A stretch of DNA of 31,697 bases from a virus, in IMG/VR virus record IMGVR_UViG_3300025872_000196, positions 1 through 31,697 of that record. The stretch is one strand, 5' to 3'. The translations under genes and the position numbers were made by a program. This document shows, piece by piece, positions 1-31,697 of this stretch. Under the pieces are notes generated by a model. It was not told the origin of the DNA. It saw only the letters and a program-made list of their open reading frames with translations, and searched no databases. How positions within the stretch are numbered: the stretch's first letter is position 1; the number at the start of each line of letters is the position of its first letter.

Positions 1-59
1 TCTCCTTCGCCTCGACTTTTTCTCGCTACCCGTCGAATTTGACCCGAAAAGGCCAAAAC

Positions 60-443
60 ATGCCGAAAACCCGCCGTGGACCTTATCGGAAGAAGCCCGC
101 CCTCGACCCCCAACAGGCGGCAACCTTGCCTCTTGTGGACTACCTGCGGGCGAGCGTGACGCAGCTCGAGGAGTGCGCCGAGCTCGCCGCCGAGTCGGGA
201 AGCTGGCAAGCGGTGTCGGCGCTGAAGCTTCGGGCCCTCCAGACGCGCGCGGACCTCGATGCCGCCATTGAGAAGGCCAACCGCCCCGACGAGAACATGA
301 GCGACGAGCAGCTCCTCGGCATCATCGTTCAGGCTGTGGCGCAGCTACCGCCGCAACACCTAGAGCGCATCGAGGAAGCCGTAGCCATCCGGCGTGGCGG
401 GTCGCCACTTCGGCTCGTGAAGACGGGGACCGACGACGCATGA
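60..443 (+). CDS. putative terminase small subunit
   Basis: This 127-residue protein sits immediately upstream of the large terminase block, the usual place for the small subunit that recognises packaging sites. I chose ATG at 60 because AAGG lies 7 bases upstream; an in-frame TTG at 39 has no obvious ribosome site. The N-terminus is basic (RRGPYRKK). The middle (about residues 24-75) is helical, with an AESGSWQAVSALKLR segment like those in many phage small terminases. The end (about residues 80-115) is a second helical pair. No clear helix-turn-helix is visible, so the DNA-binding part may be supplied by the next gene or by sequence upstream of the window. The stop overlaps the next start by 4 bases (ATGA). 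The call is mostly positional; a conserved phage protein of unknown function remains possible. Confidence 0.5.
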   Translation: MPKTRRGPYRKKPALDPQQAATLPLVDYLRASVTQLEECAELAAESGSWQAVSALKLRALQTRADLDAAIEKANRPDENMSDEQLLGIIVQAVAQLPPQHLERIEEAVAIRRGGSPLRLVKTGTDDA

Positions 444-703
444 AAGCCTCCAACCTTTCCGACGCGCGCATCCTTGAGGTGCTCAACCGCAAGCGTGGGC
501 GCCGGCACACGCACCTCGGCGACATGGGTCCCGGCTCCATGCCGTACGTGCACGATCCCGGCGTGCCGGATGCCCCGTTCAAGGTGCTCCTCGCGAAGCT
601 TCGGTCAATGCAGCGTCGAGGCCTTATCAGTGGGTGCGGCTGCGGATGCCGTGGCGATTGGTTCGTCGGCGATGAGGTGATGTGGTCGGAGGATGACGAA
701 TGA
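440..703 (+). CDS. small hypothetical protein, winged-helix-like, between the terminase genes
   Basis: This 87-residue protein is coupled by ATGA overlaps to both neighbours, so it is almost certainly translated with the terminase genes. Its pattern is ILEVLNRK near residue 10, then VLLAKLRSMQRRGLISG around residues 48-64, followed by a cysteine cluster (CGCGCRGDW) and an acidic tail. A helix, a recognition-like helix and RRGLI followed by a short hairpin is how many winged-helix DNA-binding proteins read. I infer that it could be a DNA-binding partner of the terminase, but I do not recognise a named family. The four closely spaced cysteines could bind metal or be incidental. Confidence 0.55.
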   Translation: MKASNLSDARILEVLNRKRGRRHTHLGDMGPGSMPYVHDPGVPDAPFKVLLAKLRSMQRRGLISGCGCGCRGDWFVGDEVMWSEDDE

Positions 704-2091
704 GCCTCTCGGCCCTCGCGCGTGCAGCGGACACCCTCCAGCGCAGGGCAGTCGCGGACCCACTCGCCTACTTCAACCCCACGCCCCCGCAGTTGGCGTT
801 CCTGTCGAGCAGCGCCCCGATCAAGCTGGCGCGCTCGGGGAACCAGCTCGGGAAGACGACGATGGGGCTGGTCGACTGTATCTACCGATGCCTCGGGAGC
901 CACCCGTACACGCTAGTCCGTGCGGCGCCCATCGAGGCGTGGGTCGTCGTCGTGTCGTGGGAGCAGAGCCTGAGCATTCAACAGAAGCTCTGGAACCTCC
1001 TCCCCAAGGACGCTATCGATCCAGCCACAGAATACACCCCTGGACGCGGTATACGTGGCAAGACACCCATCGTAAGGTTCGTCAACGGAAGCGTTCTCCG
1101 CATCCGTACCGTCAACCAAGGCGCCCTCGCGCTGGCGGGGTCGACCATCGATTACGTCCTAGTGGACGAGCCTCCCCCGCAGGCCGTGTGGTCCGAGCTC
1201 GTCCCGCGTGTCATGCGAAACCGCGGGCGTATCGCCGTCACGCTTACGCCCATTGGCGCGCCGCTCGGCTGGCTGCGCGACCTGGTCGAGAAGCGCGTCG
1301 TGCAGGACCTGCACTTCCCGCTCACAGTGGAGAACACGACGCCCATCGGCGGGCGTCCGCTCCTGACGCAGGAGGACATCGACCGCCTCGAGGCGCAGAT
1401 CCTCCCGATGGAGCGGCGTCAGCGCATCCACGGCGATTGGGACGCGGGCTTCTCCGAGGGCCGCATCTTCGCGGGCTTCGACCCAGTGGCGCACGTCTCG
1501 GACTTGTTGCCCGAGGGCGAGTGCCAGGTGGGCATCGGCATCGACCACGGTTCGGAGGGCGGGAGCCAGGTCGCCACGCTTTGCGTCGTCTCTCGCGAGG
1601 GTGGCGTCGAGGGCAACCCGCGCTTCTGGATCTTGGATCAGACGATCAGCAACGGCACGACGACGCCCGAGCAGGATGCACGCGACATCCTGAACATGCT
1701 GCGCCGGAACAACATGCGCGTGGAGTCCGTCGACAGGTGGACGGGTGACCGCAAGCATGGAGGCCGGCGGTGGGGCGGGAAGAAGTCGAACGCGCTGCTC
1801 ATGCAGGGCTTCGAGCGCGAGCTGCGCCTTCCCGTCGGCTCCCTCGGGTTCCGCATCCATACGGCGTGGAAACCCGCCGGCTCGATCTACGAGGGCGTCC
1901 GCATCCTCAATTCGGCGATGCTGCGGCACGATCTGACGGTGCACCCCCGGTGCAAGCAGCTAATCGAGGACTTGAAGATGTGGGACGGCGCCGACGACGA
2001 GCACAAGCACGGCATCGATAGCTTGCGTTATGGTGCGGTGGAGCTCGTCACGCGACGGCTATACGTCCCCCACGCCGTGAGGATCGGATGA
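700..2091 (+). CDS. terL: terminase large subunit (packaging ATPase and nuclease)
   Basis: This 463-residue protein is the motor that pumps DNA into the prohead and cuts the concatemer. Visible ATPase motifs are Walker A GNQLGKTT (47-54), Walker B YVLVDEP with D156 and E157, and a coupling-type motif VTLTPIG (180-186). The C-terminal RNase H-like nuclease has the expected acidic residues: D282 in IGIDHG, D346 in VDRWTGD and D440 in HGIDSLRYG. Length is normal for the family. The start is ATG with GGAGG 7 bases upstream, overlapping the preceding stop as ATGA. The portal gene follows with the same overlap, the classic terminase-portal order. Confidence 0.93.
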   Translation: MSLSALARAADTLQRRAVADPLAYFNPTPPQLAFLSSSAPIKLARSGNQLGKTTMGLVDCIYRCLGSHPYTLVRAAPIEAWVVVVSWEQSLSIQQKLWNLLPKDAIDPATEYTPGRGIRGKTPIVRFVNGSVLRIRTVNQGALALAGSTIDYVLVDEPPPQAVWSELVPRVMRNRGRIAVTLTPIGAPLGWLRDLVEKRVVQDLHFPLTVENTTPIGGRPLLTQEDIDRLEAQILPMERRQRIHGDWDAGFSEGRIFAGFDPVAHVSDLLPEGECQVGIGIDHGSEGGSQVATLCVVSREGGVEGNPRFWILDQTISNGTTTPEQDARDILNMLRRNNMRVESVDRWTGDRKHGGRRWGGKKSNALLMQGFERELRLPVGSLGFRIHTAWKPAGSIYEGVRILNSAMLRHDLTVHPRCKQLIEDLKMWDGADDEHKHGIDSLRYGAVELVTRRLYVPHAVRIG

Positions 2092-3623
2092 ACGTCCCCG
2101 TCATCTCTTCGGACACCTACGAGGTCCGCCGCATCGAGCACACCCGCCTGCGTCGCCGTCTCCTCGAGGGCACGTGGGAGGAGGACCTCCACAACCGCCT
2201 CCAGATCCATCTGGGCACGGTTCGCAAGGCGGCGTGGGGCTACCCGGACATGTCGTCCAACATCTTCCGGCAGATCGCGCGTGCGTTGAGCGCCCTGTAC
2301 GTGATGCCTCCTGACGTGACCCATCCGACGATGCGGAACGCGGAGGCCCTCGCGGAGACGATCTCGCGGTCGGGGCTCTGGGCGACGATGAACCGCTTTC
2401 AACAGCTCGTGGTCGGGTGCCGCGAGTATTGGCAGCGCGTGCACGTGACCGCCGACGGACGCCTGACGTTCCGTCCTGTGGCGCCGGACATGACGGTCGC
2501 GCGGTCGTTCGCCGACAGGCCCGACTACCCCGTCTCGGTGCATGAGCTGCGCGAGCGCCTGGACGAGAAGGGCGAGCCTCGGTGGACGTGGGACGTGCTC
2601 GACATCTCCGACCCGGAGAACCCGATCTACCAGGTCCGCGCGTACATCGACGGCGGCAAGGTCGGGGAGGACCTCTCGCAGGTCTACCTCGGCGGGAACT
2701 ACTCTGGCGCGGCGTACCCGTACCGTCGCAACGACGGGCGCCCCATCCTTCCGTACGTGCTCTACCATGCGGAGCGCATCGGTGATCGCTTGTGGGACGC
2801 GTGGGAAGGCGTCGAGGTGGTCGAGGGGAGTCTGAACGTCGCGGTTGCGATGTCGATGCTGTTCCACGCGATCAAGGACTCGTCCTGGCCGCAGCGGTAT
2901 ATCGTCGGCGCGGAGCCGCAGGGCGGGACCATCCAGGGCGATGTCGCCGCGGCACGTCGAGAGGTCGTCTCCGACCCTGCTACCGTGCTCATGCTGCGCG
3001 CGGTCGACGAACAGCAACCCGTCATAGGACAGTGGCAGGCTGGGAGCGACGTGGCCAGCCTTGAGGCCACCATAAGCTCGTTCGCCAACCGCCTCGCGCA
3101 GGACGCGGGCGTCTCGCCTGCGGACATCCAGCGCATGGGCGGGACGGCGCGTAGCGGGTACGCCATCCAGCTATCGAACGAGGGCAAGCGCGAGGCCCAG
3201 AGGTCCTACGCGCAGTCCTTCCGCGCCTCCGACGAGCAACTCGTCATGACGGCGGCGATCCTGCTCAACCGAGCGACGGGCACGCAGTACGCCGAGGGCG
3301 GGTACTCGGTTCAGTACAGGTCGATCCCCTTGTCCGGCGCAGAGCTCGACGCACGCAGGAAGCACGCCCTCGAGCTCCTCGACGCCGGCCTCATGACGCG
3401 GGTGGAGGCGCTGCGCCTCTTCGATGACTCCCTCACCGAGCAGGACGCCGCGGCGATGCTCGCCGAGATCGATGCGATAAACAAGGCGCGCGAGATGGAG
3501 CAGGAAGCCGCCGAGGAGGCCGACGCGCAGGAGGAGGAGGAGGGCGACGCCCCCACCTCCGAGGAAGAGATGGCGCCGACTTCCGAGATGGATGCCGGAG
3601 AGGCGAGTGCCGGTCGTCAGTGA
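2088..3623 (+). CDS. portal protein
   Basis: This 511-residue protein would form the twelve-fold ring at the capsid vertex through which DNA enters. The assignment rests on position directly after the large terminase, on length and on content. There is a long mixed alpha/beta body, a clip-like central part and a helical region with SSFANRLAQDAGVSPADIQRMGG followed by REAQRSYAQSF, as in SPP1 gp6-like portals. The last 45 or so residues are strongly acidic (runs of E and D), common at portal C-termini. It starts with an ATGA overlap with terL. The 3' end is overlapped by 17 bases by the next gene. Which portal subfamily it belongs to is not certain. Confidence 0.88.
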   Translation: MNVPVISSDTYEVRRIEHTRLRRRLLEGTWEEDLHNRLQIHLGTVRKAAWGYPDMSSNIFRQIARALSALYVMPPDVTHPTMRNAEALAETISRSGLWATMNRFQQLVVGCREYWQRVHVTADGRLTFRPVAPDMTVARSFADRPDYPVSVHELRERLDEKGEPRWTWDVLDISDPENPIYQVRAYIDGGKVGEDLSQVYLGGNYSGAAYPYRRNDGRPILPYVLYHAERIGDRLWDAWEGVEVVEGSLNVAVAMSMLFHAIKDSSWPQRYIVGAEPQGGTIQGDVAAARREVVSDPATVLMLRAVDEQQPVIGQWQAGSDVASLEATISSFANRLAQDAGVSPADIQRMGGTARSGYAIQLSNEGKREAQRSYAQSFRASDEQLVMTAAILLNRATGTQYAEGGYSVQYRSIPLSGAELDARRKHALELLDAGLMTRVEALRLFDDSLTEQDAAAMLAEIDAINKAREMEQEAAEEADAQEEEEGDAPTSEEEMAPTSEMDAGEASAGRQ

Positions 3624-4020
3624 GCGCCAGCGCCGCTATCTGGCGGCAACGCACCCCGATGTGCTGCGCCGCTTCCTCGAGGAAGGGGCCCGCGCAGGGT
3701 TCCGCGCGCCGCCGGCAGTCGCGCGTGAGGCAAAGCGCGGTCTAGAACTGCGCGAGAAGTTCAACCGTGGTGGGACGCCAATCGGCGCCCGACGCGCGAG
3801 CCAGCTCGCCAACCGCTCGGTCGTCTCCGTCGAGACGGTGCGGCGCATGGTGGCATACTTTGATCGACACGAGGTCGACCTCGAGGCGCCCGCGGCGCGT
3901 CCTGGCGGTCTCGGCTACCCCTCCGCGGGTCGTATCGCCTGGCTACTCTGGGGCGGTGACTCGGGACGCGCATGGGCAAGGCGCATCCTGCGGGCCTACC
4001 AAGCAACCCGCAAGGAGTGA
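3607..4020 (+). CDS. conserved small phage protein of unknown function
   Basis: This 137-residue basic protein starts inside the 3' end of the portal gene. I chose GTG at 3607 because GGAG at 3597-3600 lies 6 bases upstream; an in-frame ATG at 3592 lacks a good site. Two parts are visible: an N-terminal RQRRYLAATHPDVLRRF segment, and a region reading ELREKFNRGGTPIGARRA, then VETVRRMVAYFDRHEVD and GRIAWLLWGGDSGRAWA. I recognise that second pattern as recurrent in phage head-module genes, often next to or fused with proteins near the portal, but its role is not established. It could help DNA packaging or head assembly. No protease motif is visible. Confidence 0.75.
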   Translation: MPVVSERQRRYLAATHPDVLRRFLEEGARAGFRAPPAVAREAKRGLELREKFNRGGTPIGARRASQLANRSVVSVETVRRMVAYFDRHEVDLEAPAARPGGLGYPSAGRIAWLLWGGDSGRAWARRILRAYQATRKE

Positions 4021-4022
4021 CC

Positions 4023-4580
4023 ATGCCCGACGATACCGTGACCCCCGACGATGTCGGCACCTCGCGTGCCGAGGAGCGTATCCGCAGCCTGAGCGCCGAG
4101 CGCAAGCAGCTTCGCGAGCAGCTCGCCGAGCTCCAGAGCCGCTACGACCAACAGGCCGAGATGGTCAAGCAGGCCGATACCTACAAGGCGACCGCCGCCG
4201 AGTGGGAGACGAAGTTCTCGCAGGCCCGCACGCAGTGGGAGACGGAGCGCGAGCTCTTCTCCCGCGGCATCACCGACCAGGAGGGGATGGACTTCGTGCG
4301 GATGGCGTACGACCGCCTCCCCGCGGAGGGCCGTCCTCCTCTCGGTGAGTGGCTCACGCAGGCCGACAAGCTCCCGAAGGCGGTGCGCGCGTACATGCCC
4401 GAGGGCGGAACTCCTCCTGCGCCTGCCGCTCCCCCGGCGCCGCCTCCTCCCGCCGCCAACGCGGGCGCGACGAACGCCCCGAAGGGCGCTCCGTCGCAGT
4501 ATTCGCCGGAGGCCATCTCTCGCATGAGCCCCGCCGAGTACAAGGCAGCGCGCGCAGCCATCCTCGGGCTCGACCGCTAG
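4023..4580 (+). CDS. capsid scaffolding protein
   Basis: This 185-residue protein is acidic and highly helical. Residues about 18-75 form a predicted coiled coil rich in E, Q, K and R (ERIRSLSAERKQLREQLAEL). A proline/alanine linker follows near 130-155, then a short C-terminal motif, YSPEAISRMSPAEYKAARAA, which probably binds the major capsid protein. That arrangement and the position directly before the capsid gene are typical of scaffolds that fill the prohead and then leave. The start at 4023 has AAGGAG 5 bases upstream. No separate prohead protease was found nearby, so the scaffold may exit intact. Confidence 0.85.
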   Translation: MPDDTVTPDDVGTSRAEERIRSLSAERKQLREQLAELQSRYDQQAEMVKQADTYKATAAEWETKFSQARTQWETERELFSRGITDQEGMDFVRMAYDRLPAEGRPPLGEWLTQADKLPKAVRAYMPEGGTPPAPAAPPAPPPPAANAGATNAPKGAPSQYSPEAISRMSPAEYKAARAAILGLDR

Positions 4581-4592
4581 ACGCTCCTCGCG

Positions 4593-4628
4593 TGCGCGTA
4601 GCCTGCAAATGCGGTAGGCTACGCGTAC
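4593..4628 (+). terminator. stem-loop between scaffold and major capsid genes
   Basis: CGCGTAGCCT (4595-4604) and AGGCTACGCG (4616-4625) are perfect 10-base complements around an 11-base loop. A G-T wobble and two further pairs extend the stem to 13 bp. It lies in the 117-bp gap between scaffold and capsid genes. No run of T follows, so it is a weak terminator or attenuator at best. It may instead block exonucleases or set the capsid transcript level. Confidence 0.55.
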
Positions 4629-4697
4629 CCGTCGGGTCGAGCCCCGTAACAGCGACGCCGGGATGACGACCAACCATCATCATCGAGGTACGCCACC

Positions 4698-5618
4698 ATG
4701 GCTCTTACCGAATACTCTACCCTCTCGGGCAACGCCCGCGTCGCCGCCGTCCTCGCTCAGGAGATCGTGCTGAAGCTCGCCGACCGCGCGAGCCTCCACA
4801 ATCACCCGTCGCTCATCAACTTCGGCAACATGGCGGGCCGTGGCTCCGCGGCGCTCCAGGTGCCCATCGTCGGCCTCGACGGGTCGGACCTCCTGAGCTC
4901 CGCAGCCGACGGCGCGGTCGTGGCGAACACCACGCTCACCTCGAGCGCGGCCACCCTCACCATCGGTCGCTTCGCGCTCCGCTACGACTTCACGGACCTC
5001 GCGGGCCTCACCGACTCCATCGGCCTCACCGCGCAGCGTCTCGCGGAGAGCATGGTCGGCTCGACGGTCATGGCGTTCCAGAACGCCCTGTGCGACGTGA
5101 CCGACGGCTTCACCACCACCGCCGGCGTCTCGGGCGTCGACATGAGCGTGGATGACTGGTACTCGGCGCAGTTCGCCCTCACGCTCGCCAGCGTTCCCGG
5201 TCCCTACATCGCCATCCTTCACCCGCGCCAGCTCGCCGACTTTCAGTCGAGCCTCCGCGCGGAGTACGGCGCGACGCAGTTCGTGCAGGCTACGCAGGAG
5301 ATGCTCAACATCAAGGGTCAGGGCTTCGCGGGCATGTTCAACGGCGTCGACATCTTCGTCTCCTCGAAGGTCCCGACGGCGAACGCCGGCGCGGATCGTG
5401 CGGGCGCGATGTTCGGTCGCGGCGCCATCGGCTACGTCGAGGGCTCCCCGTTCCCCATCGTCGGGGCTCCCGGCGTGGTGACCCCGGCTGGCACGCCGGT
5501 CGTCGTGGAGTTCGACCGCATCGTCGGCGGCGGGACCACCTCGATCCTCGCCAGCTACTACCTCGGCATCGGCAAGCTCCAGGACAGCATGGGCGTGTCG
5601 ATCATCACCGACGCGTGA
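4698..5618 (+). CDS. major capsid protein (HK97-like fold expected)
   Basis: This 306-residue protein has GAGGT 9 bases upstream. It begins with an extended N-arm, then the strand-rich segment AALQVPIVGLDG. Next come a long helical stretch that would be the spine helix (GLTAQRLAESMVGSTVMAFQ, about residues 112-131) and a P/A-domain-like part with YIAILHPRQLADF, and then GVDIFVSSKVPTA, a pattern seen in many phage capsid proteins. Length, placement after the scaffold and the isolated upstream gap with its own hairpin all support it. It should be the most abundant protein of the particle. No N-terminal propeptide is evident, matching the absence of a protease gene. Confidence 0.87.
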   Translation: MALTEYSTLSGNARVAAVLAQEIVLKLADRASLHNHPSLINFGNMAGRGSAALQVPIVGLDGSDLLSSAADGAVVANTTLTSSAATLTIGRFALRYDFTDLAGLTDSIGLTAQRLAESMVGSTVMAFQNALCDVTDGFTTTAGVSGVDMSVDDWYSAQFALTLASVPGPYIAILHPRQLADFQSSLRAEYGATQFVQATQEMLNIKGQGFAGMFNGVDIFVSSKVPTANAGADRAGAMFGRGAIGYVEGSPFPIVGAPGVVTPAGTPVVVEFDRIVGGGTTSILASYYLGIGKLQDSMGVSIITDA

Positions 5619-5645
5619 GCGTCATTCTCTAGCTAGGAGAGCACT

Positions 5646-6275
5646 GTGGCAGTCACCTTCTCGGACACTAACAACGCCGCCGGACCGACCTTCACGGGTC
5701 GTCCCGCTGTGCAGACCTCGGCGGGAGCTCCCAAGCTCAACATGCCGACGAACGCGCAGTGGTGGTACATCTGGCATCCCGCGCGTTGGCAGTGCATCGA
5801 GGGCGAGTGGCTCCCAGTGCTCTCCCAGTTGCGGGCCACGCCTGGCGTGAACGGCGTCGACAAAGACGGCGATACGGCAGGCGCGGAGACCAAGCTCCGT
5901 CGAGAGCACTGGACTGTGATCCCGTGGGACGTAATCGAGGGCGGCTACGTCACCGAGTACGATGGGGTGCGGGGTCCGGTGCGCCTGTCGCGGTGGGAGA
6001 CCCCGCGCATGGTGGCGGGGCAGGTGGTCATTACGCCGGACGAGGTGGGGTATCGCGAGTTCCTGCGCGGCCTCGTCTCGTCCGGCGTGATCCGTCCCCC
6101 CGATCCCTACACCACCGACGCGATCAAGGAGCGCCAGCGCCTGAGGGTCGCCGAGAACAGCAAGCGCGCGGGCAACGACCCCGAAGCGACGCGCCGCCTC
6201 GAGGCCGACAAGGCCCTCCTCGCGCAGATGGACGCCGCCAAGGTGCCGGCGCCGAAGGCAGGTCGCCGTGGCTGA
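5646..6275 (+). CDS. head-module protein of unknown function
   Basis: This 209-residue protein starts at GTG with AGGAG 6 bases upstream. The first 110 or so residues are strand- and tryptophan-rich (QWWYIWHPARWQCIEGEW, REHWTVIPWDVIEGG). The last 70 are charged and helical with a basic tail (KAPAPKAGRRG type ending). Its place right after the capsid gene suggests a virion or head-associated protein, such as a decoration or inner head protein. I do not recognise a family. The next small gene starts within its last codons. Confidence 0.7.
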   Translation: MAVTFSDTNNAAGPTFTGRPAVQTSAGAPKLNMPTNAQWWYIWHPARWQCIEGEWLPVLSQLRATPGVNGVDKDGDTAGAETKLRREHWTVIPWDVIEGGYVTEYDGVRGPVRLSRWETPRMVAGQVVITPDEVGYREFLRGLVSSGVIRPPDPYTTDAIKERQRLRVAENSKRAGNDPEATRRLEADKALLAQMDAAKVPAPKAGRRG

Positions 6276-6405
6276 ACAACGCGATATCAGGGACGCGAAG
6301 GATCGCTTCGCTGCGAACCTCGTCCGGAACGGTATGCGCCCCGAGCTCGCCGAGAAGAAGGCGAAGGAAGTGGCGCAGAAGCACGACAACAAGCAGAGCC
6401 GCTAG
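6268..6405 (+). CDS. 45-residue charged helical protein in the head operon
   Basis: This short gene reads MAEQRDIRDAKDRFAANLVR, then NGMRPELAEKKAKEVAQKHD and NKQSR. It starts at GTG 6268, overlapping the previous stop by 8 bases, with a purine-rich GGCAGG site just upstream, and ends at TAG 6403-6405. It is entirely helical and lysine/arginine-rich with no hydrophobic segment. The overlap and the protein-like composition argue that it is real. Its function is unknown; small basic helical proteins in head operons may bind DNA or act in assembly. Confidence 0.6.
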   Translation: MAEQRDIRDAKDRFAANLVRNGMRPELAEKKAKEVAQKHDNKQSR

Positions 6406-6429
6406 CGCGAGCTAGCATCGGAGCCCCCG

Positions 6430-6666
6430 ATGGCCGTCAAGACCTCCCAGAATATGCGCAGCGGCGTCGCCGCCCTTGGCTACGTCGTCAAGTCCTCCGC
6501 GGGGCAGGCCCCGACGGCGGCCCCGACGCTCACCTCCGGTTCCGGCGCCCCGACGGCTACCGAGCCGAACGGCAGCATCTACCTCCGCACCGACGCGGCG
6601 ACCGCTGACGAGGCAGTCTACTCCCGCATCGGCGGCGCTTGGGTGGCTCTGGACGGCGCGCCGTAA
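6430..6666 (+). CDS. small putative virion decoration or head protein
   Basis: This 78-residue protein has GGAG 6 bases before its ATG. The N-terminal half is rich in alanine, serine, threonine and proline. The C-terminal half reads GSIYLRTDAATADEAVYSRI then GGAWVALDG, a small beta-rich unit recurrent in phage structural proteins. It is separated from the previous gene by 24 bases containing two GCTAGC palindromes. Its position between capsid and connector genes suggests a surface or decoration role, but this is inference. Confidence 0.6.
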   Translation: MAVKTSQNMRSGVAALGYVVKSSAGQAPTAAPTLTSGSGAPTATEPNGSIYLRTDAATADEAVYSRIGGAWVALDGAP

Positions 6667-7436
6667 TGTCGAGCTCCGACACGGAATACGCGCCGCGGTT
6701 CTCCATTCCGGAGTTCATCGAGCGCGGACGCGACAACAAGATCACCGCTCCGGTGTACCGGAACGGTGCGCTTGTCGCCCCCGTGTCGGGCACGGTGTCG
6801 GTTTACAAGGCCGACCAGGCCGCGGTGGTCAACGCCGCCGTGGTCACCATCGTTGGGAGCGTGGCCACCTACACGATCCCCGCGGCGTCCATCGGGTCGC
6901 TTGTACTCGAAGACGGGTGGTTGGTGGAGTGGAATCTCCTCATGCCGGATGGCGTCGCGCACGTCTTCCGACGGGATGGCGCGCTCGTCCGCCGCCGCCT
7001 CTACGCCGTCATTTCGGATATCGATCTGCTTCGTCGCCACCGCGACTTGGGGCAGCTTCGCGAGGCGGGGGTCACCAGTTACCAAGATTACCTCGACGAA
7101 GCCTTCTGCATGATTGAGAATCGCCTCATCGGAGGCGGCAAGAGACCCTATATGGTGATGTCCCCCGCGGCCTTCCGCGAGGCGCACGTCTGCCTGTCGC
7201 TCCATCTCATCTGGCAGGATTACGCCACCTCAGCGGGCGATACCTCGCGCTATCAGCAGCTCGCGGACTCCTACGGGCAGGCCTACGAGAACGCGTGGGG
7301 GCAGCTTACGTTCCACTACGACGAGACCGACGAGAATGTGGTCAACGTCGACCGCCGGAACTCGGGTAGCCCGACGCTCTGGCTGAACTCCACTGGCGGG
7401 CAGTATCCCCTCGGCTGGCGAGGCCTCCGCTCGTGA
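6666..7436 (+). CDS. putative head-tail connector (adaptor) protein
   Basis: This 256-residue protein starts at ATG 6666, sharing one base with the previous stop (TAATG). The first 100 residues are beta-rich, like an immunoglobulin-type domain (ITAPVYRNGALVAPVSGTVS). Residues about 115-230 are helical, with DLLRRHRDLGQLREAGVTSY, then YQDYLDEAFCMIENRLIGGG and YQQLADSYGQAYENAW. A helical bundle of this kind between capsid and tail genes is typical of gp6-like adaptors that dock below the portal. It overlaps the next gene by 4 bases. The fusion to an N-terminal beta domain is somewhat unusual. Confidence 0.6.
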   Translation: MSSSDTEYAPRFSIPEFIERGRDNKITAPVYRNGALVAPVSGTVSVYKADQAAVVNAAVVTIVGSVATYTIPAASIGSLVLEDGWLVEWNLLMPDGVAHVFRRDGALVRRRLYAVISDIDLLRRHRDLGQLREAGVTSYQDYLDEAFCMIENRLIGGGKRPYMVMSPAAFREAHVCLSLHLIWQDYATSAGDTSRYQQLADSYGQAYENAWGQLTFHYDETDENVVNVDRRNSGSPTLWLNSTGGQYPLGWRGLRS

Positions 7437-7891
7437 AGACGCGCGCCGAGGTCCGCGCCGCCTTCGACGCGCAGGTCGGGGCGCTCTCCGGCTGGACACG
7501 CTCGCGGTTCGCCGCGGACGTCTTCGGGCGTGACGCGCAGGGCCTGATGGGCACGGGGAAGCTCTACGCCGTCGGTCTCGGCGACACGAACAACCGGATG
7601 GGCGGCACGGGGAACGGCTACCGCGGTCGTCCTGGGCAGGGCCTTCTGGTGGAGACGTCCGTCGTGGTGCGGTGGGCGTACTCGATCCGGATGAAGGACC
7701 AGACGCTCTCCCGCGACGAGGGCGAGGCCGCAGGGCAGGAGATCATCTCGGCGTGCGAGGCGTACAACGCCACGTGGCCGGGAGAGCTCAAGGTCCAGCT
7801 CCAGACGGTTACTACGGAAGTGACCGATAGCGGGGAATGGTTCCTCGGTACGGCGACCTTCCTCGTCCTTCACGCTCTCCCAATCTCGTAA
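7433..7891 (+). CDS. putative tail terminator or head-tail joining protein
   Basis: This 152-residue protein starts at GTG 7433 within a GTGA overlap. Its order after the connector and immediately before the tail tube is the usual slot of the tail terminator, which caps the tube and joins it to the head. The protein has an N-terminal helix (KTRAEVRAAFDAQVGAL), then strands including LLVETSVVVRWAYSIR. A helix (EAAGQEIISACEAYN) follows, and the protein ends in strands (EWFLGTATFLVLHAL). This alpha/beta layout fits lambda gpU-like terminators. The evidence is position and fold pattern only. Confidence 0.55.
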   Translation: MKTRAEVRAAFDAQVGALSGWTRSRFAADVFGRDAQGLMGTGKLYAVGLGDTNNRMGGTGNGYRGRPGQGLLVETSVVVRWAYSIRMKDQTLSRDEGEAAGQEIISACEAYNATWPGELKVQLQTVTTEVTDSGEWFLGTATFLVLHALPIS

Positions 7892-7904
7892 GGGGTCGAA
7901 AAAC

Positions 7905-8405
7905 ATGAGTATCTCCGCGGTAGTGAAGAACTTTCGGGACGGGTCCCTGGTCGTCTCCGACGCCACCACGCCCACCCCCATCGCGCTCACGGTGCAGTAC
8001 GAGGCCGGCGACTTCAGCATCACCGGCCAGAACGAGGGGAACGTCGAGGTCACCACGTACCTTGACCGCGGCGAGCTGGGCAGCCTCCGCAAGACCAACC
8101 GGACCTTCCCGACGGGCAGCTTCACGGCGCACTTCACGGACCTCTCCGACGCGACCGACAAGACGCTGTTCAACATGGCGACCTGGACGGGAGCGTTCTC
8201 GACGGCTGTGTCCAGCATCACGGGCAGCGACGTCAAGACCTACAAGACGCTGGTCTGGACCTGTGAAGGCACAAATTTCGGGGACCCCGCCGACCATGTC
8301 CTAACCCTCGGTGACGTGCGCATCGATTCCGTGGACATCGCGGAAGGCGACCCCAACACCTACACGATCAACTTCACGGTGTACGGCGCCATCACGGCGA
8401 CGTGA
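7905..8405 (+). CDS. major tail (tube) protein
   Basis: This 166-residue protein is almost wholly beta, rich in threonine, serine and glycine, with LTVQYEAGDFSITG near residue 28, a central helix-forming DATDKTLFNMATWTG and a terminal strand pair ending in YTINFTVYGAI. Length and position, just before the tail chaperones and tape measure, fit the tube protein that stacks in hexameric rings. AAGGGG lies about 9 bases upstream of ATG. A strong stem-loop follows the stop, as expected for an abundant structural gene with a transcript-level step after it. Confidence 0.8.
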   Translation: MSISAVVKNFRDGSLVVSDATTPTPIALTVQYEAGDFSITGQNEGNVEVTTYLDRGELGSLRKTNRTFPTGSFTAHFTDLSDATDKTLFNMATWTGAFSTAVSSITGSDVKTYKTLVWTCEGTNFGDPADHVLTLGDVRIDSVDIAEGDPNTYTINFTVYGAITAT

Positions 8406-8429
8406 ACCGTCGCGGAACGTGCAACTAAT

Positions 8430-8457
8430 ACGCCCCTCGGCTATGGCTGGGGGGCGT
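8430..8457 (+). terminator. stem-loop after the tail tube gene
   Basis: ACGCCCC (8430-8436) pairs with GGGGCGT (8451-8457). The stem continues inwards through CTCGGC/GCTGG-type pairs with two G-T wobbles to a TATG loop, about 12 bp in all. It is followed by TCTCGT, not a clean T run. It sits in the 71-bp gap between the tube and chaperone genes and is probably a partial terminator or an mRNA 3'-end stabiliser, so the downstream tail genes are made in smaller amounts. Confidence 0.65.
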
Positions 8458-8476
8458 TCTCGTATCCGGAGGTTCC

Positions 8477-8827
8477 ATGTCCGTCGTCGTCCAGCTCGGT
8501 GCTCATTCTGTCCCGCTCCGTGCGCCTCCGTCCTCGATGGTGCGCCGCGAGGTGGCTGTGGCGATGGCTACGTCTCCTCTTCGCGGGCTCTGCGCCGCCC
8601 TGGGCGCGTGCTGGGGCGGGAAGCCGCTCAAGGCGAAGTATCAGTACCAACCGCTCCCCTACGGCGGCGAGGTCTTCGACGAGCTCATGGCGCTGGGCAT
8701 CCCTGAGGTCGACATCTACGAGGCTGGCCAGAAGGCCCTTGCCTTGTGCGTCGAGGTTCCCACCGAGGAGGCCGTGGCGCGTGCCGAGGGTTTTACCGCT
8801 CCGCAGACGGAGCCCTCGACGCCGTAG
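8477..8827 (+). CDS. tail assembly chaperone, short form (lambda G-like)
   Basis: This 116-residue product is the unshifted form. It lies between tube and tape-measure genes, where siphophages keep the chaperone that coats the tape measure during tail assembly. ATG 8477 has GGAGG 5-8 bases upstream. Residues about 15-70 resemble a compact alpha/beta unit (MVRREVAVAMATSPLRGLCA), followed by EVFDELMALGIPEVDIYEAG and a helix. After codon 106 the message carries a slippery heptamer, so a fraction of ribosomes should produce the longer form. The 10 residues past that site (TAPQTEPSTP) are a simple tail. Confidence 0.8.
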   Translation: MSVVVQLGAHSVPLRAPPSSMVRREVAVAMATSPLRGLCAALGACWGGKPLKAKYQYQPLPYGGEVFDELMALGIPEVDIYEAGQKALALCVEVPTEEAVARAEGFTAPQTEPSTP

Positions 8828-9015
8828 CGATGGAGATCGGCTTGACGTGGTGCGGCGACCCCGACGCGTTCTGGCGCTGGCCAACCGAGACGCAGGAGCG
8901 CGTCCTCGGATGGTACAGGGCGCGCCAGCCGGCGCCCAAGAAGCGCAAGAAGGCGTTCCAGCCCCGCGCCGGTGATACGGTAGACCCAGCGGCGCGAGCC
9001 TTTTGGGGGTTGTGA
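8477..9015 (+). CDS. tail assembly chaperone, long form made by -1 frameshift (lambda GT-like)
   Basis: Ribosomes that read GGT TTT (codons 105-106) and slip back one base continue with TAC CGC TCC and stay open to TGA 9013-9015. This gives a 179-residue fusion whose last 73 residues include EIGLTWCGDPDAFWRWPTET and QERVLGWYRARQPAPKKRKK. The downstream frame has no good ribosome site before its first ATG (8830), so translation by frameshift is the simplest explanation. A W-rich, basic T-domain reading DPDAFWRWP with ERVLGWYRA is like the second part of many chaperone pairs. It should bind the tape measure and tube subunits. The frameshift rate cannot be read from the sequence. Confidence 0.78.
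8788..8794 (+). promoter_or_regulatory. programmed -1 ribosomal frameshift site GGGTTTT
   Basis: The heptamer G GGT TTT sits exactly in the X XXY YYZ register of the chaperone gene (codons GGT 8789-8791 and TTT 8792-8794). Both tRNAs can re-pair after slipping one base back (GGG, TTT). The -1 frame is open across this point, upstream as well as down to 9015. The same event in lambda uses GGGAAAG. No convincing downstream pseudoknot was worked out by eye. Confidence 0.8.
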
Positions 9016-9596
9016 TGGGCTTTAAGGTGCAGGTCGGACGCGTTCGAGCCGAGATCGACCCCGCCCTACAGGCAACGATCAAGCAGATGTTCGACCTTTC
9101 CTACCGGAAGATCGTGACCTCGCTGGAGGAAATCGGCGAGGAGGTCTCGATGGATGCGCGCCTGAACTGGTACAAGGGCGTGCTTCAGAGGACAGGGCAG
9201 ACGGGTCGCATCGCCTACGACATGGTGGTCCTTCCCGACAAGATTCAGGTTGTCGTGCATCCCGACGAGACCGACCGCACCTACTACGTGCGCCGCCCTG
9301 GGCCGAACTCCACGGTGACCATCGGGACCGACGAGTTCACGTACTCGCGCATGATGTCCATTTACCGTCGCACGGGGCAGCTCCCGTCCGAGTTCCGCAA
9401 CATCGCGCGGTTCACGGCGACGGGGCGTCCGACGGGACTCTACAAGCGCCAGCCGAACCCGAAGGCGAGCGACGGCGGCAGTCAGTGGAAGACGTGGGTC
9501 CTAGACCCCGGCAAGCAGCTAGCCAAGCGGCTAAAGGACAGGGGTAGCGAGGAGCTCAACGACTACGTTGAACGCAAGCTGCGGAGGGTCGGCTAA
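9015..9596 (+). CDS. putative tail completion or neck-type protein (HK97 gp10-like)
   Basis: This 193-residue protein starts at ATG 9015, sharing a base with the chaperone stop, with GGGGG 5 bases upstream. It begins with a short strand, then a long amphipathic helix (IKQMFDLSYRKIVTSLEEIG then EEVSMDARLNWY), followed by strands with VVLPDKIQVVVHPDETDRTY and a basic C-terminus (QLAKRLKDRGSEEL). The helix plus D-x-R-x-N-W and later beta strands resembles gp10-like neck or tail-completion proteins, although those usually lie before the tube gene. Its place between chaperone and tape measure makes a tail role likely. Family assignment is tentative. Confidence 0.45.
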   Translation: MGFKVQVGRVRAEIDPALQATIKQMFDLSYRKIVTSLEEIGEEVSMDARLNWYKGVLQRTGQTGRIAYDMVVLPDKIQVVVHPDETDRTYYVRRPGPNSTVTIGTDEFTYSRMMSIYRRTGQLPSEFRNIARFTATGRPTGLYKRQPNPKASDGGSQWKTWVLDPGKQLAKRLKDRGSEELNDYVERKLRRVG

Positions 9597-11542
9597 TGGC
9601 GGGTGAAATTGACCTCAAGGTATCCGCCGATATCGGCGACCTCCGGCGGCAGCTCGAGAGCATCCCCGGCATTACGGCAGAGCAAGCGCGCCTCATGGTG
9701 GCCGAGCTGGACCGCGGCTACAAGCGTGCCGAGAAGGCCGCGGCGTCGGCTGCGAAGGCCACGCGCGCCGCGATGAAGCAAGCCGAGGAAGCCACGCGCA
9801 AGGCCAGCGAGGCCGGGAAGGAGCTGGGCGACAAGTTCGGCCACGTCGGTTCTAGCGCGGGCAAGCTTGCGGGCGCTCTCGACCTATTGGCTCCCGGCCT
9901 CGGGTCCGTCGGCCAGGGCATCGCGGACCTTGCGGACGTGGGCGAGGTGGCTGCGGGGAGCATCGGGTCGTTCGCAGCGCCGGCGCTGGGTGCGCTTGCG
10001 GCGGCGGCCATCGTGCTGACTCCGGTCATCATCTCGCTGAACTCGGAGATGGAGGCCGAAGCCGAGGCCGCCCGCGTGATGGGAACAGCGCACGCATACG
10101 CGCGACAGGAGATGGAGCTTCAGCGCACGGCTGCCCTCGATCTTGCGGTAGCTACCGGGAGCATGACCGAGGCCGCGCGCACGGAGGCCGATATCCGCGC
10201 GCAGGCCGGCCAGCGCCTCGGCGACTACCTCGCGACCCTGACGCAGACCACACAGGAAACCCTCCTCGCGGAGAATAAGGTCCGCGCCATCGCAAAGACG
10301 ATGGGCGACCTCGCGACGGCTGGCCTGTCGGTGGTCGGTCCCCTCCTCCTGGTCGCGGAGGCCCTCGGCGCACAGGTCCCCACGGTGTCCGACCTGACGT
10401 CGAAGCTCACCGACTACATGGGCCTGACGGGCAAGGTGGCAGTTGCCGAGAAGAACGCGGCGCAGGCTGCCGAGGTCGCCATCGTGGCGACGAAGAAGAC
10501 GCGCGACGAGCAGATCAAGGCGTCGCAGGCGAAGGCCACGCACGTCGCCGCGTCGGTCAAGCTCACGAAGGCGCTGAAGGAAGAGAAGGTCCAGATGGAC
10601 GCCCTGGAGGCGGCGCAGCGGACCATCGAGCAGGCGCGTACTGCGGAGCTCACGGAGTCGCAGAAGCTGACGGAGCAGCTCGGCAAGCTCTCGGCGCAGC
10701 GTGCCGAGCTCGCCGCGGCGGGCAAGCTCACGCCTGAGCTGGCAGCGCAAAGCGCAGAGGCCGAGATCGCGCTTGCGAAGATGGTCGCGGATGCCCGCAT
10801 CGAGGAGGATCTCCGCGCCATCGAGGCGACGGAAGCCTACGAGAAGGCGCAAGCCGCCGAGCGAGCGAAGCGCATCGAGGAGGACCTTGAGGCGAACCGC
10901 GAGTACTGGGCGCGGCGTCAGGAGATCGCGACGCAGGCCACCGACGTCGTGGCCGCGTACTCGCAGTATGCCCTCGACCAGAGCGTGCAGGGCTACGAAG
11001 ACGCCCTCGCGGCGCAGGATGCCCTCGGAAAGAAGGCAACCGACGCGGAAAAGAAGCGCGCCGCCGAGGAGGTGGCTGAGAAGCGGAAGCAGGCGATGAT
11101 CGCGTTTCTTATCGACAAGGCTGCGAAGCTTGCTCAGGCGTTAACCGCGACGGCGCTCGCGACCATCAACGCTCTCTCCACGCCGCCGGCGCCCAACTAC
11201 ATCGCCGCGGGGCTGGCGGCGGCAGGCGGCGCGGTACAGGTGGCGACCATCGCCGCGGCTCGCCCTAGCTTCCATTCCGGCGGTATGGCCGACTTCACGC
11301 CCGACGAAGCGAGCGCAGTCATCCGTCGCGGGGAGGCGGTCCTCTCGCCCCAGGGACGGCGCGCCCTCGGCGACGACACGATCCGCGCCGCTAACGCTGG
11401 CATGAGCAGCGGGCAGACCATCGTCGTCCAACAGGTCTACCGGCACCGCGTCTTCGACTCGTTCGTGCAGGACAACCTCCGAACCCGTGGTCCCCTCGCC
11501 CGCGCGTTAGGCTCGGGAGCACGCGTCGGACAGAGGAGCTAG
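9596..11542 (+). CDS. tail tape-measure protein
   Basis: This 648-residue protein begins at TAATG. It has the expected plan: an N-terminal alanine/lysine coiled coil (residues 20-80), a hydrophobic segment (about 119-148, IGSFAAPALGALAAAAIVLT), long charged coiled coils (about 300-490), a second hydrophobic stretch (about 501-558) and a C-terminal motif FHSGGMADFTPDE followed by GEAVLSPQGRRALG near 560-600. The last pattern is widespread at tape-measure C-termini. It fixes tail length and probably passes through the host membrane during DNA entry. By the usual 0.15 nm per residue, the tail would be near 97 nm. It is the longest tail gene before the fibre gene. Confidence 0.88.
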   Translation: MAGEIDLKVSADIGDLRRQLESIPGITAEQARLMVAELDRGYKRAEKAAASAAKATRAAMKQAEEATRKASEAGKELGDKFGHVGSSAGKLAGALDLLAPGLGSVGQGIADLADVGEVAAGSIGSFAAPALGALAAAAIVLTPVIISLNSEMEAEAEAARVMGTAHAYARQEMELQRTAALDLAVATGSMTEAARTEADIRAQAGQRLGDYLATLTQTTQETLLAENKVRAIAKTMGDLATAGLSVVGPLLLVAEALGAQVPTVSDLTSKLTDYMGLTGKVAVAEKNAAQAAEVAIVATKKTRDEQIKASQAKATHVAASVKLTKALKEEKVQMDALEAAQRTIEQARTAELTESQKLTEQLGKLSAQRAELAAAGKLTPELAAQSAEAEIALAKMVADARIEEDLRAIEATEAYEKAQAAERAKRIEEDLEANREYWARRQEIATQATDVVAAYSQYALDQSVQGYEDALAAQDALGKKATDAEKKRAAEEVAEKRKQAMIAFLIDKAAKLAQALTATALATINALSTPPAPNYIAAGLAAAGGAVQVATIAAARPSFHSGGMADFTPDEASAVIRRGEAVLSPQGRRALGDDTIRAANAGMSSGQTIVVQQVYRHRVFDSFVQDNLRTRGPLARALGSGARVGQRS

Positions 11543-11545
11543 AAA

Positions 11546-14500
11546 ATGGGGACCGCCTTTACGCCCGATGCCCTCCGCGGCATCCTGATCCCTGACCCGC
11601 GCATCGTCCCGAGCTCGCCGGCGCTGGCCTCGAGCTACACGCAGGCCGACCCTGCACCAGGCGTGCCCGACCCCACGGCGGCGACGGCGTTGACGCTGGA
11701 GACGTCCGGTAGCCAGACGAACGGGACGACCATCGAGGTCGAGTGCACCCGTTCGGGCGGTGCCATCACCACGGACTCGGTACGTGCAGGCGGCTTCGCG
11801 TGGCGAGAGAGCGGCGGCTATTGGCAGGGCTGGGACGGCCCCCTCGGCTACGCCGGATGGGACACGGTGCACACCTGGGCGACAGGCGCGGGCGCTGACC
11901 TGTATACCTACCCGCACGTCATGTTCACGCGAGACGGCACGCGCCTAGTCGTCGCGCAGAAGACGGTAGCCGCGGGCAGCCTTCAGACGCTGGTCGTCTT
12001 CCGTCGCTCGCTGGTGGGAGCCACGTCCACGTCGACCATCGTCACGAACGCCATCACGGCGCAGGCCCTCCACGCGTGCATCGTGGAGACGCCTGACCGA
12101 CTCGTCCTGCTCGTCACCTACGACGACCTCCCGAGCGTGGGCGTGCAGGTCCGCGCCTACGCCAGCATTGACGACGGGCAGGTCTGGGACCTCCAGACGA
12201 CGGCATGCCTCCCGGCGTACATCGACACGAGTACGACCACGGTGCGCCGTCTGCGCGCGGCCTACCACGCGGGGCAGGTCCTCCTGGTTCTCGGCGTGCG
12301 GGTGCCCACTGCGACAGTGGACGACACGCTCTGGCAGTACGCGAGCATCGACGGCGGCTTCAGCTTTACGCTTGTGGAGAAGGTCGATGCATCGGACGCC
12401 GACTCCGTCCACGTTGGCGGCGTGCAGGACCTGTATGTCATCCCCGACGTGGGCTTCGGCATGGTCTACTGCGGCAGCTCGAGGAATACCTACGGCGCCA
12501 ACTCCGAGACCCTCGCCAAGCGCCTCGGGAGCGCGTTCCAGCGACTTACCGAGGTGGAGCCGGTAGAGGTGGGCCTGCTCCAGCCCGCGGGCAACCTGAC
12601 GGTCGGTGGGGCCCTTAGCGACGACACCGAACTCTGCGCCGCGCTGGATGACGACGGCGCGATCTATGCCTTCGCCCCCAACACGGGCAATTCCTCCCGC
12701 GTGCGCCCTGCGAAGTCGCTAGACGGCGTGACGTGGTCCGTGCTCGGGCAGGCTGCGAACCTTGTGCATAGCATCGACTACGCGGGCGAGCGCCCAGCCT
12801 CGATGACCTGCGCTTGGTACGGCGGCGCGTGTCACCTCGTCCACGCTGTGGACTCCACGACGATCTACGATGCTCAGCTCGGCGTCGCGGTCCTGAGCGG
12901 GTACACCGCGGCGACGCTGCCGATGCTCCCGGCGGTGCAGTCAGGAGGCGACTATAGCGCCGGCTCGTACATGACCTGGGCGCCGTACTGGGATCCGTCC
13001 GCGCTCGGGTGGACTACGGTTACCGTCGGCGCACCGACGACGACGCTTACGGGCGGCTCGATGCAGATCTCGGCAGGCGTTGGCGAGGTCCGCGCCTACG
13101 TGCACACGCGCGCCGTGGCGCTGACGGCAGCGCACACGGTGCAGGCCTGCTTCGAGGTGGACTGCGATAGTGGCGTGACCACGCACACCACGATGGTCGC
13201 CGGGACCGGCGTCAACACCTACAAGCTCCGTATCCGCGTCACGACCACGCAGGTCGTGGTCATCGACTTCGTGTCCGGCGCGACGAAGATGACCTACAAC
13301 CGCACGGCAGGGCAGTACATCCACGTGCGTGCGTGGCTCACGAACAACGCCGGGACAGGCAAGGCGACGGTTGCCGTTGACGAGGTCGACGGCCCCTACG
13401 GCATCTCCCGCGGGTACTACCGCGTCATCGACAACAACTCGATGACGGATGCAGGCGCCGCCGCCGCGGAGCAGTCCGTCTCTATCGGGCAGACCGGACT
13501 CGGCGTGTCGAATTGGCGCTACTGCGCGACGCAATACTCGTCCCAGATGGGCGACCCCCACGGCCTGACCATCCCCGAGGAGCTCAATGGGCGCGACTTC
13601 TCCTCTCGCCCGCTGACGCTCTCGCAGGGGCTTCGCGTGCGTGCCATTGGCGGGCCTGCCGCCCTGGGCGACCTTTGGTACATCGCCGCGCGCTTCGGGC
13701 ACGGCGTGGATGCGCTGGCCTCGACGTCTCCATCGGTGACGTGGCGCAGCACCGACACTGTCTCGCCGCAGGTGTTCATCTGGGAGACGGACTCGACGGT
13801 CGCGAACATCTCGCCCCTTATGGGGCCTATCGGGGCGCTCTTCATCGGCGGCGCGAACTTCCGCACGGCCACGCTTGAGGGTCGCAACTCGACGGGCGGT
13901 TGGGTCTCCATCGGAACGTGGGATGCGGCCTCGGGGCAGACGGGCCTCGCGTGGGACCGCCGGAGCAACATCGTCTACCCTCGCAGCGCCGCGGCCAGCT
14001 CGGGCGTCTATTGGTATCCGCACGGGATCATGGATGGCGCGCGGTTCATGTTCGACACGGCGGCGGGACCCGTGCGCGCCATCCAGTACCAGACCGAAGG
14101 CGCCTGGACGAACGCTCCCACCAAGCACGCGCGGCTGTCGCTCTTCGGCCAGATGGGCGGCGTCGGCGCGAACGGCACGGCGGGCGCCATCCTGTCGACC
14201 TCTGGCGTCCTGCTCTGGAACAACGACCCGCAGTATTCCGCGTATCGCCTGACCATCCCGGTGCAGTTTGTGGCCGAGACCTACTACGAGATGGGCGTAG
14301 TTATGCTCGGGCACCTCGCAGCGTTCGGGCGCCGGTATTCCTGGGGGCGCAGCCTGACGAGCGAGCCGAATGTGGAGCTCCGCACCGGGAGCAACGGACG
14401 CCGCACTTCTCAGGTGCTCGGGCCGACGCGCCGCGGCGTGGAGTTCGGGTGGTCCGACGCCGCCGACCAGAGCGCGTTCGGCGTCGACCAGACCGCGACG

Positions 14501-14812
14501 ACGCCCGACTTCTTCTACGGGTCATCGACGGGGACGCCTGACCCGACCGCCGCGGCGATGGATGGTCCTGCGCTCATGCGCGGCATCGTGGAGCATGTCG
14601 AGGGCGCGAATACGCCTGTCGTGTACCTGGCATACGCGCCTCGAGTGCAGCTCGCGCAGACGCAGATGGTCGTGCATCCCGACCTCCACCTCTACGGGCG
14701 CATCGTCTCCGATGTGTCCGTGGAGACGGTACAGGGCAAAGAGTGGGGCGGCACGGGTGCGACGGGCGAGATGGTTCGGACGTCTAGCCTGCGCATCGAG
14801 GAGGAGCTGTGA
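11546..14812 (+). CDS. large distal tail or receptor-binding protein with Asp-box-like repeats
   Basis: This 1088-residue protein is the largest in the window and follows the tape measure, so it is likely part of the tail tip or a fibre. ATG 11546 is preceded by GAGGAG. The first half is beta-rich and contains Asp-box-like units: ASIDDGQVWDLQ near residue 206, ASIDGGFSFTLV near 266 and SLDGVTWSVL near 390. Such units mark sialidase-type beta propellers. Around 525-610 a strand-rich stretch (HTVQACFEVDCDSG and YIHVRAWLTNNAG) resembles a laminin-G or concanavalin-like sugar-binding domain. The C-terminal third is beta with repeated glycine turns. Sialidase catalysis is not established; no full set of active-site residues was traced. 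Sugar recognition is the safer idea. Confidence 0.62.
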   Translation: MGTAFTPDALRGILIPDPRIVPSSPALASSYTQADPAPGVPDPTAATALTLETSGSQTNGTTIEVECTRSGGAITTDSVRAGGFAWRESGGYWQGWDGPLGYAGWDTVHTWATGAGADLYTYPHVMFTRDGTRLVVAQKTVAAGSLQTLVVFRRSLVGATSTSTIVTNAITAQALHACIVETPDRLVLLVTYDDLPSVGVQVRAYASIDDGQVWDLQTTACLPAYIDTSTTTVRRLRAAYHAGQVLLVLGVRVPTATVDDTLWQYASIDGGFSFTLVEKVDASDADSVHVGGVQDLYVIPDVGFGMVYCGSSRNTYGANSETLAKRLGSAFQRLTEVEPVEVGLLQPAGNLTVGGALSDDTELCAALDDDGAIYAFAPNTGNSSRVRPAKSLDGVTWSVLGQAANLVHSIDYAGERPASMTCAWYGGACHLVHAVDSTTIYDAQLGVAVLSGYTAATLPMLPAVQSGGDYSAGSYMTWAPYWDPSALGWTTVTVGAPTTTLTGGSMQISAGVGEVRAYVHTRAVALTAAHTVQACFEVDCDSGVTTHTTMVAGTGVNTYKLRIRVTTTQVVVIDFVSGATKMTYNRTAGQYIHVRAWLTNNAGTGKATVAVDEVDGPYGISRGYYRVIDNNSMTDAGAAAAEQSVSIGQTGLGVSNWRYCATQYSSQMGDPHGLTIPEELNGRDFSSRPLTLSQGLRVRAIGGPAALGDLWYIAARFGHGVDALASTSPSVTWRSTDTVSPQVFIWETDSTVANISPLMGPIGALFIGGANFRTATLEGRNSTGGWVSIGTWDAASGQTGLAWDRRSNIVYPRSAAASSGVYWYPHGIMDGARFMFDTAAGPVRAIQYQTEGAWTNAPTKHARLSLFGQMGGVGANGTAGAILSTSGVLLWNNDPQYSAYRLTIPVQFVAETYYEMGVVMLGHLAAFGRRYSWGRSLTSEPNVELRTGSNGRRTSQVLGPTRRGVEFGWSDAADQSAFGVDQTATTPDFFYGSSTGTPDPTAAAMDGPALMRGIVEHVEGANTPVVYLAYAPRVQLAQTQMVVHPDLHLYGRIVSDVSVETVQGKEWGGTGATGEMVRTSSLRIEEEL

Positions 14813-16467
14813 CCGACAGGTGGACACCGAGCCAGTTAGCGGGGACCATCCGCTGGGTGCTCGCCGTCGAGTACGCCGGCGGCACGTGGTACCTGGCTGA
14901 CGAGGCCATGACCGTCGCGTACGGCGCGGGTACGGTCGTGCTGTCTGACGGTCTCCTCGATGTGGCGGGCACGGAGGAGGGCCTTGACCTATGGTCTACC
15001 GACGCGCCGAGGCGTAGCTGTCAGGTGGAGTTCGACCTCGGCCTCGACGTCGCCGAGCTGGTGGAACGCGGGCATGACCTCGCGGGTTGCGTCGCGGAGC
15101 TCGCGCAGCTCGCCGATGGCGACGACTGGGCAGACCGCCGACCCTTCGTGCGCGGTCGGCTTGTCGAGCCGCAGTATGGCGCGGCAGGGGAGGGCGTCCG
15201 CGCCTCCATCGAGCAGGACATCCTGAGCGATGAGACGGAGATCCGCACGGTCGAGTGTGCCGCGCGGGACTTCGGCAACGCGGCCACGGCAGTAACCGGA
15301 CACGCCTACCTCGAGGCTCTAAGCGAGAGCCAGGGCGAAGACGTGCAAGCTTCCATCACGCCGCCGATCATCCTCGGGACTCCCGGTGCCGGGACCATTC
15401 CCGGCTCGCCTGCGACACGCGTCCGGTGGTTCCAGGACGTCGCCTCAGGCGATTACTATTACTACTGGGTCATTGCCGGTCACGCCGTCGAGGCAACCAC
15501 GGTCACTCTTCGCGCGACCGACGGCACCGAGGCCACCTTCCCGGTGTACGTGGTGACCTTGCCCAGCGGCATCGTCGTGTCGTTTGTCATCGACAACGTC
15601 GACGCGGCGTCACCGAGCTGGACCAACACCACCGAGAGCGCCGTCGTCATCTGGGATAACGGCGGCGGGTTGGTCGACCAGAACTACGGACCCCTGCGGT
15701 ACGGCGGCGACTATGTGGCGTGGCTTCTCGCGCTCACCGAGCAGGACATCGACCATGCGCGGGTCAACGTCGCGCGCGAGCAGCTCCGCGGCTACCAAGT
15801 CGCGGCCTACCTGAACGACTCCGTCCTCGTCGCGGACTACATCCGCGAGGTCGTGCTGGACGTCCTCCCGGTGTCCTTCACGGTGGGGCCTCGGGGCGTA
15901 TACCCGTACGTATGGCGGTGGGACGCTACCGTCGCCGATGCCGTGTGCGAGTGGAACCTCACGGAGGACTTCGACATCGCGCGCGAGGGCCTCGTCACGT
16001 ACGAGGACGCCGACAAGATCGTAAACACCCTACAGCTTCGGTACGGTTGGCGTCCTCGGCGAGAGGAGTACGCCTACGAGATGTGGGCAGTGGGCGACCC
16101 TGCCTCGCGCCCTCGCGGGCTGCGCTTTGGTGGCGCGGCATCGCTTGCGCTGTCGTACTGGAGCGACCCGCTCCTCGCGCGCAGCCTGTCCCGGTACGGT
16201 GTGCGCTCTGATGCGCTGGAAACCGCAATCGTCCACGACGACCACACGGCGACGCAGGTCCTCGCGTGGCGCTCGCGTCGGTGGGCGCTACCGTCCCGCG
16301 TGGTGGAGTACGTCGCGGCGCAGCGATGGGGCTGGGTCGAGCCGGGAGACTTCGTGGTGGTCACCGACCCCGAGCTCGCGTGGTCGAAGCGACTGTGCCT
16401 GGTGCAGTCGAGAGCGTGGGCCGAGGACGGGTCGGTGCGATACACTCTGCGCGTCCAGGAGGGCTAA
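14809..16467 (+). CDS. putative tail hub or baseplate protein
   Basis: This 552-residue protein starts at GTG within a GTGA overlap, preceded by GAGGAG. It is beta-rich with many tryptophans. It begins VLAVEYAGGTWYLADEAM, continues with the segment RRSCQVEFDLGLDV, and ends with GWVEPGDFVVVTDPELAW then RYTLRVQEG. A C-terminal domain that reads as D-P-x-D with valine-rich strands is common in hub or tip proteins of siphophages that join the tape-measure end to the fibres. I do not recognise a named family, so the call rests on position, size and general fold. The gene ends 3 bases before the next start. Confidence 0.55.
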   Translation: MTDRWTPSQLAGTIRWVLAVEYAGGTWYLADEAMTVAYGAGTVVLSDGLLDVAGTEEGLDLWSTDAPRRSCQVEFDLGLDVAELVERGHDLAGCVAELAQLADGDDWADRRPFVRGRLVEPQYGAAGEGVRASIEQDILSDETEIRTVECAARDFGNAATAVTGHAYLEALSESQGEDVQASITPPIILGTPGAGTIPGSPATRVRWFQDVASGDYYYYWVIAGHAVEATTVTLRATDGTEATFPVYVVTLPSGIVVSFVIDNVDAASPSWTNTTESAVVIWDNGGGLVDQNYGPLRYGGDYVAWLLALTEQDIDHARVNVAREQLRGYQVAAYLNDSVLVADYIREVVLDVLPVSFTVGPRGVYPYVWRWDATVADAVCEWNLTEDFDIAREGLVTYEDADKIVNTLQLRYGWRPRREEYAYEMWAVGDPASRPRGLRFGGAASLALSYWSDPLLARSLSRYGVRSDALETAIVHDDHTATQVLAWRSRRWALPSRVVEYVAAQRWGWVEPGDFVVVTDPELAWSKRLCLVQSRAWAEDGSVRYTLRVQEG

Positions 16468-16470
16468 GGC

Positions 16471-16857
16471 ATGGCCACGTTCACCAGCACGCTCCACGGC
16501 GAGCGCACCCGCCTCGAGGTCAGCGAGGCGCTCACCAACTACGGGTCCGGTACCCGTCTCGCCATCGAGACCATCGGCAAGGCGTGCCTCGTAGAAGTCA
16601 AGCGGGTCAAGCTGAAGCGCACGGCGGGCACTGCCGCCACGTTCACGCCGCGCATCTACGGGACATCTGGTGCCGTCGCCAACTCCGTGGACATGCAGTT
16701 CGCCGGGAGCTCGACCGCGGTGGCCGACCTCTTCGACGTGGCGACTACGGGCGTGGTGTTCAAGACCGACGCCGTCGGCAAGCTCTACCTTGAGCCAGGA
16801 CCCGTAGCGGGTGCCGATAACGCCTTCGACATCGACGTCGTCCTCGAGGTGCTGTGA
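16471..16857 (+). CDS. small tail-associated protein of unknown function
   Basis: This 128-residue protein has GGAGGG 8 bases before its ATG. It is beta-rich throughout, with ERTRLEVSEALTNYGSG near the start and VKRVKLKRTAGTAATF in the middle, and ends in AFDIDVVLEVL. No membrane segment or catalytic motif is visible. Between the hub-like gene and the fibre genes, it is probably a virion protein at the tail tip. The next gene begins at the overlapping TGATG. Confidence 0.6.
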   Translation: MATFTSTLHGERTRLEVSEALTNYGSGTRLAIETIGKACLVEVKRVKLKRTAGTAATFTPRIYGTSGAVANSVDMQFAGSSTAVADLFDVATTGVVFKTDAVGKLYLEPGPVAGADNAFDIDVVLEVL

Positions 16858-17756
16858 TGGCCGGGACGCAGGTCTTCCCCTCGGTGCCTTCGACGGGTGG
16901 CGGTGGTTCCTCGGCGCTCACGTGGGCGGGGTGGTTCGGTGATGCTGCGGATGGTGACTTCACGGTTACCACGACAGTGCCGCCGTTCTTCAGTCCCGCT
17001 CGCGAGCGCAACTACAACAACCTGACCATCGCGTCCGGCGCCAACATGGCCGTCTCCGGGTTTCGCGTGTACGTCAACGGCACCCTCCAGAACCTCGGGA
17101 CGATTCAGGACAACGGGAACAATGCCGATCTGTCCTCCGGAGGCGGGTCGCTGGCGGCAACGCAATACCTTCGTGGCGCGTCTGGTGGTGGCCCGAACGG
17201 TGGCAGCACGACGGCCAATGGCAATCCCGGCAACTCGAGCAGCAACGCGTCGATCAACAACTCGGGGTTGAACCCGAATGGCGGCGCAGGCGGGAACGCG
17301 GGCGTTCAGACCGGCGGCGCTGGTGGTTCCGCTGGTGTCGCCTCGACGCGATGGGCAGGCCAGCTCATTCAGGCGCGGCAGCAGGTCGGCGCGTTCGGCG
17401 GCGGCGCAGGCGGTGGTTCCGGCGCGGTCGTCACCGGCGGCGGTAGTGCGAACGGCGGCGGCGGCGGCGGCGGCGGCGGCGTGGTCTGGCTCGCGGCGCG
17501 CGTGCTGGACAACGCGAGCGGCACGATCTCCGCGCGCGGCGGCAACGGCGGCAACGGTTCCGGCGCTGCGCCTGGTATCGCAGGCGGCGGCGGCGGCGGC
17601 GGCGGCGGGCTCGTCGGAATCGTGTCGACCACGCCGTCGGCGTCGATGGGCGGAACCATCACGGCGGCAGGCGGCACGGGCGGCACTGGCTTCAACGGCG
17701 GCGGCGCTGGTGTGGCCGGGAACGCTGGCTCCGTCAACTACCTCATTCTCGGGTGA
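16857..17756 (+). CDS. glycine-rich putative tail adhesin
   Basis: This 299-residue protein starts at ATG 16857. The first 80 residues are beta-rich (FGDAADGDFTVTTTVPPFFS). From about residue 95 it is dominated by glycine with alanine, asparagine and serine, including runs of nine or more glycines near residues 200 and 243. Polyglycine-rich regions of this sort occur in tail-tip adhesins such as T-even gp38, where they form packed polyglycine helices carrying the variable receptor loops. Similarity here is of composition, not proven homology. The glycine runs are encoded by pure GGC repeats, which may vary in length without breaking the frame. It ends in NYLILG. Confidence 0.6.
   Translation: MAGTQVFPSVPSTGGGGSSALTWAGWFGDAADGDFTVTTTVPPFFSPARERNYNNLTIASGANMAVSGFRVYVNGTLQNLGTIQDNGNNADLSSGGGSLAATQYLRGASGGGPNGGSTTANGNPGNSSSNASINNSGLNPNGGAGGNAGVQTGGAGGSAGVASTRWAGQLIQARQQVGAFGGGAGGGSGAVVTGGGSANGGGGGGGGGVVWLAARVLDNASGTISARGGNGGNGSGAAPGIAGGGGGGGGGLVGIVSTTPSASMGGTITAAGGTGGTGFNGGGAGVAGNAGSVNYLILG
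17453..17480 (+). repeat. CGG/GGC trinucleotide repeat, first tract
   Basis: Nine CGG units in a row, read in frame as consecutive GGC glycine codons of the glycine-rich adhesin. Only one codon is used although glycine has four, which makes the tract prone to slipped-strand change by whole codons. Confidence 0.9.
17583..17606 (+). repeat. GGC trinucleotide repeat, second tract
   Basis: Eight GGC codons in a row, 103 bases after the first tract and in the same gene, followed by GGG. It encodes a second polyglycine run. Recombination or slippage between or within the two tracts would keep the reading frame. Confidence 0.9.
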
Positions 17757-17759
17757 CCT

Positions 17760-17960
17760 ATGACGAAGTACCTTGTGGTCGCGGTTGGCACGCCCTCGCA
17801 GGATGCGACGGCCCTCGCCGTGGCGAATGGCTGCGTCGGCTTCTACACCGGCATCCCGCCCGTGTGGTCGGAGCTCGCCGCGGCGCAGGGCTGGACCCTG
17901 CCGTGCGTGGTGACTGAGGACGAGAACGGCGCGGTCGTCTCCTGGGCACCGGTGGCCTAG
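17760..17960 (+). CDS. small hypothetical protein among fibre genes
   Basis: This 66-residue protein (MTKYLVVAVGTPSQDATALA at the start) follows the glycine-rich gene by 3 bases. It appears to be a compact alpha/beta unit with a VGTPSQD turn, a glycine-cysteine pair (NGCVGFY) and a final strand ENGAVVSWAPVA. Its stop shares one base with the GTG of the next gene, so it is translated in the fibre operon. No family is recognised; it may be a fibre chaperone or a small tip protein. Confidence 0.6.
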   Translation: MTKYLVVAVGTPSQDATALAVANGCVGFYTGIPPVWSELAAAQGWTLPCVVTEDENGAVVSWAPVA

Positions 17961-18484
17961 TGGCGCGGCTTCCTGTTTACCGGGACTACAAGACCACGAA
18001 GGTCGCCGCAGTCCTCAAGGCGGGGCAGAACGTCACGATTACGGACGCCGTCGTCGGCGACGTGGTCGAGGTTACCATCGGAGCCTCGGGCGGTGGTGGA
18101 GGAGGGGGCGGGACGCCTGCCTCGTCGGTCGTGAGCGAGACGACCTACGGGCAGCAGACCGCAGTGGGGACCTCCACCGACTACGCTAGGGCAGACCATA
18201 GCCACGGGAGCGTGTCGCTTCCCGCGCATAGCTCCACCACGGGCCTTGCGTGGACGAGCTCGGGCCACACGGGTAGCTCCACGGCGGTAGCCGCGTGGAA
18301 TGGCAACGGGAACGCCTCAGTCGTGCAGGCGACCGCCGACGAGACGATGCTTGTACGACGCGCGGGCGTACTTCAGTGGGTGCCCCTCATCGTCGGCATC
18401 GCCGTGTACGCCGACTTCACTGGGGACAGTGGCGTCTACCAAGACGAAACGTCGCCTGAGCTCTACATCGGGACGGTGATCTGA
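17960..18484 (+). CDS. tail fibre-type protein
   Basis: This 174-residue protein starts at GTG 17960. It has an N-terminal beta unit (about 45 residues), a glycine hinge (GGGGGGGG near 45-52), and then the segment TTYGQQTAVGTSTDYARADH followed by SHG. That last pattern, ending in A-D-H-x-H-G, is widespread in phage tail fibres, where the histidines may bind metal along a trimeric shaft. The C-terminus is beta-rich (LVRRAGVLQWVPLIVG). The gene overlaps the next start (TGATG). A trimeric fibre or fibre-linker role is likely. Confidence 0.7.
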   Translation: MARLPVYRDYKTTKVAAVLKAGQNVTITDAVVGDVVEVTIGASGGGGGGGGTPASSVVSETTYGQQTAVGTSTDYARADHSHGSVSLPAHSSTTGLAWTSSGHTGSSTAVAAWNGNGNASVVQATADETMLVRRAGVLQWVPLIVGIAVYADFTGDSGVYQDETSPELYIGTVI

Positions 18485-19461
18485 TGGCACTAACTCCGCT
18501 TACTCACCGACGACTCGCCACGGTCACGTCGGCAGGACTGACGATCAGCCAGGTACTCGACGCAGTCTGGGCTGGCGTGGCGCCAACGGTGACGACCTAT
18601 TCTGATGGTTCTACCCGCTTGTTTTCGGGAACGGGCGCCACCGGCTGGACGTGGACTCTCGTACAGGTCGGAGGCGTCACCGAAGCCGTGTGGGCAAAGC
18701 CGCCGGGTGGCTCTCTCGAGCAGCGGTTCATTCTCGCCGGACGCTCTGCTATCCCGACGCCCAACCCGATCATGCTGTCCCCGGAAACGTTCCTAAACTC
18801 GGGCCTCCATCTGGGTCTGGCGTTGAACGCTGGCGCCTTCACGACATGGAACGGTTCGGCGCCATTCACGAGCGGCTACTTCAGTGGGTACACGCGTCTC
18901 GGACAGGCCGTCACCACGATGTCAACCAGCGTCACGATGACGATCTACGAGTCTCAGGAGGACATCACGGTAGAACTCGTCGCCGGCGGCACGGCCATCA
19001 TGCTCTGCGGCGGCGGCGCCTACGTGGACCCGGATACCTCCGCAGCCCTTGCCGCCGAGAGTGATGGGCGTCGGTACGGCCTCTGGACCGGCGGCACGAC
19101 CGCACCGACGACGTACCTGGCCAACGCCACGAACGGCAACATCTTCACCCACAGCGCCTCTGCCGGTAACGTCTCGCACACGTACCTGAAGCGCCAGGGC
19201 ACGAACACCACGGATGCCGCCCGCCGCATGTGGTTTACCGCCACGCCTACGATCTCCGAGATGACGAACGCGGCGGGGGAGCTGGTCGGCATCCCCATCC
19301 CCATCGCCTCGACGGTGGCGTATGGTGGGCGGCTTCGCGAGAAGACATTTGTGCGCGGGATGCTCCGCAATCAGATCGTCAGCAACGCCGGAGTGACGGT
19401 GGGCTACGCCCTGGCACCGAGTACGACGACGACCGGTGACTGCATCCTCTTGAAGTATTGA
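18484..19461 (+). CDS. putative tail fibre or virion surface protein
   Basis: This 325-residue protein is translationally coupled to the fibre gene before it. It starts with a short helix (LTPLTHRRLATVTSAG), then is strand- and threonine-rich, with GWTWTLVQVGGVTEAVWAKP near residue 57 and a mid part containing AIMLCGGGAYVDPDTS. A jelly-roll or beta-sandwich domain is suggested but no family is recognised. The last residues (DCILLKY) resemble the hydrophobic ends of head or fibre proteins. Position says host-contact region; it could be a receptor-binding tip. Confidence 0.5.
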   Translation: MALTPLTHRRLATVTSAGLTISQVLDAVWAGVAPTVTTYSDGSTRLFSGTGATGWTWTLVQVGGVTEAVWAKPPGGSLEQRFILAGRSAIPTPNPIMLSPETFLNSGLHLGLALNAGAFTTWNGSAPFTSGYFSGYTRLGQAVTTMSTSVTMTIYESQEDITVELVAGGTAIMLCGGGAYVDPDTSAALAAESDGRRYGLWTGGTTAPTTYLANATNGNIFTHSASAGNVSHTYLKRQGTNTTDAARRMWFTATPTISEMTNAAGELVGIPIPIASTVAYGGRLREKTFVRGMLRNQIVSNAGVTVGYALAPSTTTTGDCILLKY

Positions 19462-19468
19462 GGGCAAC

Positions 19469-19663
19469 ATGACCTACACCGAGCAGATTGAGGCGTACGT
19501 GGCGCACTACCCGCAGACAGTCCGCTCCGAGGTGCCGGCGGCGTGTGGCGTGACGGAGCTCCCGTCCTACCCGTCCGTCGAGGTGGTGGCGTGGGACCAT
19601 GACTTCTGCGAGCTGGTTGACGCTGACGGGGTCGAGATCGCGCGCTTTCGCCTCGTCGGTTAG
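19469..19663 (+). CDS. small hypothetical protein
   Basis: This 64-residue acidic protein (MTYTEQIEAYVAHYPQTVRS at the start) has GAGGG 6-10 bases upstream. It holds an N-terminal helix, a C-x-V turn and a strand pair ending VEIARFRLVG. No membrane segment. It bridges the fibre genes and the lysis cluster. No function is recognised. Confidence 0.55.
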   Translation: MTYTEQIEAYVAHYPQTVRSEVPAACGVTELPSYPSVEVVAWDHDFCELVDADGVEIARFRLVG

Positions 19664-19683
19664 TCGCCTCACATGGAGGTCTG

Positions 19684-19989
19684 ATGCCCGAAGCGCAGAC
19701 TGCGAGGTGGACTGACCGCCTTGTTCCGGTTCCCGTGTGGACTCTGCTTGTCGTCGGCGCCGCGATGGTCGGTGGCACGGGTGCGGTTGGCTACTTCAGC
19801 GAGGCGCAGGCCGGCGAGGGCATCCAACCGCAAGACGTCTCCGAGATGCGTACGATCCTCGCACGCATTGACGGGCGCCTGGAGGGCATGGAGCGCGAAG
19901 GCGCGGCGCTGCGCTCGGAGCTAGTGAGCCTGCGCCGGGACGTGAACACGCTCCGTGCCGATGTCGACGCCATCCAGCGCGGGCACTGA
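19684..19989 (+). CDS. single-span membrane protein, holin candidate
   Basis: This 101-residue protein has GGAGG just upstream of its ATG. Residues 17-38 (VPVWTLLVVGAAMVGGTGAV) form one clear transmembrane segment after a short basic N-terminus. Residues about 53-98 form a charged coiled coil (DGRLEGMEREGAALRSELVS). A membrane helix plus coiled coil, close to the endolysin, fits a holin or an XhlA-like membrane lysis factor, though the order is reversed relative to XhlA. A non-lytic membrane protein cannot be ruled out. A 7-bp stem-loop follows the stop (19992-20008). Confidence 0.5.
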   Translation: MPEAQTARWTDRLVPVPVWTLLVVGAAMVGGTGAVGYFSEAQAGEGIQPQDVSEMRTILARIDGRLEGMEREGAALRSELVSLRRDVNTLRADVDAIQRGH

Positions 19990-20152
19990 CTGCCGGCTAG
20001 AAGCTGGCGAGGTGGCCGTGCGGGTATCCTCGGCTTGGATGCTCCCCGACGGACGCACGGTCCCCTCGCTTTCTGATTGCTACCTCGAGGCCGGCTCCGG
20101 CTGGCGCATCGAGCTACCACCCGAACCACCTAGAAGGCCACGGAGGCCACGC

Positions 20153-20680
20153 ATGGAACCCGTACCCGTACCGCCCGAGGAGGTCGTCGCGCAGGTCTCC
20201 GATGACGCCGCGCTCCTGCCTGCGACGCCGCACGTCGCCGTGCCTCACGTGGTCGCACACGAAGGCCAGCCCGACAAGCAACCCGACGCGTCCGAGCTCG
20301 GCAAGCTCGCGGAGAGCGCGGGCGACAACCCGCTCCTGGCGCTGGGGCTCGCCGCTATTGCCGTGCTCGGCGGGGGCTCGGCGTGGAAGCTCTGGACGAA
20401 GCGGTCGGAGCAGAGCCACGAGCTCGCGATGAAGCGCCTCGAGCTGGACGCCGCGACGATGAACGGGACCGCGCAGCCTCCTCCCTGCCAGGTCAAGCAG
20501 ACCGAGGTGGACGCGAAGCTCGCTGCCTTGGAGGCGCGGCTGGGAAAGGTCGAGAAGACCTCGCTCGGCTTGCCAGACGGCTTCGACGCCGACGAGCTGA
20601 CAGGGAGGCTCAGCAAGGTCGAAGGGGCAATTAAGCGCATGGGCGTGAAGCCGCCGGCACCGAAGGGAGGGACCAAGTGA
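20153..20680 (+). CDS. single-span membrane protein with coiled coil, lysis-region protein
   Basis: This 175-residue protein has a proline/acidic N-terminal part (residues 1-50), a transmembrane helix (about 60-81, LLALGLAAIAVLGGGSAWKL) and a C-terminal coiled coil (about 118-165). I chose ATG 20153 because GGAGG lies exactly 6 bases upstream. The frame is open further back, and a GTG at 20018 with GAGG 5 bases upstream would add 45 residues, including a basic proline/arginine stretch, so a longer form is possible. The last codons overlap the endolysin start (GTGA), linking it to lysis; a holin, spanin-like or accessory role is inferred. Confidence 0.5.
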   Translation: MEPVPVPPEEVVAQVSDDAALLPATPHVAVPHVVAHEGQPDKQPDASELGKLAESAGDNPLLALGLAAIAVLGGGSAWKLWTKRSEQSHELAMKRLELDAATMNGTAQPPPCQVKQTEVDAKLAALEARLGKVEKTSLGLPDGFDADELTGRLSKVEGAIKRMGVKPPAPKGGTK

Positions 20681-21126
20681 CTCTGACCGCACACTTCAGC
20701 TTTGAGGAGCTGACCCGCACCGGACAAGCCTCCCTCCAGGACGCCAACCAGCAGGAGGCCCTCCCCTACGTGGACCGTCTGAAGGCGGTGGCCGAAATGC
20801 TCGAGGTCATCCGCGCGCGGTTCGGGCCTGTCCGCGTGTCGAGTGGCTTCAGGGGGCCTGCCGTCAACGCCGCCGTGGGAGGCAGTGCCTCGTCACAACA
20901 TTCTAAGGGCGAGGCCGCGGACATCGTGTGCCCCGCCGTCTCGGTGGAGGAGCTCCACAAGTGGATCGTCACCGAGAGCGGCCTGCGCTTTGGGCAGTGC
21001 ATCCTCGAGAAGCCGCCGGGGAAGGCGTGGGTGCACATCTCCCTCGGTGCCCCGTGGCGTCCGGCTGCGAAGTGCAACGAGGCGCTCTTCTTCGACGGGA
21101 AGACCTACAAGCCGATCAAGTATTGA
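20677..21126 (+). CDS. endolysin, peptidase M15-type
   Basis: This 149-residue protein cuts peptidoglycan cross-links at the end of infection. It shows the M15A-like zinc pattern: H75 and D82 in SQHSKGEAAD, and H120 in AWVHISLG, with E111 nearby as the likely general base. The stretch FGPVRVSSGFRGPAVNAAVG before the first histidine is characteristic of D-alanyl-D-alanine carboxypeptidase-like phage enzymes. There is no signal peptide, so a holin is needed for export; two membrane proteins lie just upstream. It starts at GTG within a GTGA overlap. Confidence 0.9.
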   Translation: MTLTAHFSFEELTRTGQASLQDANQQEALPYVDRLKAVAEMLEVIRARFGPVRVSSGFRGPAVNAAVGGSASSQHSKGEAADIVCPAVSVEELHKWIVTESGLRFGQCILEKPPGKAWVHISLGAPWRPAAKCNEALFFDGKTYKPIKY

Positions 21127-21296
21127 GCTAGGTAGGCGGCGGGAACCTCTACCCCACAAAGGCGGCGCGCTACTCTCGCATGGTGCAGGGGCGGCGCGTC
21201 GTCTCGTGTCGGGCTACTCTGTCGGTGCGCAACATCGGAGGCGCGCGCCCTCGTCGTCGGAATAGGCCGCGGCGGGGGCGTCCACCAGGAGGTCAG
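21127..21296 (+). other. 170-bp gap after the endolysin, with short repeats
   Basis: No convincing gene is seen. GGCGGCGCG occurs at 21161-21169 and 21190-21198, CTACTCT at 21170-21176 and 21214-21220, and a weak GGTAG/CTACC stem at 21131-21153. An upstream start at 21180 would add an arginine-rich, unlikely N-terminus to the next gene. The stretch may hold a promoter or a partial terminator, but no clear -35/-10 pair could be set. Confidence 0.35.
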
Positions 21297-21482
21297 ATGC
21301 CGTACACGCCTGACGAGCTCGTCACCCTGCCTGCCGAGGTCATTGATCTCGTAAATGCCATTCGCGACGCCCGACGCGCCGACGGCGACGGTGGGGTCAA
21401 GGTCACGAAGGCCGAGCGCCGCAAGATCCTCCGCGAGGCTGCGCAGTTGGCGTTCCTGCTCGCTCGGGATGGGCTGGACTAA
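21297..21482 (+). CDS. small hypothetical helical protein
   Basis: This 61-residue protein (MPYTPDELVTLPAEVIDLVN at the start) begins at ATG 21297 with AGGAGG 4 bases upstream. It is two helices with basic and acidic faces (VTKAERRKILREAAQLAFLL). The stop is shared with the next ATG (TAATG). It resembles small phage proteins found after lysis genes, but no function is recognised. It may be soluble; no true membrane segment. Confidence 0.65.
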   Translation: MPYTPDELVTLPAEVIDLVNAIRDARRADGDGGVKVTKAERRKILREAAQLAFLLARDGLD

Positions 21483-21832
21483 TGGCCGTCACCCTCGCGC
21501 CTACGCACCTACCGCACGTACAGATCGTCGTTACCGGCGCATCGGGTACAGTTACGGAGGTCATCCTCCCCACGACGCGTCATCTCGCGATGAACCTGCA
21601 CAACCGCGACAACGCCTCGAAGAACGCGATGGTCTCCTTTGACCAGACGCTGGTCGATGGAGGCGCGGCGCCCGCCTCGGGCGGGTGGAGCATCGACAAC
21701 TATCTGAACTACAACGTCAACGGTAACGGCGCGAATGGGATGCCGAGCGTGACGAAGTTCTTCGTCTTCTCGCTTTCGCATAACGACGTTACCATCGAGG
21801 TTCTCCTGACGACAAGCAAGCCCGCCAACTAG
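21482..21832 (+). CDS. small hypothetical protein, probable virion or accessory protein
   Basis: This 116-residue protein is beta-rich (HVQIVVTGASGTVTEVILPT then asparagine- and glycine-rich turns SIDNYLNYNVNGNGANGM) and ends in IEVLLTTSKPAN. It could be a decoration or fibre-type protein displaced behind the lysis genes. Its stop codon overlaps the stop codon of the convergent sliding clamp gene within the 4 bases CTAG, leaving no space for a terminator between the two operons. Confidence 0.6.
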   Translation: MAVTLAPTHLPHVQIVVTGASGTVTEVILPTTRHLAMNLHNRDNASKNAMVSFDQTLVDGGAAPASGGWSIDNYLNYNVNGNGANGMPSVTKFFVFSLSHNDVTIEVLLTTSKPAN

Positions 21833-22935
21833 TCCAGGCGTACCGGCATCACCACGTAGAACGCCGACGCGTCTCCTCGCGGCTCGAGAATGAGCGGCGC
21901 AATAGCACCGCCGCTCTTCATCACGACGTCCCCTTCGGGACAGGCCGCGAGAGCATCGCCGATGAATGCGGCATTGAGCCCGAGGGAGAGCGGCGTATCG
22001 GCCTCGCACGGGACCTCGTCTCGCGCCGACATCACGTCAGCCTGAGTGGCGCTTAGCACCAGACCATCGCTACCGAACGAGAAACGCACCGCCTTCGCGT
22101 TGTCTCGGGCTGCGAGCTTCACGCGCTTGAGCGCGTTCCCGACGGCGTCGCGGTCAACGATGAACCGATGCTTGTGCGTAGCGGGGAGGACTTCCTTGTA
22201 CGACGGAAAGTCGGCTTCTAGGAGGCGCACGTAGAGGCTCGCCACGGCGCCCCAGTGGATGTGTACCACCTTGTCGCCGTACTTCATCTGCACGACGTCC
22301 TCGACGTCCCCGAGGAGGCGCAGGAGCTCCGCGGCGCCACGACGCGGGAACAGCGAGCGCCTCGGGAGGTCGCCCTGGTGCGTCGCCGATACCTCCACGC
22401 GTGCGAGACGGGACCCGTCCGTGGTGACCATGCCGAGCGCGCCCTGAACCAGCTCGAGGTGCACGCCGCCGAGCATGTACCGGCTGTCGTCGTCAGCCAT
22501 CGCGTGCGACACGGCGCGTAGCCCGCGGCGCAGGTCTGCCGCAGACACGGTGATGGTACACGCAGAGGCATCGACCTGCGCCGTCGGCGGGAACTCTTCG
22601 GTCGGGAGCGTGGGCAGCTTGAACGTGGAGCGCCCCGCAGCCACCTCGAGCATCGTCTCCCGCAGAGTCATGGTGACGGAGCCTGCGGGGAGCACGGACG
22701 CCACGTCCCTTAGGCGCGAGGCATCCACGCAGACGCGGAGCTGGTCGCTCACCACGTCGACCGGGTACAGGCCCACGAAGGTGCAGACCGTGTCGCGTGC
22801 GGTCACGAGAAGCTGACCCGCTCCGTTGACGTGGAGGAGGGCGGCTGCGCCGATGGGCGCGCCCGACTTGTCGGCGATGCTGGCGGCACGGTTCGCCGCC
22901 TGGGCGAGGACCGCCCTGTCAATGATGATGCGCAC
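21829..22935 (-). CDS. dnaN: DNA polymerase III sliding clamp (beta subunit)
   Basis: This 368-residue protein is the full length of a bacterial clamp, the ring that tethers polymerases and repair factors to DNA. GTG at 22935 was chosen: a GGAG site lies 7 bases upstream, the product starts RIIIDRAVLAQ as clamps do, and its G is shared with the TAG of the gene before. The three similar domains can be followed; a central SRYMLGGVHLEL, then TTDGSRLARVEV and VDRDAVGNALKRVKL are clamp signatures. It ends YVVMPVRLD, close to the usual M-P-M-R-L end. It lies last in the minus-strand recombination operon. No DNA polymerase gene is present here, so it must serve a host polymerase or another partner. 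Confidence 0.9.
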   Translation of the reverse strand: MRIIIDRAVLAQAANRAASIADKSGAPIGAAALLHVNGAGQLLVTARDTVCTFVGLYPVDVVSDQLRVCVDASRLRDVASVLPAGSVTMTLRETMLEVAAGRSTFKLPTLPTEEFPPTAQVDASACTITVSAADLRRGLRAVSHAMADDDSRYMLGGVHLELVQGALGMVTTDGSRLARVEVSATHQGDLPRRSLFPRRGAAELLRLLGDVEDVVQMKYGDKVVHIHWGAVASLYVRLLEADFPSYKEVLPATHKHRFIVDRDAVGNALKRVKLAARDNAKAVRFSFGSDGLVLSATQADVMSARDEVPCEADTPLSLGLNAAFIGDALAACPEGDVVMKSGGAIAPLILEPRGDASAFYVVMPVRLD

Positions 22936-23246
22936 TAGCGAGCTCCTGCCTGCCGGATGCGGCAGTCCCAAAGGTGTTCGGAGGTGGGGGCGAGACAGGC
23001 GGGACACTGGTCCGTGTCTCCGATGTACAGCGAGGCAGGCTCGGCCATGACCTCGGCAAGGGTGGCGAGCTGGGCGCGGTCGTGCAGGAGAGCGCGCTCC
23101 TGCTCCTCGGCGAAGGCTTCGACCTCGTCAAGCTGCACCATGCAGACCTTGACCGCGTTGATGTGAGCGATGCGCCGCTCCATCGTGTACTTGTGGAGCA
23201 CGGCCTCCAGGCGCTGCCGCATCATGTGCGACGAGATCAGCGCCAC
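22935..23246 (-). CDS. small hypothetical protein with C-terminal cysteine motif
   Basis: This 103-residue protein is set to start at GTG 23246, with GAGG 6 bases upstream, overlapping the Gp157-like gene by 10 bases. The first 70 residues are helical (RQRLEAVLHKYTMERRIAHI then EEQERALLHDRAQLATLAEV). The end holds C-P-A-C and a later cysteine (DQCPACLAPTSEHLWDC), which with a nearby histidine could bind zinc. It lies between a Gp157 protein and DnaN and is therefore probably part of recombination or replication. No family is recognised. Confidence 0.6.
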   Translation of the reverse strand: MALISSHMMRQRLEAVLHKYTMERRIAHINAVKVCMVQLDEVEAFAEEQERALLHDRAQLATLAEVMAEPASLYIGDTDQCPACLAPTSEHLWDCRIRQAGAR

Positions 23247-23740
23247 CGGACACCTCGCTTGCTCTCCAGACGGAAGCCGGCGGGGAGCTCGGCGCCGGCC
23301 TTCGCAGCCTTCAGCGCCGCAGCGCGGTCGGGCTCCGTCTTCACGCGCCGCCAGATCTCCGGCCATTCCGAGACGTCCTCGGGACCAGACACGGACTGCG
23401 TCTCGGCGAGCCACGCCGTGTAGCTGGATGTCTTCACCTTCGGCTCCTCGCCGAGCTCCTCGCGCGCGACCAGGAGGGCGGTCGCGTACACCTTGACCCG
23501 CTCCTCGGCGCTTTCCATTGCCTGCCGGCGGGCCTTCAGGCGGGCCTCCTCCTCCTTGAGGAGCGTGGCCTCGGAGTCGAGCCGGCGCGAGAGCGCGAGG
23601 CAGCTATGCAGCTTGTCCTCGGAGGACTCCAACCACGCGGCTAGGGCCAACTCGCACTCGGGCGTCAGCACGCCCTGTTCAGCCTCGATGCTCCCGAGGA
23701 TGCGCGAGGAGTCAACCAGAAGTTCGTAGGTACTAGGCAC
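23237..23740 (-). CDS. Gp157-family protein
   Basis: This 167-residue protein reads as the Siphovirus Gp157 family: an N-terminal helical part (LVDSSRILGSIEAEQGVLTP), a central charged coiled coil (EATLLKEEEARLKARRQAME) and a strand-rich end with SSYTAWLAETQSVSG. In streptococcal phages, a relative is linked to phage resistance and replication. Here it is sited with an ERF protein and a clamp, suggesting a recombination partner. GTG 23740 has GAGG 6 bases upstream. The family call is by pattern. Confidence 0.7.
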   Translation of the reverse strand: MPSTYELLVDSSRILGSIEAEQGVLTPECELALAAWLESSEDKLHSCLALSRRLDSEATLLKEEEARLKARRQAMESAEERVKVYATALLVAREELGEEPKVKTSSYTAWLAETQSVSGPEDVSEWPEIWRRVKTEPDRAAALKAAKAGAELPAGFRLESKRGVRWR

Positions 23741-23748
23741 AGGTCACC

Positions 23749-24462
23749 TCAGAAGGGAAAGCCGCGGTCGTCTTCCGCGGGAGGAGGGGCATCGAGTAGG
23801 GGCTCACGCGTCGAGGGGACAGGGCCTGCGGCCTTCTCGGTATGCTTCCAGATGACGCCCTGGCAGGCCTTGTCCCGGCATTTGAAATCGGGAGCCTTCG
23901 GATTCATCTCGCCTGCGGCCTTCTTCGGACGGTTGTCCCACATCTTCCCGGAGCAGGTCGGGCAGACGGGGTCGATACCGGGAGGCGTCGAGGAGGGCGC
24001 GGCCTGCGGACGCGGAGCTGGTGCTTGGTGAGGCGCGGCCTGTGGACGAGGCATTGGGGCGGGCGTGCCGGCGGCGTGGCCATCGTCGTCGTCGCCGGGA
24101 GCTACGCCGACCGCCGCTGCCAGCGCGTACCGGCGCAGGTAGGTCACCACGGAGCCCGCCGCCTGGGCGCTGCCGTCCTTCGGCATGGCTGCGGCGACCG
24201 AGATGATGTGCTGCCCGCTGGCGTGCATGAGCGCCGTGGTCACGGTCACGGTGCCATCCTCGAGGCGACCGGGGTGCTGTGAGACGCTCAGGCCGTTTGA
24301 CGCCAGGGCGACGCGGCACGCGTCCCAGACGCTGGCGAGGTCGGCGTAGTTGCTGCGGAACGCCGGGTTCTGGCGGTCCTTGACCGCCGGCTGGATCTGC
24401 GCCTGCGCCTTCGCGAGCGCGGTGGCGAGCTGGTCGAGCTCAGGAGACATGTGCTGAATCAT
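23749..24462 (-). CDS. ERF-family single-strand annealing protein with zinc motif and SSB-like tip
   Basis: This 237-residue protein should pair single strands during phage recombination. Residues 10-125 are the ERF core (AFRSNYADLASVWDACRVAL near 35-54, LMHASGQHIISVAAAMPKDG near 78, then GSVVTYLRRYALAAAVGV). A proline/alanine linker (132-165) follows, then a zinc-type set C167, C170, C195 and C200, and the acidic end AEDDRGFPF. Its last residues resemble the SSB C-terminal tip (D-D-x-I-P-F), which docks repair proteins. The start is ATG 24462 with GGAG 8 bases upstream, an ATGA overlap with the gene before. Confidence 0.85.
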   Translation of the reverse strand: MIQHMSPELDQLATALAKAQAQIQPAVKDRQNPAFRSNYADLASVWDACRVALASNGLSVSQHPGRLEDGTVTVTTALMHASGQHIISVAAAMPKDGSAQAAGSVVTYLRRYALAAAVGVAPGDDDDGHAAGTPAPMPRPQAAPHQAPAPRPQAAPSSTPPGIDPVCPTCSGKMWDNRPKKAAGEMNPKAPDFKCRDKACQGVIWKHTEKAAGPVPSTREPLLDAPPPAEDDRGFPF

Positions 24463-24704
24463 GCGGAGAACTCCGGTGCTAGTACGAGGATGCCCGAGGG
24501 CGTGACGTGCGTGATCGTCCCCTTGAGGGACGGAGAGGGTTCCCACTCCCACCCGAGCATCGTCTTCCCGCGAGGAGGCGCACCGAGCGTCACCACGGCG
24601 CGTCCTGCGTCGTAGTGCACGTGGGTGACGAGCTCCGCGTGGTGCTCGAGGAGGAACGTGAGGAGGTTCGTGAGGGCGAGGGCGTGGGTAGTCATGCCCA
24701 CCAT
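24459..24704 (-). CDS. small hypothetical protein, first gene of the minus-strand operon
   Basis: This 81-residue protein begins with a helix (ALALTNLLTFLLEHHAELVT) and then has strands (AVVTLGAPPRGKTMLGWEWE). Its start is uncertain: ATG 24704 lacks a Shine-Dalgarno site, and ATG 24695 has only GGTGG too close in front. It may be translated from a leaderless or very short-leader message starting in the 46-bp divergent gap. Its stop overlaps the ERF start by ATGA. No function is recognised. Confidence 0.6.
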   Translation of the reverse strand: MVGMTTHALALTNLLTFLLEHHAELVTHVHYDAGRAVVTLGAPPRGKTMLGWEWEPSPSLKGTITHVTPSGILVLAPEFSA

Positions 24705-24714
24705 GTACTAGGGT

Positions 24715-24731
24715 ATTGCGGTCCCCGCAAT
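24715..24731. promoter_or_regulatory. operator-like palindrome ATTGCGG-N3-CCGCAAT
   Basis: Two perfect 7-base arms with a TCC spacer lie between the divergent XRE regulator and recombination operons. The inner TTGCGG/CCGCAA matches the second site at 25412-25430 (TTGCAG/CTGCAA) with the same 3-base spacer. It is well placed to repress either transcript. Likely bound by the XRE protein, though this is inference. Confidence 0.7.
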
Positions 24732-24732
24732 C

Positions 24733-24744
24733 GCACTATAGTGC
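24733..24744. promoter_or_regulatory. perfect palindrome GCACTATAGTGC containing a -10-like TATAGT
   Basis: This 12-base perfect palindrome contains TATAGT (24737-24742), a near -10 box. A transcript from it would start about 24749, only about 2 bases before the XRE ATG at 24751, giving an essentially leaderless message. No Shine-Dalgarno site is seen there, which agrees. TTGCGG at 24716-24721 is the possible -35 with a short 15-base spacer. Confidence 0.5.
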
Positions 24745-24750
24745 AGTTCC

Positions 24751-24972
24751 ATGACCAGACTCGGAGAGTACATACAGGAGCGGCGCACCGACCTCGGCCT
24801 CACGCGGGCCGACCTCGCGCGCGAGCTCAAGGTCCACAAGGCGCAGATCCAACGGTGGGAGGAGGGCACGTGGTGCCCTCGCCCGACGACGCTTGTTGCC
24901 CTGGCGCGCGTGCTGGGGATGCCGCCGCACGAGCTCATGATGATGCAGGTCGGGGACGTGGAACCTCCATGA
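24751..24972 (+). CDS. XRE-family transcriptional regulator
   Basis: This 73-residue protein is a single helix-turn-helix unit of the HTH_3 (Cro/C1) type: GEYIQERRTDLGLTRADLAR then ELKVHKAQIQRWEEGTWCPR, with the turn near residues 20-40 and LVALARVLGM after it. It has no separate dimerisation domain, so it resembles Cro or small P22 C2-like proteins in size. No ribosome site is seen in front of its ATG, suggesting a leaderless transcript. It probably binds one of the palindromes just upstream and controls both divergent operons. Confidence 0.85.
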   Translation: MTRLGEYIQERRTDLGLTRADLARELKVHKAQIQRWEEGTWCPRPTTLVALARVLGMPPHELMMMQVGDVEPP

Positions 24973-25397
24973 CCGCCGACTACGTCATCGGCCTCGTGCC
25001 GCGCGGTGCCTCGCGTCCTCGAGCTGCACGAGGTGGAGGGCGTGTCTACATGCCTCCCGAACACCGCGCGTGGATGGATGCCGCCGTTACCATGCTGCGC
25101 GAGCAGCGGCGCGGTGAGCCCATCGCCGAGCCTGTCGAGCTCGAGGTCATGGCCTATTGGCCGTTGCCGAAGGCGAGGCCGGCGTGGTGCGACAAGGAAC
25201 GCTGGGCGCTGCGCGGACAGGTCGGGGGTATCGCCTACGCCACCAAGCCCGACCTCGACAACGTCGGGAAAATCGTCATGGACGCCCTGGTCGAAGCCGG
25301 CATCCTCGAGGATGACCGCTTCGTGGTCGAGTTGAACATGTCGAAGCGCGCCGTGCCCGAGACTGGCCGCATCGACGTATGGCTCACTCCCGTCTAG
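24969..25397 (+). CDS. rusA: RusA-family Holliday junction resolvase
   Basis: This 142-residue protein resolves four-way DNA junctions. The RusA core is visible as ATKPDLDNVGKIVMDALVEA (residues 91-110) followed by GILEDDRFVVEL, with acidic residues D95, D97, D105 and D115-D116 and K101 in the positions expected for metal binding and catalysis. It starts by ATGA overlap with the XRE gene, so both are made together. It complements the ERF, Gp157 and clamp genes on the other strand, giving a phage recombination and replication set. Confidence 0.88.
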   Translation: MTADYVIGLVPRGASRPRAARGGGRVYMPPEHRAWMDAAVTMLREQRRGEPIAEPVELEVMAYWPLPKARPAWCDKERWALRGQVGGIAYATKPDLDNVGKIVMDALVEAGILEDDRFVVELNMSKRAVPETGRIDVWLTPV

Positions 25398-25411
25398 AAA
25401 GTGCGTGCAAG

Positions 25412-25430
25412 GGTTGCAGGTTCTGCAACC
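25412..25430. promoter_or_regulatory. operator-like palindrome GGTTGCAG-N3-CTGCAACC
   Basis: Two perfect 8-base arms around GTT. A further half-site TGCAA at 25406-25410 forms a second, overlapping dyad (TGCAA-GGG-TTGCA), so three half-sites are arrayed. The core is TTGCAG-N3-CTGCAA, akin to the site at 24715-24731. It covers the -35 position of the promoter predicted at 25414-25442. Confidence 0.7.
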
Positions 25431-25442
25431 GCTTGGTATGGT
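25414..25442 (+). promoter_or_regulatory. predicted extended -10 promoter for the small-gene operon
   Basis: TTGCAG (25414-25419) and TATGGT (25437-25442) are separated by 17 bases, and TGG directly before TATGGT makes an extended -10. It precedes the run of small genes beginning at 25480. The overlap with the palindrome predicts repression by a protein bound there. Confidence 0.5.
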
Positions 25443-25479
25443 CTGAGGCGTCGGGCACCTGTCCGACATGGAGAAGACC

Positions 25480-25608
25480 ATGAGCCTCTACGACATCGCC
25501 CGCGCCTGCTACTACGACCCCGGCTACGTGTGGGAGCACTACGGAAAGCCCACCGCGTTCGCGAGCTTCATGTTGGCGAGCGCCGCCTTCGTCGTGGCGG
25601 TCGTATGA
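25480..25608 (+). CDS. 42-residue small protein with hydrophobic C-terminus
   Basis: This small gene reads MSLYDIARACYYDPGYVWEH, then YGKPTAFASFMLASAAFVVA and VV. GGAG lies 6 bases upstream of ATG 25480; another in-frame ATG at 25468 has no site. The last 17 or so residues are hydrophobic and could sit in a membrane. Its stop is overlapped by the next ATG (ATGA), so it is the first gene of an early-type operon under the predicted repressor-controlled promoter. No function is recognised. Confidence 0.6.
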   Translation: MSLYDIARACYYDPGYVWEHYGKPTAFASFMLASAAFVVAVV

Positions 25609-25832
25609 CGACGCCCATCAGGTGGATTGAGACCGGCCTCGGCTGGCGCGCGGACATGGAGGCAGGGATCGTTCTCCTGGTCAACCGCGCCCATCGCGGT
25701 GGCGGGTGGTCGTGGGAACTGAGCGCGTTCCACGCCGACGACGACGCGCGTGGCATCCAGCCGACCGACGCGAGCGCAAAGCATCTCGCCGAGAAGGCTT
25801 ACCGCGCGTGGCGCGCGAGGCAGGTCGTATGA
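25605..25832 (+). CDS. small hypothetical protein, related to the gene at 25885
   Basis: This 75-residue protein starts with ATGA overlap. It reads RWIETGLGWRADMEAGIVLL, then WSWELSAFHADDDA and AKHLAEKAYRAWRA. The same order (W-I-E, then S-W, then A-x2-H-A-E-x-A-Y-x2-W) occurs in the first 75 residues of the protein encoded at 25885-26352, so the two genes look like diverged tandem copies. It may be a small phage domain binding an unknown partner. Function unknown. Confidence 0.6.
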   Translation: MTTPIRWIETGLGWRADMEAGIVLLVNRAHRGGGWSWELSAFHADDDARGIQPTDASAKHLAEKAYRAWRARQVV

Positions 25833-25885
25833 GGCTCGGAGACATCATCGCGGCGCTGGTGCGTCGCTTCGGGAGGTGGCCGTGA
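25829..25885 (+). CDS. possible 18-residue mini-gene
   Basis: ATG 25829 to TGA 25885 encodes MRLGDIIAALVRRFGRWP. It overlaps the previous stop by ATGA and the next ATG by one base (TGATG), exactly filling the gap between the two related genes. It is basic with one amphipathic helix. It may be a real tiny gene, a leader peptide that couples translation, or chance. The tight couplings on both sides favour real translation. Confidence 0.4.
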   Translation: MRLGDIIAALVRRFGRWP

Positions 25886-26352
25886 TGTGGATTGAGTATC
25901 GGTACGAAGATGGATCGACGTGGCAAGGATGCCCCGACGACCAGACTCATGAGCTCATGATCTGGGCGCATGAGAAGGAAGGCTTCTCGTGGCGCGTGGT
26001 GACTGCGGATGTCCATGCCAACACGCCCGAGGGATGGAGCGCGACGCTCGAAGACGCCAAGCGCCACGCGGAAACGGCCTACATGGAGTGGTACGGCTAT
26101 TCCTGCGTGATCGGCGAGCTGGAGGTGTCCCTCCAGGCGCTCAAGGAAGAAAACGCGATGCTGCGCGACGAGCAGTGCCTCGCCGACGCAAATGTGGCTG
26201 AGATGCACGACACCGCTATGCTGCGGGAGCGCGCCGCCGTGGTGGCGTACCTTCGCACCCTTGACGACCGCTGGGGTCTGGGAGCGAGCGTGTGCGGCGC
26301 AGCGGCAGACAACATCGAACGCGGCGAGCACCGCCGCGAGGAGGGGGCATGA
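25885..26352 (+). CDS. hypothetical protein with duplicated domain and coiled coil
   Basis: This 155-residue protein begins at ATG 25885 (a GTG at 25882 is an alternative); GGAGG lies 8 bases upstream. Its first 75 residues resemble those of the gene at 25605. The middle has a coiled coil (ELEVSLQALKEENAMLRDEQ). The end reads ERAAVVAYLRTLDDRWGLGA and AAADNIERGEH, a pattern common in small phage early proteins. No catalytic motif is seen. The operon position suggests an early function, possibly host takeover. Confidence 0.6.
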   Translation: MWIEYRYEDGSTWQGCPDDQTHELMIWAHEKEGFSWRVVTADVHANTPEGWSATLEDAKRHAETAYMEWYGYSCVIGELEVSLQALKEENAMLRDEQCLADANVAEMHDTAMLRERAAVVAYLRTLDDRWGLGASVCGAAADNIERGEHRREEGA

Positions 26353-26639
26353 GCCTCCTAGACGAGCAACCCGCACCGACGCCCGACGTGGGCGACGTGT
26401 GGGCCGAGATCATCGCCGAGACGACGCACCCCGTGCTGCGAGGTCTCTACGAGGAGCGCCGCCGGCAGGGCATCGAGCGCCACGGCGTGCCGCTCCAGCG
26501 TGGCAACGGGCGCGACCACGAAGCGGACGCCATCCAGGAGCTAGTCGACGCGATCTGCTACCTGCGGGCAGCGAACCGCACGAAGGCGCAGAGCATCGTG
26601 GAGGCCGTCCTCCTCTTCGTCATCGAGCGGCACGCGTGA
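26349..26639 (+). CDS. conserved small phage helical protein (MazG-like pattern)
   Basis: This 96-residue protein starts by ATGA overlap with GAGGGGG in front. The central portion RRRQGIERHGVPLQRGNGRD, then AIQELVDAICYLRAANRTKA resembles a pattern frequent in phage genomes (G-I-x-R-H-G-x-P-L ... N-G-R-D ... D-A-x-Q-E-x-x-D-A-x-x-Y-L), which is helical and reminiscent of MazG-type nucleotide pyrophosphohydrolases. The full catalytic E-x-x-E/D set is not certain. It is the last gene of the operon before the large inverted repeat. Confidence 0.65.
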   Translation: MSLLDEQPAPTPDVGDVWAEIIAETTHPVLRGLYEERRRQGIERHGVPLQRGNGRDHEADAIQELVDAICYLRAANRTKAQSIVEAVLLFVIERHA

Positions 26640-26645
26640 GTTCTG

Positions 26646-26697
26646 CCGTGAGACGTGACCCTCGTCTCGGGTCTTCTTCAGGGGTCACGTCTCACGG
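26646..26697 (+). terminator. 16-bp perfect inverted repeat, strong stem-loop
   Basis: CCGTGAGACGTGACCC (26646-26661) and GGGTCACGTCTCACGG (26682-26697) are perfect complements around a 20-base loop. The RNA would form a very stable stem. It falls right after the last small-gene stop and before the methyltransferase module. No T run follows, so it is either a structural insulator, an attenuator or the edge of an acquired segment. Confidence 0.65.
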
Positions 26698-26714
26698 TCT
26701 CGCGCGGGGGAACG

Positions 26715-26731
26715 TGTAAGCGTTTCTTACA
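26715..26731. promoter_or_regulatory. short dyad TGTAAG-N5-CTTACA before the methyltransferase
   Basis: Six-base arms with a CGTTT spacer lie 36 bases upstream of the methyltransferase start, in an AT-richer leader. It may be an operator or part of a promoter for the methyltransferase-helicase pair. No convincing -35/-10 set was found. Confidence 0.4.
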
Positions 26732-26766
26732 AGTTCTCAGGACATTCAACATCAAGGAGCAGCATC

Positions 26767-27732
26767 ATGACGACCATCGAAAACGACGACTACACCATCT
26801 CCAACATGGATTGCATTCCAGGATTGATGAGCCTGCCGCACAAGTCCATAGACCTCGCGGTGTTCTCTCCTCCATTCTCGTCTCTCTACGCATACACCGC
26901 CGCAGATGCGGACATGGGCAATAGCCGCGAGAGTGACGACGAGTTCCTCCTGCACTTTGAGTTCTTCGCGGAGGCGCTGGCGCCTCTAATCAAGCCCGGC
27001 AGGAACGTTTGCCTCCACATTCAGCAGGTCTCGCGATTCAAGTCGAACCACGGCTACATGGGCTTGTTCGATATCCGAGGAGCGGTCATCCGAAAGATGG
27101 AGGCGGCTGGACTGCACTACTATGGAGACGTCACCATTCCGAAAAACCCGCAAGCGCAATCGATCCGCACGAAGTCCGCGTGCCTCACGTTTACAAACTT
27201 CGAGCGGGACTCGATGATCTCACGGCCTGCGCTTGTCGACTACCTGCTCGTATTCAAGGCTCCAGGCGAAAACATCGTCCCGGTACGACAAGATGGTAAG
27301 GACGGCTCGGTCAGCCGTGACGAGTGGATACAGTACGCCGAGGGCGTATGGGGACCATGCGACGATACTTCAGACGTAGATCTGTTTGCCGGCATGTTCG
27401 AGCGAGGAGAGCCGCTCGGCGTATGGACAGGCATTAAGGAAACGGACACGCTCAACACCGATGCGGCTAAGAGCGACCAAGATGAGCGCCACGTCTGCCC
27501 TCTACAATTGCCATTGATCGAACGATGCATCCGTCTATGGTCCAACAAAGGAGAGACGGTTCTCTCACCATTCATGGGTGTCGGCAGTGAGGGATACAAG
27601 GCATTGGAGCTTGATCGCAAGTTCATCGGGTTCGAGCTGAACCCTCGATACTTCGGGGTGGCGCGCAAGAACCTAGACCGCGTGCTCGCATCTCGTGGCG
27701 CGCAGATGGTTTTGTTCGGAGGTGCGAAGTGA
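26767..27732 (+). CDS. DNA methyltransferase, beta-class N4-cytosine/N6-adenine type
   Basis: This 321-residue enzyme should methylate an amino group of cytosine or adenine. Motif IV appears as SPPF (34-37) near the N-terminus and the AdoMet-binding motif I as SPFMGVGS (267-274) near the C-terminus, the order of beta-class enzymes (PF01555 type). HVCPLQLPLIERCIRLWS (242-259) precedes motif I as usual. Motif I begins S-P-F rather than the common D-P-F. SPP motifs lean to N4-cytosine, but target and specificity cannot be read. AAGGAG lies 7 bases upstream. It overlaps the helicase gene by 4 bases, and no restriction endonuclease is nearby. Confidence 0.85.
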   Translation: MTTIENDDYTISNMDCIPGLMSLPHKSIDLAVFSPPFSSLYAYTAADADMGNSRESDDEFLLHFEFFAEALAPLIKPGRNVCLHIQQVSRFKSNHGYMGLFDIRGAVIRKMEAAGLHYYGDVTIPKNPQAQSIRTKSACLTFTNFERDSMISRPALVDYLLVFKAPGENIVPVRQDGKDGSVSRDEWIQYAEGVWGPCDDTSDVDLFAGMFERGEPLGVWTGIKETDTLNTDAAKSDQDERHVCPLQLPLIERCIRLWSNKGETVLSPFMGVGSEGYKALELDRKFIGFELNPRYFGVARKNLDRVLASRGAQMVLFGGAK

Positions 27733-29123
27733 CCGCCGAAGAAGTGCGCATCGACATCCCGCACGGTCCCGAGGGATACGACCTATTCATCGGATGCAAG
27801 CGTTTGGCTACCTACCGCGTGGAAGGGAGGACCGTAGTCACCGATGCTACAAGCTACGCCGCGGTTTTTGGCGGTAAGATCGACACAAAGTCGATCATCT
27901 TCGATGCGCCGCACCTCATGGACTTTCAGGCGTACCTGGTGCAACGGGCTCTAGAACGGCGTCGTTTCGCGATCTTTGCTGACTGTGGCCTCGGCAAAAC
28001 TGCGATGTTCCTCGCATGGGCGCACGCAGTCGAGAAGCACGGGAAGGTGCTGATACTATGCCCTCTGGCGGTACTGAAGCAGATCAAGCGCGAGTCTGAG
28101 CGTTTCCACGGGACGACGCTGGTGGACCTGCGCGCCGGAGAGGCGTGGACTAGCGGGATCGCGATCATGAACTACGAGAGCCGTCGCGACATCGACATGC
28201 GTGGCGTTGCGGGCATCATCCTAGATGAGTCCAGCATCTTAAAGAACGACGCAGGTGAGACGCGCGACTTCCTCATCTCCCTGTCCTCGAACATCCCCTA
28301 CCGTCTGGCCACGTCGGCCACTCCCGCGCCCAATGACCATGCCGAATACGCGAGCCATGCGGTATTCCTCGGCTATGCGCGCACCGCAAAGGAGTTCTAC
28401 TCGCAGTTCTTCCGTAAGGACGGAGCCGATTGGATACTTCGTGGTCACGCCATCGAGCCGTTCTATCGGAATCTGTCTGCGTGGAGCACGTACATGCACA
28501 GCCCACGCGCCCTCGGGTTCAAGCAGACTACGGAGATGGGCGACGAGCCAGACTACATCTTCAAGCATGTAGCCGTCCACTCTGGGTTCAAGGTTAGGAG
28601 CGGCAATATGTTCGCGTCGGCTGAGTCGGCAGAGGACAGGTCGTTCGTGTTTGGCGAGCTCAGGTCTACACCGGGACCGCGTCTCTCGGCTATCGGCGAG
28701 TACCTGCAAGGCAAGCGAGGCATCATCTGGTGCGGGAGGAACGCGGAGGAAGATGCAATCCGCGCGATGCTTGGAAAGGACGTTCCCGTGGTCAACGGAG
28801 CCATGCCTGTCGAGGAGCGCGTGGAGATTGTCGATGCGTACCGCGCGGGGTCCATCCGGCACATCATCAGCAAACCGAAGGTGCTCGGGTTCGGCGTGAA
28901 CATCCCCGAATGTGACCACATGGTCTATTCGGGCTTCGGCTGGAGCTTCGAGCAGGTATACCAAGCCGTGCGTCGTGCTCATCGATATGGGCGTACCGGA
29001 CGCCTAGAGGTCATGTTCCCATTCACAGACCCCGAGGCTCCCGTGCTGAAGGTCCTACGCGAGAAGATGGACAGATTCTCGGGTGACGTACAGATCATGC
29101 AGGGCAGGTTCTGGCGGGGGTGA
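27729..29123 (+). CDS. SNF2/DEAD-like superfamily 2 helicase
   Basis: This 464-residue protein carries helicase motifs: Walker A DCGLGKT (85-91), DESS (166-169) as motif II, SATP (196-199) as motif III, and a C-terminal motif V/VI region with KVLGFGVNIPECDHMVY (384-400) and YQAVRRAHRYGRTG (411-424). It is SNF2-like in type, with a short insertion and no nuclease domain. The GTG start overlaps the methyltransferase stop, and the pair shares an AT-richer composition. Its partner and substrate are unknown; it could remodel DNA for methylation, protect the genome, or act in replication or anti-restriction. Confidence 0.85.
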   Translation: MTAEEVRIDIPHGPEGYDLFIGCKRLATYRVEGRTVVTDATSYAAVFGGKIDTKSIIFDAPHLMDFQAYLVQRALERRRFAIFADCGLGKTAMFLAWAHAVEKHGKVLILCPLAVLKQIKRESERFHGTTLVDLRAGEAWTSGIAIMNYESRRDIDMRGVAGIILDESSILKNDAGETRDFLISLSSNIPYRLATSATPAPNDHAEYASHAVFLGYARTAKEFYSQFFRKDGADWILRGHAIEPFYRNLSAWSTYMHSPRALGFKQTTEMGDEPDYIFKHVAVHSGFKVRSGNMFASAESAEDRSFVFGELRSTPGPRLSAIGEYLQGKRGIIWCGRNAEEDAIRAMLGKDVPVVNGAMPVEERVEIVDAYRAGSIRHIISKPKVLGFGVNIPECDHMVYSGFGWSFEQVYQAVRRAHRYGRTGRLEVMFPFTDPEAPVLKVLREKMDRFSGDVQIMQGRFWRG

Positions 29124-29126
29124 TGC

Positions 29127-30002
29127 TTGACGATGTGCGCGTATGCCCTGCGCTATGCAGCGGCGGGGATGCGTGTGCATCCCCTGTACGAAGTAGACCC
29201 GGGCACACAGACCTGCGCTTGCCAATCAGGCGCGTCGTGCACCGAGAAGCAACGCGGCAAACATCCGCGCCTCGGAGGCTGGCAGCAAAAGGCGACTACT
29301 GACGCCGACGAGGTCCGCGCATGGTGGTCGCGATGGCCGCGTGCGGGCGTGGGCCTCGCCACGGGCAGCGCCTCCCGGTGCTGGGTGCTGGACCTCGACG
29401 GGCCTGAGGCGGGCGCGTGGTACGAGGCGCAGGTCGCGCGGCACGGGCTTACGCGCACGCTGGGCGTGCACACCTCGCGAGGTTTTCACCTCTATTGGAG
29501 GTGGTCGCCCGACGCGATGGTACGGAACGCCCAGGGGCTGAAGGCTGTGGGCGCACCGAACGTCGACGTGCGCGGCGAGGGCGGGTACGTCTGCGCCCCG
29601 CCGACGGTGCATCGCAGCGGGCACGTGTACGCGTGGGAGACGCAGCTTGGCGCGTTTCAGCGGGAAATGGTCGAGGCTCCGGCGTGGCTGCTCGACATCG
29701 TGAAGGAGAAGCCGAAGCCGAAGCGGGAGTTCCAAGCGCCGGCCTGGGCAGTCACCGAGCACGAGCTCGCGAGAGAGATCCGCACGCGTCTCGACCACGA
29801 CGAGCGCCTCCGGCAGACCGTGGGGCTAGAGCTCGGCGGGACCTTCCGTCCGGCGGCACGCCCATATGTGGATGACTTGCGGTGTCCGAACTGCGGAGAC
29901 CGAGAAGCTTGGTACTACATCGACGCAGGCCCCGTGGTCTGCCATCATCGCAACTCGTGCGGATGGGCGGGAAGCCTTGACGCGCTCAGGAGGCAATCGT
30001 GA
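29127..30002 (+). CDS. bifunctional primase-polymerase with zinc-ribbon end
   Basis: This 291-residue protein starts at TTG 29127 (GGGGG 6 bases upstream), or at ATG 29133. The N-terminal prim-pol domain (PF09250 type) shows a cysteine-rich loop C30-x-C32 and C38 before KHPRLGGWQ, the metal pair D89 and D91 in VLDLDG, H121 in TSRGFHLYW and D147 in NVDVRGEGGYV. The end has C253, C256, C272 and C278, a zinc ribbon like that which helps primases choose start sites. It would lay primers at the phage origin. It overlaps the helicase gene after it. Confidence 0.9.
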   Translation: MTMCAYALRYAAAGMRVHPLYEVDPGTQTCACQSGASCTEKQRGKHPRLGGWQQKATTDADEVRAWWSRWPRAGVGLATGSASRCWVLDLDGPEAGAWYEAQVARHGLTRTLGVHTSRGFHLYWRWSPDAMVRNAQGLKAVGAPNVDVRGEGGYVCAPPTVHRSGHVYAWETQLGAFQREMVEAPAWLLDIVKEKPKPKREFQAPAWAVTEHELAREIRTRLDHDERLRQTVGLELGGTFRPAARPYVDDLRCPNCGDREAWYYIDAGPVVCHHRNSCGWAGSLDALRRQS

Positions 30003-31252
30003 CCGACGCAGACATCGCCGCCCTCGCGGGCATTACCGTCCTCCCGATGGCGCGCGACGCCGCGGTGTGGGACATGCTGGACCGCAGCGCGGACAAGTTC
30101 GACGGGAAGACCGGCGCGCTCATCCGTCCCGGTGACCCGAAGGGCCACCGCGATAACGTCCAGCTCATTCTCGCGCATGACCCGTGGTGGGCGACCGCGT
30201 TCGCGTACAACACGCTCTCCGAGCGCGTGGAGTGGGTGCGCCGGGATGGTGAGACGGTCGCCGTCGATGACCACCACGAAGCGGAGATCGGGCTGACGCT
30301 CGCGAGGCAGTACGGCATCCACGCACCGACGGCGGTAGTGCACGAAGCCGTCGCGTGGGCGGCGCACCGCCATACCTACAGCCCCGTCGAGGACTACCTC
30401 GAGGCGTTGGAATGGGACGGGGTCGAGCGCATATCCACGTGGTGCTCGCGCTACCTCGGTGCGCCTGCCGACCAAGTGACGCAGGCGATGGGCCGCGCGT
30501 GGCTTATTCAAGCGGTGGCACGTGCACTGAACCCCGGATGCAAGGCCGACACGGTGCTCATCCTGCGAGGACGCCAGGGGAGCGGGAAGAGCACGTCCCT
30601 CGCCATCCTCGGCGGTGATTGGTTCCGAGACACGCCCATCGACCTCGCGAGCAAAGACCGCTTCTCGGCCCTACAGGGCGCGTGGATCTACGAGCTGGCC
30701 GAGCTCGACTCTTTGCGTCGTGCGGAGGCTCAGACGCTAAAGGCGTTCGTCTCCTCGCAGCGGGACTCCTATCGTCCGAGCTACGGACGGAACACGCGCG
30801 ACGTCCCGCGCACGACGGTCTTCGCAGGGACGACGAACGACGACGAGTTCCTACAGGACGCAACGGGCTCGCGCCGTTGGTGGGTCATCGAGACGACCAC
30901 GTGCGACGCGCCCACCCTGCGACAGGACCGGGACCAGCTCTGGGCCGAAGCCGTCCACGCGTACCGTCAGGGCGAAGGCTGGCACCTTGAGACCGACCTC
31001 GAGGAGAGCCGCGCCGTCATGGCGCAACGGTACGAGGTGAGCGATCCGCTGGCTGCGCCGTTTGAGCTTTGGTGCGACGCGCGGCATGACTTCACGGTCT
31101 CGGAAGCGTGGGCTGCGCTGGGCTACCTTACGCCGCCTCTGGCTCGAGATGGTCAACGCCTGGGCAAGCTGATCCGCCAGCTCGGGCTTCACGTCGCGGG
31201 GAAGGTTGTGCGGAACGGGAAGCGCGTCAACGGGTACAAGCTCGCCGACTAA
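29999..31252 (+). CDS. VapE/D5-type replicative helicase
   Basis: This 417-residue ATPase is of the virulence-associated E/phage D5-like type (PF05272 pattern). Walker A is GRQGSGKS (191-198), a Walker B-like WIYELAELD follows (229-237), the sensor motif TTVFAGTTN ends in N280, and an arginine-finger pair R292-R293 lies in GSRRWW. The N-terminal 120 residues probably bind DNA or the primase. The start is GTG with AGGAGG 5 bases upstream. With the prim-pol in front and an iteron cluster just behind, it is the likely origin-opening or unwinding helicase. Confidence 0.9.
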   Translation: MTDADIAALAGITVLPMARDAAVWDMLDRSADKFDGKTGALIRPGDPKGHRDNVQLILAHDPWWATAFAYNTLSERVEWVRRDGETVAVDDHHEAEIGLTLARQYGIHAPTAVVHEAVAWAAHRHTYSPVEDYLEALEWDGVERISTWCSRYLGAPADQVTQAMGRAWLIQAVARALNPGCKADTVLILRGRQGSGKSTSLAILGGDWFRDTPIDLASKDRFSALQGAWIYELAELDSLRRAEAQTLKAFVSSQRDSYRPSYGRNTRDVPRTTVFAGTTNDDEFLQDATGSRRWWVIETTTCDAPTLRQDRDQLWAEAVHAYRQGEGWHLETDLEESRAVMAQRYEVSDPLAAPFELWCDARHDFTVSEAWAALGYLTPPLARDGQRLGKLIRQLGLHVAGKVVRNGKRVNGYKLAD

Positions 31253-31339
31253 GCCGCGTCGTGTCCACCCTTGCTGTTTGGTGTCCACCCTTGTGTCCAC
31301 CCTTGTCCACCCTCAAGGATGTAGTCCCCGTCTAGGTTG

Positions 31340-31356
31340 TCTAGGGTGTCCACCCT
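31340..31356 (+). repeat. TCTAGGGTGTCCACCCT repeat, first copy
   Basis: A 17-base unit whose second copy at 31472-31488 differs by one base. Each contains AGGGT and ACCCT arms, so each is itself an inverted repeat around an iteron core. Confidence 0.85.
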
Positions 31357-31471
31357 GTCCGGGTAACTTTAAACTTTTAGAGAGAATAGAAAGAGAGAGA
31401 GAGACATGGAAACGCGTGGACAGGGTGGACAGGGTGGACAGAACCTACGGCGATGCAGTCGGCGTCTACGT

Positions 31472-31488
31472 TCTAGGGTGTTCACCCT
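31472..31488 (+). repeat. TCTAGGGTGTTCACCCT repeat, second copy
   Basis: Second copy of the 17-base unit, with TTC instead of TCC. It is followed by CACCCTT (31483-31489) pairing with AAGGGTG (31498-31504) across an 8-base loop. Confidence 0.85.
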
Positions 31489-31697
31489 TGCCGGCGTAAG
31501 GGTGGACAGGGTGGACACTGTGGACGGCGTAGACCATCGGGCTAGACTTGACCTCGAGCGTGCGGTCCTCGGCATGGTGCCTGGGGACCGCGTCCTCCGA
31601 TGCGCTCGGACGATAGCGCAGCCCTGTCCAAGTCAGCCTTGCCTCGCGGGCAGGGTTGTCGTGTGTCTGGGGGCCTCCATACCCCGACCTCCTTCGC

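Follow-up and report, generated by a model that had tools for sequence, protein, structure and literature searches.

Putative operator sites at two promoter regions beside a small XRE regulator gene in an uncultivated phage group

Gene order and two palindromic sites in the window

The window analysed here is the whole of IMG/VR virus record IMGVR_UViG_3300025872_000196, 31,697 nt in length, and the whole record was searched. Two sets of genes diverge from a 46-bp gap that holds a palindrome (site 1), with xre to the right and the gene for a 78-81-aa protein to the left. A second palindrome (site 2) lies 698 bp away, starting ~17 nt past the rusA stop codon and ahead of an operon of small genes. 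The features of the region are as follows.

21829-23007, minus strand: DNA polymerase sliding clamp (dnaN-like), by family match
23237-23740, minus strand: Gp157/Gam-like protein, by family match
23749-24466, minus strand: erf, Erf-type single-stranded DNA annealing protein, by family match
24459-24704, minus strand: 78-81-aa protein with no family match, encoded by the gene that opens the left operon and keeps its position in relatives
24702-24730, minus strand: candidate left promoter, TTGCGG (24730-24725), 17 nt, TACATG (24707-24702), with a weak -10
24715-24731, no strand: site 1, putative operator, ATTGCGG-TCC-CCGCAAT, core TTGCGG-N3-CCGCAA at 24716-24730
24733-24744, no strand: candidate palindromic -10, GCACTATAGTGC, assigned from the sequence and conserved spacing
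24751-24972, plus strand: xre, 73-aa single-domain Cro/C1-type helix-turn-helix (HTH) protein (HTH_31, HTH_3), predicted regulator
24969-25397, plus strand: rusA, Holliday junction resolvase, the RusA match lying within the part of the open reading frame past 24969
25412-25430, no strand: site 2, putative operator, GGTTGCAG-GTT-CTGCAACC, core at 25414-25428
25414-25442, plus strand: candidate promoter of the small-gene operon, TTGCAG, 17 nt, TATGGT
25480-25608, plus strand: first small gene, 42 aa, MSLYD..., with a start conserved in relatives

The xre stop codon and the rusA start codon overlap (ATGA). The left gene starts at 24704 or at 24695, the latter being the start kept in relatives, and its 81-aa product had no match in Pfam or PHROGs. 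The first small gene is preceded by a ribosome-site-like GGAG, and its start is probably the ATG at 25480, which relatives keep, and not 25468. The small-gene run downstream of site 2 is followed by genes for a DNA methyltransferase, a helicase, a primase and another helicase, and at its opposite end the record encodes terminase, head and tail proteins and an endolysin. Past the small-gene operon lies a long inverted repeat (26649-26698, GTGAGACGTGACCC ... GGGTCACGTCTCAC), which may be a terminator-like or other RNA hairpin; a similar one was seen in a related contig, IMGVR_UViG_3300043449_001623 (L003). A further palindrome, TGTAAG-N5-CTTACA (26715-26731), occurred once per record, with a variable spacer, in 6 of 15 records and is perhaps the site of another regulator.

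As the first-pass annotation had reported, sites 1 and 2 stand at 24715-24731 and 25412-25430 and have equal spacing and a common core, TTGCRG-N3-CYGCAA, and site 1 falls in the divergent gap at the XRE gene. A search of the whole 31,697-base record with this 15-base pattern, which the first-pass annotation had named as a check on its reading that random matches throughout would refute, returned exactly two matches (24716-24730 and 25414-25428), and the reversed pattern, used as a control, returned none in the same record. The chance expectation for the exact pattern is ~0.01, a figure that overstates the case because the pattern was written from both sites. We counted 27 perfect 6-3-6 palindromes in the window, where dinucleotide shuffles lead one to expect 16, and 85% of the shuffles hold some pair of palindromes with similar arms; a similar pair by itself is therefore unremarkable. 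Our gene model, however, leaves 596 bases non-coding, and sites 1 and 2 are the only two of the 27 to fall entirely inside them (P ~0.05 for at least two); their arms share five of six bases, as do those of 10 of the 351 palindrome pairs. By our own arithmetic, placement and shared arm bases together have a probability of roughly 0.002, and within the window the pair is only moderately unlikely to have arisen by chance. Since the exact-pattern figure is inflated and palindrome pairs are common in shuffles, we relied on conservation in relatives, which is far stronger evidence than the window statistics.

Conservation of the sites in related contigs

The XRE protein of L003 is 96% identical to that of the window. 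Over 58 bases around site 1, the two sequences differ by four substitutions, two in the spacer, two beyond the 15-bp palindrome and none in the arms, and their xre genes differ at 25 of 213 nt, 21 of these at third positions. A search of viral contigs for the palindromic -10 together with TTGCG-N5-CGCAA matched 12 contigs. In all 12, the first base of the site and the xre start codon are exactly 35 nt apart, and a divergent gene for a 78-84-aa protein is present. Two of the contigs, L102 and L005, end inside xre, so that only the beginning of XRE is visible in them, and the others encode a 73-residue XRE. L005 has the same layout, with TTGCGA-N3-TCGCAA as its site and an XRE 43% identical to that of the window. 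A similar pattern had no match among 84,980 bacterial and archaeal species represented by one genome each; this was one of two scans of genome contigs, neither of which found a relative. The XRE matches among phage records were remote, at 42% identity or less. A looser form of the pattern was also tried on the viral contigs and rejected, the matches listed being mostly unrelated contigs.

To guard against circularity, the divergent protein alone was used as the query in a search independent of the operator. Fourteen contigs were recovered, and 13 of them have a perfect TTGCG-N5-CGCAA at site 1. The only exception is L155/L164, in which no clear 15-bp site is seen; of the relatives that carry the divergent gene, it is the most distant. 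GCACTATAGTGC is present in 12 of the 14 and has one base changed in a 13th; in L168 (a contig of L145), the perfect site 1 stands beside a -10 with one substitution. The 12 distinct gap sequences all have the same ten outer bases (TTGCG/CGCAA), and their central five average ~1 bit of 2. What is observed directly is the sequence of each site, the order of the genes and the fact that both sites are conserved, as is the XRE gene next to them.

Nine sequences, counting the window, extend to the site-2 region. Each has a homologue of site 2 just past rusA and ahead of the small-gene operon, a TTGC site that precedes a gene starting MS(L/F)YD, with a hexamer starting TA located 17 nt past TTGCNN. 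The arms are 8 bp long and perfectly palindromic in the window and match at 7 of 8 positions in L003, whose site 2 (GGTTGCAGGTTCYGCAACC / GGTTGCAGGTTCCGCAACC) stands amid a diverged intergenic region. In the other version, seen in 7 of the 9, which have the other XRE types, the right half is degenerate (TTGCG-N5-CRCAC), with 3-4 of the 5 outer positions symmetric. The left half is found everywhere and the right half is strong in one lineage only, which makes site 2 the less certain of the two sites.

Six relatives (L139, L140, L142, L097, L112 and L168, the last judged from its larger site spacing) carry a variable extra gene between xre and rusA, encoding a small hydrophobic protein, a DNA methyltransferase-like protein or another open reading frame, as if this junction were an insertion spot.

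We also observed a third copy of the motif, TTGCGCGACGTGCAA or a close variant, in G002 (8144), G006 (16366), G007 (8030) and G009 (8392). Exact matches occur in G010 (21724), G013 (17233) and G014 (8145) as well, and the distances from site 1 are similar. In the four inspected records, G002, G006, G007 and G009, the third copy lies just past the stop codon of a gene matching window positions 7905-8405, and a terminator-like hairpin follows it. The window (8410-8424) and L003 carry TCGCGGAACGTGCAA at this position, and no third copy was seen in G011 or G005.

The XRE protein and the candidate promoters that overlap the sites

XRE matched the HTH_31 (6.4e-14) and HTH_3 (1.8e-13) profiles, both above the curated cut-offs, and its predicted structure (mean pLDDT 89.6) consists of five helices at residues 3-14, 19-26, 30-38, 45-55 and 59-68. 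By family and predicted fold, it is a member of the XRE/Cro-C1 HTH regulators, in agreement with its earlier description as a 73-residue single-domain protein. Its nearest solved natural relatives are the P22 C2 and 434-type repressor domains. XRE resembles the N-terminal domains of these repressors (PDB 2r1j, 1adr, 1sq8) in sequence and in the predicted five-helix HTH fold; unlike the full repressors, it lacks a C-terminal oligomerisation or cleavage domain.

The sequence of helix 3 corresponds to the sixth arm base of site 1. HKAQ(I/V)QRW, present in the window and L003, is paired with G at this position, and HPSQLTRW, AASQVTRW or AGSQVTRW with A or C, a correspondence that comprises essentially two lineages and fits a recognition helix and an operator changing together. 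Two more distant contigs, L006 and L007, encode a diverged XRE and have their own divergent gap with TTGACG-N3-CGTCAC and TTGACG-N3-CGACAC sites, which keep the 6-3-6 geometry of the window and have a different core. In L006 (1387-1434) and L007 (5661-5708), the two TTGACG sites stand at the apparent -35 positions of putative divergent promoters that overlap each other.

We examined the sequences around both sites for promoter elements. TATAGT is readable on both strands within GCACTATAGTGC (24737-24742 on the plus strand and 24740-24735 on the minus strand), as in bidirectional promoters with symmetric -10 elements (PMC12825309, PMC10268837); unlike those promoters, the window -10 has a conserved putative regulator site alongside and stands near ATG codons. 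The plus-strand TATAGT ends 8 nt ahead of the xre ATG, leaving no room for a leader with a ribosome site, and since this spacing is constant in relatives, it suggests that xre mRNA is leaderless or nearly so. On the left, 6 nt separate TACATG from the ATG at 24695, a layout comparable in relatives that leaves little space for a normal leader, and the small gene has its ribosome-site-like sequence. TTGCRG is 17 nt from the -10-like hexamer at the left and small-gene promoters and 15 nt from it at xre.

The first-pass annotation had placed site 2 over the -35 of an extended -10 promoter. The hexamers, the TG one base upstream of TATGGT and the 17-nt spacing in all nine sequences are consistent with this; a scan for consensus sigma-70 promoters, on the other hand, found none at either site, and the candidate promoters were placed from weak hexamers and conserved spacing.

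A probable Cro-like brake on early operons and its alternatives

The first-pass annotation had also proposed that XRE binds both sites and joins its own expression, the recombination genes and the small-gene operon in one switch. The joined circuit is supported by the joint occurrence of XRE, site 1 and the divergent gene in relatives and by the recurrence of site 2 in 9 of 9 sequences; the two-state switch is not supported. In the window and 8 of 9 relatives, an HTH_3 search gave one match each and no second HTH_3 protein, and no tyrosine integrase (PF00589) or resolvase (PF00239) was found in 10 records, which may be fragments. A lambda-type CI/Cro switch of two repressors was considered and, as these searches gave neither an antagonistic HTH_3 repressor nor an integrase, is not supported. 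With one HTH_3 protein and no integrase in the window and most relatives, negative feedback on early genes by one Cro-like protein fits better than a two-state switch.

In the reading that we consider probable, XRE would be a Cro-like early-gene repressor of a double-stranded DNA phage, whose dimer binds TTGCRG-N3-CYGCAA at both sites and covers the -35 regions, acting as a brake on three early operons. Two putative divergent promoters, both apparently leaderless, meet at site 1; XRE would lie between their -35 regions and over them, shutting down xre-rusA and the left operon (the 78-aa gene, erf, gp157 and the sliding clamp). At site 2, it would cover the -35 of the rightward small-gene operon, which leads towards the replication genes. 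Because both sites cover their -35 regions, the build-up of XRE would limit its own synthesis and lower all early operons together. Here we infer binding by XRE, dimerisation, the promoter positions and repression rather than activation; that one operator core is read by the adjacent XRE, linking xre, the recombination genes and the small-gene operon, is well supported by the conservation.

For repression, a usual position of the operator is over both -35 regions of a divergent pair. This placement of site 1 argues against XRE being an activator, CII-like or class II, of one or more weak promoters, as does the fact that its nearest solved domains are repressors. The poor -35 hexamers and the position of the sites at -35 are compatible with activation, and one family match is named a CII-like regulator (phrog_4836), although this match may reflect the shared HTH only; we regard activation as improbable.

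The symmetry of site 1 could instead be that of two back-to-back -35 boxes and the TTGC of site 2 another, with RNA polymerase as the sole reader, in keeping with TTGCRG lying 17 or 15 nt from -10-like hexamers and with the degenerate right half of site 2 in 7 of 9 sequences. Yet site 2 is palindromic in the window and L003, where no suitably spaced leftward -10 was seen, TTGCGG makes a poor -35 hexamer, the 15-nt spacing at xre is unfavourable, and the ten outer bases invariant in all 12 gap sequences exceed what a -35 box needs, which makes this reading quite improbable. That a host regulator reads the sites instead of XRE is most improbable: phages do borrow regulators from their hosts, but among viral contigs the site module was found only beside this XRE gene, and a similar pattern is absent from the collection of one genome per species.

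A repressive XRE would be a circuit of a kind already familiar from other phages. The Cro protein of PY54 is a known lytic repressor that binds one 16-bp palindrome, and the cro and cI mRNAs of PY54 are leaderless (PMC4488713). Like this telomere phage, the window has a small HTH regulator, a palindrome in the gap at the repressor gene and, as it appears, a leaderless regulator mRNA. In PY54 there is a single operator, and Cro is partnered by a prophage repressor; the search of the window gave no HTH_3 protein besides XRE, and a second putative operator lies ~700 bp away at another operon. A palindrome in the regulator's own promoter gap, as for a Cro-type autorepressor, is found at the conserved site 1, and XRE probably works like Cro. 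The C proteins of restriction-modification systems (Kpn2I, PMC6237814) are likewise small autoregulatory DNA-binding proteins at their own promoter; the putative targets of XRE are phage early operons rather than a restriction system.

A broader reading, which we consider rather unlikely, is that these phages, which apparently do not integrate, have the 73-residue XRE as their sole regulator of the repressor type, coordinating every early operon and perhaps, through the third site, a tail-gene boundary, with operator and recognition helix changing together from one phage lineage to another. If true, there would be immunity-like specificity groups without lysogeny.

For an uncultivated phage group, these results provide a concrete early-gene circuit as read from sequence, with a regulator, two putative operators and the operons that they would join. 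In the 46-bp gap, a putative repressor site occurs together with a symmetric -10, next to genes that appear to be leaderless, and the relatives with diverged helix 3 and operators make up a natural data set on how an HTH protein and its site may change together.

What the first reader, a model, noticed from the sequence alone, without database searches (positions are those of the whole stretch)
26767..29123. Acquired methyltransferase plus SNF2-type helicase pair
Seen: the two overlapping genes are visibly more AT-rich and use more A/T-ending codons than neighbours (one sampled 60-base stretch is about 57% GC, against about 65% elsewhere by eye). They follow a large inverted repeat, and there is no restriction endonuclease. 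Known: phages carry orphan methyltransferases to evade host restriction, and methyltransferase-helicase pairs resemble parts of defence or anti-defence systems. Inferred: a transferred module for genome protection or epigenetic control, where the helicase may open DNA or displace host complexes for the methyltransferase.
Basis: partly seen in the sequence, partly recalled or inferred. Interest (0 to 1): 0.72.

Follow-up and report, generated by a model that had tools for sequence, protein, structure and literature searches.

The report
Phage DNA-marking enzyme and its motor
Two overlapping phage genes encode a DNA-methylating enzyme and a partner motor that runs along DNA; relatives of this pair, often fused into one protein, occur in phages of very different bacteria and archaea, so it is a known kind of phage module whose real job has not been tested.

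Summary
26767-27732 encodes a beta-class amino-methyltransferase (catalytic SPPF, so predicted cytosine-N4). 27729-29123 encodes a Snf2-type dsDNA translocase and overlaps it by 4 nt. The pair has 58.3% GC against 67.3% for the rest, the lowest stretch of its length in the window. A 16-bp perfect hairpin and a second palindrome lie upstream. No restriction enzyme was found.

The pair is not a private acquisition. Of 160 relatives found by the helicase alone, 157 have the methyltransferase within 3 kb; the other 3 run off the contig end. Half (80) are one fused protein. Layout switched repeatedly on the methyltransferase tree, so the two work as one unit. The window has the rarer MTase-first order and belongs to a supported clade with it.

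Neighbours are phage replication and recombination genes; here a Prim-Pol, a VapE helicase and an iteron-like array follow. The recognition-domain region shows almost no swapping.

Best reading: an ATP-driven self-methylation complex of the early module, probably anti-restriction. It would work like the P1 DarB methylase-helicase dyad but is not a member (beta SPPF, not gamma NPPY/F). Phage fusions of this kind are already annotated, so novelty is modest; substrate, motif and purpose remain untested.

The parts
26767..27732 (+). Beta-class DNA amino-methyltransferase, 321 aa; motif IV SPPF (res 34-37), AdoMet motif I PFMGVGSE (res 268-275); predicted cytosine-N4
   Evidence: Pfam/PHROG; motif IV precedes motif I; 28 invariant columns in 80 relatives; AlphaFold2 model pLDDT 87.6, pTM 0.87, best PDB matches TTHA0409 Z 26.0, bdelloid N4CMT Z 23.3, M.PvuII Z 22.3
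27729..29123 (+). Snf2-type ATPase/translocase, 464 aa; GLGKT, DESS, SATPA and QAVRRAHRYG motifs; no room for a nuclease domain
   Evidence: the fused relative's helicase part matches INO80 at Z 32.0 and ISWI at Z 31.0
27729..27732 (+). 4-nt overlap GTGA (start of helicase, stop of MTase), the layout of translational coupling
26646..26697 (.). Perfect 16-nt inverted repeat with 20-nt spacer upstream of the MTase; hairpin
26710..26736 (.). Second palindrome GAACGTGTAAG-CGTTT-CTTACAAGTTC between the hairpin and the ribosome-binding site; operator-like
   Evidence: read, paired in the fold
26755..26760 (+). Ribosome-binding-like AAGGAG before the MTase ATG
   Evidence: sequence
29127..30002 (+). 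Prim-Pol primase directly downstream (context)
   Evidence: Pfam Prim-Pol E 1.4e-38
29999..31252 (+). VapE/D5-like helicase, the likely replicative helicase (context)
   Evidence: Pfam VapE-like_dom E 1.2e-79
24507..25397 (+). RusA Holliday-junction resolvase upstream (context)
   Evidence: Pfam RusA E 1.3e-20

Best explanation
The two genes make one complex: a cytosine-N4 (possibly adenine-N6) DNA methyltransferase carried or positioned by a Snf2-type motor that moves along double-stranded DNA using ATP. It is expressed with the phage's replication module and methylates the phage's own DNA as it is copied. The most likely benefit is that progeny genomes leave the cell marked and resist host restriction, as the P1 DarB methylase-helicase dyad protects P1 DNA. 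Shown here: both catalytic cores are intact, the coupling is obligate, there is no nuclease, and the context is a phage early/replication region. Inferred: methylation of cytosine N4, use of the motor during methylation, and the anti-restriction purpose.
For: Coupling: 157 of 160 loci found by helicase similarity alone carry the MTase within 3 kb (80 fused, 71 helicase-first, 6 MTase-first), and the 3 exceptions are cut by contig ends. In the reverse test, 79 of 80 MTase-found loci carry the helicase, the last being truncated. The label 'fused' needs 16 changes on the tree, at least 10 of them forced by well-supported branches, so fusion/fission recurred while the pair was kept. MTase and helicase identities co-vary (r 0.84 among split pairs). 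Catalysis: SPPF in 236 of 252 MTases; GxGKT and DESS are kept. Snf2 fold. Phage association: 312 of 50,697 phage records against 14 of 72,556 plasmids. Neighbours are DnaB, YqaJ, RecT, RusA, NinG, SSB, Prim-Pol and C5 methylases, with no restriction enzyme in the top lists apart from HNH/NUMOD-type endonucleases. Literature: SPPY shared by most N4C enzymes, with APPA abolishing activity (PMC8885841); DarB dyad as antirestriction (PMC5512222).
Against: No methylation was measured and no target motif is known. The recognition region is almost never swapped between close relatives (3 of 1592 pairs). That is odd for an enzyme meant to match varied host restriction sites and could point to a constant regulatory mark. 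DarB is a virion protein; nothing shows that these proteins are packaged. In type III restriction systems the motor serves cleavage more than methylation.
Confidence: 0.52

Rival explanations
1. Replication/recombination control: the translocase remodels replicating phage DNA and the MTase lays a constant epigenetic mark, such as timing of origin firing, strand discrimination or packaging, rather than defeating restriction.
For: Neighbours are replication and recombination genes. In the window the pair directly precedes Prim-Pol, VapE and an iteron-like array. The recognition region is stable across hosts.
Against: DnaB or VapE already supply the replicative helicase in the same regions. The pair accompanies several unrelated replication systems (DnaB, Prim-Pol/VapE, DUF3987/DUF927), so it is not tied to one replisome.
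Confidence: 0.27
2. A phage-carried exclusion or defence system that acts against competing phages, like a restriction system without its nuclease (compare type III Mod/Res, BREX, HMA).
For: Motor plus MTase resemble parts of such systems; weak PADLOC profile matches to ZorD, DpdE and BrxHI/II helicases.
Against: No nuclease or further effector gene nearby; located in the early lytic module; the PADLOC matches are generic helicase similarity.
Confidence: 0.1
3. Two independent genes that happen to be neighbours, recently acquired because the region is AT-rich.
For: Low GC relative to the window.
Against: Obligate linkage and repeated fusion; the pair averages only 1.5 points below its surroundings elsewhere.
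Confidence: 0.02

Closest known systems
Phage helicase/methylase fusion proteins (PHROG_16; annotated 'DNA helicase/methylase' or 'helicase/methyltransferase fusion' in actinobacteriophages such as Sarma624 and Gorpy)
   Same: Both halves are homologous: the helicase matches PHROG_16 at 275-589 and the MTase at 763-912; phages such as FCV-1, S-CBS3 and vir525 have the same two domains in one protein.
   Different: In the window the two are separate genes in reverse order (MTase first). The best-known actinobacteriophage fusions are more distant and showed no SPPF match.
Split helicase-then-methylase pairs of cluster F mycobacteriophages and Gordonia phages (Whouxphf, GMA1, Holliday, prophiFSQJ01-1)
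   Same: Closest named MTases (46-50% identity) with an adjacent homologous helicase.
   Different: Helicase comes first there; the window helicase has an N-terminal insertion (about residues 27-57) that they lack.
Phage P1 DarB methylase-helicase dyad (polyvalent proteins)
   Same: DNA MTase coupled to a SWI2/SNF2 ATPase in a phage; DarB protects DNA in cis from type I restriction (PMC5512222).
   Different: DarB has a gamma-class adenine MTase with NPP(Y/F), the LPD36 domain, and is a virion component; this one is beta-class SPPF, compact, in the early module.
Type III restriction enzymes (Mod/Res, EcoP15I, Mbo45V)
   Same: Beta-class MTase plus SF2 motor, MTase gene first; Mod structures match the MTase model at Z 19.5-19.8.
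   Different: No nuclease domain, and the motor is Snf2-type.
Bdelloid rotifer N4CMT
   Same: Beta-class fold (Z 23.3) and SPPY-type motif shown to make 4mC.
   Different: Fused to a chromodomain, in an animal; no motor.

Membership tests
Beta-class DNA amino-methyltransferase (N6_N4_Mtase) | Pfam match above the curated cut-off and motif IV before AdoMet motif I | tested here: met
   65.3 bits vs 26.7; SPPF at 34, PFMGVGSE at 268
Cytosine-N4 methyltransferase | Methylates cytosine N4 | not testable with these tools
   Only the SPPF motif predicts it (PMC8885841)
Snf2 family ATPase | Two RecA-like lobes closest to Snf2 ATPases | tested here: met
   Pfam SNF2-rel_dom 29.4 vs 24.9 bits; profile best hit Sulfolobus Snf2 1z63; fused relative INO80 Z 32.0, rmsd 3.1, 370 aligned
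Phage helicase/methylase pair (PHROG_16-like) | Helicase and MTase both homologous and linked | tested here: met
DarB methylase-helicase dyad | Gamma-class adenine MTase with NPP(Y/F) | tested here: not met
   SPPF and beta order; DarB features from PMC5512222
DarB methylase-helicase dyad | Packaged virion protein | not testable with these tools
   The location in the replication module does not suggest it
Type III restriction-modification | Res subunit carries a nuclease domain | tested here: not met
   The helicase C-domain ends at 421 of 464 aa; no nuclease family found
HMA (helicase-methylase-ATPase) defence system | HmaA, HmaB (m5C) and HmaC together | tested here: not met
   HmaA match only E 0.01; MTase is of the amino class; no third gene

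The most novel reading that the evidence does not exclude
The pair is a dedicated, motor-driven DNA self-marking machine with one conserved (or relaxed) target, spread through phages of bacteria and archaea; motor-dependent m4C methylation lets a phage label its own replicating DNA against many defences at once, by a mechanism distinct from restriction-modification and from DarB.
Probability: 0.22. Interest if true: 0.7.

Novelty: new member of a known kind. Interest (0 to 1): 0.4.

Why it matters
The pair is extremely common in phages, yet I found no paper that tests what it does. Showing that a Snf2 motor and an amino-methyltransferase are kept together through repeated fusion and fission makes a clear, testable claim: the motor is needed for methylation. 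If so, it is a general phage strategy for marking DNA, relevant to host range, restriction evasion and the methylation seen in gut phages.

Tried and rejected
Single-sequence scans of IMG/VR found few relatives; profile scans were needed. Direct membership of BREX, Zorya, Dpd or HMA was rejected because only generic helicase similarity appeared. The 'no target recognition domain' idea was dropped: the region is short but present, so I claim only lack of swapping. Other copies of the hairpin arm: matches up to 3 mismatches are at chance level. Papers on gut-phage methylomes did not mention helicases. Two family scans failed on a wrong frame and were repeated.

Full report
What is there. The window is a 31.7-kb virus record. 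Two co-directional genes overlap by 4 nt: 26767-27732 (321 aa) and 27729-29123 (464 aa). The first matches Pfam N6_N4_Mtase and PHROG DNA methyltransferases; the second matches SNF2-rel_dom, DEAD and Helicase_C. The MTase has SPPF at 34-37 and PFMGVGSE at 268-275, the beta-class order. The helicase has GLGKT, DESS, SATPA and QAVRRAHRYG. The pair is 58.3% GC against 67.3% for the rest, the lowest stretch of its length. Upstream are a perfect 16-nt inverted repeat and a second palindrome, folding with z -4.4 against shuffles.

It is an obligate phage pair. Both proteins hit phage records with nearly the same host tallies (Mycobacterium 146 and 146, Flavobacterium 85 and 85, Arthrobacter 27 and 27). 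Annotated relatives are split (Whouxphf, GMA1, Holliday, prophiFSQJ01-1) or fused (FCV-1, S-CBS3, Charlie, Sarma624, Gorpy, phi297, archaeal virus vir525). Searching by helicase profile alone gave 80 IMG/VR and 80 GTDB loci. 157 of the 160 have the MTase within 3 kb, and the three without it end at the contig edge. Searching by MTase gave 79 of 80 with the helicase. These are the best-scoring relatives, not a random sample, and a few loci share contigs. On a maximum-likelihood MTase tree of 96 rows, the fused label needs 16 changes, of which at least 10 are forced by supported branches. The window sits in a supported (98/96) clade of MTase-first loci with L007, L032, L033/L112 and L185. L007 is the same pair at 83% (MTase) and 79% (helicase) identity.

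Structure. The MTase model (pLDDT 87.6, pTM 0.87) matches TTHA0409 at Z 26.0, MboIIA 23.5, CcrM 23.4, bdelloid N4CMT 23.3, M.PvuII 22.3 and EcoP15I Mod 19.8. A fused relative from L090 (pLDDT 85.9, pTM 0.77) shows a Snf2 motor at about 22-431 (INO80 Z 32.0), a long helix at 400-436, and the MTase at 454-729 (TTHA0409 Z 26.8).

Evolutionary signals. MTase and helicase identities correlate at r 0.81 overall and 0.84 among split pairs. SPPF is kept in 236 of 252 MTases. In 1592 close pairs the recognition region averages 66% identity against 71% for the core, and only 3 pairs differ by more than 30 points. So there is little sign of specificity switching. This favours a constant or relaxed target and is the main unresolved point for the anti-restriction reading.

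Context. Among 232 neighbouring ORFs the commonest Pfam families are DnaB, C5 DNA methylase, YqaJ, HTH domains, RecT, RusA, NinG, SSB and Prim-Pol. In the window the pair lies between RusA and Prim-Pol/VapE. The separate replicative helicase argues that the Snf2 protein is not the replicative one.

Mechanism. Snf2 ATPases run along duplex DNA without separating it; the paper on polyvalent proteins states this and proposes a type-III-like role for the DarB dyad (PMC5512222). I infer the same division of labour here: the motor moves or positions the MTase on phage DNA. The SPPF motif predicts cytosine-N4 (PMC8885841). The benefit is probably protection from restriction (0.52), with a replication or epigenetic role next (0.27).

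Novelty. Phage helicase/methylase fusions are already annotated and PHROG_16 holds them; the dyad concept is published for DarB with another MTase class. The window adds a member with the rarer gene order. No paper I could find (open-access library only) tests the function of this beta-class pair.

Noticed in passing
window 31263-31516: Nine exact copies of GTCCACCCT (0.23 expected by chance) in two opposed groups around an AT-rich, AG-repeat stretch (31364-31404), just after the VapE gene: looks like an iteron-type replication origin.
   Followed up: partly
window 21829-23007 (-) and 23749-24552 (-): A sliding-clamp (DNA polymerase III beta) homologue and an Erf-like annealing protein on the opposite strand to most genes.
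   Followed up: no
window 26710-26736: Palindrome TGTAAG-N5-CTTACA with longer GAAC/GTTC arms, between the hairpin and the ribosome-binding site of the MTase; possible operator.
   Followed up: no
L007:54-947: A C5-type cytosine methyltransferase (PCQPF by eye) lies upstream of the same pair in the closest relative; C5 methylases are also among the commonest neighbours elsewhere.
   Followed up: partly
window 2088-19461: Most large structural-region ORFs have no or only weak PHROG matches, so the phage is far from described ones; its terminase is only about 25-28% identical to known phages.
   Followed up: partly

Follow-up and report, generated by a model that had tools for sequence, protein, structure and literature searches.

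The repeat cluster at positions 31261-31518 of the window, by which we mean the whole 31,697-nt stretch of viral DNA analysed here, is very probably a replication origin for which the VapE-type helicase encoded just upstream serves as its own initiator. In the proposed mechanism the C-terminal winged helix of each VapE subunit would physically bind and read one 9-10-bp iteron, and two mirror-image half-arrays would seat a pair of VapE hexamers facing each other across an AT/GA-rich core. The DNA would be melted at the core between the hexamers, the helicases would load themselves without DnaA, and the neighbouring Prim-Pol would prime and start synthesis, so that replication would actually initiate at this place. 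The case is built on comparative and statistical grounds, namely the repeats, their geometry, their family-wide placement beside VapE, the covariation of unit bases with VapE residues and the structural match to PriRep1. An origin had been proposed for this segment in an earlier note made from the letters of the DNA, and the proposal is supported by the finding of repeats just downstream of VapE in most VapE lineages. The features of the replication region and of the two ends of the window are as follows.

29127-30002, plus strand: Prim-Pol primase-polymerase gene (Pfam PF09250, E 1.4e-38)
29999-31252, plus strand: gene of the VapE-type SF3/D5-like helicase, the putative initiator, 417 aa (Pfam PF05272, E 1.2e-79; AlphaFold model with pLDDT 90; 7pds match)
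31040-31249, plus strand: predicted C-terminal winged helix of VapE, approximately residues 348-417 (model; covariation in relatives)
31261-31313, plus strand: left outer array, forward units starting at 31262, 31282, 31294 and 31304 (repeat count, one-mismatch scan)
31347-31355, plus strand: inner unit of the left half, 43 bp from the outer array towards the core (one-mismatch scan; the relative L006 has a second tandem copy here)
31356-31414, no strand: core, an AT-rich stretch and then a (GA)n purine tract; candidate unwinding region (composition)
31415-31440, minus strand: right inner tandem array, reverse units starting at 31415 (one mismatch), 31424 and 31433, in 9-bp steps
31479-31486, plus strand: lone inverted unit of the right half, TGTTCACC, identical to the type 1 repeat of P4
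31501-31517, minus strand: right outer array, reverse units starting at 31501 and 31510
2-10, no strand: probable left cohesive-end sequence CTCCTTCGC, a repeat of the right end
31689-31697, no strand: probable right cohesive-end sequence CTCCTTCGC, repeated at 2-10

Ten copies of TGTCCACC were counted in the 31.7-kb window, against 1.25 expected and a maximum of 5 in 100 shuffles. Nine of these copies lie inside 31262-31517, the sole copy outside the cluster being that at 14819, and when one mismatch was allowed the cluster comprised 11 units, nine exact and two one-base variants. The unit is better written as TGTCCACCCT. No other 400-bp stretch of the window contained an 8-mer repeated more than four times. 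The left block is forward throughout and the right block is reverse save for the unit at 31479. The earlier note had described about ten near-identical units, those of the left block forward and most of those of the right block reverse, with an AT-rich stretch between the blocks and a position directly after the prim-pol and VapE genes. Each of these observations was borne out, with the refinement that the (GA)n tract comes after the AT-rich part; both genes gave Pfam matches, and the array region begins nine bases past the end of VapE. Two of the units are embedded in near-palindromes, AGGGTGTCCACCCT and AGGGTGTTCACCCT (31341-31355 and 31473-31487), which have the same orientation and are both preceded by TCTAGGG.

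The core between the half-arrays measures 59 bp and holds a 17-nt purine run; the GC content was 0.42 at 31360-31419 compared with approximately 0.67 for the genome. No DnaA box (TTWTNCACA), as expected of a DnaA-dependent origin, was found anywhere in the window. An ATG ORF running from 31406 through the repeats is not conserved (the relatives have 97+, 42 and 111+ aa, with differing endings), so the array region is probably non-coding, and the iterons were rejected as part of a gene. The repeats could also be operators, through which VapE or another regulator would switch the late genes or repress its own operon. The array does separate the early module from the late genes and an initiator may also autoregulate, but neither a sigma-70-like promoter nor a terminator was detected at 31200-31697 (the promoter search covering the sigma-70-like type), and some ten units placed downstream of VapE and mirrored over an AT-enriched core have the layout of an origin. 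An operator function was therefore considered very unlikely.

The best structural match of the modelled VapE was the SaPI PriRep1 protein with double-stranded DNA (7pds), with a Z score of 34.2 and 386 residues aligned over residues 21-417, and the profile match to 7pds reached E 1.2e-102. Family matches of the protein were confined to VapE-like and DUF5906. The AlphaFold model predicts a winged helix at the C-terminus, with helices at residues 352-360, 367-373 and 382-394 and a hairpin at 397-415. A Pfam scan of this tail gave no family, and none of the Foldseek matches to the tail model reached E <= 0.001; several winged-helix DNA-binding proteins were among the weak top rows above this threshold. 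BLAST of the window VapE against the P4 alpha and Sfi21 D5 proteins gave no direct sequence link, with no significant similarity between alpha and VapE.

The earlier note had named the absence of the units beside homologous helicase genes in close relatives as an outcome speaking against an origin. This outcome was not encountered: arrays are present in L006, L007 and L008, whose VapE proteins are 94, 89 and 82 % identical to that of the window, respectively, and the (GA)n tract of the core is also conserved in all three. In L007 most units read TGTCCGAC in place of TGTCCACC, with 9 GTCCGA matches; the unit at the position of 31479 still reads TGTCCACC and one unit has been lost. That so many copies changed in parallel points to a single reader acting in trans. 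Compared with that of the window, the winged helix of L007 carries V399A, N411H and K414N, among other differences.

The placement of repeats relative to VapE was established in two sets of loci. The first comprised 51 loci with VapE identity below 85 %, and the strongest repeat cluster of each locus lay within approximately 1.2 kb downstream of VapE in 41 cases, was tied in 3 and lay elsewhere in 7, with 16 % of windows expected. In the second set, 81 non-redundant VapE loci were subjected to a motif search against control windows; the downstream region outscored every control window in 55 loci (17.4 expected) and the other 26 had no winning cluster downstream of VapE. The unit differs from lineage to lineage (Pseudomonas has TGTCCCAC and TGTCCTAC, other lineages have TGCCCAACC and TTGCCAACC) and the plan is shared: units repeated in tandem every 9 bp are followed by a spacer of 33-47 bp, an inverted unit and an outer set, all of it mirrored about an AT-enriched core.

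The geometry was quantified in 40 strong arrays. Same-strand distances peaked at 9 and 18 bp and then at 55, 64-65 and 73-74 bp, opposite-strand distances peaked near 20, 35, 45 and 54 bp, and the AT content was 0.55 in the core versus 0.42 for the locus (p 4e-9). On average 70 % of units had a mirror partner, compared with 45 % (sd of the mean 1 %) after permutation of the steps and orientations; free settings in motif finding and in choosing the core were little varied. The clearest mirror case, L187, has steps of 9 20 36 9 9 on one side, 53 in the middle and 9 9 36 20 9 on the other. The right half of the window array follows the family plan (9 9 46 22 9), and the left half (20 12 10 43), with four outer forward units and one inner unit, keeps the spacer and matches the family geometry more poorly than the right half.

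The same 40 cores were enriched in tracts of particular composition. Alternating purine-pyrimidine runs of at least 12 were present in 19 cores versus 1.2 % of control windows and runs of at least 15 in 14 cores versus 0.1 %, homopurine or homopyrimidine runs of at least 12 were found in 12 cores versus 1.5 %, and an alternating or homopurine tract occurred in 25 cores versus 2.7 %, each core being counted as a separate case in all these comparisons. Alternating or homopurine-type DNA is able to leave the B form under supercoiling, and the tracts may have a role in the opening of the core.

The covariation analysis covered 180 loci whose units read GTCC(C or T)A (effective n 34), mostly with Pseudomonas-type VapE outside the clade of the window, and all 741 alignment columns were scored as predictors of the bases. 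The top column was an Arg/Lys position in the winged helix, with normalised MI of 0.70 versus 0.21 for the next column, and it was stable at stricter thresholds; Arg accompanied C in 133 of 133 loci, and Lys accompanied T in 46 of 47. In a tree that excluded the C-terminal part of the protein, residue and base changed together in 5 of 5 supported independent pairs; the residue has only 5-6 independent changes, and the sign test gave p 0.06, five pairs being unable to reach p 0.05. For the last base (C or T) the top four columns, Met/Ile first, were all in the recognition-helix region. No winged-helix column predicted the third variable base (X in XGTCC), scored with L007 left out. The alignment equivalents of the Arg/Lys and Met/Ile sites are V399 and Q386 of the window protein. 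This comparison of hundreds of related phages suggests that winged-helix residues probably choose the iteron bases. The earlier note had supposed that the phage's own initiator binds the units, perhaps through the N-terminus of VapE. The first part of this supposition stands, as the unit covaries with VapE residues, whereas the N-terminal domain was rejected as the iteron binder, the covariation pointing to the C-terminal winged helix.

The left part of the window opens with a short ORF that has no significant family match, followed by matches to large terminase, head and tape-measure proteins, and the right part carries genes for a beta clamp, ERF recombinase, RusA, a methyltransferase, a SNF2-type helicase, Prim-Pol and VapE. 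The beta clamp is a phage-encoded homologue of that of DNA polymerase III (21829-23007, minus strand). The N6/N4 DNA methyltransferase and SNF2-type helicase genes, just before Prim-Pol (26767-29123), have a GC content of 0.57-0.60, and this lower-GC stretch was possibly acquired separately. No relatives of the window's own clade were found among the genome contigs searched, and no GenBank phage was close by DNA, terminase matches being weak only.

The two ends of the window carry the same nine bases. In the sister contig L007/L029 both ends carry CTCGTTAGC, after which one end continues with AGATCGGAAGAGC, which we take to be Illumina adapter sequence, and L006 and L008 read through the joint with nine other bases between the same flanks. 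This is the pattern of filled-in 9-nt 5' cohesive ends, and the IMG/VR virus record is therefore probably a whole cos phage genome; judging from these sequences, CTCCTTCGC and CTCGTTAGC probably mark the physical ends at cos, where a 9-nt 5' overhang differs between the sisters. The array stops approximately 180 bp short of the cohesive end at 31689-31697, and on the circular map cos is followed by the first ORF and then by the large terminase gene, as would suit packaging sites bound by the small terminase or cos machinery, like the R sites beside lambda-type cos. However, loci that lack a nearby terminase gene (CL31, L027; 2638A, L028) also have an array after VapE, and the bases of the unit covary with residues of the VapE winged helix; a packaging function was likewise considered very unlikely. 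Another very unlikely alternative is that the repeats are template start sites of the Prim-Pol rather than initiator sites: the Prim-Pol is close by and GTG motifs are the specific priming sites of the pRN1 plasmid replication protein, but arrays are also present beside VapE proteins fused to a Toprim primase (L023) and the base-predicting residues sit in the VapE tail.

The reading of the array as an origin with VapE as initiator was compared with known systems. PICI origins are located directly 3' of rep and consist of two iteron sets flanking an AT-rich region (PMC6092414), and the C-terminal domain of SaPI/PICI Rep recognises the iterons (PMC7581432). The window resembles them in the primase gene beside the helicase gene with the array immediately 3' (Prim-Pol, VapE and then repeats from 31261), in the two iteron sets around an AT-enriched core and in the homology of VapE to SaPI Rep, with the full-length match to PriRep1. 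It differs from these satellites in being a phage with its own large terminase, head and tape-measure genes and cos, and in having a separate Prim-Pol and a different unit sequence.

In P4, the type 1 repeat TGTTCACC differs from TGTCCACC by one base and is identical to the window unit at 31479, the ori steps of 10/11/22/43/10 match the right half of the window read in reverse, and crr lies 3' of alpha. On the other hand, the P4 sites are split between crr and ori approximately 4.7 kb apart, whereas the window has a single array, and alpha is a Toprim-D5_N-Pox_D5 fusion, whereas VapE of the window has no D5_N or Pox_D5. The annotated origin of Streptococcus phage Sfi21 is reported to act as an origin on infection (PMC6356513), and its gene order and overall plan are those of the window. 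Its 302 bp lie 3' of the D5 gene, after genes for a helicase, SSB, Prim-Pol and the D5-type helicase, and comprise tandem pairs at 8 bp, 44-46-bp spacers and a 76-bp AT-rich core ending in GAGAGAGAC; Sfi21 differs in its unit, GTAAC, and in its helicase, which belongs to the Pox_D5/DUF5906 type and gave no Pfam match to VapE. In SCCmec, the C-terminal domain of the D5-type helicase Cch2 binds in isolation to repeats located downstream of the helicase gene (PMC7581432), but only three iterons were found in the binding site and the element is not a phage. Since PICI/SaPI, P4 and Sfi21 share the layout, the class of mechanism is known, and the expectation in the earlier note of a little-described system did not hold.

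The PICI paper stated that this layout is absent from any other known bacterial replicon. The layout called unique to PICIs is found widely beside the VapE genes of phage contigs and prophage-like loci. As far as could be found in the open-access literature searched, what is new is the geometry common to the arrays, the covariation of residues with bases, and the presence in the cores of tracts that are alternating or homopurine. A broader reading, for which we see about an even chance, is that VapE-type initiators across bacterial phyla use one origin blueprint with conserved geometry and drifting letters: two hexamers would face each other on mirrored half-arrays, the core between them would be alternating purine-pyrimidine or homopurine DNA with a tendency towards non-B structure, and a short winged-helix code (Arg/Lys at the V399 position, Met/Ile at the Q386 position) would set the unit specificity. 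Under such a code initiator and origin would change their specificity in step, as in L007.

VapE and D5-type helicases are common in the replication of phages and satellites, and few of their origins have been mapped. If the blueprint is true, an origin could be found by looking just 3' of the VapE gene, the DNA partner of a VapE would be partly predictable from two residues, and origin swapping could be tested with point mutants. The mirror geometry would then be a DNA blueprint for two self-loading SF3 helicases facing each other, a question shared with D5-like and papillomavirus E1-like helicases.

Similar repeats were also seen beside a different helicase class. Tandem TTGTCCACCC units at approximately 10-bp steps directly follow the gene of a 672-aa Toprim and AAA_25 primase-helicase in L011-L018 and L030-L032, and this unit is nearly the same as that of the VapE arrays.
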